Positions 1 to 64,000 of a stretch of DNA of 64,000 nucleotides are shown one piece after another. The number at the start of each line of letters is the position of its first letter. Position 1 is the first letter of the stretch. Source of the DNA: Clostridiaceae bacterium JG1575 (GTDB taxonomy: Bacteria > Bacillota > Clostridia > Clostridiales > Clostridiaceae); assembly GCA_002838815.1 (NCBI GenBank), contig LQGW01000031.1, positions 1 through 64,000 of the forward strand. The letters run 5' to 3'. Below the pieces are notes generated by a model, which saw only the letters and a list, made by a program, of their open reading frames with translations, did no database searches and was not told the origin of the DNA. The position numbers and the translations under genes were made by a program.

Positions 1-151
1 CGTTTCCATACCGGAGGTATTCCGCAATCCAACGGGAAACCATGGGTCTTGCGATTCCGTATTCATTGGCTACTTTTCCTACCGTAGTTTGGTTGGATTG
101 GATCTGTTGACAGATTTCAATTTTGAATTCCTTTTCGTACGTTTTGCGCAT
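1..151 (-). CDS. IS3-family transposase OrfA, N-terminal part (cut by window edge)
   Basis: The first 50 residues of an IS3-type OrfA are visible, starting MRKTYEKEFKIEIC and running through an HTH (KVANEYGIARPMVSRWI) that matches the HTH_Tnp_1 pattern of proteins that bind IS ends. The start is supported by an AGGAAGGAG site a few bases upstream of the ATG at 151. The rest of OrfA and any OrfB lie to the left of the window, so intactness cannot be judged. It lies a few hundred bases from a conjugation-gene remnant, which suggests a stretch of past mobile DNA. Confidence 0.85.
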   Translation of the reverse strand, partial: MRKTYEKEFKIEICQQIQSNQTTVGKVANEYGIARPMVSRWIAEYLRYGN

Positions 152-254
152 GTTGTGCTCCTTCCTTGCTCACTTATCTCTTCGTCCATTTAGTGTAGCC
201 CATCCACAGCCTTTATTTAGCCCTTACGGAAGTCCGCCATCAAGACCCGAAAAA

Positions 255-284
255 TTCTCCTGAGAGGCTAGCCCCTCAGGAGAA
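255..284. repeat. 10-bp perfect inverted repeat (hairpin)
   Basis: TTCTCCTGAG and CTCAGGAGAA form a perfect 10-bp stem around a 10-base loop. There is no clear U-run on either side, so a terminator role is only possible. It lies between the IS3 gene and the VirD4 remnant; nothing else recognisable is seen in 152-364. Confidence 0.5.
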
Positions 285-364
285 CAGGATACCCTATCTA
301 TATTTGCATTCTCAGTTTTTTGGTTGCGCATCATTTACAAACGTGCACAAAAAAGCGTCCATAA

Positions 365-616
365 AGAAAAAAGGTCCTTGACAAAAACGCTTCATGGGGC
401 AGACCTGAGGACATCAAGCCCTTGATCGATTCTCCCTTTCGAAACAACGTCATCCTCTCGGAGACAGAACGCCTGACCATGGACAAGCGGCCCAAAGACC
501 CCAGACTGGCACGAAACAAAAATGTCATGGTTGTGGGCGGTTCTGGCTCTGGCAAGACTCAGTTCGGGCTCAAACCCAACCTCATGCAGTGCCATTCCGG
601 CTTGGCCTATTTTTGA
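365..616 (+). pseudogene. VirD4/TraG-type coupling protein remnant (conjugative element)
   Basis: An in-frame stretch of about 83 codons without its own start resembles the region around the Walker A motif of VirD4/TraG type IV coupling ATPases of clostridial integrative elements. It reads WGRPEDIKPLID, then NNVILSETERLTM, then RPKDPRLARNKNVMVVGG and the P-loop GGSGSGKT, followed by KPNLMQ. Full family members have roughly 600 residues with an N-terminal membrane anchor, Walker B and an all-alpha domain. Here the similarity breaks off just after the P-loop and the frame stops at 616. The upstream in-frame stop at 362-364 and the lack of a ribosome site show it is not a working gene. It overlaps the 3' end of pepF by about 10 bases, so the element was probably deleted up to that point. 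Confidence 0.8.
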
Positions 617-2403
617 ACTTCTTCTTCCAATAGATCCATCAACTCGCGAAAGCGCGAAAGCGTATCCTCTAAAGGTTGCGGACTCGTCATATCAACGCCT
701 GCATCCTTGAGAACGTCCACCGGATATTTGGAGGAGCCCGCCTTTAAAAAGCAGTTGATGTAGCGGTCTGCCGCATCTTGCCCCTGCTCGAGAATCATGC
801 GCGCAAAGGAAGACGCGGCGGCATATCCCGTAGCGTACTGATAAACATAAAAATCATTGTAGAAGTGTGGGATTCTTGCCCATTCATGGGCCAGGGCCTC
901 GTCGAGGAAAATTTCATCGCCGTAATAGCGGCGATTGAGGTCCATCCAGATTCGGTCGAGATCCCCCGCGCTGTATTGATTGCCCGCCTCAATGCCTTCG
1001 TGAGTGATCTTCTCAAATTCCGCAAACATCAGCTGGCGATAGACCGTTGTGCGGATCTGTTCCAATTCCTGATGGATCAGCGCAATGCGCATGGCCGGAT
1101 CTTGGGTGGTGGAAATCAGATGGTGTATGAGGAGTTTTTCGTTGCAGGTGGAGGCGACCTCTGCTAAAAAGATGGAGTAGTTGCCGTAAGCGTAGGGTTG
1201 ATTTTTTCTTGTATAGTACGAATGCATGGAGTGCCCCATCTCATGGACAAAAGTGGAGACATTGCCAAGACTGCCCTCGTAGTTCAATAGAATGAAGGGC
1301 ATGGTGTCGTAGGCTCCTGAGGAAAATGCCCCGGCGCGCTTTCCGACGTTTTCGTACTTATCAATCCAACCCGCATCAATGCCTTGGCAAAAAGCCTCTA
1401 TATAGTCTTTGCCCATGGGGGCAAGGCCGACCTTCGCCATGTCCACCGCTTCCTGGAAGCTGTAGGATTCCGATCCTGCATCCCCCACCGAGACGTAAAG
1501 ATCCGAATAGCGCAGGGTCTCATACCCGAGAATCTCTCGCTTCAAAGCCACGTAGCGATGCATGAGCGGCAGGTGCCGGTGGATCCCCTCAATGGCTTGA
1601 TAAAACACCTGCGTTGGAATGTTGTTGGGCTTTAACGCCTTCTCCACGCTGTTGGTAAAATGGCGAAGCTTTGCTTCCACCGCCCAGTCCTTCATATTGG
1701 TCATAAGCAGCTGGGCGAGGGTTTTTGAGGATCTGCCATAGGTCTCGTGCAGTTCACGGAAGGCATTTTGCCGAAGGGTGCGGTCCTTGGAGCGCATGAG
1801 ATTTACAAAGTTTCCGTTGGTCAGTTCATGCGCTTGGCCTGAAGAATCCAGGACGTGGGGGAATTTCAGCTCGGCGTTGGTGTAGATGGACGCGGCATTT
1901 TGAGGACAGCGACGCACCTCCCCAAGGCTTGCCAACACGGATTCCTCTCCATCAGAGAGCACGTGATCCTTCAGACTGCGTTTTTTCTCCAAGTAAAAGC
2001 GCCAGGGAGCCAGCGCCTCCTCTTGAAGAATCGCTTGGAAGGTCGCCTCGGGGAGGGAGAGCAGTTCCGGGTCGACAAAAGCAGAGGCTGAGGCGTACTG
2101 AGTTCTCAGCGAAGTCGCTTGAAGGTTTAAGCTTTGGCGCCAGTCATCCCCCATGTCCTCGGTCATCCGAAGGTGGGCATAGACGCAGACCTTGGTCAAA
2201 AGACGCTCGGTTTCCTCCTGATCGTTCAAAAAACTCCGTACGTTCTTGGCCTCGCCCAGGGTTCCCCTCCATCGAGGAAAGGCTGCGATTCGTTCTTTCA
2301 CCCGTTGGACGTCTTGTTCGTAGCGCTCCTGGTCGGGGTAGATGGCCTCGAGATTCCACTGATCGCTTTTCGCAATTGCAGATCGTTTCTTCACCTGTTT
2401 CAT
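607..2403 (-). CDS. pepF: Oligoendopeptidase F (M3B zinc metallopeptidase)
   Basis: Cytoplasmic M3-family peptidase of 598 residues that cleaves short peptides, typically supplied by oligopeptide uptake. The zinc site HEMGH is at about residues 387-391, in the context STFVHEMGHSMHSYYT, and the C-terminal half carries the usual YQYATGYAAA and family motifs. The length fits the family (about 600). I place the start at 2403 because GCAGGAGG stands right before that ATG; an in-frame ATG 45 bases upstream has no such site. It is followed downstream only by the VirD4 remnant, with which it shares about 10 bases. No terminator is obvious. An oppABCDF set lies elsewhere in the window and would supply substrates. 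Confidence 0.95.
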   Translation of the reverse strand: MKQVKKRSAIAKSDQWNLEAIYPDQERYEQDVQRVKERIAAFPRWRGTLGEAKNVRSFLNDQEETERLLTKVCVYAHLRMTEDMGDDWRQSLNLQATSLRTQYASASAFVDPELLSLPEATFQAILQEEALAPWRFYLEKKRSLKDHVLSDGEESVLASLGEVRRCPQNAASIYTNAELKFPHVLDSSGQAHELTNGNFVNLMRSKDRTLRQNAFRELHETYGRSSKTLAQLLMTNMKDWAVEAKLRHFTNSVEKALKPNNIPTQVFYQAIEGIHRHLPLMHRYVALKREILGYETLRYSDLYVSVGDAGSESYSFQEAVDMAKVGLAPMGKDYIEAFCQGIDAGWIDKYENVGKRAGAFSSGAYDTMPFILLNYEGSLGNVSTFVHEMGHSMHSYYTRKNQPYAYGNYSIFLAEVASTCNEKLLIHHLISTTQDPAMRIALIHQELEQIRTTVYRQLMFAEFEKITHEGIEAGNQYSAGDLDRIWMDLNRRYYGDEIFLDEALAHEWARIPHFYNDFYVYQYATGYAAASSFARMILEQGQDAADRYINCFLKAGSSKYPVDVLKDAGVDMTSPQPLEDTLSRFRELMDLLEEEVQK

Positions 2404-2519
2404 AAGTTCCTCCTGCGTGGTTTTGATGGTTTGTTGCTCTCTTTTCACCGATATTTTTCAGAAGAAACTACTGGCCCTCTCCTCTGAACGAATCGGAACA
2501 TCTAAAAATGAAGGCTTTC

Positions 2520-3131
2520 TTATTGAGCCGTCCTCTGGTGTTTTTGAGGCGCTGCGGGCTGCTCGCAGAAAACGACGCCTTCGGGCGCAAAGCGTTCGAT
2601 GCGGGCTAGGGAATGAACATGGTATCCTTTTTGGCGCATGGTTTCGCCCCCAGGCTGGAACGCCTTCTCAATGCCGATGCCGATACCCACCACTTCCGCT
2701 CCGGCTTGGTTGCAAAGATCAATGAGTCCCGAGAGGGCTTCTCCCATGGCCAAAAAATCATCGATGATCAAGACCTTGTCGTCCTTGGTCAAATAGTTGC
2801 GGTCGGCCACAATGTCGTTCTTTTTTTGCTTGGTGTAGGAGTATACCTGGCTTTTGTAGACGTCGTTGCCCAGGGTGAGCGATTGTATTTTTTTAGCAAA
2901 AAGCACGGGCACGTGAAACTGTAAGGCCGCGGCAAACGCCAGGGCAATGCCCGAGACCTCCAGCGTGAGGATTTTGGTCACGCCCCGATCTTTAAAGACC
3001 TCATAATATTCTTGACCCATTTCAACGAAAAGATCCGTATCAATCATATGGTTTATGAATTGATCTACCTTTAGAATCTCTCCAGGAAGAATGCGGCCTT
3101 CTTTTCGTATCTTCTCTTCCAGCTTTTTCAT
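2520..3131 (-). CDS. xpt: Xanthine phosphoribosyltransferase
   Basis: A 203-residue purine salvage enzyme converting xanthine and PRPP to XMP. Visible features are the N-terminal MKKLEEKIRKEG..ILKVDQFINHMID stretch typical of Xpt, the PRPP-binding loop VLIIDDFLAMGEAL, and the C-terminal GIGIEKAFQPGG. Length is slightly above the usual 190 because of a proline/glutamine-rich tail (about 10 residues). The start at 3131 is chosen because AAAGGAGAG lies just upstream; a longer frame begins further up without a site. In many Firmicutes xpt is under a purine riboswitch, but I could not find one in the short gap to proS, so it may have a plain promoter there. Confidence 0.93.
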   Translation of the reverse strand: MKKLEEKIRKEGRILPGEILKVDQFINHMIDTDLFVEMGQEYYEVFKDRGVTKILTLEVSGIALAFAAALQFHVPVLFAKKIQSLTLGNDVYKSQVYSYTKQKKNDIVADRNYLTKDDKVLIIDDFLAMGEALSGLIDLCNQAGAEVVGIGIGIEKAFQPGGETMRQKGYHVHSLARIERFAPEGVVFCEQPAAPQKHQRTAQ

Positions 3132-3230
3132 CTCATCTCTCCTTTTTGATGCCTCCAAAGCAACTGCAGATCTCCCCTTATTATAGTCCATGGGCCCCAT
3201 GTCCTGCACCCAAAGAGGTTTTTCCCCATC

Positions 3231-3260
3231 AAAAAAACCCCCTTCTCGGGAAGAGGGTTC
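3231..3260 (-). terminator. Rho-independent terminator after proS
   Basis: On the minus strand AACCCTCTTC-CCGA-GAAGGGGGTT (one G-U pair) is followed by a run of seven T, immediately after the proS stop codon. Confidence 0.85.
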
Positions 3261-3271
3261 TTTTCATCGAT

Positions 3272-4714
3272 TTAGTACGCTTTGCCCCAGACCACGAGGT
3301 GCTCCGCTTTTTTGCCGCAGCAGGCGCAGGTTTCTCCCACAGCCTCGCCTTCAAAGGGAATGCAGCGAGAGGTCAGTCCCGCCTCTTCCTTGATGCGCTC
3401 TTCGCAGGCACGGTCGCCGCACCACATGGCCTTGATAAAGCCGGGTTTCTCTTCTTCGAGGGTTTTGAGCTCTTCCATGGTGTGGGCAACATAGGTGTGC
3501 TCTTGCAGATTCTTCTTCGCTTTTTCAAAGAGCGATTCATGGATATCCTTCATGAGGAACGTCAGGCGTTCTTCCAAGGCCTCCAGGGCCACAAATTCCT
3601 TTTCGGCGCTGTCTCTGCGCACCAAAACCACTTGTTGCTGTTCGATATCTTTCGGCCCCATTTCCAGGCGCACAGGAATGCCCTTCATCTCATATTCCGC
3701 GAATTTCCACCCAGCGGATTTATCGGAAAGATCGATGATGACCCGAAGGCCCATCCCCTTCAGGCGTTCTTGAAGCTCTAGGGCTTTTTCTCGAACCCCT
3801 TCTTTATGCATGGCAATGGGGACAATGACCACTTGATGCGGCGCGATGTTGGGCGATAAGACCAAGCCTCGATTGTCCCCATGAACCATGATGAGGGCTC
3901 CGATGCTGCGGGTGGAGAGACCCCAGGACGTTTGATGCACATGCTTTTGCTTGCCGTCGCGATCCTGGAAGGTCATATTGAAGGCCTCGGCAAATCCTGT
4001 ACCGAAGTAATGGCTGGTGCCTGCCTGAAGAGCCTTTCCGTCGTGCATCATGGCTTCCACGGTATAGGTTTCCCGAGCACCGGCAAATTTTTCTTTGTCG
4101 GTTTTAATGCCGCGAATCACGGGGATGGCCATGACGTTCTCATAGGCCTCCGCGTAGATGTTCAACATTTGAATGGTCTCTTCCCGGGCCTCATCTTCCG
4201 TGGCGTGCACGGTGTGCCCCTCGTTCCATAAAAATTCTGAGGTTCTTAAAAACGGCCGGGTGGTCTTTTCCCAACGCACCACAGAGCACCACTGGTTGTA
4301 AAGCTTGGGCAAATCGTTATAAGACTGCACCACCTTCGCGTAGTGCTCGCAAAAAAGAGTCTCCGAGGTGGGCCGAACGCACAGCCGCTCCGTGAGTTCC
4401 TCAGAGCCTCCTTGAGTGACCCAGGCCACTTCCGGGGCAAATCCTTCCACGTGATCCTTCTCTTTTTGCAAGAGATTCTCTGGAATCAGCATGGGCATAT
4501 AGACATTGGTGTGCCCGGTCTCTTTGAAGCGTCGATCAAGGTAGCCTTGAATGCCCTCCCAAAGCGCAAACCCATAGGGCCGAAGGATCATGAATCCCTT
4601 CACCGAGGAATAATCCGCAAGCTCTGCTTTTTTGACCACATCCGTGTACCATTGCGCAAAGTCCACGTTCATGTCCGTAATTTGTTCGACAAATTTTTTT
4701 TGTTTCTCAGCCAT
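3272..4714 (-). CDS. proS: Prolyl-tRNA synthetase, archaeal/eukaryal-type without editing insertion
   Basis: Charges tRNA-Pro with proline. The 480-residue protein is the short (ProS type 3) form: class II motifs such as [24 protein letters not shown] and [13 protein letters not shown] are seen, there is no bacterial INS editing domain between motifs 2 and 3, and the C-terminal zinc-binding-like end has [13 protein letters not shown] and [10 protein letters not shown]. The start at 4714 follows GGAGG with good spacing; a longer frame runs into the leader. Expression is evidently controlled by the T-box leader upstream. Without its own editing domain this enzyme would depend on a free-standing deacylase, and ProX is encoded about 6 kb away. 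Confidence 0.96.
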
Positions 4715-4734
4715 TGCATCCACCTCCAAAAAAA

Positions 4735-4935
4735 TAAAAAAGTACCCGATATAAGGGACCAAACAAGTTGGCGGTACCACCCTCGTTGATGAGCCCCGGG
4801 GCTCATCCGCTCAAAGACCTTAACGCGGCCGACGTCATTTCTTTTTAGGGAAATGAAGCTCCATGGTGGGGGCACGGGAAAAGCATGGGCCTCTTTCAGC
4901 CAAGGAGGCTCTCTCTTATAACGCTCTTAGGATCC
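4735..4935 (-). promoter_or_regulatory. T-box leader of proS
   Basis: The minus strand carries the conserved T-box sequence AGGGTGGTACCGCC (4770-4783), followed by a GGTACC...GGGTAC pairing and a T-rich run before the proS start, the usual antiterminator/terminator switch. Further upstream GCCTC...GAGGC forms a stem with loop TTGGCTGAAA, which looks like the stem I distal part. The boundaries are approximate. I did not settle the specifier codon; several CCN triplets in the stem I region fit proline. Confidence 0.88.
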
Positions 4936-5067
4936 CGCTGCTTGGTCCATATCAACGCACAACATATCAAGAAATACCCTAACAGGTCGCCGGAATGTTG
5001 TCAATGCTCTAAACCAAGCTCCGAGACTCCATTCTCTGGATCCCCTGGACCCCTTGGCAAAATACCG

Positions 5068-5073
5068 TATAAT
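5068..5073 (+). promoter_or_regulatory. -10 box (TATAAT) for the DUF296 gene
   Basis: A perfect TATAAT lies 33 bases before the chosen start at 5106. No good -35 is seen at the right spacing. Confidence 0.5.
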
Positions 5074-5105
5074 GAATGAAAGACATCCGCATGGGAGGGA
5101 ATCAA

Positions 5106-5528
5106 ATGCTTTCAAAGAAACTGTCTGAGAACACCTGGATCCTGCGCCTGAATAAAGGGGAAGAACTCTTAGAGCAGGTCACAGCCTTTTGCACCAAGGA
5201 AGCCATCCGTCTTGGCACGTTCACGGGATTGGGCGCTTTGGAAGAGGTGGAAATGGGCCTCTTTTTGCACGATGAAAAAACCTATCAATCTAAAACCTGG
5301 ACGGGCGCCATGGAAATCATCGCCCTGCACGGCAACATCACTACGAAAGACGGCGCTCTTTATCTGCACTGCCACATGGGCATCGGCGACGAGGCGCTGA
5401 CCATGCACGGCGGCCACCTCAACCGCGCCATCATCAACCCCACCTGCGAGCTTTTTTTAACGAGCTATGAAGGCATGGTGGACCGCTTCTTTGATGCGGA
5501 AACCGGACTGAATCTTTTGGCCCTGTAA
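5106..5528 (+). CDS. PPC-domain (DUF296) DNA-binding-type protein
   Basis: A 140-residue single-domain protein of the PPC/DUF296 family: LRLNKGEELLEQVTAFC at the start, GTFTGLGALEEVEMGLF, then LHCHMGIGDEALTMHGGHL, which matches the conserved HxH...GGH region of the family. Plant relatives are AT-hook nuclear proteins. Bacterial single-domain forms are trimers of largely unknown role. I use the ATG at 5106 because GGGAGGG precedes it; an in-frame ATG at 5076 is almost on top of the -10 box and would not be in the mRNA. It stands alone, facing the YitT gene, with a terminator between them. Confidence 0.88.
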   Translation: MLSKKLSENTWILRLNKGEELLEQVTAFCTKEAIRLGTFTGLGALEEVEMGLFLHDEKTYQSKTWTGAMEIIALHGNITTKDGALYLHCHMGIGDEALTMHGGHLNRAIINPTCELFLTSYEGMVDRFFDAETGLNLLAL

Positions 5529-5567
5529 GAAGGGGCCCCCGCGTAAAAAAAAAGGACGTCATATCGT

Positions 5568-5597
5568 ACGCCCCTCGAGCCAAAGCTCGGGGGGCGT
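5568..5597. terminator. Hairpin between convergent genes
   Basis: ACGCCCC-CGAGC and GCTCG-GGGGCGT pair around CAAA with one mismatch. It lies between the DUF296 gene (+) and the YitT gene (-); the A-run at 5544-5553 gives a T-run on the minus strand, so it probably serves both. Confidence 0.7.
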
Positions 5598-5605
5598 TGT
5601 CCCTG

Positions 5606-6481
5606 CTAGATTCTTTTTTCAAAATTCCCCACCACGGAGGATCCCTCCGTGCTGATAATAAACGCGGCCGGATCAATGGAGAGAACGATGCGCTTCATCT
5701 GAGGCATCTCGTATTTATTGACCATCGCCGTATGGATGTGCGTGGCATCGCCCGTGTAGGCCCCCGAGCCTTCCCAGTTGGTCACGCCGCGCCCCAGCAG
5801 CGACAATATGGCTTGATCGACCCCGGTTTTCTTCGTGAAGATGATGACCCAAACGTTGATGTTTTGTGCATGGACCTTATCAGTGGCCACAGAAAGCACC
5901 ACGGTGTATAAAAAGGAAAAGAGCACCGTATCAAAATGCTGGGTGAGCACCAAAATCGTAAAAACCACGATGTTCACGAGAATCCCAATCCGGCCCACAC
6001 TGAAATTTCGGTACTTTTTGGTGAAGTAGAGGCCAAGGATGTCCAGTCCCCCTGCGGAGTAGCCGCTGTAGAGGGTAATGCCACTGCCGATGCCAGAGAG
6101 GACCCCCGCCACCACGGCGGAAGTGAGCTGATCTTGCACCAAGGGCGCGGCGGGAACGGGAAGAATGGTCAAAAAGACCGTTAAGGTGGTCGTCATGATG
6201 ATGGTGCGAAAGAAAAAGAATTTTCCCAAGTCTCGCCATGCGAGGATCAAAAGCGGAATATTAATGATGTAATAGATGATTCCAGATAAGTCAAAATTGG
6301 GGGAGGGAAACCCCAGATAAAGAATAAAAGAACGGATGATTTGCGAGAGCCCCACAATGCCTCCGGAAAAAAAACCCATGGGGGCAATAAATACATTAAG
6401 TCCCGTTGCAAAAAGCAACATTCCGAAGGTCGCCATGAGATAATTCTTGACCACTTGCTGAGGCTTTGCTGAAATATTCAC
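5606..6481 (-). CDS. YitT-family membrane protein (YitT_membrane + DUF2179)
   Basis: A 291-residue membrane protein. About five to six hydrophobic segments fill the first 200 residues (for example ATGLNVFIAPMGFFSGG and YSGYSAGGLDILG, a conserved family stretch). The cytoplasmic DUF2179 domain (about 210-285) reads TKKTGVDQAILSLLGRGVT, then TAMVNKYEMPQMKRIVLSIDPAAFI. Function is not established; the family is common in Firmicutes, often in several copies. The start is a GTG at 6481 preceded by AAAGGAGGAG at ideal distance; no ATG is closer. Single gene, convergent with the DUF296 gene. Confidence 0.93.
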   Translation of the reverse strand: MNISAKPQQVVKNYLMATFGMLLFATGLNVFIAPMGFFSGGIVGLSQIIRSFILYLGFPSPNFDLSGIIYYIINIPLLILAWRDLGKFFFFRTIIMTTTLTVFLTILPVPAAPLVQDQLTSAVVAGVLSGIGSGITLYSGYSAGGLDILGLYFTKKYRNFSVGRIGILVNIVVFTILVLTQHFDTVLFSFLYTVVLSVATDKVHAQNINVWVIIFTKKTGVDQAILSLLGRGVTNWEGSGAYTGDATHIHTAMVNKYEMPQMKRIVLSIDPAAFIISTEGSSVVGNFEKRI

Positions 6482-6706
6482 TGTACTCCTCCTTTATTCT
6501 TGACATCTCCATCCATCTTATCACTGGCAGTGCGGATAAGGAATAGGGCAAAACCATTCTTTGACCTTGGCGCTAAAAGCTTTTGCGGTGCCATGAACCT
6601 TGCCAGGAGAATTGCCCCAGGAGGCCTTTGCACAATCCCTAAAAAAAGTCCAGCGCCTTTACGAAAGAGTTACCCCTCGTACATGATTTGGGCGCCCTCT
6701 GGCCGT

Positions 6707-6712
6707 TATAAT
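6707..6712 (+). promoter_or_regulatory. -10 box (TATAAT) for the small-protein pair
   Basis: A perfect TATAAT lies 49 bases upstream of the start at 6761; no convincing -35. The gap 6482-6760 also serves the divergent YitT gene. Confidence 0.5.
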
Positions 6713-6760
6713 AAACAGCAACAGGATTCCCACAAATCGGGAACTCCGGGAGGTTACACT

Positions 6761-6970
6761 ATGGAACATAAACTCACCGTATCCGTACATTTAGAGCGAC
6801 CCATCCACCAGGAGGTCTGGAACAGCCAGCGACTGAACGAATTGGCGGACTATCTGATCGGCCAAGGCCTGATCCAAAAAGAGGGCCTTGACGTTGATGG
6901 AGCGTCCGCTCACGTGCGGGTGCACCTTACGGAAGAGGGCATCAAAACCCTCGAAAAATACCTAAAATAG
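6761..6970 (+). CDS. Small unknown protein (69 aa)
   Basis: A short soluble protein beginning MEHKLTVSVHLERP, mostly polar, without membrane segments, Cys pairs or any motif I recognise. The ATG has GGGAGG seven bases upstream and a TATAAT in front of the leader; the next gene follows after 10 bases, so the two form an operon. The reading frame is open upstream to about 6500, but that part overlaps the promoter and is probably not coding. The sequence pattern (a beta-rich start, then a helix and a charged end LTEEGIKTLEKYLK) suggests a small alpha/beta fold. Function unknown. Confidence 0.75.
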   Translation: MEHKLTVSVHLERPIHQEVWNSQRLNELADYLIGQGLIQKEGLDVDGASAHVRVHLTEEGIKTLEKYLK

Positions 6971-6980
6971 GAGGCAACGC

Positions 6981-7199
6981 ATGAAGGAAATCACGTTTGA
7001 ATTTATTTCCGATCGACCCATCTCAATTCATTTAAATGGACTTAAGGTTCAAGGAGCCCTCATGATGGCCGATATGGGCGGGTATTTGGAAAAATCCTCT
7101 GTGTCCTATGACCCGCAGCGGCAAGAACTCCAGCTTACCATCAAAGAAAAGCTCATTGAGCTACTGGAACAGCGGATGAGCTCTTCGCCCGGCAAATAA
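6981..7199 (+). CDS. Small unknown protein (72 aa), partner of the preceding gene
   Basis: Starts MKEITFEFISDRPISIHLNG, with TAGGAGG eight bases before the ATG. It is soluble and looks like beta strands plus a C-terminal helix (ELQLTIKEKLIELLEQRM). I do not recognise the family. Co-transcription with the 69-residue gene is likely from the 10-base gap. The decayed IS256-type element starts right behind it, so any terminator or further operon genes may have been lost by insertion. Confidence 0.75.
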   Translation: MKEITFEFISDRPISIHLNGLKVQGALMMADMGGYLEKSSVSYDPQRQELQLTIKEKLIELLEQRMSSSPGK

Positions 7200-7232
7200 A
7201 CTCGCAGGTTCTTTGTGGGGCTGTAACTCATT

Positions 7233-8300
7233 TTATGCTAATGAAACTCCCATTACCGTAATGGACGCTCCCCCATCCGGGAAGCCCCCGGCGAATTGCA
7301 GCAAAATTGGGCCCCGGTTAAGGATGCGCCCAGTTCCTTGGCATCGGTCATCCTGAGGGGCCAGATGCAACGATTCGGGCAGGGCTTCGTCGCTTGGGAA
7401 TAGGCTCTTTCCCTTTGTTGCCTTGCGTAATTGGCGATGGTGCGAAAGGGCAAGAGCCTCTTTTTTGTATCCATGATTTTGCGAATCCCTGATAGATCCT
7501 AAAAAAAGAACCAGCTCACTCCAATTATTCTCCCAAGAGCGAACGATGAGCGGATATTTTGTCCCCCATTTTTCATTGAATGCCTGAAGCTCTGCTTTCC
7601 CAAGATCCTCACTGGCTGCCTGGTAAATAGGCTTGAGATCGCTTGTGACTTTCTTCAAATCCTTATAGGAGACATAGCGTACGGAGTTTCTGATTTGGTG
7701 AACAATACATTTGGGGAGTTTCGTTGCGGGAGAGCTTGCTCGCATCGCTTTTTGAACATCCGAAAAAGAGGATCCACGCAACCCATGAGGACCTCTTGAG
7801 CCCATCGATTCTTCAGCTCATTGAGCAAAGACAACCAGAAGTTGCTGCTTTGCGCTTTGCCGATCCACAGGCCCAAAACGTCCTTGTTTCCATCCAGCAC
7901 TGCTCCGATGGCCCTATAAGCAGCCTTGTTTTGGAGGAATCCGTTTTGTCGAACCCTGAAATGGATGGCCTCGGGAAATACGATGGCGTAGCGTTCCCTG
8001 AGGGGTCGATTTTGCCCCTTTTTCCCCATTGGTCGCATTTTACTCGTCACGTTGGAAATCAACATAGGCGAGACCTCTACGCCGTATCACTGGTTTGGGG
8101 GATCTTGAAGACCTCTTATCCTGAGGGCTTTGCGTAGCGTGCTGGGATTGGATCGTCAATGCCCGAGAGGTTCTTTTGATGCTCCTGGATCCCCATCGGA
8201 TCAAACGTCCCGTTACGGTCTCGAGGAACGGTCAACGCCAAATTCCGTTGGTTTCTGGGGCGTTCATGCGCTTGTCCATCCAGCTATTGTCCCCGGTTCG
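7233..8300 (-). pseudogene. Decayed IS256 (Mutator) family transposase
   Basis: On the minus strand the IS256-type transposase can be followed in pieces through several frames. Near the N-terminal side, around 8260-8150, is LTVPRDRNGTFDP..IQEHQKNLSGIDD..ARYA; then MLISNVTSKM, YAIVFPEAIHFRVR and the LLNELKNRW region from 8065 on. After a frame change comes KCIVHQIRNSVRYVSYKDLKK to about 7550, and after another an LPESLHLAP-type C-terminus. At least one internal stop (about 8117) and two or more frameshifts make it inactive. Normal transposases of the family have about 400 residues. The first DDE aspartate region and the CIVHQIRN block place it in this family with confidence. Terminal repeats were not identified. 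Confidence 0.85.
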
Positions 8301-8302
8301 GA

Positions 8303-8362
8303 CCAACAAAAAAAGCGCTAAAACGCCTGATTAATTCAGTATTTCAGCGCTTTTTTTGTTGG
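8303..8362. repeat. 17-bp perfect inverted repeat with 26-base spacer
   Basis: CCAACAAAAAAAGCGCT (8303-8319) and AGCGCTTTTTTTGTTGG (8346-8362) are exact reverse complements. The spacer can fold further (CTGA...TCAG). The A-run/GC-core/T-run order is that of a two-way terminator, but the arms are longer and more perfect than usual. It stands at the 5' border of the decayed transposase. Confidence 0.8.
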
Positions 8363-8690
8363 CCTTAGAGGACTTTACGGGCTAACCCTTCTTTATATCC
8401 ATCCCTTGGATGGCTGCTCAGTCCCTTCCTCAGCCCATCGTATGGATCTTTGGAAATTGAGAGAATGGGCTCGATGGATTTTCTGGACTCCACCGGGGCA
8501 AAAAACAGAACGATGGGGGACTTTGGGTACTATCCGTGATCCGTACGGATCAGGCAACCCCTCCCAGTCCTAGTGCCGCAATGGTCTCATGGTCTTTAAG
8601 GCATGGGTGTGTGCTTTGATTTACCGCTTCCCTCCCGGCAGATCCGTGAACCCCAGAAAAGGAGTCTATGGGAATGATGCTGGTCCATAA
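8363..8690. other. Gene-free stretch between the transposase remnant and the tRNA
   Basis: No gene is supported here. On the minus strand an open frame of about 49 codons up to 8514 (including PIVLFFAPVESRKSIEPIL) may be a piece of a decayed protein, but I do not recognise it. It looks like scar DNA. Confidence 0.4.
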
Positions 8691-8696
8691 ACGAAA

Positions 8697-8734
8697 AACG
8701 TCCCCATAGGATCCTCAGATCCTATGGGGACGTT
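8697..8734 (-). terminator. Terminator of the tRNA-Pro transcript
   Basis: AACGTCCCCATAGGATC and its exact complement flank the loop CTCA on the plus strand; on the minus strand the 17-bp stem is followed by TTTTT. It begins 5 bases behind the tRNA 3' end. Confidence 0.88.
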
Positions 8735-8739
8735 CATAC

Positions 8740-8815
8740 TGGTCGGAGTGACAAGACTTGAACTTGCGACCTTTAGACCCCCAGTCTAACGCGCTACCAC
8801 CTGCGCTACACCCCG
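8740..8815 (-). tRNA. tRNA-Pro (anticodon GGG)
   Basis: A 76-nt cloverleaf. Acceptor stem CGGGGTG/CACTCCG (one G-U), D arm GCGC..GCGC, anticodon stem TTAGA/TCTAA with loop CTGGGGG (anticodon GGG), T arm with loop TTCAAGT, discriminator A and an encoded CCA end. GGG reads CCC and CCU proline codons. Confidence 0.95.
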
Positions 8816-8913
8816 ACAACATTTTAGATTATATGGTATCGAGGGGAGAATTGCAAGGCTTCTGGGTCTTTTTTTCTGGATTTTTTTGTTTTCTTCGGCG
8901 CTGGGCGCCTTCG

Positions 8914-10365
8914 CTATTTGCCTTGCAACACGTCTTTGATTTTTTCACGGACGCCGTCTGCGCTTTTGCGGTTCGGGACGAACATATAAAGCTTGTACCC
9001 AGGCATGGCGTAGGAAGGCAGTCCCATCTCCCCATGCCCTTTGACCTCTGTGGATTCAATCTCCCAAGGGTTTCCCGAGGCCAGCTGCGCGTTGATCAGC
9101 TCAATTATTTTTTCCTTGGGCATGTTGGTGTCTCCCGATTTCATCATGACGTTGAGCACCGAATGGTAATTTAAGAGAATCGCGGGGGAAACCAGTTTTT
9201 GAATCATCGCGGCCAAAATCTTTTCGTGGTTTCTTCCTCGATCAAAGTCGCCATCTTCCAGGGAGTAGCGCTCGCGGGCAAAGGCCAGCGCCTTCTCCCC
9301 TTCCAAGTGGAGGGCGCCTTTGGGGAAATAGTGCTTCCCTATTGCCGAGGTGAAGCTTTGGTTGTTTTGCACATCCACACCGCCCAAAACATCCACCATG
9401 GTGATGAAGGAGGAGAAATTGATGCGGGTGTAATAGTTGATATCGATATCGAGAAAGTTCTCCAAGGTTTGGATGGAACTGTTGACGCCGTAGAGACCCG
9501 CGTGGGTCAGCTTATCGTATCCGTCGTTGCCGCCACCGGCAATGGGCAGATAGCAGTCTCTGGGGATCGTCGTTAAGAGGATCCGATGCGTCGAAGGGTT
9601 CACCGTCATGATGAGGTTCACATCGCTTCTTGAGACGCTGGAGAGAGCTCCGTAAGTATCAATGCCGCTGATGTACATGCTAAAGGGAGCTTGCGCTTGG
9701 ACGTGTTTTTTGATGTCCGTTATTGGTACGGTGATGGTACCAACTTTCACTTTCTTAGGATCCAACACCCGAGTCTTTTCTTGGAACTGCTTCAAAGAAT
9801 CCTGCACCAAAGAGCGATAGGCTTCATTGAGAATCAGCACGTCGGCTTTTTGATCCAAAAGGTCTTGGGCTCCCTTTAAATAACTGGTGCAGTCTGCCAC
9901 TTGAATGGACATATTCTGCTTGGTTTCCAGTTCTCTTTGGAAAAGGGAGAGGTTCTTGCCGTCTTGTTTTAAGGGAGCGTGGATGGTCGCCCCCTTGAAC
10001 CCTTGGAGGTCTTGGATGGGCGAATCCAGTCGCACGACCAGGGAGAAGCGGATGGCGTCCACTCGCTGGTTTTTATTGAGCTGTGAGAGCGCATTCACGC
10101 CCGACTGCAAGTAGAAGGACCCTACCAATTGAAGGCCCATGACCAAAATCAAAAGCACCGAACAAACGGCAATGACGGGGCGATGAGACCCCTTGCGCAG
10201 CAGCCCAAAGCTTAAAAGAACAAAAAGCAGCGCTGAGACGGTCAAAAGGGCCAGGCGGTATTTCATCGGCAAGAGGCCATTGGCCAGCACGACGACAAAG
10301 AATACCACCAAGCTGCACAGCCCTAAAATCACCAACAATAATTTTAAGATCTTGGATATCTTCAT
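8914..10365 (-). CDS. LytR-CpsA-Psr (LCP) family cell-wall polymer ligase
   Basis: LCP proteins transfer anionic or capsular polymers from undecaprenyl pyrophosphate to peptidoglycan on the outer face of the membrane. This one has 483 residues: three closely spaced hydrophobic segments at the N-terminus (about 8-30, 35-55, 62-85), an accessory region (about 95-215) and then the LCP domain, with SRSDVNLIMTVNP, the catalytic-site stretch TTIPRDCYLPI, NYYTRINF and FARERYSLEDGDFDRGRN. The layout with several membrane spans and an accessory domain resembles the CpsA type more than short LytR proteins. The start at 10365 follows AAAAGGAG. It is a single gene. It may attach a polymer that other wall proteins use. 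Confidence 0.93.
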   Translation of the reverse strand: MKISKILKLLLVILGLCSLVVFFVVVLANGLLPMKYRLALLTVSALLFVLLSFGLLRKGSHRPVIAVCSVLLILVMGLQLVGSFYLQSGVNALSQLNKNQRVDAIRFSLVVRLDSPIQDLQGFKGATIHAPLKQDGKNLSLFQRELETKQNMSIQVADCTSYLKGAQDLLDQKADVLILNEAYRSLVQDSLKQFQEKTRVLDPKKVKVGTITVPITDIKKHVQAQAPFSMYISGIDTYGALSSVSRSDVNLIMTVNPSTHRILLTTIPRDCYLPIAGGGNDGYDKLTHAGLYGVNSSIQTLENFLDIDINYYTRINFSSFITMVDVLGGVDVQNNQSFTSAIGKHYFPKGALHLEGEKALAFARERYSLEDGDFDRGRNHEKILAAMIQKLVSPAILLNYHSVLNVMMKSGDTNMPKEKIIELINAQLASGNPWEIESTEVKGHGEMGLPSYAMPGYKLYMFVPNRKSADGVREKIKDVLQGK

Positions 10366-10529
10366 AATTGGAACTCCTTTTTTGAGGTCTTTTCGTCCAA
10401 AGACGCTCTGCACCAATAAATCATGTCCCCACTATAACATTGACCCCGCATGATTTCGACCATTAATGGCAAACTCTTCCCCTCATTTCCACGGTTTTGC
10501 CGCACCTTGAGCCAAAAGATGCTTGCCCG

Positions 10530-11030
10530 TTACGTGGGCACCACAATCGCTCTTGGGGGATGGCCGCTCTCTTTCAAGAGCTTCACTAGGTCTTGGTACT
10601 TCAACCAAATCGTTGCCGTATTGTCCAAAGGGTGCACGCCGATGAATTCTCGGCGGGTCAATTCCTGATCCACCAGGACCTCCACCGTTCCTTGAACATC
10701 ATGGAATACCGCCAAGGGGCTGACCGCGCCTGGCGTCACCCCAAGACGCTCCATCAAGTAGTCTTCTCGGGCAAAGGAGAGCCGTGTGGAGCCAATGGCT
10801 TCCCGCAAAGACCCCATATTTATGGTCTTGTCTTTGCGAAGAACCACCAAATACCAATGCTTTTTCTTCTCATCGCGCAAAAAGGCGTTTTTTGCCACAT
10901 CGGAAAATTCTTCCTCACTCATGATTTTTGCCATGTCCTCCATGGTCCAAACCGGTGGATGATCCAGTACCTTGAAGGGGATGTGTTTCTCGTTCAAAAG
11001 TTCGTAGATCTCTTCTTTCTTATGGATCAT
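10530..11030 (-). CDS. proX: ProX-type prolyl-tRNA editing protein (Ala-tRNA-Pro deacylase)
   Basis: A 166-residue YbaK/ProX-fold protein that hydrolyses tRNA-Pro mischarged with alanine. Typical stretches are FKVLDHPPVWTMEDM near the start, KNAFLRDEKKKHWYLVVL (with the conserved lysine-rich patch), GVTPGAVSPLAVFHD and VHPLDNTATIWL. These match the ProX/PrdX group, not the Cys-tRNA deacylase group. AAAGGAG precedes the ATG at 11030. The editing-domain-free ProS in this window makes such a protein necessary for accuracy. Nothing besides promoter DNA lies in 10366-10529 and 11031-11360. Confidence 0.93.
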   Translation of the reverse strand: MIHKKEEIYELLNEKHIPFKVLDHPPVWTMEDMAKIMSEEEFSDVAKNAFLRDEKKKHWYLVVLRKDKTINMGSLREAIGSTRLSFAREDYLMERLGVTPGAVSPLAVFHDVQGTVEVLVDQELTRREFIGVHPLDNTATIWLKYQDLVKLLKESGHPPRAIVVPT

Positions 11031-11364
11031 ACTTTCTCCTTTATTGGTGACTCATTCAGCAAATATCGCAATGAGTCTTGAATGCATTCGACCTTTTCAT
11101 CTCTCGCGGAATCGTCAATGTCCTTATCATAAAGGAAAAAGGGGACCTCCTGCAAATGCAATCCCCGCTCTTTTCAAGGCTTGATTAACTTTTTATTATG
11201 AATAAACCCTTTTACTCAGAGAAATCCTCGCTTCGCTATTGCCCCCATTTCTTGATAAGATTGTGATTAATGCGCCTTAAAGCCTGATTCTATTGATAAA
11301 AAATAGATTTTACCCTTTAGAAATTCAGGAGTGTCATCATTTTGTCCTTTGGATGTTTCTTTAC

Positions 11365-11393
11365 TTGATCAATTCACTGAAGTTTTATAAAAT
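11365..11393 (+). promoter_or_regulatory. Promoter of abgT
   Basis: TTGATC (11365-11370), 17-base spacer, TAAAAT (11388-11393), then an AGGAGG site right before the abgT start. The rest of 11031-11364 is AT-rich and shows no gene. Confidence 0.55.
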
Positions 11394-11425
11394 AGGAACA
11401 TTATCATTTCTTCAGGAGGTTTGTT

Positions 11426-12991
11426 ATGACTGAACCTAAGACCCCCAAAAAGGGAGGCGGATTTCTAGGATGGGTGGAACGGGTTGGCAACGCCCTGCCG
11501 CATCCCGCCATGATTTTCGTCATCCTCACAGCCCTCATCATCATCATCTCTGCTTTGGTAACCGCTGCCGGCACTACCGTGACCTTTATGGACGGACGCC
11601 AAGGTAAAGAAGTGACCTTGGGTGCCTACAACCTCTTCACTCGAGATGGCCTCTACTACATGATTACCAGCGCCACTGGAAACTTCACAAGCTTTGCTCC
11701 CCTGGGCACCGTGCTTGTAGCCATGCTGGGCGTGGGCGTCGCGGAATATTCCGGACTGATCAACACCTCGCTGAAAAAACTCCTCTCCAGCGTGCCCAAA
11801 GGCCTATTGACCGCCGTGGTAATTTTTGCGGGCATCATGTCCAACATCGCCTCGGACGCAGGCTATGTCGTGGTCATCCCCTTGGGCGCCATCATGTTTG
11901 CCAACGCAAGACGCCATCCTCTGGCCGGTCTTGCCGCTGCGTTCGCCGGAGTGTCCGCAGGGTTTAGCGCCAACCTTTTGATCGGAACCTTGGATCCTTT
12001 GCTCCAGGGCATCACGCTGGAATCCTTAAAGACCGCCGGCATTCAGTACGGCATCCTCCCTACGGCGAATCTTTACTTTATGATCGTTTCGACCTTTGTG
12101 TTGACTTTCGTGGGCACCATGGTCACCGAGCGCATTGTAGAACCCCGCCTGGGCTCCTACCACGGCGACTACACGAGCGACAACCAGGCCATCACGCCTT
12201 TGGAAAACAAGGGCCTGCGCAACACCGGACTCGTGCTGATCGTCTTCATTTTGGTCATGGCGGCCTTGATGGTTCCCGAAGGCGCCATTTTGAAATCCAA
12301 GGATGCCTTGACGGGCGAAATGAACCTCAATGGATTTTTAGGCCATGGACTGATCTTCGTCATCTTCCTCATGTTCATGCTCTTGGGCCTGACCTATGGA
12401 AAAACCACCGGAAAGATTTCCTCCTCGGATGATCTGGTGGACTCCATGACCGAAGCCATGAAAAGCATGGGCGGCTACTTGGTGTTAGCCTTTTTTGCCG
12501 CACAGTTCGTGTCCTTCTTCGGCAAATCCAACCTGGGCACCATTCTCTCGGTCAAAGGTGCCGAGGGACTGGAAAGCATCGGCTTCAACGGCCTGCCTCT
12601 TGTCTTAGCCTTCATCCTCGTCTCCGCCTTCTTGAATCTTTTCATCGGTTCTGCCTCCGCTAAATGGGCCATCATGGCACCGATCTTCGTCCCCATGATG
12701 TTCCGTATGGGCCTGTCCCCTGAGCTCACCCAAGCCGCCTATCGCGTGGGCGATTCCACGACGAACATCATCACCCCGCTCATGCCCTACTTTGCCATGA
12801 TCGTGGTGCTAGCCAAGCGCTACGATAAAAAAAGCGGCATCGGCACCATCATCTCCACCATGCTGCCTTATTCCCTCTTCTTCCTTTTAGCTTGGTCGCT
12901 CCTGATGATTCTTTGGTACTTCCTGGGCTTGCCCCTTGGACCGGGTGCGCCCATTCACGTCACCAGCCTTTTAGGATCCCTAGCCCTGTAA
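11426..12991 (+). CDS. abgT: AbgT-family transporter (p-aminobenzoyl-glutamate type)
   Basis: A 521-residue inner-membrane carrier with about eleven to thirteen hydrophobic segments. Family landmarks are GWVERVGNALPHPAMIF at the start, APLGTVLVAMLGVGVAEYSGLI, SNIASDAGYVVVIPLGA (hairpin region) and GDSTTNIITPLMPYFAMIV near the C-terminus, all characteristic of AbgT. E. coli AbgT imports the folate breakdown product p-aminobenzoyl-glutamate; some relatives export sulfonamides. TTCAGGAGG precedes the ATG. In this genome stretch an AbgA-like hydrolase gene is found 23 kb away instead of next to it, so the two may still work together. A strong terminator follows. Confidence 0.95.
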   Translation: MTEPKTPKKGGGFLGWVERVGNALPHPAMIFVILTALIIIISALVTAAGTTVTFMDGRQGKEVTLGAYNLFTRDGLYYMITSATGNFTSFAPLGTVLVAMLGVGVAEYSGLINTSLKKLLSSVPKGLLTAVVIFAGIMSNIASDAGYVVVIPLGAIMFANARRHPLAGLAAAFAGVSAGFSANLLIGTLDPLLQGITLESLKTAGIQYGILPTANLYFMIVSTFVLTFVGTMVTERIVEPRLGSYHGDYTSDNQAITPLENKGLRNTGLVLIVFILVMAALMVPEGAILKSKDALTGEMNLNGFLGHGLIFVIFLMFMLLGLTYGKTTGKISSSDDLVDSMTEAMKSMGGYLVLAFFAAQFVSFFGKSNLGTILSVKGAEGLESIGFNGLPLVLAFILVSAFLNLFIGSASAKWAIMAPIFVPMMFRMGLSPELTQAAYRVGDSTTNIITPLMPYFAMIVVLAKRYDKKSGIGTIISTMLPYSLFFLLAWSLLMILWYFLGLPLGPGAPIHVTSLLGSLAL

Positions 12992-13036
12992 GGATCAGAG
13001 ACTGATTTCTTTAAAAAGGTCTTTGATCCTTACGAA

Positions 13037-13082
13037 AAGCCGCCACCCGCTCCGGATCTCATCCGAAGCGGGTGGCGGCTTT
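13037..13082 (+). terminator. Terminator after abgT
   Basis: AAGCCGCCACCCGCT...AGCGGGTGGCGGCTT with an inner TCCGGA/TCCG pairing, followed by TTCTTCTTTC. Confidence 0.85.
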
Positions 13083-13136
13083 CTTCTTTCCAGGCGATGA
13101 GGACGCAGCACCGACAAATCGCCCTTCGGTGACCCC

Positions 13137-14273
13137 TTAAGCCTTCAATAGGCTCTGGGGTTCTTGCGTCTTGTCGGCCGTGACGCCACGATGCTGATAC
13201 ATCGCGTCATAGTATGCCTCGTAGGCGCCGGAGGTGATGTGCTCCATCCAAGATAGGTTCTCAAGGTACCACTGAATGGTCCGCTCGATGCCTTGGTCAA
13301 AGCAGGTTTCAGGAAGCCAAGACAACTCCTGATGAATCTTTTGTGGTGAAATGGCATACCGCAGATCATGACCCGGGCGATCGGCGACGTAGCGGATGAG
13401 GCCCTCTGTGATGGTTTCGGCTCGGGGATCTCCCTCGGGCAGCGCCTCACGAACCTTTTGCAGGATGCTTTTCACAAGATCGATGTTGCGCAGTTCGTTA
13501 TGACCGCCGATGTTATAGACCTCCCCCAAGCGCCCTTCTCGGGACACTAAGTCAATGGCCTTGCAGTGATCCGCCACATAGAGCCAATCTCGGATGTTTT
13601 CTCCTTTTCCGTACACCGGAAGCGGCAAGCCCTTAAGGGCATTGTGGATCATGAGCGGAATGAGTTTTTCGGGGAATTGATAGGGCCCGTAGTTGTTGGA
13701 GCAGCGGGTGATGCAAAAGGGGAACCCATAGGTATCGCCGAAGGCTTTCACAAAGAGGTCGCTGGAGGCTTTGCTCGCACTGTAGGGGCTGTGGGGATCC
13801 AGCGGGGTGGTTTCGGTGAAGAAGGATCCATCATCCGCCAAGGAGCCATAGACTTCGTCCGTGGATACGTGGACAAAGCGCTTGCCGGCGGCGTAGGTCT
13901 TGGGGCCGACTTCCCAAGCCCTTTTGGCCGCCATCAACAGGTTGTAGGTGCCCAAGACGTTGGTGCGGATGAAGACTTCAGGATCCAAAATGGAACGGTC
14001 CACGTGACTCTCAGCGGCCATGTGCACCACAAGATCCACGTCGTAGGTTTCAAACATCCGGGCGACTTCCTTTGAGGAAGTGATGTCGCCTTTTTCGAAA
14101 CGGTAATTGGCGAGGTCTTCCACTTCTTTTAAATTCTCCAGGTTGCCGGCATAGGTCAACGCGTCAAAATTGATGATCTCTACTTGGTCTCCATAGGTTT
14201 CGATCAGGTAATGAATAAAGTTGGAGCCGATAAATCCCGCTCCTCCAGTCACTAAAATGGTTCGACAATCCAC
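13137..14273 (-). CDS. rfbB: dTDP-glucose 4,6-dehydratase
   Basis: Converts dTDP-glucose to dTDP-4-keto-6-deoxyglucose, the branch point for deoxysugars. An extended SDR of 378 residues: NAD-binding TGGAGFIGSN at 9-18, HMAAESHVDRS, the catalytic STDEVYG (137-143) and YSASK (Tyr 164, Lys 168), and NNYGPYQFPEKLIP. The start is a GTG at 14273 with AAAAGGAG at good distance; an ATG 24 bases upstream sits on that site. It is the last gene of the minus-strand glycan operon, 92 bases behind the second EamA-like gene, and shares its direction with no gene in between. The first committed gene, rmlA, is at the other end of the operon. Confidence 0.96.
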   Translation of the reverse strand: MDCRTILVTGGAGFIGSNFIHYLIETYGDQVEIINFDALTYAGNLENLKEVEDLANYRFEKGDITSSKEVARMFETYDVDLVVHMAAESHVDRSILDPEVFIRTNVLGTYNLLMAAKRAWEVGPKTYAAGKRFVHVSTDEVYGSLADDGSFFTETTPLDPHSPYSASKASSDLFVKAFGDTYGFPFCITRCSNNYGPYQFPEKLIPLMIHNALKGLPLPVYGKGENIRDWLYVADHCKAIDLVSREGRLGEVYNIGGHNELRNIDLVKSILQKVREALPEGDPRAETITEGLIRYVADRPGHDLRYAISPQKIHQELSWLPETCFDQGIERTIQWYLENLSWMEHITSGAYEAYYDAMYQHRGVTADKTQEPQSLLKA

Positions 14274-14365
14274 GATTCTTTCTCCTTTTGAGCTCAACTC
14301 GAGCTGGTGGGGTTCGCCTCCGGAACCTCGGGCAATTCCCTCTTAGGTCTAGGGAGGCGCGGCTT

Positions 14366-14710
14366 TTAATAGCCGTGAGAAATGACAATGCCCGCAACGA
14401 TCAGGGCTGCGCCCAGAAGCTTTTTGGCGCCAAGGCGCTCGCCGAAAATCATGCGGCTAAAGAGGGTGACAAATACATAGCTTGACGAAGTCAAGATGGG
14501 GCCGATCTTATAGGAAAGGTGCTGATAGGCCAGGATGTTCAGGCCCATGGTGAGTCCCAAAAGAGCATAGCCCGAGAGCACCCAGGGGTTGATGAATTCC
14601 TCGATGAAGGTGTTTCGCCGTCGGTTGGCGCTTTTTTTGAGCAACACCTGAGAGAGGGCCGCTAAAAAGGCCGCGGCAATCATTACGGCAGCTGCGCTGG
14701 ATTCAGTCAT
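14366..14710 (-). CDS. EamA/SMR-like four-helix membrane protein, second subunit
   Basis: A 114-residue protein with four hydrophobic segments (for example MIAAAFLAALSQVLL at 10-24 and AALIVAGIVIS at the end), the size of SMR and ArnE/ArnF proteins. It contains ALLGLTMGLNILAYQHLSYKIGP and the SRMIFGERLGAKKLLG pattern seen in DMT-superfamily half transporters. It overlaps the neighbouring EamA-like gene by 8 bases (ATGACTGA). Pairs of such small proteins act together as flippases for undecaprenyl-phosphate-linked sugars in the Arn pathway (ArnE/ArnF). I infer the same task here from the context of a GT2 and a GT-C gene. Confidence 0.85.
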   Translation of the reverse strand: MTESSAAAVMIAAAFLAALSQVLLKKSANRRRNTFIEEFINPWVLSGYALLGLTMGLNILAYQHLSYKIGPILTSSSYVFVTLFSRMIFGERLGAKKLLGAALIVAGIVISHGY

Positions 14711-15086
14711 GGCGCGTCACCAAAATAATCCCCGCAATCAACACCATCAGCCCGATCCCTTGATTCCATGTGAGTTCCTCTTGAAAGAGGAACATAGACC
14801 ACAAAAGGGTCCAAAAAAGGCCGAACCCCTTATGAATGTAGGCGATGGAGAGGTCGGTTTCTTTGAGAACCCCCTGCCAGACCACGGCATAGAGTCCGAG
14901 AAACAAAACAAGGAGCGCTACATGCGCGATAAATAGAGGTGCTCGAGGCCCTTGCACTGAGAGCACCATCGCCGATCGCTTGGAGAGGACGCTGACAATG
15001 GAATATAAAAACACCGCCAGCTGAATTTTGCCGACTTCCTTAAAGTTTACGGAACGCCGGGCGGCTTTTAAGCATTCTTTTTCCAT
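14703..15086 (-). CDS. EamA/SMR-like four-helix membrane protein, first subunit
   Basis: A 127-residue protein with about 15 polar N-terminal residues and then four hydrophobic segments: IQLAVFLYSIVSVLSKRSA, then FIAHVALLVLFLGLYAVVW, then the segment with ETDLSIAYIHKGFGLFWT, and IGLMVLIAGIILVT. DMT-type LFQEELTWNQ comes before the last helix. It begins 3 bases after the stop of the SH3 gene, with only a modest GAGGG site, so translation is probably coupled. The two half-size subunits differ clearly in sequence, pointing to a heterodimer. Expected role is flipping the lipid-linked sugar made by the GT2 protein. Multidrug export, the other SMR function, is less likely in this context. Confidence 0.85.
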   Translation of the reverse strand: MEKECLKAARRSVNFKEVGKIQLAVFLYSIVSVLSKRSAMVLSVQGPRAPLFIAHVALLVLFLGLYAVVWQGVLKETDLSIAYIHKGFGLFWTLLWSMFLFQEELTWNQGIGLMVLIAGIILVTRHD

Positions 15087-15089
15087 CCG

Positions 15090-15644
15090 CTACTGCCCTC
15101 GAAGGTATTGGGACGCCACATAGCCCAACTGATCCTTGTAGCGAATCAAGGACCAATCCGCCCCTTTTTGCACCAACTGCACCGTGGAGCTGCGCGGCAC
15201 TGTGGCCAAAATGTCTCCGTCCACCGGACGCTTACGTACGGGCAGATTCACTGTGGTTTTTACCTTATCGCCGTCGCCCGGACCCAAGAGCTTCGCGGCC
15301 ACAAAGCACTCCATTCCGCCGGTGCGAATTTTCGCCCAAGACCCCACCTGGCCGATTTTCTCCACCGAGGCCCCCTTTTCTAGGTGCATAAATGGGGCTT
15401 CCGACATCTGAGGCTCCCGGCGCAAAGGACTCCTTACCAGCACCCGGTGCACGTCCTGAACGATGGGGTCGGAGAGGTGCCCTTGGCTTTTGTACCACTG
15501 GGCCACATTCAAAAAGATGGACAGCAAGGTGATGACGCTTAAGAGGAGTACCAGCACTGAAGGCATGGCAACCCCCTCCGGCGCGGGGGACGATGGCTTG
15601 GTCCGCGGGGGCTTCTTTTCTGATTCATTGTGTTCTTGGATCAT
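15090..15644 (-). CDS. Membrane-anchored protein with two bacterial SH3-like domains
   Basis: 184 residues: a basic cytoplasmic start rich in Pro, Lys and Ser (1-26), one membrane segment (about 27-48, PSVLVLLLSVITLLSIFLNV), then an outside part with two SH3b-like units. The first (about 85-122) has MHLEKGASVEKIGQVGSWAKI, the second (about 130-184) has VNLPVRKRPVDGDILATVP and WSLIRYKDQLGYVASQYL. Such domains often bind peptidoglycan peptides. GAAAGGAG precedes the ATG. It is within the glycan operon, 3 bases behind the SDR gene and 3 bases ahead of the first EamA-like gene. It might position the glycosylation machinery at the wall; this is inference. Confidence 0.85.
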   Translation of the reverse strand: MIQEHNESEKKPPRTKPSSPAPEGVAMPSVLVLLLSVITLLSIFLNVAQWYKSQGHLSDPIVQDVHRVLVRSPLRREPQMSEAPFMHLEKGASVEKIGQVGSWAKIRTGGMECFVAAKLLGPGDGDKVKTTVNLPVRKRPVDGDILATVPRSSTVQLVQKGADWSLIRYKDQLGYVASQYLRGQ

Positions 15645-15647
15645 GGG

Positions 15648-16526
15648 TTATGCTCCTTTCGCCGCCCAGTGGGCTCGAATTTCTCCCAAGGCCTCCTCCA
15701 GGCTGTAGCGCGGGGAAAACCCCCAGTCCCGGTGGATTTTTTCCACTTGCATCTCACATACCGATGCGTCCTCCATGGGGTAGGGAATCTTTTGGAGCGG
15801 GGCGGGGTTTTCAAAGACCCGATTGATGGTGTCGGCCAGCGCGCGAATGCTGATGCGCCCAGGCATCCCGACGTTGTAGATCCCTTGATCTTTGGGATGC
15901 TCAAGGGCCGTCTTGAAGGCGAGAGCCGCATCCTTCACATAGAGGTACTGCCGCTCCCCCACCCCTTCTCCATATAACGTCAAGGGCTGCTGTTGTTGCG
16001 CCGTCTCCATGAAGGTGTTTAATAGATACCCTTTGCGTTCGTTTTCCCCCAGCACTTGAGCCAGGCGCAGGGATTTAAAACAAGTGCCCTGCGTTTGGTT
16101 TAGATGCATCAGGTAGTCATCGGCCATTTTTTTGGACAACCCATAAAGATTCTTGGGGGTGGCCACGTCCTTTTCGCAATAGGGGCAGCGGGACGAGCCT
16201 TGGTAGACGCCGATGGAGGAGGCAAACACCGCATTGGATACTTTGGCGGCGCAAAGCAGTGCCACCGTCTTGACCACCAGGTCCAGATTGGCTAAAAGCT
16301 CCTTTTGGCTAAAGGCCGCCCCGAAGCGGACGCCACTGAGGTGGACGGCCCCCATGCACTCCTTCAACTCCGCCACGAGCGCCTCCTCATCAAATAGCGA
16401 GCGCATCTTCGGCCCCTGGGGGGTCCGGCTCACCACCACCGCTTCAAAGCCATCGGCCTCAAGGCATTCTTGGAGCGCGCCGCCTAAAAAGCCCGTGCCG
16501 CCAAAGATCATAACTTTTGGATGCAT
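15648..16526 (-). CDS. NAD(P)-dependent sugar epimerase/reductase-like SDR
   Basis: A 292-residue extended SDR: GGTGFLGGAL at 9-18 binds the nucleotide, SSIGVYQG carries the serine region, and YGLSK holds Tyr 128 and Lys 132. It also has a small Cys pair (CPYC at 114-117) that I do not recall as a family feature. AAGGAGG precedes the ATG; the gene overlaps the ATP-grasp gene by 19 bases. Its exact reaction cannot be read from sequence. A C-4 keto reduction, a C-5 or C-3 epimerisation of the dTDP sugar, or a later modification are all possible. With the aminotransferase present, a tailoring step on the amino sugar is the likelier choice. Confidence 0.85.
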   Translation of the reverse strand: MHPKVMIFGGTGFLGGALQECLEADGFEAVVVSRTPQGPKMRSLFDEEALVAELKECMGAVHLSGVRFGAAFSQKELLANLDLVVKTVALLCAAKVSNAVFASSIGVYQGSSRCPYCEKDVATPKNLYGLSKKMADDYLMHLNQTQGTCFKSLRLAQVLGENERKGYLLNTFMETAQQQQPLTLYGEGVGERQYLYVKDAALAFKTALEHPKDQGIYNVGMPGRISIRALADTINRVFENPAPLQKIPYPMEDASVCEMQVEKIHRDWGFSPRYSLEEALGEIRAHWAAKGA

Positions 16527-17653
16527 GGCGCCTCCTTATGCAATGCTTCGATGAGGTAGCCGCATTTTTCCATATGCCCGTTCAAGGGCCTGACGAGGTC
16601 CCCCGTTTGGTAGTAACAGCGCTTGTAATACTCGCTGCCACTGGTCTTAAGGGTGGCCTCTTGCACCAACGTCTTGGGCGGTTGGCAAAGAAAGCGCAGC
16701 GCCAAAGGCTCCTTGGGCTCCTTTGGGCTCGGAAAAACCGGCGCTGTTCCCTGCAATAGGTGTTCCAAGGACGCTTCCAACAAATCCACCCCATCGTAGT
16801 GCTTTAAGAGATTCCACATGTGACAGCCATCCAGGCGAGGCGTGATTTCGATGAAGAAGGGTTCTTCCCCTGCCTCGAGGATGATCTGAAAATAAGCGGG
16901 GCCGTTTAGGATCTCAAGACGCCGCAGAGCTTCTTGGGCCCGATGAGCCAAGCGCTTAGACACCTTCGGCGTCTCAAAGCGCGAGGGCACCCAGTGTTCC
17001 TTAATGATGCCCCCGGGCAGATCGTCAAAACTGATGCGATCCGAGAGCCTTAAATAGACCATCTCTCCCGCCACCATGTAAGCATTCAAAGAAACCTCGG
17101 GGCCCTGGATAAAGCGCTCCACAATGAGCTGCCCCGAGCGGGAGTGGGTCATGGCTTCGGCAAAGTGAGCCTCTAGATCCTCTAGACTTTTACAGCAAAA
17201 GACGCCGCGCTGTCCTTGAGAATCCACCGGCTTCATCATCACAGGGAAGGATTGGACTCCCCGAAGCTCCTCAAGCGTTGAAACCAGCGTATAGGGAACG
17301 TTCCCGGGAAACTGGGGTCCTAACCGTTCACGGAATCGATGTTTGACGTTGCAGTCCTTCGCCGTCTGCGCTGAAATAAAATGCGGCAGCGCCAGACGCC
17401 TTGAGACCTCCATGGCCGTCGGCATGGCCAAATCCGACCCCACCGAATACACGCAGTCCACCTCCTTTTCCTTGGCATAAGCCGTAACTCCTTCCACATC
17501 CACAATATTGATGATGCGGAATTCATCCACCAAGGGGATGCAGCGGTCGGTATCCGTATAGCTGCACGCAAAGACCTGATGGCCCCGTTCTTTGCAGTAG
17601 GTAATGGCATCGTATTGAGCGTTTCCCGCTCCCAAGATCAATAGTCGCTTCAT
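16508..17653 (-). CDS. ATP-grasp ligase of the glycan operon
   Basis: A 381-residue ATP-grasp protein. An N-terminal Rossmann-like preATP domain (MKRLLILGAGNAQYDAI; about 1-100) is followed by the ATP-grasp core, with PVMMKPVDSQGQRGVFC, VERFIQGPEVSLNAYM and the Mg-binding EITPRLDGCHMW. The C-terminal 80 residues are of unclear fold. Enzymes of this fold join a carboxylate to an amine through an acyl phosphate. Next to a sugar 4-aminotransferase, it would be suited to attach an amino acid or other acid to the sugar amine, but the substrate cannot be derived from sequence. It overlaps the GT2 stop by 4 bases (ATGA) and has GAGGAG in front of its ATG. Confidence 0.88.
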   Translation of the reverse strand: MKRLLILGAGNAQYDAITYCKERGHQVFACSYTDTDRCIPLVDEFRIINIVDVEGVTAYAKEKEVDCVYSVGSDLAMPTAMEVSRRLALPHFISAQTAKDCNVKHRFRERLGPQFPGNVPYTLVSTLEELRGVQSFPVMMKPVDSQGQRGVFCCKSLEDLEAHFAEAMTHSRSGQLIVERFIQGPEVSLNAYMVAGEMVYLRLSDRISFDDLPGGIIKEHWVPSRFETPKVSKRLAHRAQEALRRLEILNGPAYFQIILEAGEEPFFIEITPRLDGCHMWNLLKHYDGVDLLEASLEHLLQGTAPVFPSPKEPKEPLALRFLCQPPKTLVQEATLKTSGSEYYKRCYYQTGDLVRPLNGHMEKCGYLIEALHKEAPCIQKL

Positions 17654-18594
17654 GAGGTTCTCCTCTTCAAAGGCAGGTCCTCACTGCGGACCACGGTTCG
17701 TTTGACCCCAGTGGGCGCTGCCGTAATAACTTTTAATATGCGTGAGGCATAAAGCCCCAAGAAACCGCCGACAAAAGCCACAAGGCCCAGCAGCAACAAC
17801 AAAAGACAAACCAGATAATAAAGGGAATGGTGTCCCCAAAAGGCCCCAAGAATTCCCCCGAGAAGCAACGCGCCAAAACTTACGCCAATGAAAAGAGCTC
17901 CGCCTTTTAATAACAGCAGCGCCGGCTTTTCCGTATAGTTGAGCGTTGCCGACCAAAGCTTGAGTGATTTTTTAAAGGTGTAGCCCGATTCCCCGCAGCA
18001 GCGTTCAAAATGCGCCACCGGCTGGTTCACTACATCCTTGGTCACTCGGACGAACGTTGCCTGAATGTCCGTAAATTCGGAACAATAGGTCACCATTTCC
18101 TCCACGACAAAGCGCCGAGCCGCCCAAAAGCTGGTCGCGACCCAAGGGTCCTTTTTGTCCAAAAACCAGCGGATCACCTGGTGGTGCACCCACGAAGTAC
18201 AGCGCTTTTTCAGCGAGTGGGAGGAATGGTCGTACCGGGCATAGACAACGTCATGCCCTTCGTTGAGTTTTTCCAAGAGTTTGCCAATCTGTGAGGGATG
18301 GGTTTGCAGATCGTCGTCCAAGTTGATGAATATTTCTCCGCTGCCCTCACGCAGCCCCATCAAGATGGCGTTGTGCTGCCCCATATTTTTGGCCAGGTCC
18401 AAGCCGAGGATCCTAGGATGGGTGCGAGCGATGCGGGTGATTTCGGCAAAGGTCTCGTCCGGGGATCCATCGTTGATGAGAATCAACTCGTAGTCCTCGA
18501 TGCCGAGCTTGGCCAAGGCTTCTTCCGTCTCCCGCACCGTATTCTCCAAGAAGGCGGCGGAACGGTAACAGGCCATGGTAATGGTATAAATCAT
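17650..18594 (-). CDS. GT2 polyprenyl-phosphate glycosyltransferase (GtrB/ArnC-like)
   Basis: 314 residues. The N-terminal GT-A domain has ILINDGSPDETF (about 38-49), a LAKNMGQHNAILMGLREG stretch and the DDD metal-binding triad at 93-95 (NLDDDLQTHP). Two C-terminal membrane helices follow (about 225-250 and 258-285). This is the layout of dolichol/undecaprenyl-phosphate sugar synthases such as ArnC, GtrB and DPM1. It should move the sugar from its nucleotide carrier to undecaprenyl phosphate at the inner membrane face. It overlaps the upstream GT-C gene by 4 bases (ATGA), so the two are translationally coupled, the expected pairing of donor-maker and user. Confidence 0.92.
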   Translation of the reverse strand: MIYTITMACYRSAAFLENTVRETEEALAKLGIEDYELILINDGSPDETFAEITRIARTHPRILGLDLAKNMGQHNAILMGLREGSGEIFINLDDDLQTHPSQIGKLLEKLNEGHDVVYARYDHSSHSLKKRCTSWVHHQVIRWFLDKKDPWVATSFWAARRFVVEEMVTYCSEFTDIQATFVRVTKDVVNQPVAHFERCCGESGYTFKKSLKLWSATLNYTEKPALLLLKGGALFIGVSFGALLLGGILGAFWGHHSLYYLVCLLLLLLGLVAFVGGFLGLYASRILKVITAAPTGVKRTVVRSEDLPLKRRTS

Positions 18595-20489
18595 TGAGTG
18601 CCTCCCTTAGGGGCGTGGTAGACCCGAAAATAATCGTTTTGATACGTTTCAATATATCGGTTCTCTTTTAAGTAATCTTCAAGAACCGTTCGTTTTTGAG
18701 CATAGGCCCGGGTGGTTTCCCGCAGCAGTAATTCCTCATAGTTGCCTTGTGCAAATCCATGATAAGGATCCGTGCGATTGACAATGATGAGGGGCAAGGG
18801 ACCTGCGCCCTCTTTTTTGTGGGCAAGGTCTTGCACAAATTCACTCGTCAGATAGGAATACACCGTAATCCAAGGATGGACATAGGCTTCCTTGCCCGTG
18901 AGGACGTAGAAAAGGACGCTGTTGCCAAAAACCATCAGGGTTTTTGGGTATTGCGGATGCTCCTTGATGTGATCCACTACACCTTGCAGCGCCTGTGCCT
19001 CTCGCACCGTCGTGCGGACGCCGCGCACCATGGGCGCCTGGACCGTCGCCGTAAGGGCGAAGGGATTGGCGTCATCGTACATGTTGATGGTTGCCATATG
19101 AAAAAGCAACGGACCGGTGAGGCTCAGGCAAAGCACAACGGCCAAGAGCCTGCGACCTCTTTGAAGGTGCAACGGATAGGCAAACACGACGTGTGGCCCG
19201 ATGCCCTTTCGGGCCACACCGCCGATGAAAAAGAAAAACAGCGGCAAGAGGATCCAGGTGCCCATGATGGTGTGGCGAAGCCGCGCCGCGGAGCCCACAA
19301 AGCTTAAAAAAAGGACAAAGGTTCCCAAAAAAGCCAAAAGCATGCTTCGATGCTCGGGATCCCGGCGCCCGCGAAGACTTTGCACGATCTCATTGAGAGC
19401 CGTGCAAAGGAGCGCCCCGTGCAGCAACCAGTTGAAGCCCGTCATGCTGGCCCAATTTTTCGGAAATACACCGAAAAAGTACGTGAACAGCACCAAAAAC
19501 AGCCCTACTAAAAAAATCCAAAGCGCACGGATCCCATAGGCCAGCCATCGCTTGCCCTTAAGGAGCGAATGCTCTGACCAAAGGGTGCCCACCAAAGAGA
19601 AAAAGAAGATCCCGAAGGCCAACAGCATGCCGTAGGCCGTATCCGCGACCAGGTATTTTATCATACGGGTCACCGAGTAGAGATTGGACCCTCCCGTACC
19701 GCCCAACACCTTTAGGCGAAGGGCCTCCTGCGCGATGCGCTGGTTCACGCCAAGCAAGGCATACCCCCCCGCCATGCAAAGAAGGCATAAAGCAACGCCG
19801 CCGACAAACGAGAGGCCGATGCCCCAAAGGGTCCGCCCCTTGAAGCGGCACCCTTTGGCAAACAGCACGCAAAAAGGCAGGTAGAGTAAGCCAAGGATGC
19901 TGGTAATCCGCGCCAAAAGAGCCGCCCCAGCAAAAAGACCGGCGAGAAAGAACGTCCGATACGCCTTCCATTGCTTTTGAGGCCCTGGCGTTTGACACGA
20001 GGTGCCTGCGTCCTCCTTTGCCCTTTGGACCAAGAGGGCGTCAAAGCCGCGGTAGATCCACAATGCCGCGAAGACCTGAAGCACCATGTTGAACTGGTGA
20101 AAATTAAAAATTTTAATGTAGGTGGTGGTGAGGCACACCGAGCCTGCCGTGCCAAGAAGCGAGGCCTTTTCCCCCAGGGGCTTCTTCAGCGTATGATAAG
20201 TGAACAAGGCCAAAACAAGAATCAAGACGGCCTCCAAAAGCTGCAACCCCAAAAGCTCGAATCCCGGGAAAAGCCGCAGGAAGAACGCCCCCACCAAGGT
20301 GGAGAGGTAGGTGAAGAGGGACGCCTTAGGAGTTGTGGGATAACGATACCAGTAAAGGTAGCCCCCGGTGTCTGCAGTATCGAGCCCCAATACGCTGTAA
20401 AGCAGGGGAACAATAAAAATGACGGCCCATAATAAATAAGAGTACTTCGTCCATGGGGTTCTTTGTTTGCGCATTGCTCGTTTGATCAT
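18591..20489 (-). CDS. GT-C type multi-span glycosyltransferase (ArnT/GtrC-like role)
   Basis: A 632-residue integral membrane protein with about eleven predicted helices and a C-terminal outside domain of about 150 residues (from about 480). The first loop contains DTADTGGYLYWYRYP, an acidic pair after the first helix of the kind that serves as catalytic site in GT-C enzymes using polyprenyl-phosphate sugars. No closer family could be named; similarity to ArnT/PMT is in layout only. AAAAGGAAG precedes the ATG at 20489. It is coupled to the GT2 gene by an ATGA overlap. Predicted task is transfer of the flipped sugar to an extracytoplasmic acceptor. Confidence 0.8.
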   Translation of the reverse strand: MIKRAMRKQRTPWTKYSYLLWAVIFIVPLLYSVLGLDTADTGGYLYWYRYPTTPKASLFTYLSTLVGAFFLRLFPGFELLGLQLLEAVLILVLALFTYHTLKKPLGEKASLLGTAGSVCLTTTYIKIFNFHQFNMVLQVFAALWIYRGFDALLVQRAKEDAGTSCQTPGPQKQWKAYRTFFLAGLFAGAALLARITSILGLLYLPFCVLFAKGCRFKGRTLWGIGLSFVGGVALCLLCMAGGYALLGVNQRIAQEALRLKVLGGTGGSNLYSVTRMIKYLVADTAYGMLLAFGIFFFSLVGTLWSEHSLLKGKRWLAYGIRALWIFLVGLFLVLFTYFFGVFPKNWASMTGFNWLLHGALLCTALNEIVQSLRGRRDPEHRSMLLAFLGTFVLFLSFVGSAARLRHTIMGTWILLPLFFFFIGGVARKGIGPHVVFAYPLHLQRGRRLLAVVLCLSLTGPLLFHMATINMYDDANPFALTATVQAPMVRGVRTTVREAQALQGVVDHIKEHPQYPKTLMVFGNSVLFYVLTGKEAYVHPWITVYSYLTSEFVQDLAHKKEGAGPLPLIIVNRTDPYHGFAQGNYEELLLRETTRAYAQKRTVLEDYLKENRYIETYQNDYFRVYHAPKGGTQ

Positions 20490-20544
20490 CCGTTGCTTCC
20501 TTTTTCGTTTTCCTTTCGTCGCTTCATGGGACCGCGCCAGAGGC

Positions 20545-21690
20545 TTATCGGCGCCCCAAGATGTCTGTTATTTCGTGAACGATGCGCAAGGCGTCCGCCG
20601 GCTCCATCTGAGCATAAAGAGGCAGCCGCAGGGTTCTTGCGCCCAGATCCTCTGTGACGGGGCAGGAGCTTTCCCCTAAATTCAAGCCTAAAGGCGCCGA
20701 ATGCAGCGGCACATAGCAGATGTAGGTGCTGATGCCGCGCTCTTTGAGCTTTGACATGAGTTCATCCCGATCCTTGGGCGTGGGCAGCTGAATGTTGAAC
20801 ATATGCGCATTATGCGTGCAATACGCCGGCACCACCGGGCGCTTGAGCCACCTTTGCTCTTGTGCCTGCGCCAAGCCATCGTAATAGGTCTGCCAAACGG
20901 CCATGCGCCGATCAAAAATTTCCTCGTAGCGCTCGAGCTGAGCCGCCAAAAGAGCCGCCAAAAGATCCGAAGGCAAAAACGAAGATCCCACCCGGTGCCA
21001 CGTGTATTTGTCCACCAGTCCCTTGAGCACTTCCTTGCGATTGGTCCCCTTCTCGCGGATCATCTCGGCTTCCCGAAGATCCTCCTGCGTGGTGAATATG
21101 GCAGCCCCGCCCTCTCCCATGCAAAAGTTCTTGGTTTCATGGAAAGAGTAGCACCCCATGTGTCCCAACAGGCCGCAAGGTCGCCCCTTATAGGTGGACC
21201 CCACGCTTTGCGCCGCATCTTCAATGACCAAAAGCTGGTGCGCATCGGCCAGGGTGAGAATCGGATCCATGTCGCAGGGAATGCCCGCATAATCCACCGT
21301 CACAATAGCCTTGGTCTTGGGGGTGATCAGCGCTTCGATCTTTTTTTCGTCCAAATTCATCGTGTCGGGCCGTATGTCGCAGAACACGGGAACCGCGCCT
21401 CGAAGCATGAAGGCATTCACCGTGGAAGAGAAGGTAAAGGAAGGCGTAATGACTTCGTCTCCCGGCTCGATCTTCGCCACAAGAAACGCCAGTTCCAAGG
21501 CATCGGTACCGGAGCTCGTTAAAAGAAAGCGCTCAATGCCAAAGCGCCGGCGAAAGGCTTCCTCCACTTTATGGGTATAGGGACCATCCCCGGACAGACG
21601 GCTGCTTTTTAAAGCATCCAGAACATAGGCTTCTTCGAGGTCTGTGATCCAAGGCTTGTTGAAGGGAATGACGGAATTTATTTTCTGCAT
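20545..21690 (-). CDS. DegT/WecE-family dTDP-sugar 4-aminotransferase
   Basis: A 381-residue PLP enzyme. FNKPWITDLEEAYVLDAL and RLSGDGPYTHKVEE at the start match the WecE (RffA) group that makes dTDP-4-amino-4,6-dideoxy sugars. PSFTFSSTVNAF, the Asp of EDAAQ (158) and the PLP lysine in SFHETKN (Lys 187) are present. It overlaps the Gfo/Idh gene by 13 bases. In the operon the substrate would be the 4-keto sugar after 2-deoxygenation and 3-keto reduction, giving a 4-amino-2,4,6-trideoxyhexose. If it acted before the 2,3-dehydratase it would make the simple 4-amino-4,6-dideoxy sugar instead, leaving the dehydratase without its 4-keto substrate. The first order is therefore favoured. Confidence 0.93.
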   Translation of the reverse strand: MQKINSVIPFNKPWITDLEEAYVLDALKSSRLSGDGPYTHKVEEAFRRRFGIERFLLTSSGTDALELAFLVAKIEPGDEVITPSFTFSSTVNAFMLRGAVPVFCDIRPDTMNLDEKKIEALITPKTKAIVTVDYAGIPCDMDPILTLADAHQLLVIEDAAQSVGSTYKGRPCGLLGHMGCYSFHETKNFCMGEGGAAIFTTQEDLREAEMIREKGTNRKEVLKGLVDKYTWHRVGSSFLPSDLLAALLAAQLERYEEIFDRRMAVWQTYYDGLAQAQEQRWLKRPVVPAYCTHNAHMFNIQLPTPKDRDELMSKLKERGISTYICYVPLHSAPLGLNLGESSCPVTEDLGARTLRLPLYAQMEPADALRIVHEITDILGRR

Positions 21691-22658
21691 GGTTTGTTTC
21701 CTTTCGATGCGGCACGCAACTCATCCAAGAGCGCCTGCTGTCTTAAGAGGGTTTGGTGATGCTTCAAGCGAAGGGCCGGGGCGTCCATGAGGGTGCAAAA
21801 ATGCGCCAAGGATTGGGCAAAGGCGTTGTCCGCCCCAAGGCTCACTTCTTCTTGGCCTTTGGGGGATGAACTCACTGCCCGCGCCTCATGCTCTGGAGGA
21901 CTGGTATAAATGCGGTCCGTGGTCAAAAGAGCCCGGGCGCCGTGGAGCTCCAAAGTGCATTGGTAGGCGTTGTCCATGCCGTAAAAGCCTTGGAACAGCT
22001 CTCCCTTGGTCCCCGATAAGGTGAAGGTGCCATAGGTATCGACTCCGTACTGCGGATCCACGAAGGATTCCGCGCTGAGGACCTTGGGGTCTTCTAAAAG
22101 ATCCAATGCCGCCCGCGCAACGTAGCCTCCGGCGTCCAAAAGGGCGCCTCCTCCGAGATCTTTTTGATAGCGGAAATCATTGGGCCCCCGCTTGGGAAAG
22201 CAAAAGCTCGATCGAATCAGGCGAAGGGGCCCGGGCGCCAGATCTTGCCAAACTTGCTGAAGCTTGGTCCACTGGCGGTGGTATAAAAACATATAATTTT
22301 CATGGACGACCAGATTCTTTTTTTGAGCTCGTTTCAAAAGAATTCGAGCCTCCTCACCGTTCAAGGTCAGTGGTTTTTCCAAAAAAACGTGCTTGCCCGC
22401 TTCCAGCGCCGCCATGGCGGCTTCAAAATGAAGCGCTGGCGGCAGCGGAAGGTAGAGGGCGTCCACTTCGGGGTTGTCTATTAGAGATTCATAGCCCGTG
22501 GTTACGTGTAAGCCGAACTCCTTGGCCATAGCCAGGGAGCGCTCGCTTTCTTCGCGTACCGCCAGATGGCGGCAACGGACGTTGGGAACGTGTTCTAGAG
22601 CGGGCAAAAAGCGATTTTTCGCGATGCTGGCCGCTCCTAATATGCCAATTTCTATCAT
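21678..22658 (-). CDS. Gfo/Idh/MocA-family oxidoreductase, likely sugar 3-ketoreductase
   Basis: A 326-residue NAD(P)-dependent enzyme: Rossmann start IGILGAASIAKNRFLPAL, the family EKP motif (94-96) with Lys 95, and GGGALLDAGGYVARAAL with Tyr 179. This Lys/Tyr arrangement is the one used by deoxysugar C-3 ketoreductases of the KijD10/TylC1 group. These reduce the unstable 3,4-diketo-2,6-dideoxy product of a 2,3-dehydratase. The dehydratase gene lies directly upstream (10-base gap), which strongly supports this reading. GAAAGGG is before the ATG. Other Gfo/Idh sugar dehydrogenase functions cannot be excluded by sequence alone. Confidence 0.9.
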   Translation of the reverse strand: MIEIGILGAASIAKNRFLPALEHVPNVRCRHLAVREESERSLAMAKEFGLHVTTGYESLIDNPEVDALYLPLPPALHFEAAMAALEAGKHVFLEKPLTLNGEEARILLKRAQKKNLVVHENYMFLYHRQWTKLQQVWQDLAPGPLRLIRSSFCFPKRGPNDFRYQKDLGGGALLDAGGYVARAALDLLEDPKVLSAESFVDPQYGVDTYGTFTLSGTKGELFQGFYGMDNAYQCTLELHGARALLTTDRIYTSPPEHEARAVSSSPKGQEEVSLGADNAFAQSLAHFCTLMDAPALRLKHHQTLLRQQALLDELRAASKGNKPCRK

Positions 22659-22668
22659 TTTTTCCCTT

Positions 22669-24051
22669 TCACTTTGTAAAATCCAGGAGGGCCAAGAGAT
22701 TTCGCAGCTGAATGTTCAAGACGTTGTTGGCTTCCATAAGCCGAAGCAGGGTGTGATAATCCAGCCAAAGATAGGATGCGTCGCCGCCCACGAAAGACTG
22801 TAGGACGTCATAATCCCCCTCTAAAATGTAATTGAGGTTTTCTTCGTGGTAGAACCGTCCCCCCTCCTCGGAGAGCACCCGGCAAGCCAAGTGCGTTTTT
22901 TCATCCGCCATCAACTCCTGAAGATGAGCGGTGAGGGCTGTGGCTATGGGAACTTCACCGGCCTCCCACTGCGCCGTGGGCCCCCACTCGACGCTGTCAA
23001 AGGTTCCGGCCTCTTGAGACAGGTGCACTAAAAATACGAAGCGACCCTCCAAGCGGGCGCAAACCAAAATAAAACAGGCGCGCCCCTTGGCTGCAAAAAG
23101 CGGCTGGTGCCAATGGCGCACTTCTCGCCCTTCAATCTCAATTTCAAAAAAGCAGACTTCAAAGGGCGCGCCCTTTGGGTTGTAAATCCGCTCCGGTTCA
23201 ATGACCCATTGGTTGAGCTGTTGCAGCGGCACCAGCCTACGCCGCGCCGGAGCAAACATCTTTTGGTTGTTGAGGCAATGGAATGCTTCGTTTCGTTTGT
23301 TTCGCCCATCCCCTTTCATACTTTGGAAAAGGGGATCCCCTTCAAGGAACCCGCCCTCATCCGAAGGTCCAAACCCAAAGGGCAGGCCCGAGAGCACCGT
23401 GCGGGTATCCATGTTGACGATGTTGTCATAAGTGAGCAGCTCATGAATCTGCCCCAGGGTCATCCAGCGCCAATTGGCGTAAAGGGGAACCTCCTGCTTC
23501 GTCAGCACCACCATGTTTCGATTGCGCTTGCCTAAGAACCGGGCCGCCTGCTCGGATTGAATCTGATCGTAGAGAATTTCATGCTTACGCGCGTCGCGAA
23601 AAAATGAGAGGTATTTGGGCTGCGCCCCTCCATGCTTTTGGGTAAAGTTGCTCTTGGTCGCCTGCAGGGTCGGCGAGAGCTGTATTTTGTTGATGTTGCC
23701 CGGTTCAATTTTGGCCTGCATTAAAAAGTGCAATACGCCCCCGAAAAACCGACAAAGGATGCCCAAAAATCCAATTTCATCCTGGAGAAGAATCGGCTGA
23801 TCCACGAGGCAGTCTCCCAAATAGGCTTCCAACCCTGCCACCTGAAAAAAAGTGCCGCCGTCGTTGCGCAAAACGCCCGTTTCTTCGTCCAAAGACCATC
23901 CGCGACATTCGTTGAGGCTTTCCCGCTGGATCTTGACGTGGGTTTCTTCATTAAGGTCGTGGATCCATTGAAGAATCTCTGCTGTGGGGGCGCCTCGACC
24001 CACTCGATCCTGCCACGAAGCCATGAGGTCCCATTTTCTTGAAGAATTCAC
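22669..24051 (-). CDS. NDP-hexose 2,3-dehydratase
   Basis: A 460-residue protein of the EvaA/TylX3/OleV type, which removes the 2-hydroxyl of dTDP-4-keto-6-deoxyglucose. The family consists of two repeats. The first shows QAKIEPGN (112-119) and QLSPTLQATKSN (124-135), both hallmark stretches. The second (about 345-400) shows FEIEIEGREVRHWHQPLF and EAGTFDSVEWGPTAQ. Best known from antibiotic sugar pathways in actinomycetes, it is unusual in a Bacillota cell-surface operon. The start is a GTG at 24051 overlapping the rmlA stop by 4 bases (GTGA), with GGGAGGAAG in front. A complete pathway partner, the 3-ketoreductase, follows it. Confidence 0.93.
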   Translation of the reverse strand: MNSSRKWDLMASWQDRVGRGAPTAEILQWIHDLNEETHVKIQRESLNECRGWSLDEETGVLRNDGGTFFQVAGLEAYLGDCLVDQPILLQDEIGFLGILCRFFGGVLHFLMQAKIEPGNINKIQLSPTLQATKSNFTQKHGGAQPKYLSFFRDARKHEILYDQIQSEQAARFLGKRNRNMVVLTKQEVPLYANWRWMTLGQIHELLTYDNIVNMDTRTVLSGLPFGFGPSDEGGFLEGDPLFQSMKGDGRNKRNEAFHCLNNQKMFAPARRRLVPLQQLNQWVIEPERIYNPKGAPFEVCFFEIEIEGREVRHWHQPLFAAKGRACFILVCARLEGRFVFLVHLSQEAGTFDSVEWGPTAQWEAGEVPIATALTAHLQELMADEKTHLACRVLSEEGGRFYHEENLNYILEGDYDVLQSFVGGDASYLWLDYHTLLRLMEANNVLNIQLRNLLALLDFTK

Positions 24052-24986
24052 GAAAGGGCTTCCTCCCGCATCGGACGCTGCTCCCTGGCAATGCGCTCCA
24101 GATAATGCCCATACTCCGTATTTTTATGCTTTTGTGCAATGCCTTGAAGCGCTTTTGCCGTGATATATCCCAAGCGGTAACAAATCTCTTCAATGCAGGC
24201 GACGTAGAGGCCTTGGCGCTCCTGAATGGTCTGCACGTACTCCGCCGCAGCTAAAAGAGCCTTGGGGTTTCCGGTATCGAGCCAAGCCGTACCCCGCCCG
24301 ATGCGCTTGATGCGCAATTTTCCTTGACGCAAATATTCGTTATTCACCGCCGTGATTTCAAGCTCTCCACGAGCCGAAGGTTGAACCTTTTTGGCAATTT
24401 CAACGACCTGATTGTCGTAAAAGTAAATCCCCGGAACTGCATAATCGGACTTGGGTCGGGTCGGCTTTTCTTCGAGGGTCAAGACCCGTCCGTCCGGCGT
24501 GAAGCTAACTACTCCGTAGTCGGAAGGGTTGGTCACCCGATACCCGAAAATATAGGCCCCCTCTTTTAGTTGCGCCGCTTCTTGCAACGTATTCGCCCAG
24601 CCCTCGCCATGGAAGATGTTGTCCCCCAGGGCCAAGGCCACGGGGTGCTTCCCGATGAACGATTCACTGATGATGAAGGCCTCGGCCAGGCCTTTGGGCT
24701 CTTCTTGCACAAGATATTCAAAATGCACACCCAAATCACTGCCATCCCCCAGATGCTGACGAAACAAGTCCAAATGCATGGGCGTGGAAATGATGAGGAT
24801 GTCCCGAATGCCCGCCAGTAAGAGATTCGACAGCGAGTAGTAGATCATGGGTTTGTCGTAAATGTTGAGGATTTGTTTGGAAATGGCCTTGGTCAAGGGA
24901 TACAGGCGCGTGCCCATCCCTCCCGCTAAAACGATGCCCTTCATCGCTTGGGGGAACTCCTCAGACTGTTTGTTGTTCTTTTTCAT
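24048..24986 (-). CDS. rmlA: Glucose-1-phosphate thymidylyltransferase
   Basis: Makes dTDP-glucose from glucose-1-phosphate and dTTP. 312 residues with the nucleotidyl-transfer signature GIVLAGGMGTRLYPLTKAIS, DKPMIYYSLSNLLLAGI, LALGDNIFHGEGW and EEKPTRPKSDYAVPGIYFYD. The usual length is about 290; the extra 14 N-terminal residues depend on the start at 24986, which has ACGGAGG. An internal ATG at residue 15 would give the standard length, but its upstream site is poorer. First gene of the glycan operon, coupled to the 2,3-dehydratase by a 4-base overlap. rmlC and rmlD, needed for rhamnose, are not in the operon. Confidence 0.96.
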   Translation of the reverse strand: MKKNNKQSEEFPQAMKGIVLAGGMGTRLYPLTKAISKQILNIYDKPMIYYSLSNLLLAGIRDILIISTPMHLDLFRQHLGDGSDLGVHFEYLVQEEPKGLAEAFIISESFIGKHPVALALGDNIFHGEGWANTLQEAAQLKEGAYIFGYRVTNPSDYGVVSFTPDGRVLTLEEKPTRPKSDYAVPGIYFYDNQVVEIAKKVQPSARGELEITAVNNEYLRQGKLRIKRIGRGTAWLDTGNPKALLAAAEYVQTIQERQGLYVACIEEICYRLGYITAKALQGIAQKHKNTEYGHYLERIAREQRPMREEALS

Positions 24987-26060
24987 AATTGAACCTCCGT
25001 CTTAGAAATACTTGTTGCGATCGGTCGTAAAACCCATCGCCCCCTCTTCGCGTCGCATCCGGACTATTGCTCCTCCCCCAACGGGCCCCGCTCAATAACA
25101 GCACCTCCCCGACCCAGCGGCCTAAAGATGCCTTTTTTGAGCTGGCAGGGGCCCCTTTCTTTCGCTCTTTTGGTGATTCTCAGCTCATCAGATGCTACAA
25201 AGAACCCTTGGCCTAACTTAACATGACCATGGTTTTTCCTTATTGAATAAGCAAAGAATCTCCTTTCATACGAAAGAAAAATTCCATCTTTAAAAACAAA
25301 TGCCACGACCTTATATAACCCTTTCCTCATTTGATAATAGCTTTTTCTCATTTATAACTTCAGCGTGTTTTTTCTTCATTTAAATTGGCTATTTATCTGA
25401 TAAAAGGACTTTTTCATTTTTCCTCGCTAAAACCCTTTAAAAATAGGTCTTTAACCGTTTTTATCGGAAGTTTTTTCCCTTATCGTTGTTTCAACAATAG
25501 TAGGGCCCTAAAGAAAATGAACCGTGGTGAACGCTACTCAAGAAGGGATTTCTTTGAATATTCGTCATAATAAGAGGGCTATCCCTCATTTTTTGTCGAT
25601 ATTTCCGCCAAAATCTGCTCTTTAAGTGATTTTTCTTTGCTTTTTTCCAGGGGATCGCCTCAGAAGCTGCCTCAGCGACGAAAAATCAATCCGAGACTTC
25701 TGAAGTTCTATTTTGAAACGCTCTCCAGGGACTTGTAGGTCTTTAGCATATGTTTTTATTATGTAGTTATCATACGCACCCTCTATCGGCTCAATCAATA
25801 GGCAAAGGTTTAGTTTTTAGTTTTTTTATGATTTTATGCATTTCGATTCCTTTTTAGAGGATGTATCGACGATTTATTGACTGTAACCCTTTGCTTTGCG
25901 GAAATGCCGCATTGAGTCCCCCTGAGGATACTTTTGATTCAATGGTTATTTCAGACCTTCAAAGGCGATAATCAATCGTTCTAAAACTTTGTCTATCTCT
26001 CTAAGGAATTCCTTTTCTTAAAACAACCCCAAAAAAACAGAAAGCGCCCACAAAGCCCAC
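24987..26060. other. Gene-free AT-rich stretch upstream of the glycan operon
   Basis: About 1.07 kb without a gene I can support; open frames are short and lack ribosome sites. The part 25200-26000 is much richer in A and T than its surroundings, with many T-runs on the plus strand. It must contain the promoter of the glycan operon on the minus strand and perhaps a long leader. The best -10 guess, read on the minus strand, is TATATA near 25310-25316, without a clear -35. No riboswitch or T-box pattern was recognised. Confidence 0.5.
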
Positions 26061-26108
26061 GGACCGTACCTTCCCTTTTTCAGGGCTCCCTGAAACGGTA
26101 CTTGGTCC
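26061..26108. repeat. Nested inverted repeat overlapping the amidohydrolase promoter
   Basis: Outer arms GGACCGTACC (26061-26070) and GGTACTTGGTCC (26097-26108) pair with a 2-base bulge. The inner arms TTTCAGGG (26078-26085) and CCCTGAAA (26088-26095) are perfect. The right arm contains the -35-like TTGGTC. It could be an operator or a terminator of transcription from the left. Confidence 0.6.
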
Positions 26109-26131
26109 TTTTCCGACACAGGGCTTATAAT
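26102..26131 (+). promoter_or_regulatory. Promoter of the M20 amidohydrolase gene
   Basis: TTGGTC (26102-26107), 18-base spacer, perfect TATAAT (26126-26131), 35 bases before the start codon. Confidence 0.6.
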
Positions 26132-26165
26132 AACTACAGTTAAAGCACCGCCCGGGAGAACCCTT

Positions 26166-27356
26166 ATGAACCTTAAACAAGCCCTTATGTCCCAAAATCC
26201 GGAGATCATCCGCCACCGAAGAGCCCTGCACCAAATCCCTGAAGTCGGTCTTTCCCTCCCCAAAACTGCTGCCTACGTATGCTCTGCTTTAGCCAAGCTT
26301 CAAATTCCCTACGAATGCCTCGTAGAGGGAAATGCTGTCGTCGGCGTTATTTCTGGGGATCATCCCGGACCGACCCTCGCCCTTCGCGCGGATATGGATG
26401 CCCTGCCCATTCGCGAAGAAACGGGGCGATCCTTTGCCTCTCAAAACGGGGCCATGCATGCCTGCGGCCACGACGCCCACACCGCCATGCTCCTGGGCGC
26501 CGCACAGTATCTCAAGGCCCACTCTAGCGAGCTGTTCGGTTCGGTGAAACTACTCTTTCAGCCTGGCGAAGAATATCCGGGCGGGGCAAAGCCCATGATC
26601 GATGCGGGCTGTCTCTCCAACCCCAAAGTCGACCGAGTACTGGGTCTGCACGCCGGGCACATTCACGACGCTCTGCCCTCGGGAACCTTAGGGTTTAAGA
26701 TCGGCCAGACCATGGCCTCCATGGACCGCATTGCCCTGACCCTAGAAGGAACGGGGTGCCACGGCGCGTATCCGCATATGGGGCAAGACCTCATCTTGAC
26801 CGCCTCAGAACTTGTGGTGGCGCTGCAGCGCATCGTCGCCCGGGAAATCAACCCCACGCACCCCGCCGTCGTATCCCTTTGCCGAATCCAAGGGGGACAA
26901 AGCCAAAATATTCTGCCCAATCGGGTGGACCTTGAAGGCACGGTGCGCTCGACCCATGGCGCAGACCGCACCTTTTTGGCCCGCCGCATCGAAGAAATTG
27001 CCCGCTACACTGCAGCGGCGGCAGGGGTCCAGTGCCATTTCACCTACGATTGGAAATACCCTCCTTTGCATAACGATGAAATCGTCACAAAAGAAGTCTA
27101 TGCGTCGGCCAAAAAAATTTTTAGCGATGACGAACTGGTTCTTTTGCAAGACCCCATCATGGGCGGTGAAGACATGGCTTTCTTTTTAGAAAAAGTCCCC
27201 GGAACCTTTGTTTTTTTGGCCAATCCCGCCCCCATTGACGGCGTCATCTGGCCCCACCACCACCCGAAATTCGATTTGGCCGAGGATGCACTTTGGAAGG
27301 GGAGCGCGCTTTTTTGCCAAGCCGCTTTGGATTATTTGTCCGCCCCCCTGCCTTAA
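26166..27356 (+). CDS. M20D-family amidohydrolase (N-acyl amino acid hydrolase type)
   Basis: 396 residues, cytoplasmic, with two metals expected. HRRALHQIPEVGLSLPKTA at the start, GPTLALRADMDALPI, the metal-binding MHACGHDAHTAMLLGAA and LLFQPGEEYPGGAKPMIDAG, and a C-terminal DPIMGGEDMAFF and GVIWPHHHPKFD are all M20D landmarks. Relatives cleave N-acetyl-diaminopimelate, hippurate or N-acyl amino acids; which one applies is not evident. GGGAGAA lies before the ATG. It is a single gene behind a good promoter with an unusual inverted repeat and is followed by a very long hairpin. Confidence 0.93.
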   Translation: MNLKQALMSQNPEIIRHRRALHQIPEVGLSLPKTAAYVCSALAKLQIPYECLVEGNAVVGVISGDHPGPTLALRADMDALPIREETGRSFASQNGAMHACGHDAHTAMLLGAAQYLKAHSSELFGSVKLLFQPGEEYPGGAKPMIDAGCLSNPKVDRVLGLHAGHIHDALPSGTLGFKIGQTMASMDRIALTLEGTGCHGAYPHMGQDLILTASELVVALQRIVAREINPTHPAVVSLCRIQGGQSQNILPNRVDLEGTVRSTHGADRTFLARRIEEIARYTAAAAGVQCHFTYDWKYPPLHNDEIVTKEVYASAKKIFSDDELVLLQDPIMGGEDMAFFLEKVPGTFVFLANPAPIDGVIWPHHHPKFDLAEDALWKGSALFCQAALDYLSAPLP

Positions 27357-27372
27357 GCCGATGACGTTCATT

Positions 27373-27440
27373 CCAATAGAAATAAGGCTGCCCGGGGAGC
27401 GTGTTCTTTCACGCCCTCCGAGCAGCCTTATTTCTATTGG
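27373..27440 (+). terminator. Long perfect hairpin after the amidohydrolase
   Basis: CCAATAGAAATAAGGCTGC (27373-27391) and its exact complement (27422-27440) give a 19-bp stem. A further imperfect inner stem CGGGGAGCGTG/CACGCCCTCCG encloses TTCTTT. A loose T-rich tail follows. The stretch 27441-27639 holds no gene; it contains a short direct repeat GATGCGCTTTCT, two copies around 27520-27550. Confidence 0.7.
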
Positions 27441-27639
27441 CCTGGTTTTTACGATCTTGAATTTAGGGTTCCGATTTCCTCTCAAGATCTCTTGTTATAA
27501 GGGGGTTCGACGCCTCGTTTTGATGCGCTTTCTGATGCGCTTTCTGATGCCTTTTCTGATCTTCTTGATGTTTTTTCGACGGGTTTATTTCATGGGCTTC
27601 CCGCGTTAGGTTCTTGGGTTTTTGACCCCATCCCTTAAA

Positions 27640-28242
27640 TCAACGCCCTTTATAGTAGTAGATCGCCAGTTGCGTTCGATCGCGTAACGAAAGCTTACTC
27701 AAAAGGGTGGAGATGTAATTGCGCACGGTGCCTTCACTAAGAAAAAGGGTTTGGGCAATTTCTTTGTTGTTGCAGCCCTGGGCCACCAGCTCTAAGATGT
27801 CCCGCTCCCGCTCGGATAAATGCTCTGTGTCCGGTGGCATCTGCGCCTTATGCATTTTTTCCACGATTTTCAAATCAAAGACCATCTGGCCTGAAGCTAC
27901 GGCCGAGAGGGCCGGCAGAATTCCCTGGATGTTGGATTTTAAAATGTAGCCCCGGCAGCCTAAAGACAAGGCGCCGGCGATGTACTCTTCATCCTGAAAG
28001 GTGGTGATGAGAAGGATCTTGGCTTCTGGGTTCTCCTGCAAGATGGCCCGAGTGGCCTCCATGCCGTTCATGGGCTGCATGCGAATATCAAGCATCACCA
28101 CATCTGGACGTAGCGTTCGGGTCAGTTCAACCGCCTCCTGGCCCGAAGACCCTGTGGCCAAAACTTCGATGCCGCTTTGTACGGCAATGGTTTCCAGAGC
28201 ATCCACCACCAGGGCATCATCATCGATAATGATTACTTTCAT
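27640..28242 (-). CDS. NarL/LuxR-family response regulator
   Basis: 200 residues: receiver domain with acidic pocket IIIDDDA (5-11), phosphorylation site Asp 52 (VVMLDIRMQPMNG) and the switch region ITTF, then a LuxR-type HTH (about 140-195, SERERDILELVAQGCNNKEIAQTL..SEGTVRNYISTLL). CAAGGAG is before the ATG. It overlaps the kinase gene by 23 bases and is its obvious partner. Divergently placed ABC-transporter genes are the likely targets, as in LiaRS/YvfTU-like sets that respond to envelope stress or antimicrobial peptides. Confidence 0.94.
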   Translation of the reverse strand: MKVIIIDDDALVVDALETIAVQSGIEVLATGSSGQEAVELTRTLRPDVVMLDIRMQPMNGMEATRAILQENPEAKILLITTFQDEEYIAGALSLGCRGYILKSNIQGILPALSAVASGQMVFDLKIVEKMHKAQMPPDTEHLSERERDILELVAQGCNNKEIAQTLFLSEGTVRNYISTLLSKLSLRDRTQLAIYYYKGR

Positions 28243-29299
28243 TGTTGGGTTCTCCTTGTTTTAAGGGGGGCGCCTTGGGCAGGGTCATTTGCACGAAAAA
28301 GCCGTCTTGCCAGCCCCTGGTGAGGGTCCCCCCCATCTGTCGGGCGAGCTCCTCCATGCCTGAGAGGCCCAAGCCGGAGGCTTCGGGTTTCTTCGAGCCG
28401 TTGTCCTTGACGAAAGCCGTATAGTGCCGGGGCAGCTCACGCACCACCACGCGAACCGTTTGTCCGTCGGAGTGCTTTCGCACGTTGGTCAGGGCCTCAC
28501 GCAGCATGGCCAAAAGAGTCTGCTTGATGGGCCAAGGCGCATCGTCGTCCACTTCGATCGTACAAATGATCTCATAGTGGGGGCGCATGGGTTCCGTCAA
28601 GGCTTCTACGGAAACCGCCCACGGCTGAGATTGGCTGTGGAGGTTATGAAGACTTTTCCGAATGTCCTCCATGCCCTTACTCATCTGTTCGGTAAGGACC
28701 TCAATTCTAGGCCGCATGGCCTCGGGAGCCGTCATCCAAAGGGCCTTCAGCTGCAAAAGAGCCGCCGAGAGCGTGTGTCCCACCGAATCATGAATTTCTC
28801 TTGCAATGCGATTGCGCTCCTTGAGCACGGCAATCTCCATATTTTTTTCGAAGGCTTTGTCGGCCTCCCGCGAAATGGCGCGGGACAGGCGCTCTTTTTG
28901 CGTGAATTCATCCCTCAACGTCATGCGAAGGGCCTCTTCCTTGCGCGATTGCTCCTCCATCCGGGCCAACCAAAGGGCTAAGCAAAGACCCACCAACCCG
29001 GGCAAAGACAAGGGCACTAACACAAAGAGCAGGGGTACGACCGCAAGCCAGGGGCGGCGTTGCCAAAAAGCATATGCCAACAAAGGCGCAAAAAAAGAAA
29101 GATCCCGCTGCCAAAGCCACAGGGGCACGGCAAGAAGAAACCATCCGTGCATCCAGTCCTTTAGGGGACTCTCCAAGGCCAAAGAAACTAAGATCAGGGC
29201 CAAGAGCAAGGGCACCGGCGCCCGGGAGAGCTCCGAGGATGGAACCAAAACCACGAGGCACAGCCCCATCAAAAGACTCTCTTCGATAAATCGTCTCAT
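28220..29299 (-). CDS. HisKA_3 (NarX/DesK/LiaS-type) sensor histidine kinase
   Basis: 359 residues. The first 130 carry about five hydrophobic segments with almost no outside loops, an intramembrane-sensing layout like LiaS/DesK. A coiled-coil linker (about 130-180) leads to the phosphoacceptor ERNRIAREIHDSVGHTL, and the C-terminal ATPase has REALTNVRKHSDG (N box) and VKDNGSKKPEASGLGLSGM (G boxes). I take the start at 29299, preceded by GGAAGGAGGG. A TATAAT on the minus strand at 29342-29347 (read there as ATTATA) is its probable -10. Signal not deducible; neighbouring exporter genes suggest envelope or peptide stress. Confidence 0.92.
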   Translation of the reverse strand: MRRFIEESLLMGLCLVVLVPSSELSRAPVPLLLALILVSLALESPLKDWMHGWFLLAVPLWLWQRDLSFFAPLLAYAFWQRRPWLAVVPLLFVLVPLSLPGLVGLCLALWLARMEEQSRKEEALRMTLRDEFTQKERLSRAISREADKAFEKNMEIAVLKERNRIAREIHDSVGHTLSAALLQLKALWMTAPEAMRPRIEVLTEQMSKGMEDIRKSLHNLHSQSQPWAVSVEALTEPMRPHYEIICTIEVDDDAPWPIKQTLLAMLREALTNVRKHSDGQTVRVVVRELPRHYTAFVKDNGSKKPEASGLGLSGMEELARQMGGTLTRGWQDGFFVQMTLPKAPPLKQGEPNNESNHYR

Positions 29300-29341
29300 G
29301 TTCGGCCCTCCTTCCATGCCCCACGGGGAAATCATGGCTCC

Positions 29342-29347
29342 ATTATA
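29342..29347 (-). promoter_or_regulatory. -10 box for the kinase-regulator operon
   Basis: Perfect TATAAT on the minus strand, 43 bases before the kinase start. On the plus strand just beyond (29353-29376) CCGCC-TCTTGT-GGCGG is followed by CTTTTT, a terminator-like hairpin, which may be coincidental or keep the divergent units apart. Confidence 0.45.
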
Positions 29348-29438
29348 AAGCAAATCCGCCTCTTGTGGCGGCTTTTTGGGTGACAAATGTCATGTCGCAT
29401 GGTGGCAACAGACACTACAAAGGAGTGGTTGCATTTTC

Positions 29439-29444
29439 TATAAT
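29439..29444 (+). promoter_or_regulatory. -10 box for the ABC exporter operon
   Basis: Perfect TATAAT, 43 bases before the ATPase start at 29488. The -35 region is poor (TACAAA), which fits a promoter that needs an activator such as the divergent NarL-type regulator. Confidence 0.5.
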
Positions 29445-29487
29445 GAGGCTAACATCCCGTAAGCTCGTCGATCGAAAGGAGTCGTTC

Positions 29488-30420
29488 ATGGTCATAGAAG
29501 TCAATCATCTGGTCAAGCGATATCAGGAACTCATCGCCTTGGATCATTTTGATCTCAAGGTCCAGCAAGGAGAAATCTTGGGGCTTTTGGGCCCCAATGG
29601 GTGTGGAAAAACCACCGCCATTCATTCCATTTTAGGTCTTTTGCGTACGGATAAAGGAGACGTCAAGGTTTTTGGAGAGCCCATGGGCCCCTCCTCCTAC
29701 GCGTCCAAAAGAAAAATTGGCCTGGTGCCCCAAGACATCGCCGTCTTTGAAACCCTAAAGGTGCGAGAAAATATTGATTATTTTTGTTCCATGTACGTTC
29801 CAGAAGCCGCCAAGCGAAACCAGTTGGTGTCAGAGGCCTTGGACTTTGTGGGGCTTCGCGATTATGCGGGCTTTTTTCCCAAAAAACTCTCCGGGGGTCT
29901 GCGGCGCCGCTTAAATATTGCCTGCGGCATCGCCCACCGCCCCCAACTGATCTTCCTAGATGAGCCCACCGTGGCGGTGGATGCGCAGTCCCGCAACTTC
30001 ATTTTAGAGGGCATTCGCCGCCTCAATCGAGAAGGCGCCACCATTTTATACACCACCCACTATTTGGAAGAAGCCGAGGATCTTTGCAGCCGCATCGTCA
30101 TCATGGACCACGGCCGAAACATTGCCGAAGGCACCAACGAGGAGCTAAAGGACCTTATTGACACGAAAGAAATCATCCGCCTGGAGCTTCCAAACCTCCC
30201 CGAAGCCGCCCACTCCTCCTTGAAGGAGCTGCCGCATCTTTGCGGGGTGGCTCAAGACGGGGACGTCTTTGAACTCTCCTTTGAGCGTGGCTCCAGCAAC
30301 CTTGCCGCCCTCATCGCCTGGTTGGAGAAACAAAACCTCACCTACCAAAACCTCTACTCGAAAAAACCATCATTGAACCAAGTGTTCCTGGCACTGACGG
30401 GAAAGGAGCTGCGGGACTGA
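29488..30420 (+). CDS. ABC exporter ATP-binding protein (ABC-2 type)
   Basis: 310 residues: Walker A GPNGCGKTT, Q-loop LVPQDIAVFE, signature KLSGGLRRRLNIACG, Walker B LIFLDEPTVAVD and the H-loop TTHYLEEAE, plus a C-terminal extension of about 90 residues typical of drug or lantibiotic-type exporters (DrrA/YvfR-like). I place the start at 29488, where AAAGGAG stands in front; the frame is open further upstream into the promoter. Two permease genes follow at 2 bases and with a 14-base overlap, so the three form one exporter. The two-component genes run in the opposite direction and probably control it. Confidence 0.95.
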   Translation: MVIEVNHLVKRYQELIALDHFDLKVQQGEILGLLGPNGCGKTTAIHSILGLLRTDKGDVKVFGEPMGPSSYASKRKIGLVPQDIAVFETLKVRENIDYFCSMYVPEAAKRNQLVSEALDFVGLRDYAGFFPKKLSGGLRRRLNIACGIAHRPQLIFLDEPTVAVDAQSRNFILEGIRRLNREGATILYTTHYLEEAEDLCSRIVIMDHGRNIAEGTNEELKDLIDTKEIIRLELPNLPEAAHSSLKELPHLCGVAQDGDVFELSFERGSSNLAALIAWLEKQNLTYQNLYSKKPSLNQVFLALTGKELRD

Positions 30421-30422
30421 TC

Positions 30423-31469
30423 ATGGGAATTCATCTCAAATATCAAATGCTTCAATCCCTTCGGGAAAAAAGCTTTACGTTCTGGAACGTCATTTATCCC
30501 TTAATCATGGGTCTGCTGTTTTTTATCGCCTTCCAGCGGCTGATGACTCCACAGCCGCTTTCCGTCCGGGTGGGGGTGCCCCCGGGGTCGGTCTTTGAGG
30601 AGCAGTTGCAATCTGCGGATGGCTTTCAGGTGCAGCCCCTGCATCTTGAAGCGGCGAAGACGGCGCTGAGCGCCAAGACCATCGACGGGTATCTCGATGA
30701 GACTGGGACGCTTTTGGTGAACCAATCCGGCTTCAAGCAAAGCGTTCTTTATGCGGTGGCGGCTCAAGCCGAGCAGATGAACGCTCTGGGGATTCCCCTT
30801 TACGCCTATGATTTTTCCAAATCCTATACCCAAATCCAAGCGAGCACTCAAAACCCCTGGGCGATTCCCTTCTACAGCCTCATCGGTATGGTGGCCCTCT
30901 ACAGCGTTTACGCGGGGGTGGAATACGCCCGCGCCATGCAGGCCAATCAAAGCACCGTGGCCTTGCGCATGAACGTCGTTCCCTTGAAAAAGCGCTCTTT
31001 TCTCTTCGGAGGCTTTGTGACGGGAATCCTTTTAAACTTTGGCTCAAACCTTATTTTGCTGGCCTTTCTCCGCTGGGGGCTGGGCTTACATCTGACGCAA
31101 AACCTGGCCCCCACCCTCCTCTTAGTGCTCCTTGGCAACCTCTTAGGGTTGGGCGTGGGCCTTTTCATCGGAGCCTCCAATCATTTTTCCCAGAACTTCA
31201 AGAACATGATGGCGGTGGGGTTGACCTTATTCATGGCTTCGCTCTCAGGCATGATGAGCCCCGAAGTTAAAACCGTGGTTCAAAACCAATGGCCCTTGTT
31301 GGACCGCTGGAATCCCGTCGCCATCATCACCACCGAGCTCTACCGGGTCAACGATTTACACCTAATGAATTCCTTTTATCCTGCCTTGGTGCGCCTTAGC
31401 CTCCTCACCATACTCTTTTTCGCCCTTGCGTTGCTGTTTTTAAGGAGGAAAACCTATGAGAGTCTTTAA
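30423..31469 (+). CDS. ABC-2 type exporter permease, first
   Basis: 348 residues. One hydrophobic segment near the N-terminus (about 20-38, FWNVIYPLIMGLLFFIAF), an outside domain of about 120 residues and a block of five more helices in the last 200, ending with a basic tail. This is the ABC2_membrane_3 layout. The gene begins 2 bases after the ATPase stop; the ATG at 30423 partly overlaps the site region, so coupling is likely. It works with the following permease as a heterodimer by inference. Substrate unknown. Confidence 0.88.
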   Translation: MGIHLKYQMLQSLREKSFTFWNVIYPLIMGLLFFIAFQRLMTPQPLSVRVGVPPGSVFEEQLQSADGFQVQPLHLEAAKTALSAKTIDGYLDETGTLLVNQSGFKQSVLYAVAAQAEQMNALGIPLYAYDFSKSYTQIQASTQNPWAIPFYSLIGMVALYSVYAGVEYARAMQANQSTVALRMNVVPLKKRSFLFGGFVTGILLNFGSNLILLAFLRWGLGLHLTQNLAPTLLLVLLGNLLGLGVGLFIGASNHFSQNFKNMMAVGLTLFMASLSGMMSPEVKTVVQNQWPLLDRWNPVAIITTELYRVNDLHLMNSFYPALVRLSLLTILFFALALLFLRRKTYESL

Positions 31470-32607
31470 ATCCTTCAACATCCTGGTATTTCGCCAAAAA
31501 TGGGTCATCCTAAGCTACCTCGGGATTTTTGTCTTGATCAGCCTGCTCAACACCAATCAGCTCGCCACCAAAACCCTAGGCTTTCAGCAAACCCTTCCCC
31601 GAGTGGCCCTCTTTCAAGAAAGCAGCGATCCCAAAGCTTTAGCTTTTGAAGCGTTTCTAAAAAAAGAGACCCGAAATTCTGAATTTCAAACGGATCAATC
31701 AAGTGCCAAAGAGAGCCTCTACCAAGGATACCTCGACGCCTTCGTCATCATCCCTGAGGACTTTTCCGTGCGCCTAGCTTCCGGCGAGCCCCCCGTTCTA
31801 TTGACCTTGGACGAGCGGCAGGAGGGCGCACACTGGATTCGCCAGAAGATTGAAAAATACTTTCTTTTCTCCCAAGCTCAAAAAAAGGCCTTAGGCCAGG
31901 AGGATCCTGCCGCGCTCCAAGCCGCTCTTGCCGCAGAGCCGATCGTCAAGTTCACAAACGGGAGCACCACCACCAGCAAAGAGCGCATTGAACGCTATTA
32001 CGCCACCTATTTCAAATTTACCGCCTACATCCTTGTCGCTATTTTCATCTTAGTCTTTGGGAACATCATGCGGGAATATTCAGAACCCAACGTTCTGCGA
32101 AGAAACAGCATCATTCCCATGAGCTCGACCAAATTTCAGCTGCAACTTATGGCGGGACAGCTCATCGTTTCCCTTTTCTTTGCTCTGTTCATGGTGGTCA
32201 TCGCCTTTTTCATGCAACCTAGCTGCGCCAAGATCATTCATTGGGCCGCCCACGCCGTGAACGTCGTCGCCTTTGCCCTAGCCGCCTTGGGGCTGACCTT
32301 TCTCATCAATGCCATCACCCGCAACCGTTACGTCCACTCCGGCCTGTCCGTGGTGCTTTCTTTGGGCTTCTCCTTCATCTCAGGAGTCATGATCCCCAAG
32401 GAATTTTTAAGCCCTGCCGTGCTCACCGTCTCCCGGTTTTTTCCCATGGCTTACTACGTCGATGCGACGGACAACATCATTGCCCACGCCCCTTTTCTTC
32501 AAGAGGTCGGCATCCAGCTGCTCTTTGCCCTGGCGTTTACCGCTTTAGGTCTTGCCGTTTACCGACTGCGCCAACGGGAGGGTTTTTCTGTCTTGCAAAA
32601 AGCGTGA
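31456..32607 (+). CDS. ABC-2 type exporter permease, second
   Basis: 383 residues of the same layout as the preceding permease: N-terminal helix (about 16-34), outside domain (about 35-190, with IIPEDFSVRLASG, a stretch common in this family) and a six-helix C-terminal block including FISGVMIPKEFLSPAVL. It overlaps the first permease by 14 bases and has TAAGGAGG before its ATG. Together with the ATPase it should export an amphipathic compound or peptide. No terminator is evident before the next promoter. Confidence 0.9.
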   Translation: MRVFKSFNILVFRQKWVILSYLGIFVLISLLNTNQLATKTLGFQQTLPRVALFQESSDPKALAFEAFLKKETRNSEFQTDQSSAKESLYQGYLDAFVIIPEDFSVRLASGEPPVLLTLDERQEGAHWIRQKIEKYFLFSQAQKKALGQEDPAALQAALAAEPIVKFTNGSTTTSKERIERYYATYFKFTAYILVAIFILVFGNIMREYSEPNVLRRNSIIPMSSTKFQLQLMAGQLIVSLFFALFMVVIAFFMQPSCAKIIHWAAHAVNVVAFALAALGLTFLINAITRNRYVHSGLSVVLSLGFSFISGVMIPKEFLSPAVLTVSRFFPMAYYVDATDNIIAHAPFLQEVGIQLLFALAFTALGLAVYRLRQREGFSVLQKA

Positions 32608-32637
32608 CTGTTGCTTTTTTCTCTTTTGATCGCCAGC

Positions 32638-32680
32638 GTAACAAATGTTACAAGGCCTCTCGCCTCCTCCTTGCTATGAT
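32638..32680 (+). promoter_or_regulatory. GTAAC-N4-GTTAC palindrome at -42 of the DUF438 promoter
   Basis: GTAACAAATGTTAC (32638-32651) is a perfect palindrome. TATGAT (32675-32680) is a good -10 without a -35. With a start about 7 bases after the -10, the palindrome is centred near -42, the place for a class II activator. GTAAC-N4-GTTAC agrees with the motif reported for HcpR-type Crp/Fnr regulators of nitrosative stress in several clostridia. Confidence 0.6.
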
Positions 32681-32721
32681 AAAGCCACAAGCAATGAACA
32701 AAAGCGCCCAAGGAGGACTCC

Positions 32722-33933
32722 ATGAATAAAAAAGAGCAACTCAAATCCCTCATCAAGAAACTACACAATGGTCTGGACCGGGAAGAAGCCCGGCGCATCT
32801 TCCGCCGTGACTTTGGCCAAATTTCAACCCAAGAACTGGCCAAAGCCGAAGGCGAACTGGTGGAAGAAGGGATGCCGATTGAAGAAATTCAGCGCCTTTG
32901 CGACATCCATGCCTCCGTCTTTGAAGACGGCATTCAGTTTCTCCCCCGCCCGCAACAAGGACATCGCCCGCAAAACGAGATCCCCGGGCATCCCGCCTTC
33001 ATCTTTCAAAAAGAAAACGAGGGACTCGAGGCCTTCATCGACAACGTGTATTCTCCCGCGCTCAATGCCTTTGACGGCACTGAACCCGCCAGAGAGACCT
33101 TAGTGGCGCACACCGAAACCCTCGCCAAAGTTTTTACCCATTACGTGCGCAAAGAGACGCTGCTTTTCCCCTTATTGGAGCGGGAAGGCATCCTCGCTCC
33201 CCCGAAGGTGATGTGGGGTGTGGACGATGAGAACCGAGCCCTATTCAAAAGCTTTTTACGGGACCTTGCGACCCTTTCCCCCAGCGAAGCTGCATCCCGA
33301 GGGGACCGTGTTTTGGAAGCGCTTCGCAGCATGATCCAAAAGGAGAACAACATTCTTTTGCCCATGATGATGGATCACTTCCACGCAAAAGACTGGGTCC
33401 TCATCGCCGAGGAATCCCGCCACATCGGGTTGGTGTTCACCGGAGCCTTGGAAGGAGCCTCACCCTCAGATGCTGCTGCATGGCTTGAGCGCCAATCCGC
33501 CAAGAATCCCTCCCCTTCTCTGGTTCTTTCCGGACCCATTACGCTGCCCTCTGGCGTCTTTGAGCCCCAAGAACTTACCTGTCTTTTGAACACCCTTCCC
33601 TGCGATCTCACCTTCGTTGGCGCCGACGACCGCGTCCATTATTTCTCAGAAGGCGCTCACCGCGTCTTCCCGAGAACCCGTTCCATCATCGGCCGGGAAG
33701 TGGCCAACTGCCATCCGCCCAAAAGCTTGCCCCTCGTTGAACGACTGATTCAGGAATTCAAGGACGGAACCAAGGATTCTGAATCGTTCTGGTTGCAAAA
33801 AGCCGGGGCCTTCATCCTCATTCGCTACTATGCGGTTCGTGATGAAGAGAACACCTATTTGGGCGTTTTAGAAGTCACCGAAGAAATCTCCGGCCTTCGC
33901 TCCTTGACGGGCCAAAAAACCCTCTTATCCTAA
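32722..33933 (+). CDS. DUF438/hemerythrin-like/PAS-like protein
   Basis: 403 residues in three parts. The N-terminal DUF438 helical region (about 1-85) shows LIKKLHNGLDREEARRIFRR and LAKAEGELVEEGMPIEEIQRLCDIHASVF. A hemerythrin-like bundle (about 95-240) has possible iron ligands in IPGHPAFIF, FTHYVRKETLLFP, MMMDHFHAKDW and ESRHIG. A PAS-like domain (about 275-400) shows LPCDLTFVGADDRVHYFSEGAHRVFPRTRSIIG and GREVANCHPPKSL. The PAS-like part of this family can bind a cofactor. No output domain is seen. Related proteins occur in anaerobes and are thought to handle oxygen or nitric oxide; the upstream palindrome supports nitrosative-stress control. AAGGAGG precedes the ATG. Confidence 0.9.
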   Translation: MNKKEQLKSLIKKLHNGLDREEARRIFRRDFGQISTQELAKAEGELVEEGMPIEEIQRLCDIHASVFEDGIQFLPRPQQGHRPQNEIPGHPAFIFQKENEGLEAFIDNVYSPALNAFDGTEPARETLVAHTETLAKVFTHYVRKETLLFPLLEREGILAPPKVMWGVDDENRALFKSFLRDLATLSPSEAASRGDRVLEALRSMIQKENNILLPMMMDHFHAKDWVLIAEESRHIGLVFTGALEGASPSDAAAWLERQSAKNPSPSLVLSGPITLPSGVFEPQELTCLLNTLPCDLTFVGADDRVHYFSEGAHRVFPRTRSIIGREVANCHPPKSLPLVERLIQEFKDGTKDSESFWLQKAGAFILIRYYAVRDEENTYLGVLEVTEEISGLRSLTGQKTLLS

Positions 33934-33952
33934 CCGTCGCAACAAAGGGACA

Positions 33953-34003
33953 AAACCGCCCCCCGCGCTCTCGCCTCAAGGCTCAGGGAACGGGGGGCGG
34001 TTT
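33953..34003 (+). terminator. Terminator after the DUF438 gene
   Basis: AAACCGCCCCCCG and CGGGGGGCGGTTT form a 13-bp perfect stem; the tail is short in T, so strength is uncertain. The A-run on the left could serve the convergent YbaK-type gene. Confidence 0.7.
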
Positions 34004-34028
34004 CGTCCTTTGCAAGAATCTTTGGCCC

Positions 34029-34505
34029 CTAGGAGGGAGCCATGGGGGTGCAGACATCGATGAAGCCGCGCGGCGCAACATAAGCCGTCAGCTCCTCCAA
34101 GGAAAGCGCCACCATGGAGTGGTCGTCTCCGGCGGCAGGGTAGATGAGATCCTTGCCTTCCAAGGACACATCAAAATAGATGGGCACCCCAGGGAGCACC
34201 GCAAAGGGACAGACCCCGCCCACCTCATGACCGACGAGGCGTTGCACCAGCGGCGCTGGAATCAATTTGGCCTTGGCGCCGAAGGTTGCTTTGAATTTGG
34301 CGTTTTGAATCTTCACATTCCCGGCGCACACCACGATCAAGGGCTCTTCATTTAAAAGAAACGTCAGGGTTTTGGCAATTTGTTCTTCCCGGCAGCCAAT
34401 GGCTTTCGCCGCCAAGGGCACCGTTGCGCTGGAGGCCTCCAATCGATGGATGCGCGCCCCCAATCCCCGCTCTTTCAAAAAGGCTTCCACGACTTCAAAT
34501 GACAT
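34029..34505 (-). CDS. YbaK/EbsC-family aminoacyl-tRNA deacylase
   Basis: 158 residues of the YbaK/ProX fold: VPLAAKAIGCREEQIAKTLTFLL with the conserved lysine, VVCAGNVKIQNAKFKATFGAKAKL, GHEVGGVCPFAVLPGVPIYFDVSL. The GGVCPF stretch is the hallmark of the YbaK (Cys-tRNA-Pro deacylase) and closely related groups, distinct from ProX at 10.5 kb. The start at 34505 follows AAAGGAG; the frame is open for 39 further codons but without a site. Probably clears mischarged tRNA-Pro or another tRNA. Single gene between two terminators. Confidence 0.92.
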   Translation of the reverse strand: MSFEVVEAFLKERGLGARIHRLEASSATVPLAAKAIGCREEQIAKTLTFLLNEEPLIVVCAGNVKIQNAKFKATFGAKAKLIPAPLVQRLVGHEVGGVCPFAVLPGVPIYFDVSLEGKDLIYPAAGDDHSMVALSLEELTAYVAPRGFIDVCTPMAPS

Positions 34506-34688
34506 AACGGCTCCTTTCCCTTGGCCAAGGGATTTTCTTCCACTATAGCACAGTTTTCCTTGGCCCTTGACGGACTTCACCGAAATCAGGCCTTTGGGGT
34601 ACAATAAACAAAGAGCGTCCAACGTTTTTGATGTATGCTTTCGAAAAAGCGTTCCCCCCTTCCCTTCTTCCGCTCTTCTTGAGGCCTT

Positions 34689-35939
34689 ATGAACGAACTA
34701 ATTGATGATCGCAGAACCCTACACCGCCATCCCGAAGCAGGCTTTACCGAATTTTTTGCTACCTCCCTGGTGGTTCGCCGCTTAATGCAGTACGGCTACG
34801 AAGTGCACTGGGGCCGTGAGATTTATGAAACGGAACGAATGGGTCCTCCAGACGCCGAACGTTTGGCTGCGGCTAAGGCCCGGGCCCTTATCTTGGGCGT
34901 TCCTCCAGAAGATCTGGCCGTGATGGAGGGCGGGTACACCGGCGCCATCGCCCGCCTCAAAAAAGGAGAAGGCCCCGTCATCGCCTTACGCTTTGACATG
35001 GACTGCGTGGAGGTCCAAGAGGATCATCCCATGTGTTCCTACGCTTCCGATACACCGGGCCTGATGCACGCCTGCGGTCACGACGGCCACACGGCGGTGG
35101 GCTTATCCTTGGCCAAACGCCTGGCAAAGGCGCCCTTTGAGGGAACTTTGTTGCTGATTTTTCAGCCTGCAGAAGAAGGGGTGAGGGGCGGCGCGGTTCT
35201 CTCGCAAAGTGCCCTTTTAAAGGATGTGGATTATTTTATTGCCGGGCACCTTGGCATCACCGGAGGAGAAAAGGATCTGCTCATTCCCAGCATCAGCGAA
35301 TCGATGAACACCGCCAAATGGGATGTTGAGATCCAAGGCGAATCCGTCCATGCCGCCCTGTATCCTGAAAAAGGCATTCATGCCCTGCGGGCCGCGGCGG
35401 ATTTGGTTTGCTCTTTATATGAACTGCCGCCTCCCCAAGGCGGGCAAAGCCGCCTCAACGTCGGAACCTTCCATTCAGGAACGGGACGCAACGTGGTGCC
35501 CGATCGAGCCTATCTGCAGCTGGAAACCCGCGGCAGCACTCCGATGGTTCACGATCAGCTGGTGGAGGACCTGGACGAACTTTGCCGCCTGATTGCAGAT
35601 CGTCATGGCGTCCGCCTGAAAAAAACGCTGGTGGGTCGTGCCCTCTACAGCGAGCCGAGCCCCTACCTCATTGAGACTGCCCGTCTATTTTGCACCGAGG
35701 CCGGCCTTCTTTTGGATGACACCCCGCGCCCCATGATGGGTTCGGAGGACGCCTTCCACTTCATCCATGAAATTAAAAAACATGGCGGTCAGGGAATTTA
35801 TCTGCTTTTTGGCACTCACATCGACGCCCCGCACCACCACGCTCGCTTTGACTTCAACGAGGGAATCTTAGAGAAAATGGTGGTTTTTTATCAGGGGTTC
35901 ACCCGCCACCTCTTCCAAACGACCCCCGCTTTATTTTAA
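34689..35939 (+). CDS. abgA: AbgA-like p-aminobenzoyl-glutamate hydrolase subunit (M20D)
   Basis: 416 residues of the M20D family. Unlike ordinary members it carries the N-terminal insertion GREIYETERMGPPDAERLAAAKARALILGVPPED..VMEGGYTG, which lines up with that of E. coli AbgA. Metal-binding stretches MHACGHDGHTAVGLSLAKRL and IFQPAEEGVRGG are present, with NVGTFHSGTGRNVVPDRAYLQLETRG, MMGSEDAFHFI and THIDAPHHHARFDFNE. AbgA works with AbgB in E. coli to split p-aminobenzoyl-glutamate; abgB is not in the window, so it may act alone or on another N-acyl-glutamate. The AbgT transporter gene is 23 kb away. The ribosome site is weak (CTTGAGG). A terminator follows. Confidence 0.88.
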   Translation: MNELIDDRRTLHRHPEAGFTEFFATSLVVRRLMQYGYEVHWGREIYETERMGPPDAERLAAAKARALILGVPPEDLAVMEGGYTGAIARLKKGEGPVIALRFDMDCVEVQEDHPMCSYASDTPGLMHACGHDGHTAVGLSLAKRLAKAPFEGTLLLIFQPAEEGVRGGAVLSQSALLKDVDYFIAGHLGITGGEKDLLIPSISESMNTAKWDVEIQGESVHAALYPEKGIHALRAAADLVCSLYELPPPQGGQSRLNVGTFHSGTGRNVVPDRAYLQLETRGSTPMVHDQLVEDLDELCRLIADRHGVRLKKTLVGRALYSEPSPYLIETARLFCTEAGLLLDDTPRPMMGSEDAFHFIHEIKKHGGQGIYLLFGTHIDAPHHHARFDFNEGILEKMVVFYQGFTRHLFQTTPALF

Positions 35940-35943
35940 CGAC

Positions 35944-35994
35944 AAAGCACCCGCCCCAAAGGAAGAATTCCTTGGCCGTGGGTGCTTTTCTTTT
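35944..35994 (+). terminator. Terminator after the AbgA-like gene
   Basis: AAAGCACCC and GGGTGCTTT with inner AAGGAA/TTCCTT pairing, followed by TCTTTTTT. Confidence 0.88.
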
Positions 35995-36007
35995 TTGGGC
36001 TTGCGGG

Positions 36008-36796
36008 TCATTCTTTTGAGAGCAGATGCCCCAAAATCTCCCGTTTATAGGCTAAGAATTCCGCACAGAGGGGAAAATCCTGACGCCGGGGCTTGGGTTC
36101 TTGGATCGTCACTTCAAAGGCGATGTGGGCGGGAGTGCCGGCAAGAATCAACACCCGATCCGACAAGAGGATGGCTTCCTCCACGTCGTGGGTGATGAAA
36201 AGCGTCGTTAAGCGGATTTCTTCCATGATGCCTAAAAACCAGCGGTGCATGGCGCTTTTGGTGATGGGATCCAGCGCCGAGAACGGCTCATCCAACAGGG
36301 CCAGATCGCTTGAAAAAAGATAGGTCCGAAGAAGCGCCGAGCGCTGGCGCATGCCGCCCGAGAGCTGTCCTGGGTATTTGTGTTGCGTCCCCTCCAAGCC
36401 AAAGGCTGCAAAATGGGCCAGGGCCTTCGATCGGGCCCGCTCCTTCTTCTCTCCGCGAATGACTAAAGGTAGGGCGATGTTGTCCAACACGGTTTTATAG
36501 GGGAGCAACAGATCCTTTTGCAGCATGTAGGAAACATACCCGGCCTGCCCTGTGCGATCCGTGCCGCGCAAAAGCACTCGCCCACTGTCGGGGCGCCCGA
36601 GTCCTGCGATGATGTTGAAAAGGGTTGTTTTCCCTGCGCCAGAGAGGCCCAGCAGGCTCACAAGTTCGCCCTCGCGCACCGCCAAAGAAAGATCCGAAAG
36701 AACCGTCTGGCCCCCAAAGGATTTTTTCACCCGTTCCACGGAGAGCACGAGGGGTTGCGAGGCGGGAGCCTCTTGCGACTTATGGGAGGAAGTCAT
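36008..36796 (-). CDS. ABC transporter ATP-binding protein of the thiamine-precursor uptake operon
   Basis: 262 residues: Walker A GLSGAGKTT, Q-loop MLQKDLLLPYKT, signature QLSGGMRQRSALLRTY, Walker B LALLDEPFSALD and H-loop FITHDVEEAILLSDRVLIL. This is the SsuB/TauB/ThiZ subgroup that goes with NMT1/THI5-like binding proteins. The ATG at 36796 overlaps the end of the binding-protein gene by 17 bases; there is no strong ribosome site, so it is probably translationally coupled. Last gene of the riboswitch operon; imports a thiamine precursor (formylaminopyrimidine or HMP) by inference. Confidence 0.93.
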   Translation of the reverse strand: MTSSHKSQEAPASQPLVLSVERVKKSFGGQTVLSDLSLAVREGELVSLLGLSGAGKTTLFNIIAGLGRPDSGRVLLRGTDRTGQAGYVSYMLQKDLLLPYKTVLDNIALPLVIRGEKKERARSKALAHFAAFGLEGTQHKYPGQLSGGMRQRSALLRTYLFSSDLALLDEPFSALDPITKSAMHRWFLGIMEEIRLTTLFITHDVEEAILLSDRVLILAGTPAHIAFEVTIQEPKPRRQDFPLCAEFLAYKREILGHLLSKE

Positions 36797-37790
36797 TGGT
36801 AAAACCAAAGTTTTCGGGGATTTTTCGGGGAATCAGCTGATTGGTCCAAAGCCATTCATAAAAGGCGTTCCAGCGCTCAGCCTGGAACTTCCCCCAATGA
36901 GCCTCGCCGGATAAATACTGCTTGGACACCCATTCTTGGCTGGCTTGGACCAAGGCATCATCCAGTTCGCCTGCGTGTTCCAAGAGCGCCTTTGCAGCCG
37001 CTTTGGGGTCTTTTGCGGCGGCTTCGTAGCCTTTTTGCGTGGCCCGAAGAAAGGCCCGTACAAGGTCTGGATCCTTGGCGATGACTTCATTGGACGCTAC
37101 GAGAATGGGCGTATAGTAGTCAAAGACCGGATTGATGTCCTTGAAGCTAAAATAATCGAAGGGGAATCCCTTCAGCTTCGCGTGCACGGCACTCCAGCCG
37201 TAAAAGACCCACACGGCGTCAATCTGCTTGCTTTTAAGGGATGCCACCTCGTCCTCCGTGTTGTTGGGAATCAAGGTCACCTTCTGAAAGGAGCCCCCAT
37301 CGGTTTCGACGACGTTTTTCAGCATGGCCTTCTCCACCGCATTATCCCAAGTGGCGTAGCGCGCCCCTTCAAGTCCTTTGGGTCGATCAAGCCCCTCTCC
37401 TTTTCGAGAAAGAATCCCCGAGGTGTTGTGCGAAAGAATCGCCGCTACGGCGGTTACCGGAACGCTTTGGGCCGCGGTAAAGGCCGGGGCCAAGGTATCC
37501 TGGGCATCAATGCCAAACTGGGCCTTTCCTGCACCCACCAATGCGGAAGCTCCGCCCTCCGGCGGGGTTTGGATCGTTACTTTAAGACCTTCTTGTTGGT
37601 AAAAGCCCTGCTTTTGGGCCAGGAAGAGCCCCGAGTGGTTGGTGTTGGCGGTCCAGTCCAAAAGGACGGTAACCTCTTTCAGCTTTTTTGCTTTCGGGTT
37701 CGTCGAAGAATCCTTCGGCGCAAAGGAGCAGGCCCCCAGAAAAAGGACCGCGCAAAGAAGCAAGGAACCCAATAAATGGCGTCGTTTCAT
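36780..37790 (-). CDS. NMT1/THI5-like substrate-binding lipoprotein (ThiY-type)
   Basis: 336 residues with a lipoprotein signal (MKRRHLLGS..FLGAC, Cys 21) and the THI5/NMT1 domain: VTVLLDWTANTNHSGLFLAQKQGFYQQEGLKV (the WxxNTNH..GxxxAxxxGxY stretch typical of pyrimidine-precursor binders), GKAQFGIDAQDTL and NPVFDYYTPILVAS. B. halodurans ThiY binds N-formyl-4-amino-5-aminomethyl-2-methylpyrimidine, a thiamine salvage product. The TPP riboswitch upstream supports this reading over alkanesulfonate or nitrate. AAAGGAG precedes the ATG. Confidence 0.93.
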   Translation of the reverse strand: MKRRHLLGSLLLCAVLFLGACSFAPKDSSTNPKAKKLKEVTVLLDWTANTNHSGLFLAQKQGFYQQEGLKVTIQTPPEGGASALVGAGKAQFGIDAQDTLAPAFTAAQSVPVTAVAAILSHNTSGILSRKGEGLDRPKGLEGARYATWDNAVEKAMLKNVVETDGGSFQKVTLIPNNTEDEVASLKSKQIDAVWVFYGWSAVHAKLKGFPFDYFSFKDINPVFDYYTPILVASNEVIAKDPDLVRAFLRATQKGYEAAAKDPKAAAKALLEHAGELDDALVQASQEWVSKQYLSGEAHWGKFQAERWNAFYEWLWTNQLIPRKIPENFGFTNDFLP

Positions 37791-37838
37791 GAAGAATCTC
37801 CTTTAACTTGCAATGAATGTTCGATGGATCGCAGGCAG

Positions 37839-38618
37839 TTACACGCTTTTGGGGTCCGAATCCTTGAAGTCCCAGGGCGTGAGTTTTCGGTGCAGGGCGT
37901 TCACGGCGGCCATGAGCAGCAAACTCAAAAGAGAAATCACAAAGATCACGGCAAACATTTTATCGTAGGAATAGGCTTTACGCACCCGAGTCATATACAC
38001 CCCCAGTCCGGAAAATCCCCCCAGCCATTCAGCGATCACAGCCCCTACGATGGAGTAGGAGGCGGCGATGCGAAGGCTGGCAAAAAAAGGGTGCAGGGCC
38101 GAGGGGAGCTTGATGTGCCAAAAGATCTCCAAGGGGCTCGCCCCCATGGACCGCAACAGATTCACCCCATCGGCATCGTGATCGGCAAACCCCGATAAGA
38201 GACCGATGGCGATGGGAAAAAAGGTCGTCAGGATGATTAAGAGAACCTTGGGCAAAATGCCATAGCCAAACCAAAGCACCAAAAGGGGGGCAATGGCCAC
38301 CGTGGGTACGGTCTGGCTGATGACCACCAAGGGATACATGGCGCTTTTGACCGGTGCGAAACCATCCATCAAGACGGCCAGAAAAAACCCCAAAACCACC
38401 CCCAACCCCAGGCCCAATAGCGCTTCCAAAAGGGTGATGCCGCTGTGGCGCAAAAGCAGCGGTGCATCCGAAACCAGAGCTTTCAACACCTGGATCGGAG
38501 AAGGCACGAGGTAGCCGGGAAGCATACCGCTCAAGGAGAGGATTTGCCAAAGAATCAGCAGCGTCAACAGGGCGGACCAGGAGATCAGCTTATCCTTGAT
38601 GCTTGCTCGTTTTTTCAT
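37839..38618 (-). CDS. ABC permease of the thiamine-precursor transporter (ThiX-type)
   Basis: 259 residues, six hydrophobic segments, with the inner-membrane signature around EIFWHIKLPSALHPFFASLRIAASYSIVGAVIAEW, which contacts the ATPase. It belongs to the SsuC/TauC/ThiX group. Translation could start at TTG (38621) or ATG (38618); AAGGAGG lies 11-14 bases upstream. It overlaps the preceding thiamine-binding gene by 29 bases, and the binding-protein gene follows 48 bases after its stop. Confidence 0.93.
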   Translation of the reverse strand: MKKRASIKDKLISWSALLTLLILWQILSLSGMLPGYLVPSPIQVLKALVSDAPLLLRHSGITLLEALLGLGLGVVLGFFLAVLMDGFAPVKSAMYPLVVISQTVPTVAIAPLLVLWFGYGILPKVLLIILTTFFPIAIGLLSGFADHDADGVNLLRSMGASPLEIFWHIKLPSALHPFFASLRIAASYSIVGAVIAEWLGGFSGLGVYMTRVRKAYSYDKMFAVIFVISLLSLLLMAAVNALHRKLTPWDFKDSDPKSV

Positions 38619-38886
38619 CAATGGTCAGAACGCCTCCTTGCGGCGCGTAGACGGATTTCAAATACATGGAGACGCTGGGCGCCCCTTCCTCTATGGCAAT
38701 TTCCTGGCACCGTTTGGCCACAGCCATGAGATCGTCAAAATCCCCTTCCAAGGTGGTCTCAAAAGGCCCCACCACATAGGGAATCCCCGTGGAGCGAATG
38801 TAGTCGATGACGGCGTCGACGATGCGCAAAAGCTCTTTTTGCTCGTGGACGGCGGGTAAAATTTGTATGGCAATGCTCGCGTTCAT
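38590..38886 (-). CDS. MTH1187/YqgV-family thiamine-binding protein
   Basis: A 98-residue protein of the MTH1187/YkoF-like superfamily: MNASIAIQILPAV, YIRSTGIPYVVGPFETTLEGDFDDLMAVAKRC and APSVSMYLKSVYAP match the ferredoxin-like fold whose members bind thiamine or its pyrimidine part. The start at 38886 is preceded by AAAAGGAG at a rather long spacing (11 bases). First gene behind the TPP riboswitch, in one operon with the ABC genes. It may hold the imported pyrimidine or sense thiamine. Confidence 0.9.
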   Translation of the reverse strand: MNASIAIQILPAVHEQKELLRIVDAVIDYIRSTGIPYVVGPFETTLEGDFDDLMAVAKRCQEIAIEEGAPSVSMYLKSVYAPQGGVLTIDEKTSKHQG

Positions 38887-38946
38887 ACAGTAAAACACTC
38901 CTTTTTTCATTGGACCGGCGGAGCGCCATGCCGTGATGGAACCACT

Positions 38947-38986
38947 AAAAAAACACCGCGCCCGGACATTGGTCAGGCACCGTGTT
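38947..38986 (-). terminator. Regulated terminator of the TPP riboswitch
   Basis: On the minus strand AACACGGTGCC...GGGCGCGGTGTT (two mismatches) is followed by seven T, between the aptamer and the first gene. Confidence 0.75.
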
Positions 38987-39008
38987 GTGATCCACTTTTA
39001 GCTTGGAC

Positions 39009-39103
39009 CTTCCCTTGGCTGGACTCCTCCAGATCAGGTGAAGGGTTCAGACTGCGTCTGTCTCAGCGACTCAAAGAATTTCTTCTTCCAAGCGCACCCC
39101 CGG
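39009..39103 (-). promoter_or_regulatory. TPP riboswitch (THI element)
   Basis: On the minus strand the conserved blocks appear in order: GGGGGTGCG, then GCTGAGACAGACGCAGTCTG, AACCCTTCACCTGATCTGGA, GTCCAGCCAAGGGAAGG. ACCTGATCTGG with the later AGGGAA is the pyrimidine and phosphate-sensing core. It controls the uptake operon 38886-36008. Confidence 0.95.
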
Positions 39104-39191
39104 TTCATTGAATTCATCGTATCACTGCTGTTTTTTCCTGTCAATCAACCCCTAAAAGCCTGTCCTTAATGGCTTTTTCATGGGAACTGTC

Positions 39192-39197
39192 TATAAT
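39192..39197 (+). promoter_or_regulatory. -10 box directly before a start codon (leaderless transcript)
   Basis: Perfect TATAAT ends 6 bases before the ATG at 39204, so the expected transcription start is the A of that ATG. The -35 is poor (ATGGCT at 17-base spacing). Confidence 0.6.
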
Positions 39198-39203
39198 GGT
39201 ACT

Positions 39204-40232
39204 ATGAAAACAATTCGCGTCAATATGATTTCAGAAACAGAGTTTACCGTCAAAGGTCATGGCGTGCACACCGCCTATGTGGAAATCACAAGGGCCCTGG
39301 AGAATAATCCCAGAGTCTGCGTCGCCGTCAACGCCACCGGCGACTTTGACATCGTCCACATCCAAACCATGGGCTTTTACAGCCTACGTTGCCTCCTGCG
39401 CCGAGGAGGAAAAAAAGTCGTCTCGGGTCATCTGGTGCCCGAGTCCTTTCTCGGGTCCATTCGTGGGGCAAAGCACTGGGCATGGGCCGCTCGACGCTAC
39501 CTTAAATTCTTCTACGGCAAGGCAGACCTAGTCTTGGCCTGTTCAGGCTCCGTGGCGAAGGAGCTGCGAGAAAACATGCACCTGACCAACTGCGACATCC
39601 TCTACAACTCCATCGACATGTCCAAGTACGAATGTACTGAGGCCGATCGCAAAGCCCAGCGCAAAGCCCAAGGGATTCCCGAAGACGCCTTCGTGATCCT
39701 TGGCAATGGGCAGCTTCAGCCCCGCAAGCGCTTTGATCTCTTTGTTCAGCTGGCCAATGAGCGGCCCGAATACCGATTCATCTGGGTGGGCGGCATCCCC
39801 TTTGGCTTATTGGGCGACGAAGCCCAAAAGATGAAGCGTCTGGCCGACGATGCGCCCAAAAACCTCACGGTGACGGGCGTCATTGATTTGGAAGCGGTCC
39901 GTCCCTACTACCATTGCGCCGATGCTTTTTGGCTTCCGGCCCTGCAGGAAAACCACCCCATGTGCGTATTGGAGGCTGCGGGAGCCGGCCTGCCCATCGT
40001 ATTGCGGGACATTCCCAACTACAAAGACACCTTTGTCGGCGGCGCCCTCATGGCCCAAGACGATGCTGGCTTTGCGCCTTTATTGGACCGCCTAGCCCAA
40101 GATGCTGCTTACCGGCACGAATGGGCGGATCGCTCCAAACTCATTAAGGAACGCTTTGACAGCAAAAACGCCGCGAACCGACTCATTGATTTCTACGAGT
40201 CGCTCCTAGACTCCTGCCGGGACTCTTCATAA
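39204..40232 (+). CDS. Family-1 glycosyltransferase, diglucosyl-diacylglycerol synthase-like
   Basis: 342 residues, GT-B fold. The N-terminal FTVKGHGVHTAYVEITRAL resembles processive glycolipid synthases that extend monoglucosyl-diacylglycerol. VVSGHLVPESFLGS and a basic stretch (AARRYLKFFYGKADLVL) would contact the membrane. The donor-binding C-terminal domain has GNGQLQPRKRFDLFVQLA and the E-x7-E region LPALQENHPMCVLEAAGAGLP. No ribosome site is seen before the ATG; instead a -10 box ends 6 bases upstream. A frame extending 24 bases upstream would lie inside the promoter. Convergent with a second glycosyltransferase, suggesting a two-step glycolipid path for lipoteichoic-acid-type anchors, by inference. 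Confidence 0.85.
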   Translation: MKTIRVNMISETEFTVKGHGVHTAYVEITRALENNPRVCVAVNATGDFDIVHIQTMGFYSLRCLLRRGGKKVVSGHLVPESFLGSIRGAKHWAWAARRYLKFFYGKADLVLACSGSVAKELRENMHLTNCDILYNSIDMSKYECTEADRKAQRKAQGIPEDAFVILGNGQLQPRKRFDLFVQLANERPEYRFIWVGGIPFGLLGDEAQKMKRLADDAPKNLTVTGVIDLEAVRPYYHCADAFWLPALQENHPMCVLEAAGAGLPIVLRDIPNYKDTFVGGALMAQDDAGFAPLLDRLAQDAAYRHEWADRSKLIKERFDSKNAANRLIDFYESLLDSCRDSS

Positions 40233-40245
40233 AAGCCATCGAAAT

Positions 40246-40300
40246 CCCCCCGCAAGGCCGCTTCATTAAGAGAACCCGGTCTTGCGGGGGGCGTTTTTTT
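40246..40300 (+). terminator. Terminator between the convergent glycosyltransferases
   Basis: CCCCCCGCAAG and CTTGCGGGGGG, then CG and eight T on the plus strand. Confidence 0.92.
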
Positions 40301-40320
40301 TAAGAATTGATGCAAGCGCT

Positions 40321-41538
40321 TTAGAGGCCCTCGAAGGGGGCGCCTCCTGGCATGATCTTTTGCAGCAGCCGTTCGGATAACGGTTCTTTTCTTCGAGGCG
40401 GGCTCTCCAAGGTCAGCTCATACACCTTGATGATCCCCTCGTAGAAGGCTTCTTTGGAGTAGCGTTGAGCGATATCCACGGCCTGGAGCGCCATGCTTTG
40501 TCGAAGAAGCGGATCCTGTTTCAAGCGCATCACTGCCGTCAGGAACTCTTCCTTGGTTTCATACTGCCATCCGTTGACTCCATCATAGAGGACCTCCTCC
40601 AGACAGGCATCCTTGCGGCAGATGCTGGGAAGACCTGCAGCCAGGGCTTCCACATAGGTAAGTCCTTGGGTTTCCGAGGTGGAGGCGGAGACGAAAACAT
40701 CCGCCATCTGGTAATAGCGAGCCACCTCTTCGGGTTGAACCATGCCCGTAAAGATCACGCGATCGCCCAAGTTCTCCTGGGCAACGAAGCTCTCCAAAAC
40801 CTTTTTATAGGGCCCCCCGCCCACCACAGCCAGACGGATTCCAGCGGGCAGCTCGTGCAAGAAGGCCATAATTTCCTCAATGTTCTTCTCTTTGGCCAAA
40901 CGGCCCAAAAAGACCAACAAAAGCTCCTCGGGCGCTACTTTGAAAGAACTGCGGAGCGCTTCACGCTCGTCAGGATCCACAAGAGTAAAGCGAGAAAGAT
41001 CAATTCCCGTCGGCACAATAGAGATGGGGGTCTCCACGCCGTAGCCCTCCAAAAGGGTCTCGACCTTACGCGTGGGCACGACGACGCGATCCACCCGGTG
41101 CAACACGTTCTGTGAAAATTTGCGAACGAGGCTGCGCCCCAAGGCGGCATTGGCGGAAAAATAATGTACGTAATCCTCATACACCGTGTGATAGGTATGC
41201 ACGATGGGAATATCCAGCTTGGATGCGATCATCTGAGCCAGAACAAAGGTGGAAAACTCACACTGAGTATGAATCAAATCCGGGCCCCATTCCCGGATTT
41301 CTTTAAGTTCTTGGGTGCCAAGGGTCCTCATGATGCGGGCGCCGGGATAGAGAACCCCTGCGGAAAAAGACGGCACCTCATAGACGCAGGCTTCGCTTTC
41401 CGCCGCTTCTTTTTGCTTCAAGGTCAAGATTTTCACTTCATGGCCGTGGGCTTCCAGCTGTTCTTGAAGATTCAAAATCGAAGTGACCACCCCGTTCACT
41501 GTCGGGGCAAACCAGTCGCTTGTAATGAGTACTCTCAT
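40321..41538 (-). CDS. Family-1 glycosyltransferase, diacylglycerol glucosyltransferase-like
   Basis: 405 residues, GT-B fold. MRVLITSDWFAPTVNGVVTSILNLQEQL at the start and HTYHTVYEDYVHYF are typical of 1,2-diacylglycerol 3-alpha-glucosyltransferases, which are close to phosphatidylinositol mannosyltransferases. The C-terminal part has PTGIDLSRF, FLGRLAKEKNIEEIMAFL and SETQGLTYVEALAAGLP (E-x7-E). The start at 41538 is preceded by CGGAG; an ATG further up lacks one. It would make the first glycolipid, the substrate for the convergent GT. It lies in an operon behind a TVP38-like membrane protein (17-base gap). Confidence 0.88.
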   Translation of the reverse strand: MRVLITSDWFAPTVNGVVTSILNLQEQLEAHGHEVKILTLKQKEAAESEACVYEVPSFSAGVLYPGARIMRTLGTQELKEIREWGPDLIHTQCEFSTFVLAQMIASKLDIPIVHTYHTVYEDYVHYFSANAALGRSLVRKFSQNVLHRVDRVVVPTRKVETLLEGYGVETPISIVPTGIDLSRFTLVDPDEREALRSSFKVAPEELLLVFLGRLAKEKNIEEIMAFLHELPAGIRLAVVGGGPYKKVLESFVAQENLGDRVIFTGMVQPEEVARYYQMADVFVSASTSETQGLTYVEALAAGLPSICRKDACLEEVLYDGVNGWQYETKEEFLTAVMRLKQDPLLRQSMALQAVDIAQRYSKEAFYEGIIKVYELTLESPPRRKEPLSERLLQKIMPGGAPFEGL

Positions 41539-41555
41539 AGAATCGTCTCCGTGGG

Positions 41556-42149
41556 TTAGTGCAGATGGTGGAGCAACCGCTGAAAGCCAAAGTTCAGCAG
41601 CAAGGTATAGAAAATGACGCCCAAGGGCTTGCCCAATAAAATGATGATGATGAATTTTCGAAAGGGCATCCGCGTCATACCCGCAAGATAGCATAATAAG
41701 TCATCGGGGGCCAAGGGCAGAAAGATGCAGACCGCAAACCATTTATGAAACTTTTTTTCATCCGCATCCAGCCATTTTTTGTATTTGTCAAAGGTCTTCT
41801 CCGAGCTGAAAAGACGCACGACATTCATTCCATAGCGTCGAGCCAGGTAAAAATTCACCGATGAGCCGCAGCAGTTGCCGATGTAGTTGCAGATGATGCC
41901 CCCTATAGGACCAAAAAGCAAAATACCGCCGAGATTCCCCACCGCGCCAGGAACCACCATAAAGATGGATTGCAAGGTGATGAAGATCGTATAAATGATG
42001 GGAGCTGCAATGCCGAAAGGGCGGATGAACGACGCCATGGCGTCCTTGGATTGGAAAATCCCTGCCCGGATGCCGTAGACAAAAAAAACCACCGCCAAGG
42101 TAAGGGTCACAAGGGATATGATATTGAGGATTTTCTTTTGCTTTTCCAT
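41556..42149 (-). CDS. TVP38/TMEM64 (DedA-like, SNARE-associated) membrane protein
   Basis: 197 residues with about five hydrophobic segments. It shows the family stretches VVPGAVGNLGGILLFGPIGGIICNYIGNCCGSSVNFYLARRYG and the F-LPLAPDDLLCYLAGMTRMPFRKF region. Recent work on DedA and DUF368 relatives points to undecaprenyl-phosphate or phospholipid translocation, so a role in lipid carrier recycling is possible. Start is uncertain: ATG 42149 has GGAGG 15 bases upstream, while ATG 42164 touches it. The stretch 42165-42488 upstream shows no gene. Confidence 0.88.
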   Translation of the reverse strand: MEKQKKILNIISLVTLTLAVVFFVYGIRAGIFQSKDAMASFIRPFGIAAPIIYTIFITLQSIFMVVPGAVGNLGGILLFGPIGGIICNYIGNCCGSSVNFYLARRYGMNVVRLFSSEKTFDKYKKWLDADEKKFHKWFAVCIFLPLAPDDLLCYLAGMTRMPFRKFIIIILLGKPLGVIFYTLLLNFGFQRLLHHLH

Positions 42150-42488
42150 GTTTTTCCCGTCCATCCTCCAAGCTCGTCATGAATCCGCCTCATTGGGGGA
42201 TGAGGGAGGTCATACCTCTTCTATTTTGCCGGAATAATATTAACGTTCCATTAAAGGCCCCTAATTTTCGCCGAAACTTCGCCGGTTCCAACAAGAGTTG
42301 GATTTTTAAGGCAAAGAGAACGTTTACCATTCGTTGCGAACTCCAGGGGTGCCCAACGGTTCAAAGGCCCCGAAAAAGGGCGGGGCGATGCTTTTTAGAT
42401 CTTTTCCTCATTATCCCCTCTCGGATCCAAAAAGAAAAGGGGCGAACCCTGCGCGGGCGCACGAACGACTGGCGCGTCCCGAAAAGCA

Positions 42489-42536
42489 ATCAACCCCGGC
42501 CCCTCCAAGAGTCCTCAGGGAGGGGCCGGGGTTGAT
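42489..42536. terminator. Long GC-rich hairpin after the GlsB-like gene
   Basis: ATCAACCCCGGCCCCTCC (42489-42506) and its exact complement (42519-42536), an 18-bp stem. On the minus strand TTGCTTTTC follows, so it can end the GlsB-like transcript. Confidence 0.75.
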
Positions 42537-42601
42537 CTTCATTTAAGGTCGCTGAGGGCCTGCAAGGGACTGTTCGCCCTCGCTCAGCGAAAAGGGATTC
42601 T

Positions 42602-42853
42602 CTAGAATCCTTTTCCTGTGATGGCCCGTTTGATGGCGATGAGGATGCACGCACCGATGACGGAGAAGAGCAGTCCCTGCCAAGTAAATTCAACCAATTG
42701 CGTGTGGAAAATCGCGGTGGAAATCCAAGAACCGATAAAGGAACCAATAATACCGACCACGATGTTCATGAGAAGAGATTTTTTATCCCCCATGACCAAT
42801 CCGGCCAACCAACCGACGACAGCACCAAACAAAATCCAAAGAACAATTCCCAT
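42602..42853 (-). CDS. GlsB/YeaQ/YmgE-family small membrane stress protein
   Basis: 83 residues, three hydrophobic helices, with the glycine-zipper pattern of the family: GIVLWILFGAVVGWLAGLVMG, then LLMNIVVGIIGSFIGSWI, then LLFSVIGACILIAIKRAI. Formerly called transglycosylase-associated proteins, they are induced by stress and lie with Asp23-type proteins in many Firmicutes. Start at 42853 from AAGGAGG. Downstream of a small charged protein gene and probably co-regulated. Confidence 0.92.
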   Translation of the reverse strand: MGIVLWILFGAVVGWLAGLVMGDKKSLLMNIVVGIIGSFIGSWISTAIFHTQLVEFTWQGLLFSVIGACILIAIKRAITGKGF

Positions 42854-42961
42854 AGTGTACCTCCTTAAGGTGTCTTGTTGTGACGTATCATCCACTCTTC
42901 GTCAGGAAGAGAAAGACAATCGATAAAAATGCGTCGAAGTCCCTGCCAAGGGAGCACGCCC

Positions 42962-43156
42962 TTAAGCGTCTTTCCCCTGTTCCGGAGCTTCTTTCTTCTC
43001 GCCCCCATCCTCGCTCTGAGGCGCAATGCCTTTGGAGCCAATTTCATAGCGCTTGGCCTGATTCACGGGGCGGTCGTCCATGGGCCAAGTGGGCTCCATT
43101 TTCCGATCTTTCTCCAAGTTATAATCTTCCCGAGGATCTTTTGGATCTTTTTTCAA
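42962..43156 (-). CDS. Small charged unknown protein (64 aa, TTG start)
   Basis: 64 residues, more than half charged or polar, no hydrophobic segment; low-complexity Glu/Lys-rich tail (GGEKKEAPEQGKDA) and an internal KDPREDYNLEKDRKMEPTWPMD. It begins with TTG at 43156, 8 bases after AAAAGGAGG, one of the best ribosome sites in the region, which is the main argument for it. Likely disordered. Family not recognised. Same direction as the GlsB-like gene 108 bases downstream. Confidence 0.7.
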   Translation of the reverse strand: MKKDPKDPREDYNLEKDRKMEPTWPMDDRPVNQAKRYEIGSKGIAPQSEDGGEKKEAPEQGKDA

Positions 43157-43442
43157 AACAAACGCCTCCTTTTCCCAAAAGGGGTTGTGCCACCGACGCC
43201 GCTTCCTAAGATTCAGGGGGGGGTGATCTATATTTATTTTATTAGAGCCCCATTGGTTTGGGCGAACTTATCCTTTAATTTCATCAAACGATCGCATTTT
43301 GTTCAATTGGTTTATAGCTTGGTTACAATCCCTGACCGTTTTGCCTTACGCTCCACCCTCCCTCAAAATAACCACTGATACCAAACAATAATTTCATTAG
43401 GCATCGCCTTTTTTTGGCGGCGGATCGTCTCCTTCGCCCATG
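43157..43442. other. Gene-free stretch
   Basis: AT-rich DNA between two minus-strand genes, presumably with the promoter of the 64-residue protein gene. No gene, RNA or repeat is evident. Confidence 0.4.
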
Positions 43443-43473
43443 AAAAAAAGGCCCTCCCAGAGGACCTTTTTTT
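43443..43473. terminator. Terminator after the flavoprotein reductase gene
   Basis: GGTCCTC-TGG-GAGGGCC on the minus strand flanked by A7 and T7 runs, a two-way rho-independent terminator. The reductase stop codon is 27 bases away. Confidence 0.9.
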
Positions 43474-43499
43474 CATGGGTTCAACAATCAAAGCGGCGC

Positions 43500-45341
43500 T
43501 TATTTGAGCTCTTTGGCTGCGCTTTGCCCCGCGATGCGGCCGAACACGATGATATCCGTCATGGCGTTCCCACCGATGCGGTTGCCGCCATGGATGCCTC
43601 CTGTGCATTCCCCGGCGGCGTAAAGGCCGGGCAGCACGTTGCCTTCTTGATCCAATACTTGGGCCGAAGCATTAATCTTCAACCCCCCCATGGTGTGGTG
43701 AATCGAAGGCTTAACTTTAATGGCATAGTAAGAACCGACGCTAAGGGGCTCGGTCAAGTGGGTGCGTCCAAAGGATGCGTCCTTTTGGGCCGCGACGGCG
43801 TCTGCATAGGCCGTCATGGTCGAGGCCACCTGAGCCTCCGGCATCTGGACGGCTTTGGCCAACGAAGCCAAATCCTTTGCCTCCACGGCATAGCCTTTTT
43901 TGATGTATCCATCTAAGGATTTGTTTTTCGAGCGCATTTCCTGGTTCATGATGAGCCAAGCGACGCCGCCTTTTTGCTCCATGATGTTCTTACTGACGAC
44001 ATCCCGAGTCTGCAATTCATCGATGAAGCGCTTTCCGTCCTGATTCAAAAGGATGGCACCGTCTCCCCGCAGGGCTTCGGTAAACATATAGCCGGTTTCC
44101 GGATCCGTCGTGGGGTGGATCTGGATCTGATCCATCTGAGTTAGGGCGGCTCCAACCGCCTGGGCCATCAAAATCCCCGTTCCCTTGGCGCCCTCGTGGT
44201 TGGTGGTGGAGAACCCTTTCAAGTTCGGGTTATACCCCTCGACCATCTCGTGGTTTGCCCCAAAGCCCCCTGTGGCGACGATAACGGCCTTCGCGTGAAT
44301 GCGGAACGTCTGTCCCTTGGCACTCTTCGCCTCGATTCCAGTGATTTTTCCCTCGTTTTGGAGAATCTTGGTGGCTTGGGTTTTTAAAAGCACTTCCACC
44401 TTCAGGTCGTTGAGCTTATTGGAGAGCACGCGCACAATCACCGGTCCGATGGCTGCTCCATCCTTGGGGGAATGCGTGCGAGGGTTGGTGGCGCCTCCCG
44501 TCAAGGTCACGCGCTCTAAGCCCGCGCCTAATTGGTTGACCCAATCCACCGCTTCTGAGGAATGGTCCACCAACACCCGAAGCAACGCCGGATCGTTGAG
44601 CTTTTTGCCCCCCTTGAAGGTGTCGTTGTAAAACGCCTCCCGGGTATCTTTCATCTTGAGGCCAGCCTGAACCTTAGTCTCGGCTGCGTTCATCCCCGCG
44701 GTGGCCCGCATGGTGTTCCCACCCGCCAAGGGCATCTGTTCCACGACAATGACCTTCTTGCCCGCCTTTGCCAGCTCCACCGCCGCGCTCATCCCGGCGC
44801 CGCCGGCGCCGATGACCACGGCATCGGTAGTTTGGGCTTCAATCTTTTGCGCCGGAGCCCCGACATATTTCTTCATCGCCTCAATATCGGCCCCTGCTTT
44901 GGTCAAGGCTTGGGTGACGGCGCTGAGTACGGCATGGCTCGATAAGGTGGCTCCGGTGATGGTATCGACGCCGATGCTTTGGCTTCGAAGAATCTCGGAA
45001 ACCACTTCTTCCACGGCTTTATCGCCCAGGCCTTCGGTTTCTTTGGTTGCATCCGCAGTGATGCTGATGATTTTATCCTCGGAGACCTCGACCTTGGCCG
45101 TGACCTCTCCATTCATCCCTTTGGCGCTGCCTTCATAGGTTCCCGGCTTCATCTTTTGCTTGCTCGTTCCGGCGGGGGCTGTGCCCTGGGGCGCCGTTTG
45201 AGGTTTCGTGTCGGCTTGGGTGGCAACAGTCGCTTGGCCTGCGGCCGTTGCTTTCGAATCCGTAGGGGTTTTGCTGCAAGCGCTGAGGCTTACGGCAAGC
45301 ACCATGCCCGTGAGGATCGAAAGAATGCGTTTGTTTTTCAT
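43500..45341 (-). CDS. Secreted FMN-/FAD-binding fumarate-reductase-like lipoprotein
   Basis: 613 residues. A lipoprotein signal (MKNKRILSIL..LSACS, Cys 22) and a Thr/Ala-rich linker (about 25-65) lead to an FMN-binding domain (about 66-150). This has the flavinylation motif DTITGAT, where Thr 132 would carry FMN attached by an ApbE-type enzyme. The FAD_binding_2 domain follows (AVVIGAGGAGMSAAVELAKAGKKV; RTHSPKDGAAIG; HPTTDPETGYMFTEALRGDG; IHHTMGGLKINASAQVL; GECTGGIHGGNRIGG). The layout equals extracellular fumarate or urocanate reductases used as respiratory ends on the cell surface. GGAGG precedes the ATG; a strong promoter and terminator frame a single gene. The acceptor cannot be told from sequence. 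Confidence 0.93.
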   Translation of the reverse strand: MKNKRILSILTGMVLAVSLSACSKTPTDSKATAAGQATVATQADTKPQTAPQGTAPAGTSKQKMKPGTYEGSAKGMNGEVTAKVEVSEDKIISITADATKETEGLGDKAVEEVVSEILRSQSIGVDTITGATLSSHAVLSAVTQALTKAGADIEAMKKYVGAPAQKIEAQTTDAVVIGAGGAGMSAAVELAKAGKKVIVVEQMPLAGGNTMRATAGMNAAETKVQAGLKMKDTREAFYNDTFKGGKKLNDPALLRVLVDHSSEAVDWVNQLGAGLERVTLTGGATNPRTHSPKDGAAIGPVIVRVLSNKLNDLKVEVLLKTQATKILQNEGKITGIEAKSAKGQTFRIHAKAVIVATGGFGANHEMVEGYNPNLKGFSTTNHEGAKGTGILMAQAVGAALTQMDQIQIHPTTDPETGYMFTEALRGDGAILLNQDGKRFIDELQTRDVVSKNIMEQKGGVAWLIMNQEMRSKNKSLDGYIKKGYAVEAKDLASLAKAVQMPEAQVASTMTAYADAVAAQKDASFGRTHLTEPLSVGSYYAIKVKPSIHHTMGGLKINASAQVLDQEGNVLPGLYAAGECTGGIHGGNRIGGNAMTDIIVFGRIAGQSAAKELK

Positions 45342-45377
45342 TGGGGTACCTCCATGGTTGTCTTTAGTCCAATGACC

Positions 45378-45406
45378 ATTGTATGTGATCAAAGTAACAA
45401 TGTCTA
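45378..45406 (-). promoter_or_regulatory. Promoter of the flavoprotein reductase
   Basis: On the minus strand TAGACA (45401-45406), 17-base spacer, TACAAT (45378-45383); each matches the consensus in 5 of 6 bases. The spacer contains TTGATCA-like sequence. Confidence 0.7.
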
Positions 45407-45490
45407 GAAGAACCGACGCCCAATGCGCAAAGCCTCCTCTTATTTTCTCAAGAAAATGGGGGTGTTTTTTTGAAATTTTTATTTTTTCGT

Positions 45491-46396
45491 TTAAATCAGA
45501 AAGCGGACCTCCACCTGACCGCTACGGCCCCAAGTCCTTTCAATGGCTCGGGCACTCTCTTTGAGCTCTTTTGGATGAACCACTTCGTTTTGGCGCTCAT
45601 CCAAATGAACGTTGATAAAATACTTTTTTCCAACTTTTTTCACGCCGAGATTCGTCATGGTATTCGCACCCGGCAAGTAGGCCTTGACGATGCGCTGCGT
45701 TTTCTCCAGGGTTTCCCGCTTCAAATGATTGCTGCCGGAGAGTTCATAGAAGCACTCGCGTAAGAGGCGAAGCGGCTCTTTGACTAAAAAAACAACCAAT
45801 AGGAGGGTGATGGCCGCATCGCCCATGGTCCCCAAGGGCGCAAGCACCCCCTTTTGGGGTACCAGCGACAAGGTAAGAACCGTGGCGAAAATTCCCAAAG
45901 AAATCAGGCCGTCGATGCGGTTGGACTGGGCTTCGGTGTGCAACAGAACACTGGTTTGTTGAATGGATTCGTTGGCGCGCTTTAAAAACCGGTACAGCAA
46001 ATAGCAAGCGACCACCATGGCCAATTCATAAAGGAGTATGGGCCCAAACAAAAGCCGTTGGGGGACTTCGCCTTTCAAGGTGCGTATGGTTTGTAAAAGC
46101 GCCGTCCATGAAGAGCCCAGCAGCAAAGCCAGGAGCACCAAGGAGCGAAGGATGCCATAAAGAGGCTCCAAAAAGAACCGGCCCGCGGGATAGCGCAAAT
46201 CCTTACGCATGCTGTTTTTGGCAATAGATATGGCGATTAGATTGGAAAGTACCGCTAAAAAGGTGTAGGAGGCGTCCAAAAGCAAGGCTTTCATCCCCGT
46301 TTGCCAATAAACGAAAAGACCGATGAGCGCCAAAAAAAGATTGCTAAGAGAAGAGATGCGAAGGGTTTGTTGTTCCACCCTTTGAGTGGTTTCCAT
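45491..46396 (-). CDS. Cation diffusion facilitator (CDF) family transporter
   Basis: 301 residues: five to six hydrophobic segments in the first 210 and a cytoplasmic C-terminal domain of about 85 residues (KAYLPGANTMTNLGVKKVGKKYFINVHLD). Possible metal ligands are Asp in KALLLDASYTFLAV (helix 2) and Asp in NRIDGLISLG (helix 5). Export of Zn, Mn, Fe or Co against the proton gradient is the family role; the metal cannot be told. AAGGAGAGG precedes the ATG. It is divergent from a MarR regulator over 173 bases containing a direct repeat, so that regulator may control it. Confidence 0.9.
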   Translation of the reverse strand: METTQRVEQQTLRISSLSNLFLALIGLFVYWQTGMKALLLDASYTFLAVLSNLIAISIAKNSMRKDLRYPAGRFFLEPLYGILRSLVLLALLLGSSWTALLQTIRTLKGEVPQRLLFGPILLYELAMVVACYLLYRFLKRANESIQQTSVLLHTEAQSNRIDGLISLGIFATVLTLSLVPQKGVLAPLGTMGDAAITLLLVVFLVKEPLRLLRECFYELSGSNHLKRETLEKTQRIVKAYLPGANTMTNLGVKKVGKKYFINVHLDERQNEVVHPKELKESARAIERTWGRSGQVEVRFLI

Positions 46397-46499
46397 GAGG
46401 GCCTCTCCTTGTAGAGATGATTTCGCCGTGCTACACTTTAATGCACGACAGGATTCCTTAGAACCCTACTTAACGTTCTAGGATAATTAATTCAGGAAA

Positions 46500-46516
46500 T
46501 TAACTAAGTTAACTAA
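46500..46516. promoter_or_regulatory. Candidate MarR operator (TTAACTAA direct repeat)
   Basis: TTAACTAA-G-TTAACTAA between the divergent CDF and MarR genes; the middle also reads AGTTAACT as a palindrome. Placement in the only shared promoter region suggests an operator. Confidence 0.5.
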
Positions 46517-46569
46517 TACTTTAGCCAATCGTCTCCCCCCTGTCAAGGGGACGTCATAAGGAGCAGCCC

Positions 46570-47043
46570 ATGGTGCCCATGAATTCCATCACCCGGGATT
46601 TTTTAGAATTATACGACAAGGTCAACGCGCTGCATCGCAGGCGCTGCCTGAGCATTCATCCAGAATTTTGCACCTTGTCCATCGATGACGATTATTATCT
46701 GGATACGCTTTATAATATGAAAAAAGCCAACCTGGGCGATTTCGCCAGCGCCATCGGTGTGACCAAGCCCGGCGTCACGAAGATCGTGCGCCGCTTTTTG
46801 GAAAAGGGCTATCTTGTGAAGACCCAATCGGAAACGGATCGCCGGCTCTTCTACATCACCTTGGCGCCCGAGTGGCAAGCGTATTTTGACCGGCTTTATG
46901 CCCTTTATGATGAAGTGATCCGGGATCTTTTGCAGGGCCTCGATGAAGAAACCATCGACACCTTTGCCGATTCCTTGCACCGCATCGCCGCCAATGCTCG
47001 CCGTATCGTGCACGCCGAAGAGCGCGACGGTGTTGAAGAATAA
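46570..47043 (+). CDS. MarR-family transcriptional regulator
   Basis: 157 residues: N-terminal dimer helices, a winged HTH (about 50-105; MKKANLGDFASAIGVTKPGVTKIVRRFLEKGYLVKTQSETDRRLFYITL) with the wing marked by SETDRR, then C-terminal helices. An acidic patch DDDYY at about 39-43 and His/Cys residues near it (HPEFC) could bind a metal, which would suit control of the divergent CDF gene. AAGGAG is 6 bases before the ATG. Its own terminator follows. Confidence 0.93.
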   Translation: MVPMNSITRDFLELYDKVNALHRRRCLSIHPEFCTLSIDDDYYLDTLYNMKKANLGDFASAIGVTKPGVTKIVRRFLEKGYLVKTQSETDRRLFYITLAPEWQAYFDRLYALYDEVIRDLLQGLDEETIDTFADSLHRIAANARRIVHAEERDGVEE

Positions 47044-47054
47044 TCCGAGCCCTC

Positions 47055-47078
47055 AGGACCCTTTGCGGGTCCTTTTTG
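47055..47078 (+). terminator. Terminator after the MarR gene
   Basis: AGGACCC-TTTGC-GGGTCCT followed by TTTTGCTTTTT. Confidence 0.92.
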
Positions 47079-47117
47079 CTTTTTGGTGGGTTTTTCAAAA
47101 GAAAGAGTGGACCGCGG

Positions 47118-47123
47118 TATAAT
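47118..47123 (+). promoter_or_regulatory. -10 box for the AmmeMemoRadiSam genes
   Basis: Perfect TATAAT, 72 bases before the start at 47196; -35 not clear. Confidence 0.5.
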
Positions 47124-47195
47124 GAAAGCAGAACAAAAGAGGCGGGAGTGATCCATCGCCCCGCCCCCCTTTCTTTGCTTTAAGGAGGTGTTTTC

Positions 47196-48581
47196 ATGTC
47201 GTTGATCCGCGCTTATTTGGTTGCTCATCCCCCCATTCTCGTTCCTCAGGTGGGGCGGGGTGAAGAGCGGGCCGTGCAAAAAACGCGCAAGGCCTTCGCT
47301 GAAATCCGACAAGACCTTCAAGCAACCGCTCCTGAGACCGTGCTCCTCATCTCCCCCCACATGCCTTCGTTTGAAGAAGCCTTTGCTTTGGCGCAAGGTT
47401 CTGAGGACTTTGGATCCCTCGCTGCCTTCGGAGCCCCGCAGGTTGCTTCCCGAGTCGTCTATGACCGAGAGTTTCAAGCATCATTGGAAGAGTGTGCCGA
47501 AAAAGCCGGCCTTCCCTTGCGCTCCTTGAGCCCCCTCCCCTTAGATCACGGAGCCTTGGTGCCCTTAAGTGAGCTGCAAAGCGCCGTACCCCGCGCCCGT
47601 TGGATCCGGCTTGCGCCCTGCGGCCGCTCCTTGGCCGACCACTATCGTATGGGCCTACTGCTTCAACAAACCGCCGACGCCTTGCACCGAAACGTCAGCT
47701 TGATCGCCTCAGGTGATCTCTCGCACGCCCTCACCCCAGACGCCCCTTGCGGCTACTATGAAGAGGGCGCTCGCTATGATGCGCAAGTCATGGAGCACCT
47801 CGCCCAAAGCGACTTTCTGTCCATTTTAAATTTGGATCCTGCCTTGGTCGAAAAGGCCATGGCCTGCGCGCCCGGTCCCTTGGCCCTGCTCTTTGGGTTC
47901 CTCGATGGCCGCCAGGTGATCAGTGAGGTCTTGAGCTATGAAGGACCCTTTGGCGTGGGCTACGGCGTCTGCCGCTTTACACCGGGGGACTTGGATCCCC
48001 AAAGGCGCTGTGAGGCCCCCAGGGAATCTTCGGCCCTAGCTCCCCCCGCTCAAGCCCTTTGTTCGCTGCCGGTCCTTCTCGCCCGTTCCGTGCTTTGGCA
48101 TCAACTCAATCACCGCAGCTTCTCCTTAGAGGCCTTTTGCCACGAAACCGCCTGGCCCCGAGACTTTTTAACCCAACCGCGGGGGGTCTTTGTCTGTTTG
48201 CACCGAGGCGACACCCTAAGAGGCTGCATGGGTACCCTCGAGCCCACCACCCAAAGCACCCGAGAAGAAATTGTGCAAAACGCCGGCTTGGCGGCTTTTG
48301 AAGACCCTCGTTTTCCCCCCGTTTCGCTCGATGAGTGGCCGTCCATCCGCTGTAGCGTGGAGGTCCTTGGCCCCTTGGAGGATGTGGCGGATGCCGCCCA
48401 CCTCGACCCCCGCCGGTACGGCGTGGTGGTCTGTGCCAAGGGACGCAAAGGAGTGCTCTTGCCCAATCTTCCCGGCATCGAAACCGCGGCCCAGCAAGTG
48501 GATATTGCCCGTCAAAAAGCCGGACTTTCAGCGGATACCCCCCTTGCCTTATCGCGATTTGAGGTGGTGAGGTATCAATGA
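47196..48581 (+). CDS. AmmeMemoRadiSam proteins B and A fused (MEMO1 + AMMECR1)
   Basis: 461 residues. The first part (about 1-265) is a MEMO1-type domain of the extradiol dioxygenase-like fold: AHPPILVPQVGRGEE, VLLISPHMP, PLDHGALVPL, IASGDLSHAL. The second (about 290-461) is an AMMECR1 domain: GVFVCLHRGDTLRGCMGTLEPT, the hallmark L-R-G-C-G-like loop, then AAFEDPRFPPV and FSLEAF/HLDPRRYGVVV. In most genomes the two are separate. A radical SAM gene follows with a 4-base overlap (ATGA), completing the three-part system. Its biochemical role is unknown to me. AAGGAGGTG precedes the ATG. Confidence 0.94.
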   Translation: MSLIRAYLVAHPPILVPQVGRGEERAVQKTRKAFAEIRQDLQATAPETVLLISPHMPSFEEAFALAQGSEDFGSLAAFGAPQVASRVVYDREFQASLEECAEKAGLPLRSLSPLPLDHGALVPLSELQSAVPRARWIRLAPCGRSLADHYRMGLLLQQTADALHRNVSLIASGDLSHALTPDAPCGYYEEGARYDAQVMEHLAQSDFLSILNLDPALVEKAMACAPGPLALLFGFLDGRQVISEVLSYEGPFGVGYGVCRFTPGDLDPQRRCEAPRESSALAPPAQALCSLPVLLARSVLWHQLNHRSFSLEAFCHETAWPRDFLTQPRGVFVCLHRGDTLRGCMGTLEPTTQSTREEIVQNAGLAAFEDPRFPPVSLDEWPSIRCSVEVLGPLEDVADAAHLDPRRYGVVVCAKGRKGVLLPNLPGIETAAQQVDIARQKAGLSADTPLALSRFEVVRYQ

Positions 48582-49396
48582 TCCGCTGCACCCTTTGTCC
48601 GAACTTTTGTCTTTTGGACGCGCAATCCTACGGGCGCTGCGGCACTCGAAAAGAAGTTCACCAAAAAAATGTCTCCCGCTCCTTCGGGCAGATCACCAGC
48701 TTGGCCTTCGATCCCATCGAGAAAAAACCCCTGGCCTTTTACCATCCCGGCGCCAAAATTCTCTCCCTAGGCAGCTGGGGCTGCAATCTTCGTTGCCCTT
48801 TTTGTCAAAACCACGCCATCGCCGCTTCCCAGGTCCCCATGGGGCGTCGTTTTTCGCCTGAAAAGATCCACCGCCTCTGCCTTGAAGCGCGCGTCCAAGG
48901 CAATCTCGGTGCAGCCTTCACCTATAATGAGCCTACCATCTGCCCCGAATGGGTGGACGCCCTGGGATCCCTAATCCACGCCAGCGGCTTGAAGAACGTC
49001 TTAGTCACCAACGGCTACACCTCCCCCGAGAATTCTTCGCGTCTTTTGCCCCTCATCGACGCCTGCAACGTGGATCTCAAAGCCTTTCGGGAATCGCTCT
49101 ATCAAGAACTGGGCGGTCATTTGGCGAGCGTTCAGTCTTTCATCCAAGAGTGGGCCCCCCACACCCACTTGGAAGTGACCTGCCTCATTGTGCCCGGATG
49201 GAACGATTCGTGGCAAGATATGGACGCCATGAGCCAATGGTTGGCAACGGTGGATCCGGATCTGCCGCTGCACCTGACTCGTTTTTTCCCATCTCACCAC
49301 CTGAGCCATTTACCCCCCACCCCTTTGCCCACGCTATACGCCTTGCAAGAGATCGCCCAGCGTTCGCTGCGACGGGTCGTGCTGGGCAACGTTTAA
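48578..49396 (+). CDS. AmmeMemoRadiSam system radical SAM enzyme
   Basis: 272 residues. An N-terminal Cys-containing stretch (CTLCPNFC..YGRCGTR), then the radical SAM cluster motif CNLRCPFC (three cysteines, CxxxCxxC) after GSWG, AAFTYNEPTICPEWV and VDLKAFRESLYQELGG. It is close to PflA-like activases but shorter at the end. Partner of the fused MEMO1-AMMECR1 protein directly upstream (4-base overlap). A glycyl-radical or RNA/protein modification target is conceivable; none lies next to it. Confidence 0.94.
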   Translation: MIRCTLCPNFCLLDAQSYGRCGTRKEVHQKNVSRSFGQITSLAFDPIEKKPLAFYHPGAKILSLGSWGCNLRCPFCQNHAIAASQVPMGRRFSPEKIHRLCLEARVQGNLGAAFTYNEPTICPEWVDALGSLIHASGLKNVLVTNGYTSPENSSRLLPLIDACNVDLKAFRESLYQELGGHLASVQSFIQEWAPHTHLEVTCLIVPGWNDSWQDMDAMSQWLATVDPDLPLHLTRFFPSHHLSHLPPTPLPTLYALQEIAQRSLRRVVLGNV

Positions 49397-49499
49397 GGGG
49401 ACGCCGCCCAATCAATTGGTCCCTATTGAATTGGATGTAATAAAAATGAAACCCTTCTGTGAGGATGCTGTGTCACAATAAAGAAAAGGAGGGGACGCC

Positions 49500-50402
49500 A
49501 TGCCGGAACTCCCTGAAGTCCAAACCATCGCTACAGCGCTTCATGCAGCACTGTGCGGGAAAATTATAGAAGCTGTGCGCTTCGATGTGCCTCGCTCCTT
49601 CCCTCAAGGAGAAGAAGGCGTGCGCCGACTCATCGGCCAACGCATCGATACCGTGCACCGGGAAGGCAAAGCCATTTTGCTGGAGCTCTCTTGCCAGGAG
49701 ACGCTACTGATCCATCTTCGAATGACCGGTCAGCTTCTCGTCACCACCCCACAAAGCCCTGAATCCTTGAAAGAAACCCTGCCCAATTCCTCCACCCGCA
49801 TGGAGTTTTCCCTCTCAAAAGAGTGTACTCTTTGGTTTAACGACACCCGCCGCTTCGGCCAAGTGACGCTGTTGACGCCTCTTGAGCGAACCCTGCATCC
49901 TTATTTATCCACCTTGGGCCCCGATCCCTTGGATCCCGAAGTTTCCGCAAAGACCCTTGAGACCATCTTGCAGCGTCGGCCCACCCACCGCATCAAACCC
50001 GCTCTCTTAGACCAGCACAATCTGGCAGGTCTTGGCAACATCTACTGCGATGAAGCACTTTTTCTGGCTGGAATCCACCCAGAACGGCGGGTGGGTTCCT
50101 TAAGTTCGGCAGAGCTTCACCGCCTCTTTGAAAGCATCCGCGAGGTGCTGACGCTGAGCCTCTCAAAAGGGGGCTCCACCCGAAGGGATTACCGACTGGT
50201 GGACGGCAAAGAGGGCCGCTACTTAGAGGAAGCCTTCGTCTATGGTCGTACTGGAGCCCCTTGCCGCCGCTGCAACACCCCCATTGAAAAAAGCAAAGTC
50301 TCGGGACGGGGCACTCATTTTTGTCCCCGCTGTCAGTCCTTGGGGCAAGAGGCCCCGTCTTCATCCACTCCCGCTTCGAAAGGAGGGCGCAACACCCCAT
50401 GA
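49500..50402 (+). CDS. mutM: Formamidopyrimidine-DNA glycosylase
   Basis: 300 residues; excises oxidised purines such as 8-oxoguanine and nicks the abasic site. Catalytic N-terminus MPELPEV (Pro 2, Glu 3), the H2TH region [29 protein letters not shown], and a C-terminal zinc finger [24 protein letters not shown] are all present. An extra 20-residue Ser/Pro-rich tail follows the finger. GAGGGGACGCC precedes the ATG. The msrAB gene overlaps its stop codon by 4 bases (ATGA), forming an oxidative-damage repair operon. Confidence 0.97.
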
Positions 50403-51457
50403 AGCATCGACCCCTTTTGGTTCTTTTTCTCAGTGCCTTGTTTCTTTTCGCCTGCTCTGCGCCCCCGGCCTCTTCAACGGGATCGGCCAAAAGCCTTCCC
50501 TTACCGCCCGGGGCTAAAACCCTGACCCTCGCGGGTGGCTGTTTTTGGGGCGTGGAAGCCTATTTTGAACGAATTCCCGGGGTGTTGGACGCCGTCTCCG
50601 GCTACGCCAACGGCCAAAGCGACGTTGCAAGCTATGAGACCCTTAAAAAAACCGATCACGCCGAAGCCGTGCGAATCACCTACGATCCGCAAAAAGTCTC
50701 TGCCGCAGAGCTTTTAATTCACTTTTTGCGCATCATCGATCCCGTCAGCGTCAACCGCCAAGGCAACGATACGGGTCGGCAATACCGCACCGGCATCTAT
50801 TATGAAGAAGAGTCCCTGCGGCTCATTGCCCAAGATCTTTTGCGCGAGACGCAAAAAAAATACAGCCAACCCCTGGCCGTGGAGGTCCTGCCCTTAAAGC
50901 ATTTTGTCCGCGCGGAAGAGGATCATCAAGAGTACTTGGCCCGTCACCCCAACGGCTACTGCCACATCAATTTGAATCTCGCCAAGGAGCCCGTTCGTGT
51001 GGGAGGCCCCTACACCAAACCGCAAAACCTGCGCGAGCGTCTTTCGCCGCAGGCCTTCGCCGTCACCCAAGAGGGTGCCACGGAGCGACCGGGTACGAGC
51101 CCTCTGGATCAAGAGTTTCGGCCGGGGATTTACGTGGATGTGGTGACGGGCGAGCCCTTATTCTCCTCCGATGACAAATACGATGCTGGCTGTGGCTGGC
51201 CTTCTTTCACTCGCCCCATTTTGCCCAAAACGCTGAACCGCTTCCAAGACCTCTCCTTGTCCATGAACCGCACGGAGGTTCGCTCCAGTCAAAGCAACGC
51301 CCATTTGGGCCACGTTTTTGACGATGGCCCCAAGGATCGCGGGGGCAAGCGCTACTGCATCAACGGAGCGGCTCTCACCTTTATTGCGTTGGAGGAAATG
51401 GAGGCCAAGGGCTATGGCGCCTGGTTGCCCTTTGTTCAAAACCGTCCCCAAAAATAG
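50399..51457 (+). CDS. msrAB: Secreted methionine sulfoxide reductase A-B fusion lipoprotein
   Basis: 352 residues. Lipoprotein signal ([15 protein letters not shown], Cys 19), MsrA domain (about 40-200; catalytic Cys 48 in GGCFWG, GYANG, RYDPQ-like ITYDPQKV) and MsrB domain (about 205-345; DAGCGWPSF with Cys 265, [13 protein letters not shown], catalytic Cys 320 in RYCINGAAL). The order A-then-B and surface anchoring resemble pneumococcal SpMsrAB2. It repairs oxidised methionine in exported proteins. GGAGGGCG precedes the ATG, and it is coupled to mutM. The electron donor for a surface enzyme (a thioredoxin-like lipoprotein with CcdA) is not in the window. Confidence 0.95.
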
Positions 51458-51515
51458 AAACCGCTGGGCCAAGACTTGAGGCTTGCCCAAGACCCCTTCA
51501 AAAACCCCGAACCCC

Positions 51516-51561
51516 ATAAGGCTCCCCGTACTGCATCTTTTTGCAGCAAGGGGAGCCTTAT
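51516..51561 (+). terminator. Terminator after msrAB
   Basis: ATAAGGCTCCCC and GGGGAGCCTTAT, with inner CTGCA/TGCAG; a two-way function for the convergent phosphoesterase gene is possible. Confidence 0.8.
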
Positions 51562-51597
51562 TCATGGGGGCGATCCCTTGACTAAAGGAGCCCCTAT

Positions 51598-54267
51598 TTA
51601 GCGGATGCGCTGGATGGTGCGCTCACCCCCCAAAAGGTAAATGCGCTCCAAGGTCTTGGCCTTCAGGAATTCATTCACCTCAGGGATGGTGTGGTGTTTG
51701 TCTGAGAGAATGATGGGCATTGGGTGATGATTTAAGATCCCTGAGGCCACGGTACCGTCGGTGAGGGCATCGGCCGCTACGACAATCACTTCTTTGGGCA
51801 AAGGCGCATAGGCTTTGGCCACGGCAAGCGCCGTCAGGTATCGGTTGTCTGCGCCCAGGCGTTGGGTGTTGAGCTTCAGCGCCTCCAACTGCTGTTGCGT
51901 CTTTAAGGACAGGGCCCTCTCGCCCCCCAAAAGCACTGCTTTTTCTAGGGCGTGGGCTTTGAGGAACGCTTCGGTGGATCGTCCCAGGGTCGCTCCCTGG
52001 GCGTAGAGGATGGGGGCTGCTTCTTGATGTACCAAAAGGGCTGCCGAAAGGGCATCGGCATCATGAGCCCCGCTGCCGTTGACGACGAGGATGGTTTTGG
52101 AGCCGTTCTCTTGTAGGACTCGGTGGGCAATCTTTGCGGCGGTTTCATACCGAGTTTCCCCTGCGATACGCTCCACCACTAGGTTTTTGGGCAGTTGGTC
52201 CAAGGCCGCTTGGGCGATGCGTCTCTCACCGCCCAAAACCAAGAGTTTCTTTGCGCCCAAGCGCTGAATTTCCGCCAAAACCTTGGTTGGCATCTGATCG
52301 TTCTTCGAAAGGAGAATGGGCGCCTTCAATAGGGCTGAGAGGGAGGCGGCGGCAAGGGAATCGGCGCTGACCTCTCCTGTGGCCAAAAGAACCGTGTCGG
52401 CCGTTGGGTAAAAGCGCTTGCTGACTTCCACAGAGGTTTCGTAGCGATCGGTGCCTTGGATCTGCAAAACTTCCGGTTTGGGCTCTTTCACGATGGAGAA
52501 GGAATCCACCAATCGCACGCTGCGTTCGCCCTTGAGATCCCCTTCCACCTGGTAGAGCTCGGTCAAAAGCGTTCCATTCTTTACGGTGTATTTGGCAAAG
52601 TTTTGCACTTTGGAATCTCGCAAGTTGGCGTGTGAGGTTTCAAAACGAGGGCTCTTTTGGGGCTGCTCGCCAAAGGCAAAGAGGTTTTCATACTCGCCCA
52701 AAAGATCTTTTGTCAGCCAAGACAACGCCGGTCGAACCTTCTTCACATGATCAAGCCCTTTGCGGTAGATGTCGTCGTAGGCCTTCGTGCCTCCGGTGTT
52801 GGGCAACACAAAGGTCGTGCCCTCAGGGTTTACGAGGGTCTCGCGGCCCCCGCGCATCACATATTCATCGGCTACTTTTGCGTTGAACGGACTGACGCTT
52901 TGGGGCACATAGGCCAGAGATTTGGTGCGGGAGAGGACATGATCGTGGCCTTGCAATGCAAGGTCGATGTCCAGTTCATCGATGAGTTTCATGAATTCAT
53001 CGCGTACTTTTTGAACGTCTTTATCTTGGAGGGAGTGATAACTCTTGGAGAACAACGGCTTGTGATAGTTTAAAATCACCCACTGGGCTCCGTTTTTGCG
53101 GGCGGCTTGCACATCTTTTTTAAGCCACTCCAGCTGAGCTTTTCCCAGCGCCTTGCCTTCGTTGTTTTTATTGTCGTTGGTATTGAGCACGACGAAGTGC
53201 ACGCCATTGTAGTCATAGGAATAGTAGGTTCCCCCATCGTCAGGCCCCATGGCCGGCACATTGACGTGGTCGGTGTATTTATGAGGGAAGCGATCGGCGT
53301 AATTGATGCCGTATTCGTCGTGGTTTCCGGCGGTCATGGCCAGGGTCGTCTGTTGGAAGGACGCTTTGGACTTTTCAAATAAGTCCACCCACTCATCTTC
53401 CACTTCAGCAATCTCCACGACATCCCCCGTATGCACCACGAAATCGGCATCGGGATGCATCTTCAGCGCCCGCGCCAGGGTATCGGCGCCGTAGGCCGCT
53501 TCATCCATGAGGTGCTGGTTCCAAAAAGCGTTCTGCGTATCGGTGTAGTGAAGGAAGGAAAACGGGGCCCCGGCTCCCTTGGCCGTCTTAAACCGACCGA
53601 CGCTGCTTTTTTCCCCTTTGTCACTCCTCACCTGGTAGTAGTAGGTCGTCCCTGGTTTGAGTCCGCGGGCCGTGGCTTTATAGGATATTTCCTGGACCTT
53701 TTCAACATCGATGGAGACGCTTTGCGTTTTGCGATCCTCAATTTCCTGAGATTGATCCCATACGCCGGGCTCCTTGCCTTCATCGGTGAAATACCGCAGG
53801 ACCTGATTGGTTTTCTTATCCACCAGCTGGAAGAGGAAAAATCCCTTCTCATCCCGCTCCACGTAGTGGGACACGACGGGTTGAGCTATGGCTTCAAAAC
53901 TGCGGGCGTTTTTCATATCTTTGGATTCCGACACCCAGAGCTTGGCGGGCGCAAGATCACTGGTGAACCAGTTGAAGCCTCGGGTGGTCTCGGGATCCCC
54001 ATTGAAGGTCGCAATGAGCCGATTGGGGGTATTGTTTTTGGGATGGGGGCGTGTTTTGGGCTTTTGAACCCCTGCGGCCTGAGCCTTTAATTTCCCGATG
54101 CCGTCCAGACGATGCAGCGCCGCATCCTCCTGCGCTGTTTTTTCATCCAGTTTAAGCACCGCGGGTTCCTTGGCTGGGGCAAGATTTGGCGCAGGCGTTG
54201 CACCCGGCACCAAAAGTTGCGCACCAAGCGCTGCACTGAGCAGCAGGGATTGGAGCATTTTGAACAT
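51598..54267 (-). CDS. Exported purple-acid-type phosphoesterase with three CWB2 wall-binding repeats
   Basis: 889 residues. Signal peptide (1-28), a linker, a fibronectin-like/purple acid phosphatase N domain (about 80-235; TTRGFNWFTSDLAPAKLWV, GLKPGTTYYYQVRS), a calcineurin-like phosphoesterase (about 235-560; metal motifs HYTDTQ, HTGDVVE, AGNHDE, LNYHKP, LQGHDHV), then three CWB2-type repeats from about 610 to the end. Each repeat begins with RYET or RYLT and ends with LVLGGER-type strands. In C. difficile such triple repeats bind an anionic wall polymer. The start is an ATG at 54267 (TTG three bases before is possible) behind AGGAGG. Single gene, likely surface-held and phosphate-releasing. 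Confidence 0.93.
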   Translation of the reverse strand: MFKMLQSLLLSAALGAQLLVPGATPAPNLAPAKEPAVLKLDEKTAQEDAALHRLDGIGKLKAQAAGVQKPKTRPHPKNNTPNRLIATFNGDPETTRGFNWFTSDLAPAKLWVSESKDMKNARSFEAIAQPVVSHYVERDEKGFFLFQLVDKKTNQVLRYFTDEGKEPGVWDQSQEIEDRKTQSVSIDVEKVQEISYKATARGLKPGTTYYYQVRSDKGEKSSVGRFKTAKGAGAPFSFLHYTDTQNAFWNQHLMDEAAYGADTLARALKMHPDADFVVHTGDVVEIAEVEDEWVDLFEKSKASFQQTTLAMTAGNHDEYGINYADRFPHKYTDHVNVPAMGPDDGGTYYSYDYNGVHFVVLNTNDNKNNEGKALGKAQLEWLKKDVQAARKNGAQWVILNYHKPLFSKSYHSLQDKDVQKVRDEFMKLIDELDIDLALQGHDHVLSRTKSLAYVPQSVSPFNAKVADEYVMRGGRETLVNPEGTTFVLPNTGGTKAYDDIYRKGLDHVKKVRPALSWLTKDLLGEYENLFAFGEQPQKSPRFETSHANLRDSKVQNFAKYTVKNGTLLTELYQVEGDLKGERSVRLVDSFSIVKEPKPEVLQIQGTDRYETSVEVSKRFYPTADTVLLATGEVSADSLAAASLSALLKAPILLSKNDQMPTKVLAEIQRLGAKKLLVLGGERRIAQAALDQLPKNLVVERIAGETRYETAAKIAHRVLQENGSKTILVVNGSGAHDADALSAALLVHQEAAPILYAQGATLGRSTEAFLKAHALEKAVLLGGERALSLKTQQQLEALKLNTQRLGADNRYLTALAVAKAYAPLPKEVIVVAADALTDGTVASGILNHHPMPIILSDKHHTIPEVNEFLKAKTLERIYLLGGERTIQRIR

Positions 54268-54469
54268 CAACGAATTCCTCCTCATGGGATATGTTTTGGA
54301 CAACCCCATTGTCCTCAATCATTGTTAACTCCCCTTTGCCTCCATGTTAGATCCCGGCAAAGAAAGGATCGACGGCTCCGGTTTTCTTGCAAAAAAAAAA
54401 CGATTCGCTCCCCCTTGATGCCCAAAGAGGAGACGAAGCGCTGATTTTATTTGACAGGTTGACCCGGCA

Positions 54470-55438
54470 TCAGGCCGGATTCGTTGGCCACAAGTGGCAA
54501 CGGACCCGGCTTTGCCCCACAAGTCGTGGCGCTGGGTCTTCGAGTGCGCATTGGGGTAACGCTTTGGGGCAGCGCGGATGGAAGGGACAGCCCGTTGGGA
54601 TGCTGCTGGGATCGGGCAGTTCTCCTTTTAAAAGCAGCGATTTCGCCGGCGACACATCCAGCTTGGGCACCGCGGCAATGAGGGCCTGCGTATAGGGGTG
54701 GGCACGGTTTTGATAGACGTCCTCGGTGGGGCCGAGCTCCACGATCTGCCCAAGATACATGACGGCGATGCGATCGGACATGGCCCGCACCACATCGAGA
54801 TTGTGGGAAATGAAAAGATAGGTCAGCCCGAGTTCTTCCTTGAGGTCGTTCATCAAATTCAGGACCTGAGCCTGCAAGGACACATCCAAAGACGAAACCG
54901 CCTCGTCGGCCACAAGCAGCTCCGGGTTTAAAATCAAAGCAAGGGCAATATTGAAGCGCTGGGCCTGTCCCCCCGACAGCTCCTTGGGATAGCGCGTCAA
55001 AAGCTCGCGACTTAGCCCCACGCGATGCAAAAGCTCCTGTAAAATCTCCTGGCGCTGCGTCCGGCTTTTGGTTCGGTGATGAAGGCGCAGAGGCTCTTCC
55101 AAAAGCCAGCCCAACGTCTTTTTGGGATTAAAGGAGGCCACGGAGTCCTGAAAAATCATCTGGATTTCGGTATCGATGCCGTGGGCTCTGCGATCCTTGC
55201 TACGAGTAATATCCTGCCCTCGGTAGCATATCTGCCCTTGGGTGGGCTTTTTTAATCCGGCAATCAGGTTTCCTAAGGTGGATTTCCCGGATCCCGATTC
55301 CCCCACAAGCCCCAGGATTTCTCCTTGGCGGATGGAAAGATCCACGCCACGCAGCGCCTGCACCTCAATGGGCTTGGCGAAGGGACTCTTGCGGCTTCGA
55401 AAGGCCCGCGTCAGCCCCTTAGTCTCCAGTAAATCCAT
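54470..55438 (-). CDS. oppF: Oligopeptide ABC transporter ATP-binding protein
   Basis: 322 residues: Walker A GESGSGKSTLGNL, Q-loop MIFQDSVASFNPKKT, signature ELSGGQAQRFNIALAL, Walker B LLVADEAVSSLD, H-loop FISHNLDVV, and the C-terminal oligopeptide extension with Cys residues (TGCPFHPRCP) found in OppD/F. The start ATG overlaps the oppD stop (TGATG). Last gene of the opp operon. Imports peptides that peptidases such as PepF can cut. Confidence 0.94.
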   Translation of the reverse strand: MDLLETKGLTRAFRSRKSPFAKPIEVQALRGVDLSIRQGEILGLVGESGSGKSTLGNLIAGLKKPTQGQICYRGQDITRSKDRRAHGIDTEIQMIFQDSVASFNPKKTLGWLLEEPLRLHHRTKSRTQRQEILQELLHRVGLSRELLTRYPKELSGGQAQRFNIALALILNPELLVADEAVSSLDVSLQAQVLNLMNDLKEELGLTYLFISHNLDVVRAMSDRIAVMYLGQIVELGPTEDVYQNRAHPYTQALIAAVPKLDVSPAKSLLLKGELPDPSSIPTGCPFHPRCPKALPQCALEDPAPRLVGQSRVRCHLWPTNPA

Positions 55439-56376
55439 CAAGCGTCCCTCCCTTCCATCAGGTGACAGCGAACCAGACTCGGCCCCACCTCATGATAGGC
55501 GGGCTCCTCGGTGAGGCAGCGGTCCATCACGTAGGGGCAACGCCCTTGAAAGCGGCATCCTTCCAGAATGGCCCCCGGATGCCCCAAAAGCTTGGCAAAG
55601 GGTCGCTTTTTTTGCGCCACAGAGCGGATGGCGGCCAAAAGTCCCTTCGTATAGGGATGGTGCGGTTGGGCAAAAAGCCGCTGCTTGGGCGCTTCCTCCA
55701 TCAAGGTTCCCTGATACAAAAGATAGACGCGGTCGGCGTATTGATGCACCACGCCCAAATCATGGGAAATCAGCAGCACCGCTAAATTCAACTCCCGACG
55801 CAGCCGCTCCACAAGCTCCAACACCTGGGCTTGAATCGTCACGTCCAAGGCGGTCGTGGGCTCGTCCAAAATTAAAAGCTCGGGCCGCGCCACGACGGCC
55901 ATGGCTAGGGCAATACGCTGACGCATGCCGCCGGAGAGCTCATGAGGATAGGATTCATAGATTTGCTCTGGGGGCGCTAGGCCTACTTGCTCTAAGGTCT
56001 CCAAAACGTCCTTTCGATGGTCCCGATAGCAAGGTCGTGCGTCTTTGGTGATCGCCTCACTGATTTGGTGCCCGACCTTCATCAAGGGGTTGAGCGCCGT
56101 CATGGCGTCTTGAAACACCATGGCGATGCCCGCTGTGGGGGCGGATCCTTTGGCCGAAAGGGGGCGCCCCTTCCATAAAATCTCTCCAGAGAGCACCTGG
56201 ATCTTGGGGGGCAAAATCCCTGCCAGAGCAAGGCTCGTCAGGGTTTTCCCGGAACCCGACTCCCCGATGAGGCTTACAAACTCTCCAGGGGCAATGCGAA
56301 GATCCAAGCTTCGCACGATGGGTGTTTGTTGTCTGGACCGGCCAATGCAAAGCTTCTGAGTGGTCAATAAATCCAT
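55438..56376 (-). CDS. oppD: Oligopeptide ABC transporter ATP-binding protein
   Basis: 312 residues: Walker A GESGSGKTL, Q-loop MVFQDAMTALNPLM, signature ELSGGMRQRIALAMAV, Walker B LLILDEPTTALD, H-loop LISHDLGVV and the C-terminal GCRFQGRCPYVMDRC cysteine region of the peptide importer family. It starts 1 base after the oppC stop (TAATATG) with no good ribosome site, so it is probably translated by coupling. Pairs with the OppF-like protein. Confidence 0.94.
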   Translation of the reverse strand: MDLLTTQKLCIGRSRQQTPIVRSLDLRIAPGEFVSLIGESGSGKTLTSLALAGILPPKIQVLSGEILWKGRPLSAKGSAPTAGIAMVFQDAMTALNPLMKVGHQISEAITKDARPCYRDHRKDVLETLEQVGLAPPEQIYESYPHELSGGMRQRIALAMAVVARPELLILDEPTTALDVTIQAQVLELVERLRRELNLAVLLISHDLGVVHQYADRVYLLYQGTLMEEAPKQRLFAQPHHPYTKGLLAAIRSVAQKKRPFAKLLGHPGAILEGCRFQGRCPYVMDRCLTEEPAYHEVGPSLVRCHLMEGRDA

Positions 56377-56377
56377 A

Positions 56378-57190
56378 TTACGGTTCACTTTCTGCGCGAA
56401 TGCGCACGCCATCCGCCATGAGGTGGAAGCCCAACACCAAAAGGGTTAACACCACCCCGGGAATCACTGCATAAAGGGGCTGAGTGAAAATATAGCCTTG
56501 GGCTTCGTTAAGCATTCTGCCCCAGGAGGGGTTGGGGGCTTGAACGCCCAGGCCCAGGTAGGAAAGGCCGGCCTCTGAGAGCACGGCGCCGGCAAAGCTT
56601 GTGGCGATGGTCACCGCAATGGGATTGACTAAATTGGGCAGAATATGGCGATACATGATGCGCAAAGGGCCTGCCCCACGAAGTCTTGCTGCCTGGATAA
56701 AGGCGTCGTCCCGATGCTTGATGTAGCCTGCTCGAATGATTCTCGTGAATCTTGGGACGCTCATGATGCCCAGGGCCAAAATAGTGTTGCGCATGCCTGT
56801 ACCAAAAACGGCAATGAGCATCAGGGCCAAGAGCACCCCGGGAAAGGCCATCTGGGCATCGATGACCTTCATTAAGACGACATCCACCCAGCCGCCGAAG
56901 TACCCGGAAAAGGACCCCAAGAGAAGCCCCACCAGGAGCCCGAAGAGCACAGTGAAAAACCCCACTGCAAAGGCGACCTGGCCCCCCACCATCAGGCGAG
57001 ATAAAAGATCCCGTCCAAAATGATCCGTTCCCAAAAGATGGGCGCCGCTTGGGGGCGCCAGGATCAATTGGAGATCCATGGCGCCGGGATCATAAGGCAG
57101 ATAAAAAAAGCTCAAAAGCATCAGTAGGAACAGACTGCCCGTCAAAACGGCACCGATGCAAAAATTGGTGGAACGAAAGACTCCGCTCAT
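56378..57190 (-). CDS. oppC: Oligopeptide ABC transporter permease
   Basis: 270 residues, six hydrophobic segments. The N-terminal part contains LLGTDHFGRDLLSRLMVGGQ, the DppC/OppC hallmark, and the coupling region is AARLRGAGPLRIMYRHILPNLVNPI. GCAGGAGG precedes the ATG at 57190. Three bases follow the oppB stop. Length and features are normal. Confidence 0.95.
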   Translation of the reverse strand: MSGVFRSTNFCIGAVLTGSLFLLMLLSFFYLPYDPGAMDLQLILAPPSGAHLLGTDHFGRDLLSRLMVGGQVAFAVGFFTVLFGLLVGLLLGSFSGYFGGWVDVVLMKVIDAQMAFPGVLLALMLIAVFGTGMRNTILALGIMSVPRFTRIIRAGYIKHRDDAFIQAARLRGAGPLRIMYRHILPNLVNPIAVTIATSFAGAVLSEAGLSYLGLGVQAPNPSWGRMLNEAQGYIFTQPLYAVIPGVVLTLLVLGFHLMADGVRIRAESEP

Positions 57191-57193
57191 AGA

Positions 57194-58132
57194 TTACCTC
57201 CTGCGAATTCGTGGATCCAGCAGCGAATACGTCAAATCCACCAAAAAATTAACAGCGACCACCATAATGGATAAATACAGCACCAGCCCCTGAATCAACG
57301 GAAAATCCCGGGAATTGATGGAGGTGGCAATGAGGGATCCGATGCCCGGCAACGAAAAGACCGTCTCCACGATGATGCTCCCGCCCAGGGTATCCACCAG
57401 GATCATCCCAAAAACCGTCACCGCCGGCAGCAGGGCATTGCGCAGCACATGGCGCCGCATCACTTGAGGAAAGGTCAATCCCTTCAAGAGCGCCCCCCGG
57501 ACATAGGGCGCCGACAGTTCATCCACTAGGGCATTGCGAAGGTAGCGCACCATCATGGCCGTATTGCCCACGGCAAGGCATACGGAGGGCAGAACGAGGG
57601 ATTTCACCGCGCCCCAGGGACTTTCGGAAAATCGCACGTACTGACCGGCCGGAAGCCATCGCAGCGTCACCGAAAACAGCAGCATTAAAAGCATGCCCAA
57701 CCAAAAATGAGGAATGGCCAGCCCCAATTGCGACAGCATGGAATACAGCGCACCAGCGGGTCCCTTGCTTCGCCGCGCCAAAAAGATGGAAAGGGGGATC
57801 CCGCATAAAAGCGTCAACAGCATGGTGAAGGCCACGAGGCTTCCCGTAACCTCCAAGCCGTGTCGGATGAGGGTTGCCACGGAGTCATCAAAGCGCAACG
57901 AATTCCCAAGATTCCCATGAAACACGCCTTGAATCCACTCGAAATATCGGGTGATCAGCGGCCGATCCAACCCCATCTGGTGGGTCAAAGCCTCCACCTG
58001 GAGCGGATCCGCATCGGCTCCGAGGATGATTTGTGCGGGATTGCCCGGCAGGACCTGAAACACAAAAAAGGTGATCACAGACACCAAAAGAATGGTGACC
58101 ATAAAGGATACGATTTTTTTGAGATAGGTCAT
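57194..58132 (-). CDS. oppB: Oligopeptide ABC transporter permease
   Basis: 312 residues, six hydrophobic segments; VLPGNPAQIILG in the first outside loop, MGLDRPLITRYFEWIQGVFHGNLGNSL (family signature) and the coupling region ALLKGLTFPQVMRRHVLRNALLPAV. Start at 58132 behind AAGGGAGGAG. It lies 129 bases downstream of the binding-protein gene; no terminator is evident in that gap. Confidence 0.95.
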   Translation of the reverse strand: MTYLKKIVSFMVTILLVSVITFFVFQVLPGNPAQIILGADADPLQVEALTHQMGLDRPLITRYFEWIQGVFHGNLGNSLRFDDSVATLIRHGLEVTGSLVAFTMLLTLLCGIPLSIFLARRSKGPAGALYSMLSQLGLAIPHFWLGMLLMLLFSVTLRWLPAGQYVRFSESPWGAVKSLVLPSVCLAVGNTAMMVRYLRNALVDELSAPYVRGALLKGLTFPQVMRRHVLRNALLPAVTVFGMILVDTLGGSIIVETVFSLPGIGSLIATSINSRDFPLIQGLVLYLSIMVVAVNFLVDLTYSLLDPRIRRR

Positions 58133-58261
58133 GAGGGCTCCTCCCTTGCAAAGAATCATTTCGAGGCCTCCCCAGTGGGGCTGCCTTTTTTTTGCAATAG
58201 CGCCCCATGGCCGGATCCTGCAAAAGACAAGAATTCCGTCCATGGGGCCTGCCGCTGGATC

Positions 58262-59794
58262 TTATGGTTCGAAGTAGAGGGCGCTCATATCCAAAAAGCG
58301 CACCGGGTAGTTCGTAAAGCCCTTTAAGTTCTTTTTAAAGGCCAACACCAAATTGGGGTCCATGATGTAGACGGAGGCGGCCTCCTCTACTAGTATCTTT
58401 TGCAACTGCTTATAGATGGCAACCCGCTCGGGGCCATCGGGTAATTCAATGCCCTTTTTGACGCCCGCATCAAAGGCGGGGTTGTTGAATTTGATGAAAT
58501 TTTTGGGCCAGGTGCTGGCGTAGCGGCCGAGCACTTCATTGGGATCGAGCTTGCCGGTGAAGCCGATGATGGTCGAATCGTACTCCGCCTTAGAATACAC
58601 TTTGTCGAGCCATTGCCCCCATTCCACCTGCTTGATTTCCAAACGGATGCCTGCTTTGGCCAATTGGTTTTGGAGGACCTGTGCCGTATCCACATGGAAT
58701 TTATAGTTGGAGGGAACCGTGACGGTGGTGGTGAACCCCTCGGGGTAGCCGGCTTCCTTCAACAACTCCTTGGCTTTTGGGAGATCGGGCTTGTAGCGAT
58801 CCAATCCTTGGGCGAAGTAGTGGGCCATGGCCGGACTGAAGTTGGACTCGAGCTTCGTGCCGTACTGGAGGGCGACGCTTTGGATGATTTCATCCTTATT
58901 GATGGCATAATTCATGGCCTGGCGCACCTTCACGCTGTCAAAGGGGGCTCGGGAGTTGTTGAGGGCCAAAAGCTGCACCATATTCTGCGGTACCGACACG
59001 ACGTCAAACTCGGATTTGATGCCTGCGGCGTTGATCGCGTCCACGCCGGCAAAGTCCAATTCCCCGGACTTCAACGCCAGGAGGATGGAGGATGGGTCCG
59101 TCATGATGCGGAATTCACAAGAATCGATGCGGGGCATGCGTTCTTTGTTCCAGTATCCAGAGTGCTTTTTCAAGACCACCTTTTGGGAGGGATTGTAGCT
59201 GACGAATTGGAAGGGCCCGGTTCCATTGGGCTTTTGGGCTAGATCCACGGCCTGCTTGCGCACCACCGGAGAGAGCATGGCCGTCAAAAAGGACGTGTCG
59301 CTTTTTTTGAGCACGATGGTGATCCCCGACGGATCGGCCTTAATGCTGGCGATGTTCGCCATCTTGGAGCGTATGGGTTTTTCAAAGCCGATGCCGGCGT
59401 ATTTTTGATACGTCCACACCACATCTTCGGGCCGCAAAGGAGCGCCGTCATGAAACAACACACCCTCGCGCAATTGAAACGTATAGGTCAATCCATCCGG
59501 GGACACCGTCCATTTTTGGGCCAGCCCGGGAACCAGTTCGCCTTTGGCGTTAAACCCTAAAAGTCCTTCATAGACGTTGAGCATAATGGCTTCGGTATCG
59601 GCTGCTGCATAAATGAAGGGGTCCAAAGAATCCGGCTCTGCGTTGATGGCGGTGCGCACCACGGCTTGCGTTGGTGCCGGCGTTCCCCCGGGCACGGATG
59701 CTTGGTTTTTGGGGGCGCAACTGGCCAATGCCCCCATGAGCAGGAACGGGCAAAGAGCCGCAGCCAGGCGAGATTTGAAGGATCGTTTGTTCAT
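58262..59794 (-). CDS. oppA: Oligopeptide/dipeptide-binding lipoprotein
   Basis: 510 residues with a lipoprotein signal (MNKRSFKSRL..GALASC, Cys 26) and the SBP_bac_5 domain: INAEPDSLDPFIYAAADTEAIMLNVYEGLLGF, VSPDGLTYTFQLREGVLFHDGAPLRPEDVVWTY and the C-terminal KAKELLKEAGYPEGF. The family delivers di- and oligopeptides, nickel or other small compounds; the exact ligand cannot be told. Start at 59794 behind AAAAGGAG. Between the MBL gene and oppB. Confidence 0.94.
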   Translation of the reverse strand: MNKRSFKSRLAAALCPFLLMGALASCAPKNQASVPGGTPAPTQAVVRTAINAEPDSLDPFIYAAADTEAIMLNVYEGLLGFNAKGELVPGLAQKWTVSPDGLTYTFQLREGVLFHDGAPLRPEDVVWTYQKYAGIGFEKPIRSKMANIASIKADPSGITIVLKKSDTSFLTAMLSPVVRKQAVDLAQKPNGTGPFQFVSYNPSQKVVLKKHSGYWNKERMPRIDSCEFRIMTDPSSILLALKSGELDFAGVDAINAAGIKSEFDVVSVPQNMVQLLALNNSRAPFDSVKVRQAMNYAINKDEIIQSVALQYGTKLESNFSPAMAHYFAQGLDRYKPDLPKAKELLKEAGYPEGFTTTVTVPSNYKFHVDTAQVLQNQLAKAGIRLEIKQVEWGQWLDKVYSKAEYDSTIIGFTGKLDPNEVLGRYASTWPKNFIKFNNPAFDAGVKKGIELPDGPERVAIYKQLQKILVEEAASVYIMDPNLVLAFKKNLKGFTNYPVRFLDMSALYFEP

Positions 59795-59887
59795 GTTCTT
59801 CTCCTTTTGGGGGACCGGATGCTTCCGGCCGCCTCTTTGTTTGGTTCGAAGCCCGAAGGCTTCCTGGGCCGTAGGGACCACTACTGC

Positions 59888-60625
59888 TTAAGCGTTTTTT
59901 TGAAAAGTCATTCCCGGAGTGGCCAAGAGCACCTCCCCACAGTAGCTTTCCTGGACCTCGCGCACGAGATCGGCGGGATCGCCAAAATGGGGCAGATGGG
60001 TCAAGATCAGTTTCTTGGGTCGGGACCGCGTCGCCAAATTGGCCACCTGTGTGGAGGATAAATGCCCTTTTAGAAGGCCCGTTTGGTGCGCATAGAGGGA
60101 GCATTCCGCAAGAAGCAGCCGAGCCCCTTGGCAAAACAAAGGGAGCTCCTCATACCATCCCGTATCCCAGGTGATGGTCAGAAGATTTTCCCGCCCCTGA
60201 TGCAGCGACATGGCAAAAACCTTAGCGTCGTGGCGACCTCGCTGGAAGTGTATGGTGTACCCTTGTGCCAGGTCCAAGATGGTCTGCTCGTCATAGAGGA
60301 TTTGCGCCGTCCAAGGACCAGCGTCCCCCCCTAAGGCTAGGCGTTCAGGCACATGCAGCGGTAGGACGGTTTTGCGCCGTCCCAGTTCGCCGTCGATGAG
60401 GGCGGCGTAGCTAAGGCAGCCAAGATCCGCCATATGGTCGTGGTGGCGATGGGAGATAATCACCCGGTCCAAAGCATAGGTCGGCACATAGCGGTCCAAG
60501 GTCATCAGCACCCCCGATCCGCAGTCGAGCAGTATCGTTTCGTGCGGCGTCTGCAATAAGCAGGCAAAGGTGGACGAATCCTTCGTGGGATACGCCCCCA
60601 TGGTTCCAAGGATGGTGAGTTTCAT
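59888..60625 (-). CDS. MBL-fold metal-dependent hydrolase (RNase Z-like)
   Basis: 245 residues: LTILGTMGAYPTKDSSTFACLLQT at the start, the metal site SHRHHDHMADLG (HxHxDH, residues 59-64), TWDTGWYEELP (later His/Asp ligands region) and LTHLPHFGD. This is the RNase Z/phosphodiesterase branch of the fold but without the long exosite arm, so a true tRNA 3'-processing role is doubtful. Related proteins next to peptide transporters may cleave a cyclic substrate. AAGGAGG precedes the ATG; 93 bases to oppA, same direction, probably one operon. Confidence 0.88.
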   Translation of the reverse strand: MKLTILGTMGAYPTKDSSTFACLLQTPHETILLDCGSGVLMTLDRYVPTYALDRVIISHRHHDHMADLGCLSYAALIDGELGRRKTVLPLHVPERLALGGDAGPWTAQILYDEQTILDLAQGYTIHFQRGRHDAKVFAMSLHQGRENLLTITWDTGWYEELPLFCQGARLLLAECSLYAHQTGLLKGHLSSTQVANLATRSRPKKLILTHLPHFGDPADLVREVQESYCGEVLLATPGMTFQKNA

Positions 60626-61078
60626 TGAGGATTCCTCCTTGTGGTTGATTCGGACCTCACCCGCTTGATATTGTAACTCTTTTTGAGGGTTTCATGTCGC
60701 AAAAAAAATGAAGTTCCGAACTGAAAATTAGCAAAAGACCCGCGAAGGATCTGCGGATTGTTTCAAGATCCCGCCCGTTCTCTTTTAACGCAGGGATTTT
60801 CTTTGGTTTGAATATCGGCTCATCCCCTGGATATTGCCTGCTCTTTCACTGAATATATTCTCCAAGGGGCCCCTTCAGGACGAAGACCTCCTCTTTCGGA
60901 TGCTTGCGGGATATCGCATCCCTTAGCATTGTTTTAAATTGGAAAAAATACTGTGTCTTTTTTATCTGAGCCCTCAGTGGGCGCCGGCAAGAGGTCCTTG
61001 TTCGAGGGTTGGGCGAGCGAAGATTGCAAGAAAGGATCCGCCAAAGCGACCCTGGCCTCAAAAATCCCGGCTGGCGCG
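60626..61078. other. Gene-free stretch upstream of the MBL-opp operon
   Basis: No gene is supported in these 453 bases; open frames are short and have no ribosome site. It should hold the promoter of the MBL gene and the end of the 61079 transcript. No strong hairpin was noticed. Confidence 0.4.
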
Positions 61079-62212
61079 TTATTGAGGCAGTTGCGCTTCC
61101 AGATAAATCGCCAAATGGTCGGAGCCCTTCAATACGATCGTCTCACTTTTTAGGATCTGCGCGTCCTTGGGAACCAAGAGATGGTCAATACCAGCGCGCA
61201 AAAAAAAGGGATGGGCGGTGTTCCAGGTTCCCCGCCGCCAAAAAGGAACCTTATGAAGCGCGTCTTGGTGTTCGGTCAGGGAGCTTAGGGCTCCATGGCG
61301 AAGGGTGGCATTGAAATCGCCCAAGATCCAAGCGTTTTTGCCCTCGCTTTGAACCCAATCACGGATGCGCTGCAAATCCTCATTCCAGAGGAATTCAAAG
61401 AAAGGCAGGGGGGGATAGGTATGGAGGCCCAAAATTTCCGGCCCCCGCGTTCCCTCTTTGGGCACCAGATGCAAGGTGCCCAGGCTGGTTTGGAAGACTG
61501 GTTTGGATTCGTAGCGCCCTAAAGAGCGGTGAACGATCGCCACTACAGGCTTCACGTTGTAGGGCTTGGGGGATTCGAAAAAATCATATTCGTCCACGGC
61601 AAGCCCCGCTCGTTCCATCACCGCCTTTAGGGGGTTGTCCCCCGCCCGAGGGCCCTCCTCCGATTCCCCTAAACTAAGCTCTGGGAACACCGCGACCTGG
61701 ACGTTCAACTGCGTGAAAATCCGCCGGGCAATCTCTTCATCAAAGGTATGGAGCGCATTCCACGTTAAGAGACGAACCTTCGCTCCCTCCTTTTGAAGGG
61801 GTTCTTTCACGCCGCCGGAAACCCCAAGGCTTGTCAGGCTGAATAAAAAGAGGGCACTCAACAAAAAGCATAGGGCGTGGCAGTAGAACTTCAATTTTTT
61901 TTGCGCCCTCCCTTTCTTTTTTTGGCGGACGCTCCACAGGACGGATCCAAGACCTCCCGCGAAAAAAAACAGTCCCAGCGCCATGGGAAAGGCCAAAACC
62001 TGAGCGATGAAGGGTTGCGTCGACAAACGCTGATGGAAGGGAAGCTGTGGGGCGAAAAGATGCAGCAGCGCCAAAACCGAAAGCACCGTCAACAAAACGG
62101 CTAAAAAAGGCAAGATCCGGCCTCTTTTGGGCTTATCCTTTCGAGGGGGTCCCTCTTGGGGCCCTCCTTGAAGCAAACGGGGGGCTGATGGGGCGTCATT
62201 CGCTCGTTTCAT
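61079..62212 (-). CDS. Membrane-anchored endonuclease/exonuclease/phosphatase-fold protein
   Basis: 377 residues. A basic Pro-rich start (1-34), three hydrophobic segments (about 36-56, 68-92, 110-128) and a C-terminal EEP domain (about 140-377) facing outside. The EEP domain has LLTWNALHT (Asn), FPELSLGE (Glu), WILGDFNAT and the terminal KGSDHLAIYL. Family members act on nucleic acids, phospholipids (sphingomyelinase-like) or other phosphoesters. The layout is like Firmicutes proteins of unknown role related to YafD. TAAGGAG precedes the ATG at 62212. Confidence 0.88.
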   Translation of the reverse strand: MKRANDAPSAPRLLQGGPQEGPPRKDKPKRGRILPFLAVLLTVLSVLALLHLFAPQLPFHQRLSTQPFIAQVLAFPMALGLFFFAGGLGSVLWSVRQKKKGRAQKKLKFYCHALCFLLSALFLFSLTSLGVSGGVKEPLQKEGAKVRLLTWNALHTFDEEIARRIFTQLNVQVAVFPELSLGESEEGPRAGDNPLKAVMERAGLAVDEYDFFESPKPYNVKPVVAIVHRSLGRYESKPVFQTSLGTLHLVPKEGTRGPEILGLHTYPPLPFFEFLWNEDLQRIRDWVQSEGKNAWILGDFNATLRHGALSSLTEHQDALHKVPFWRRGTWNTAHPFFLRAGIDHLLVPKDAQILKSETIVLKGSDHLAIYLEAQLPQ

Positions 62213-62293
62213 GGGGTTCTCCTTATGACTTAGCTTTGAGGATGTCTTAAAAAGGAAAAAGGAAGAGGGGGCTATGAAACCCTTCTTCCTTTC

Positions 62294-62322
62294 ATTATAG
62301 GGAGCCTTTTTCGGAGCGTCCA
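62294..62322 (-). promoter_or_regulatory. Promoter of the EEP-fold protein gene
   Basis: On the minus strand TGGACG (62317-62322), 17-base spacer and a perfect TATAAT (62294-62299), 82 bases before the start. Confidence 0.6.
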
Positions 62323-62357
62323 CCCGAAAAAGCCCAATCCCTTTTGAGGGCGCGTCT

Positions 62358-64000
<1,643 letters not shown>

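Follow-up and report, generated by a model that had tools for sequence, protein, structure and literature searches.

A candidate operon for making and exporting a 2-deoxy amino sugar in Clostridiaceae bacterium JG1575

Background

Several known systems have parts in common with the locus described here. SpnO/SpnN/SpnR and KijD10 are enzymes of antibiotic deoxysugar pathways, PgfS/PgfM is a protein O-glycosylation system of Streptococcus, and in the enterobacterial common antigen the sugar joins an Und-PP repeat unit. The multi-component transmembrane glycosylation systems, as outlined in the part of PMC8035078 used here, combine a membrane-linked GT2 that charges undecaprenyl phosphate, a flippase, and a GT-C transferase of 8-13 helices that carries an acidic motif in one of its outer loops. 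The Gram-positive three-component systems named there are CsbB/GtcA/YfhO, GtlA/GtcA/GtlB and GacI/GacK/GacL; their sugars are given as GlcNAc, Gal and Glc, and their flippases as GtrA- or Wzx-type (PMC8035078).

Here we analyse a twelve-gene operon which, we think it likely, produces a single unusual sugar, modifies it, exports it and attaches it. It would belong to a cassette found more widely in the phylum, WecE-(GT-C)-GT2-ATP-grasp-(SMR), and form the 2-deoxy branch of it.

Results and discussion

Organisation and genomic context of the operon

The window, i.e. the whole stretch of DNA that was analysed, comprises 64,000 nucleotides. A previous sequence-only reading had reported in it twelve co-directional genes with overlaps or small gaps, and this layout was confirmed: the genes run from 24986 down to 13137, separated by -19 to +68 bp. 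They all lie on the minus strand, a detail that reading had not given.

24048..24986, minus strand: RmlA, glucose-1-phosphate thymidylyltransferase (TIGR01207 427.9 bits, cut-off 360.65)
22669..24051, minus strand: EvaA-type dTDP-hexose 2,3-dehydratase (PF03559 374.9 bits, cut-off 25)
21678..22658, minus strand: Gfo/Idh sugar 3-ketoreductase (Gfo/Idh 85.2 bits, cut-off 24)
20545..21690, minus strand: WecE-type PLP 4-aminotransferase (NF008687 491.5 bits, cut-off 375; TIGR02379 457.2 bits, cut-off 434.85)
18591..20489, minus strand: GT-C-like polytopic membrane protein, putative glycosyltransferase, 632 aa (homologs near WecE elsewhere)
17650..18594, minus strand: GT2, putative polyprenyl-phosphate sugar synthase, ArnC/PgfS-like, 314 aa (PF00535 79.8 bits, cut-off 23.3)
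16508..17653, minus strand: ATP-grasp ligase, proposed 4-amino amidation (PF13535, ATP-grasp_4, 33.7 bits, cut-off 27)
15648..16526, minus strand: extended SDR, possible 4-ketoreductase, epimerase or side-chain reductase (PF01370 97.5, cut-off 20.9)
15090..15644, minus strand: membrane-anchored SH3_3 protein, possible wall docking factor (PF08239 48.2 bits, cut-off 27, two stretches)
14703..15086, minus strand: SMR1, ArnE/F-like candidate flippase subunit (EamA 27.1, just below cut-off 28.2)
14366..14710, minus strand: SMR2, ArnE/F-like candidate flippase subunit (EamA 35.2, above cut-off 28.2)
13137..14297, minus strand: RmlB, dTDP-glucose 4,6-dehydratase (TIGR01181 475.6 bits, cut-off 365.1)

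The start codon of RmlB, a TTG, is uncertain. The proposed assignments of RmlA, 2,3-dehydratase, Gfo/Idh, WecE, GT2, ATP-grasp, SDR, SH3 and RmlB agree with Pfam or NCBIfam matches above the cut-offs, while of the two half-size EamA/SMR proteins the second passes and the first falls just short.

The GC content of the operon, 0.50-0.58 depending on the gene against 0.534 for the window, gives no clear sign of recent transfer, and no relative of the dehydratase or of the GT-C-like protein was found in viral contigs. The dehydratase was found in 3 of 225 genomes of the order, its own included; the two further genomes of its genus that were searched, one of them 87% complete, gave no match. Promoter and terminator scans returned 5 sites (8.3 in shuffles) and 26 sites (19.4 in shuffles), respectively.

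Comparison with described systems

We read the operon as a probable further form of multi-component transmembrane glycosylation and not as an Arn system: ArnA and ArnD are missing from it, LpxC was not found and the Arn scores lie under their cut-offs. As in the multi-component systems outlined in the part of PMC8035078 used here, a putative membrane-linked GT2 (with two C-terminal helices by hydropathy), a candidate flippase and a polytopic candidate transferase of 9-11 helices with an acidic pair are encoded together; unlike in those systems, the donor would be a 2-deoxy amino sugar whose synthesis is encoded in the operon itself, an SMR pair is the candidate for the flippase and an ATP-grasp protein is added. 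The GtrA flippase (PF04138) of Gtr cassettes does not occur among the twelve genes. A GtrA-YfhO fusion is encoded elsewhere in the genome.

Concerning Arn, the operon shares the aminotransferase, the ArnC-like GT2, the paired ArnE/F-like SMR proteins and a polytopic transferase candidate. However its predicted donor is a dTDP-hexose and not a UDP-pentose, and an ATP-grasp ligase stands instead of ArnA/ArnD, neither the ArnA decarboxylase/formyltransferase nor the ArnD deformylase being found among the twelve genes. The curated cut-offs are not reached by ArnC (118.3 against 529 bits), ArnE (37.6 against 92) or ArnF (22 against 99). Nor is a lipid A acceptor supported, as LpxC had no match in the genome in a search that was positive in 4 of 14 control genomes; an envelope without this lipid A gene is in line with the Gram-positive-type surface previously proposed. 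The claim that every functional counterpart of Arn is present holds for the division of labour but not for "every", since no ArnA/ArnD type is found among the twelve genes and the GT-C part is a prediction.

The sequence of 4,6-dehydratase, 2,3-dehydratase, 3-ketoreductase and 4-aminotransferase is that of antibiotic deoxysugar pathways (EvaA), but the operon has neither a 3-deoxygenase nor an N-methyltransferase among its twelve genes and is apparently coupled to lipid-linked export, not to a natural-product scaffold. With the WecE/Fuc4N branch of the enterobacterial common antigen it shares the aminotransferase family, and differs in having a predicted 2-deoxy step and an Und-P-type GT2. An earlier description of this make-up had not been known to the sequence-only reading, and none was listed in the literature searches either, for the operon or for the wider WecE-GT2-ATP-grasp cassette, judging by title and abstract. 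Gram-positive multi-component systems of a broadly comparable type, which the sequence-only reading had passed over, are on record (PMC8035078).

The predicted sugar and its modification

RmlA and RmlB would provide dTDP-4-keto-6-deoxyglucose, from which the EvaA-type enzyme would remove the 2-hydroxyl. EvaA (PDB 4j7g, E 2.9e-71) is the closest solved relative of this dehydratase, and its catalytic Glu139 and Glu190, numbered as in the part of PMC8987622 used here, correspond, counted on the alignment, to E116 and E167, both invariant across 8 aligned sequences. The PF03559 score together with the two catalytic glutamates places the protein in the EvaA type, and the aminotransferase likewise passes both curated NCBIfam cut-offs for WecE. 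The best PDB match of the Gfo/Idh protein is 3rbv, "Sugar 3-ketoreductase" (E 3.3e-46), which we take to be KijD10; this reductase would act at C3, and WecE would then place an amino group on C4, probably in the WecE (galacto) orientation. Taken together, the five families predict dTDP-4-amino-2,4,6-trideoxy-D-hexose, which supports the 2-deoxygenated product put forward previously.

A rhamnose pathway was rejected: RmlC had no match in the whole draft genome (97.12% complete), and the SDR lies below the NCBIfam RmlD cut-offs, as it does below every other NCBIfam cut-off. The absence of rmlC and rmlD had been claimed before; it stands for rmlC, while for rmlD it is less clear-cut, as the SDR passes PF04321 (RmlD_sub_bind, 55.9 against 27).

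The ATP-grasp protein, to which the sequence-only reading had given no role, matches 4dim and the L-amino acid ligase 3vot in the PDB, and shares just 18-24% identity with the ATP-grasp proteins of other dehydratase loci. At other WecE loci it is the steadiest partner after GT2 (19 of the 23 opened wider). The 4-amine is probably amidated by this ligase, which would couple a carboxylic or amino acid to it, because acid-making genes accompany ATP-grasp at other loci: a ketopantoate reductase-like gene at L038, a locus of the cultured Massilimicrobiota sp. An134, an HMGL-like gene at L060, and PrpD, Ldh_2, HMGL-like, 2-hydroxyacid dehydrogenase and fumarase C genes at L096.

Lipid loading, flipping and transfer

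The modified sugar would be loaded onto undecaprenyl phosphate by the GT2, whose DDD motif is invariant across 6 sequences and whose best NCBIfam matches are ArnC, far under its cut-off, and PgfS (92.2 bits, cut-off 500). An antiparallel SMR1/SMR2 heterodimer could then flip the lipid-linked sugar. The two genes are adjacent, both subunits match ArnE best among NCBIfam models (27.3 bits for SMR1 and 37.6 for SMR2, cut-off 92), and their K/R biases are +4 and -8, respectively; an opposite bias was found in all 9 pairs examined, that of L157 included. In the 16 SMR subunits aligned, the core of helix 1 has no acid by eye, so that the central Glu is missing, in keeping with what the part of PMC9574504 used here says of paired and lipid-type SMRs. 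The SH3 protein, with one helix at residues 30-48, might keep this machinery attached to the wall. An LCP gene lies near the operon.

The last step, transfer of the sugar to a surface polymer or protein, is attributed to the 632-aa membrane protein, for which we infer a GT-C identity and transferase activity. Of the earlier description as an 11-helix GT-C-like protein, the polytopic character is retained, with 11 or 9 helices by hydropathy depending on the threshold, and the GT-C fold is a prediction. The AlphaFold model made without an alignment has a mean pLDDT of 44, the protein has no match in Pfam, NCBIfam or the PDB, and a PDB search with a profile of 7 homologs returned no GT and chance matches only. 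PMT_2 matches of the homologs were under the cut-off in 3 of the 4 tested, and the link to a known GT-C family is an hhalign probability of 60% against a cluster holding this genome's YfhO proteins. An acidic pair, D37/D40, follows the first helix and is invariant in 7 sequences.

A profile search found homologs in six genomes; in five of them the gene adjoins WecE, and in the sixth it lies one gene away. An HMM built from these six homologs, the operon protein excluded, recovers the latter among the window ORFs (E 1.3e-31). Direct searches had matched its own genome alone among 58 relatives and 391 class genomes, and one weak extra match among 398 phylum genomes was discarded as a Wzy_C/TPR protein. 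These searches gave false negatives: of the six genomes found later by profile, G079 was unmatched in the phylum-wide draw, and the other five come from that same 398-genome draw without being among its two matches. The large membrane proteins of the dehydratase-linked loci L038 and L070 are unrelated to the operon protein by single-sequence hhalign, and an alternative alignment of loci reached 15-18% identity with one invariant column.

Recurrence of the gene set

The same gene order had been proposed as something to look for in other genomes. The gene set does recur, and its export genes are common also to loci without the 2,3-dehydratase. Among the best 80 of 358 dehydratase loci, 10 have WecE at 55% identity or more; ATP-grasp is found in 6 of these 10 against 2 of the other 70, an SMR pair in 4 against 0, and a close GT2 in 6 against 7. 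Of the four among these 10 loci in which no ATP-grasp was seen, L111 and L114 are on short contigs, while L059 and L094 are not. Outside this group there are 24 other WecE loci. All but L140 were opened wider, and in these 23 the partners of WecE are GT2 (20), ATP-grasp (19), at least one SMR (8), an SMR pair (4), the GT-C family of the operon (6) and the dehydratase (1); it should be noted that both the 10-vs-70 and the 23-vs-70 comparisons ignore relatedness, and that GT2 was called at 1e-15 for one set but at 1e-20 for the other.

In the WecE tree the operon protein and 11 dehydratase-linked WecE form one clade (12 rows, support 100/100), and 23 other WecE of the phylum fall outside it. Six distantly related DegT aminotransferases, hand-picked from dehydratase loci for the tree, lie outside both WecE groups. 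One member of the clade, that of L133, was found independently of the dehydratase.

The export genes are in large part present also at WecE loci that lack the dehydratase, so that the operon resembles a 2-deoxy form of a broader cassette. The order WecE-GTC-GT2-ATP-grasp is seen at five loci, L172-L176, with one opposite-strand gene inserted at L172, and at L177 a GtrA gene takes the place held elsewhere by SMRs. At 12 of the 20 opened WecE loci with a GT2, including L172-L176, this protein has only 245-287 aa, which leaves no room for two C-terminal helices, so that it may work differently there. In the wider set a number of loci, some with SMR genes and some lacking them, have an NMT1-type ABC transporter downstream, which suggests another use for these loci. 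More broadly, the Bacillota could hold a widespread undescribed counterpart of Arn, in which a WecE-type 4-amino sugar would receive a locus-specific acyl or aminoacyl group from ATP-grasp, be loaded onto Und-P, flipped (often by an antiparallel SMR heterodimer) and attached outside, the operon representing its 2-deoxy branch, in which the aminotransferases form a separate clade. The short GT2 at many loci lowers the odds of this broader reading, and we hold it tentatively, at somewhat under even chances.

Alternative explanations

The amine might instead stay free, in which case the sugar would give an anionic wall polymer positive charges, the effect that Ara4N has on lipid A. WecE does yield an amine, the nearest NCBIfam relative of the SMR pair is ArnE, and an aminoacyl group from the ATP-grasp ligase could itself be cationic; however the recurrence of ATP-grasp with acid-making genes makes a capped amine likelier, and no regulator gene is present among the twelve. 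We regard a free amine as unlikely, and neutralisation of negative wall charge, as proposed by the sequence-only reading, is weakened by the recurring ATP-grasp and the probable amide to the point that it is not supported. The acceptor could also be a protein, in a system like PgfS/PgfM, given the second-best match of the GT2; but no obvious target protein is encoded in the operon, and the SH3 protein and the nearby LCP gene would suit the wall just as well, which leaves protein O-glycosylation rather improbable in our opinion.

If the SDR were a 4-ketoreductase, the operon would make two sugars, a 2,6-dideoxyhexose besides the amino sugar. Among dehydratase loci lacking a close WecE, the 3-ketoreductase was called in 61, and 30 of these have an SDR at most three genes after it. 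The other 31 have none there, a distant DegT aminotransferase occupies that place in 9 of the 61, and the SDR of the operon comes after ATP-grasp and shares about 21-29% BLAST identity with those SDRs; two products therefore seem quite doubtful. Decoration of a secreted small molecule is hardly to be expected, even if EvaA is the closest solved relative and the characterised 2,3-dehydratases in the part of PMC8987622 used here belong to antibiotic pathways: an antibiotic cluster was rejected, as the twelve genes include no GT1 or assembly-line gene, and the combination of GT2, flippase candidate and polytopic protein points to a donor carried on a lipid.

Conclusions

If the export and attachment of a single N-acylated sugar is the correct reading, Gram-positive extracellular glycosylation would gain a 2-deoxy N-acylated amino sugar donor, a further type of flippase and a step catalysed by a ligase. 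Annotators could use WecE-GT2-ATP-grasp as a gene signature, whether or not the SMR pair is present, and the predicted surface epitope would be directly searchable.

Operon layout and predicted sugar

The twelve co-directional genes and the family names proposed in the sequence-only reading were borne out, the latter by curated models, with the first half-size EamA protein just below the cut-off.

24986 to 13137, minus strand: twelve-gene operon, intergenic gaps from -19 to +68 bp

Upstream of rmlA lies an AT-rich stretch of about 1.1 kb (25000-26150, GC 0.40 vs 0.53) with no recognised gene; its single ORF, of 95 aa, has no Pfam match.

The closest solved structure to the Gfo/Idh enzyme is the sugar 3-ketoreductase 3rbv (KijD10), and the gene that follows it is closest to WecE. 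The 2,3-dehydratase matched EvaA (PDB 4j7g) with an E-value of 2.9e-71. In EvaA, mutation of E139 or E190 is described as abolishing activity (PMC8987622, in excerpt); their aligned counterparts, E116 and E167, are invariant in 8 sequences. Together with RmlA and RmlB, these three enzymes make up a complete predicted route to dTDP-4-amino-2,4,6-trideoxyhexose, and the trideoxy 4-amino hexose suggested earlier was judged a good prediction. The draft genome gave no RmlC match, so a D-sugar is expected; the orientation at C4 is suggested by the likeness to WecE.

Membrane components

The operon GT2 carries a DDD motif and ends in a pair of helices; among NCBIfam models it comes closest to ArnC and PgfS, the cut-offs of both standing far above its score. 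ArnE is the nearest model for both half-size proteins (the SMR pair). According to the portion of PMC9574504 consulted, neighbouring SMR genes are mostly opposite in Arg/Lys bias, and the central glutamate is often missing from SMRs of the lipid type. Computed by our own simple hydropathy rule, the K/R bias of the window pair is +4 and -8, and opposite bias was found in all nine pairs examined; by eye, the core of helix 1 carries no acid in any of the 16 aligned subunits.

The large membrane protein gave no Pfam, NCBIfam or PDB match, its family profile gave no usable match against PDB, and its AlphaFold model was not usable. We propose that it is a GT-C enzyme, which would fit its topology and the invariant D37 and D40 placed after helix 1. 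Three of the four homologs tested touched PMT_2 below the cut-off, and the family profile reached, at 60% probability, the cluster holding the genome's own YfhO proteins.

Distribution of the dehydratase and of WecE

PF03559, the dehydratase family, occurs in 9 of 391 genomes of the class and 3 of 225 of the order, own genome counted. Across named genomes, 358 dehydratase loci were recovered, and the following counts rest on the best 80 of them. WecE at no less than 55% identity is present in 10, and these loci concentrate ATP-grasp (6/10 vs 2/70 of the others), the SMR pair (4/10 vs 0/70) and a close GT2 (6/10 vs 7/70), but not RmlA (4/10 vs 29/70) or RmlB (2/10 vs 28/70). Among the 70 loci without a close WecE, a 3-ketoreductase was called in 61, followed within three genes by an SDR in 30 and by a distant DegT aminotransferase in 9. 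Six loci lacking a close WecE (L053, L061, L067, L092, L107 and L112) have the dehydratase and 3-ketoreductase adjoining a close ArnC-like GT2, and their products are possibly lipid-linked 2,6-dideoxyhexoses. The fuller gene set is carried, among others, by Massilimicrobiota sp. An134 (L038) and Candidatus Stoquefichus MAG (L070).

In 398 genomes of the phylum, 25 WecE matches reached an E-value of 1e-90 or better, the window's own included. The best other one (61% identity) lies within a dehydratase locus, L133, and the remaining 23 are 42-50% identical to the window's. None of these 23 has a dehydratase within about 1.5 kb, and the 22 of them that were opened more widely have none to about 10 kb on each side, contig ends allowing. 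In a tree of 41 rows, the window WecE, on a long branch (0.65), and 11 other dehydratase-linked WecE form one clade (support 100/100), whose sister group is nine WecE from loci without dehydratase (support for the join 95/96).

A recurring WecE-GT2-ATP-grasp cassette

When 23 of the 24 other WecE loci were opened to 13-20 kb, GT2 was found in 20 and ATP-grasp, the steadiest partner after it, in 19; the sequence-only reading had given ATP-grasp no role. At least one SMR gene is present in 8 of the 23 and a pair in 4. Homologs of the window GT-C, detected by profile only, occur in six (L172-L177), with a cluster match of 96.7% probability; a leave-one-out HMM of these homologs finds the window protein among the window ORFs at E 1.3e-31. 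The operon's order WecE, GT-C, GT2, ATP-grasp recurs in five loci (L172-L176), with an opposite-strand gene inserted between GT-C and GT2 in L172. One or two SMR genes come next in four of the five, L176 stopping at a contig edge, and L177 has a different flippase type, a GtrA gene (68.1 bits) between WecE and GT-C.

In 12 of the 20 loci with GT2, L172-L176 among them, this protein has 245-287 aa, which leaves no room for the pair of C-terminal helices seen in the window GT2. According to an excerpt of PMC8035078, the place of a membrane-linked glycosyltransferase can be taken by a glycosyltransferase together with a distinct membrane protein. Several loci of the wider set, read partly by eye, have a lipoprotein, a permease and an ATPase downstream. 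An NMT1-type lipoprotein was confirmed after WecE-GT2-ATP-grasp in L158, L161, L172 and L175, all without 2,3-dehydratase, whereas the L173 lipoprotein did not match the NMT1 family; ABC permease and ATPase were confirmed for L161, and the permease for L172. L160 and L161 encode on the other strand a membrane protein of 517-537 aa with PMT_2 above cut-off.

The operon ATP-grasp is related to 4dim and to the L-amino acid ligase 3vot. Two or three ATP-grasps are present in L038, L039 and L070, and organic-acid genes accompany ATP-grasp in some other loci: a ketopantoate reductase-like gene in L038, an HMGL-like gene in L060 (filed as a Bacteroides MAG), and PrpD, Ldh_2, HMGL-like, 2-hydroxyacid dehydrogenase and fumarase C genes in L096. 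The economical reading is that ATP-grasp would amidate the 4-amine with a locus-specific acid; an amino acid as acyl group would leave an amine.

Cell envelope and relation to known systems

LpxC has no match in the genome. Two window proteins may relate to the wall:

8914-10416: LCP (LytR-CpsA-Psr family) protein, with two genes between it and the operon
51598-54318: metallophosphatase (purple acid phosphatase N-domain) with CWB2 wall-binding repeats

CWB2 is tied to anionic wall polymer, so that the repeats of the metallophosphatase hint at such a polymer, and both proteins agree with a monoderm possessing one. Near the LCP gene, a tRNA-Pro (8740-8815) and a protein with an aminoacyl-tRNA editing domain (10530-11030) are separated by 1.7 kb.

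PF00535 is represented by four genes in the genome; three of them are the window GT2 and two that pair with YfhO proteins (L125:2361-6706 and L126:3361-6589, both elsewhere in this genome), one YfhO being fused to GtrA. The cell therefore has two further classical Gram-positive-type gene sets, and the operon is a predicted third, with another flippase type.

The likeness to Arn is in the predicted mode of working, and the operon is not a member of Arn. In its predicted working it likewise resembles the Gram-positive multi-component systems, but differs in its putative flippase, an SMR pair instead of GtrA or Wzx. In the excerpted text of PMC8035078, the sugars of those systems are GlcNAc, Gal and Glc, the flippases are GtrA- or Wzx-type, and the terms SMR and EamA are absent; an SMR-family exporter has been proposed for mycobacterial arabinose (PMC11127046, in excerpt). 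Judged on titles and abstracts, searches of an open-licence library listed no description of a WecE/ATP-grasp/GT2 cassette, or of a 2,3-dehydratase belonging to a wall system of Gram-positives. What is chiefly new is that the operon, ATP-grasp included, is probably a 2-deoxy branch of a recurring cassette.
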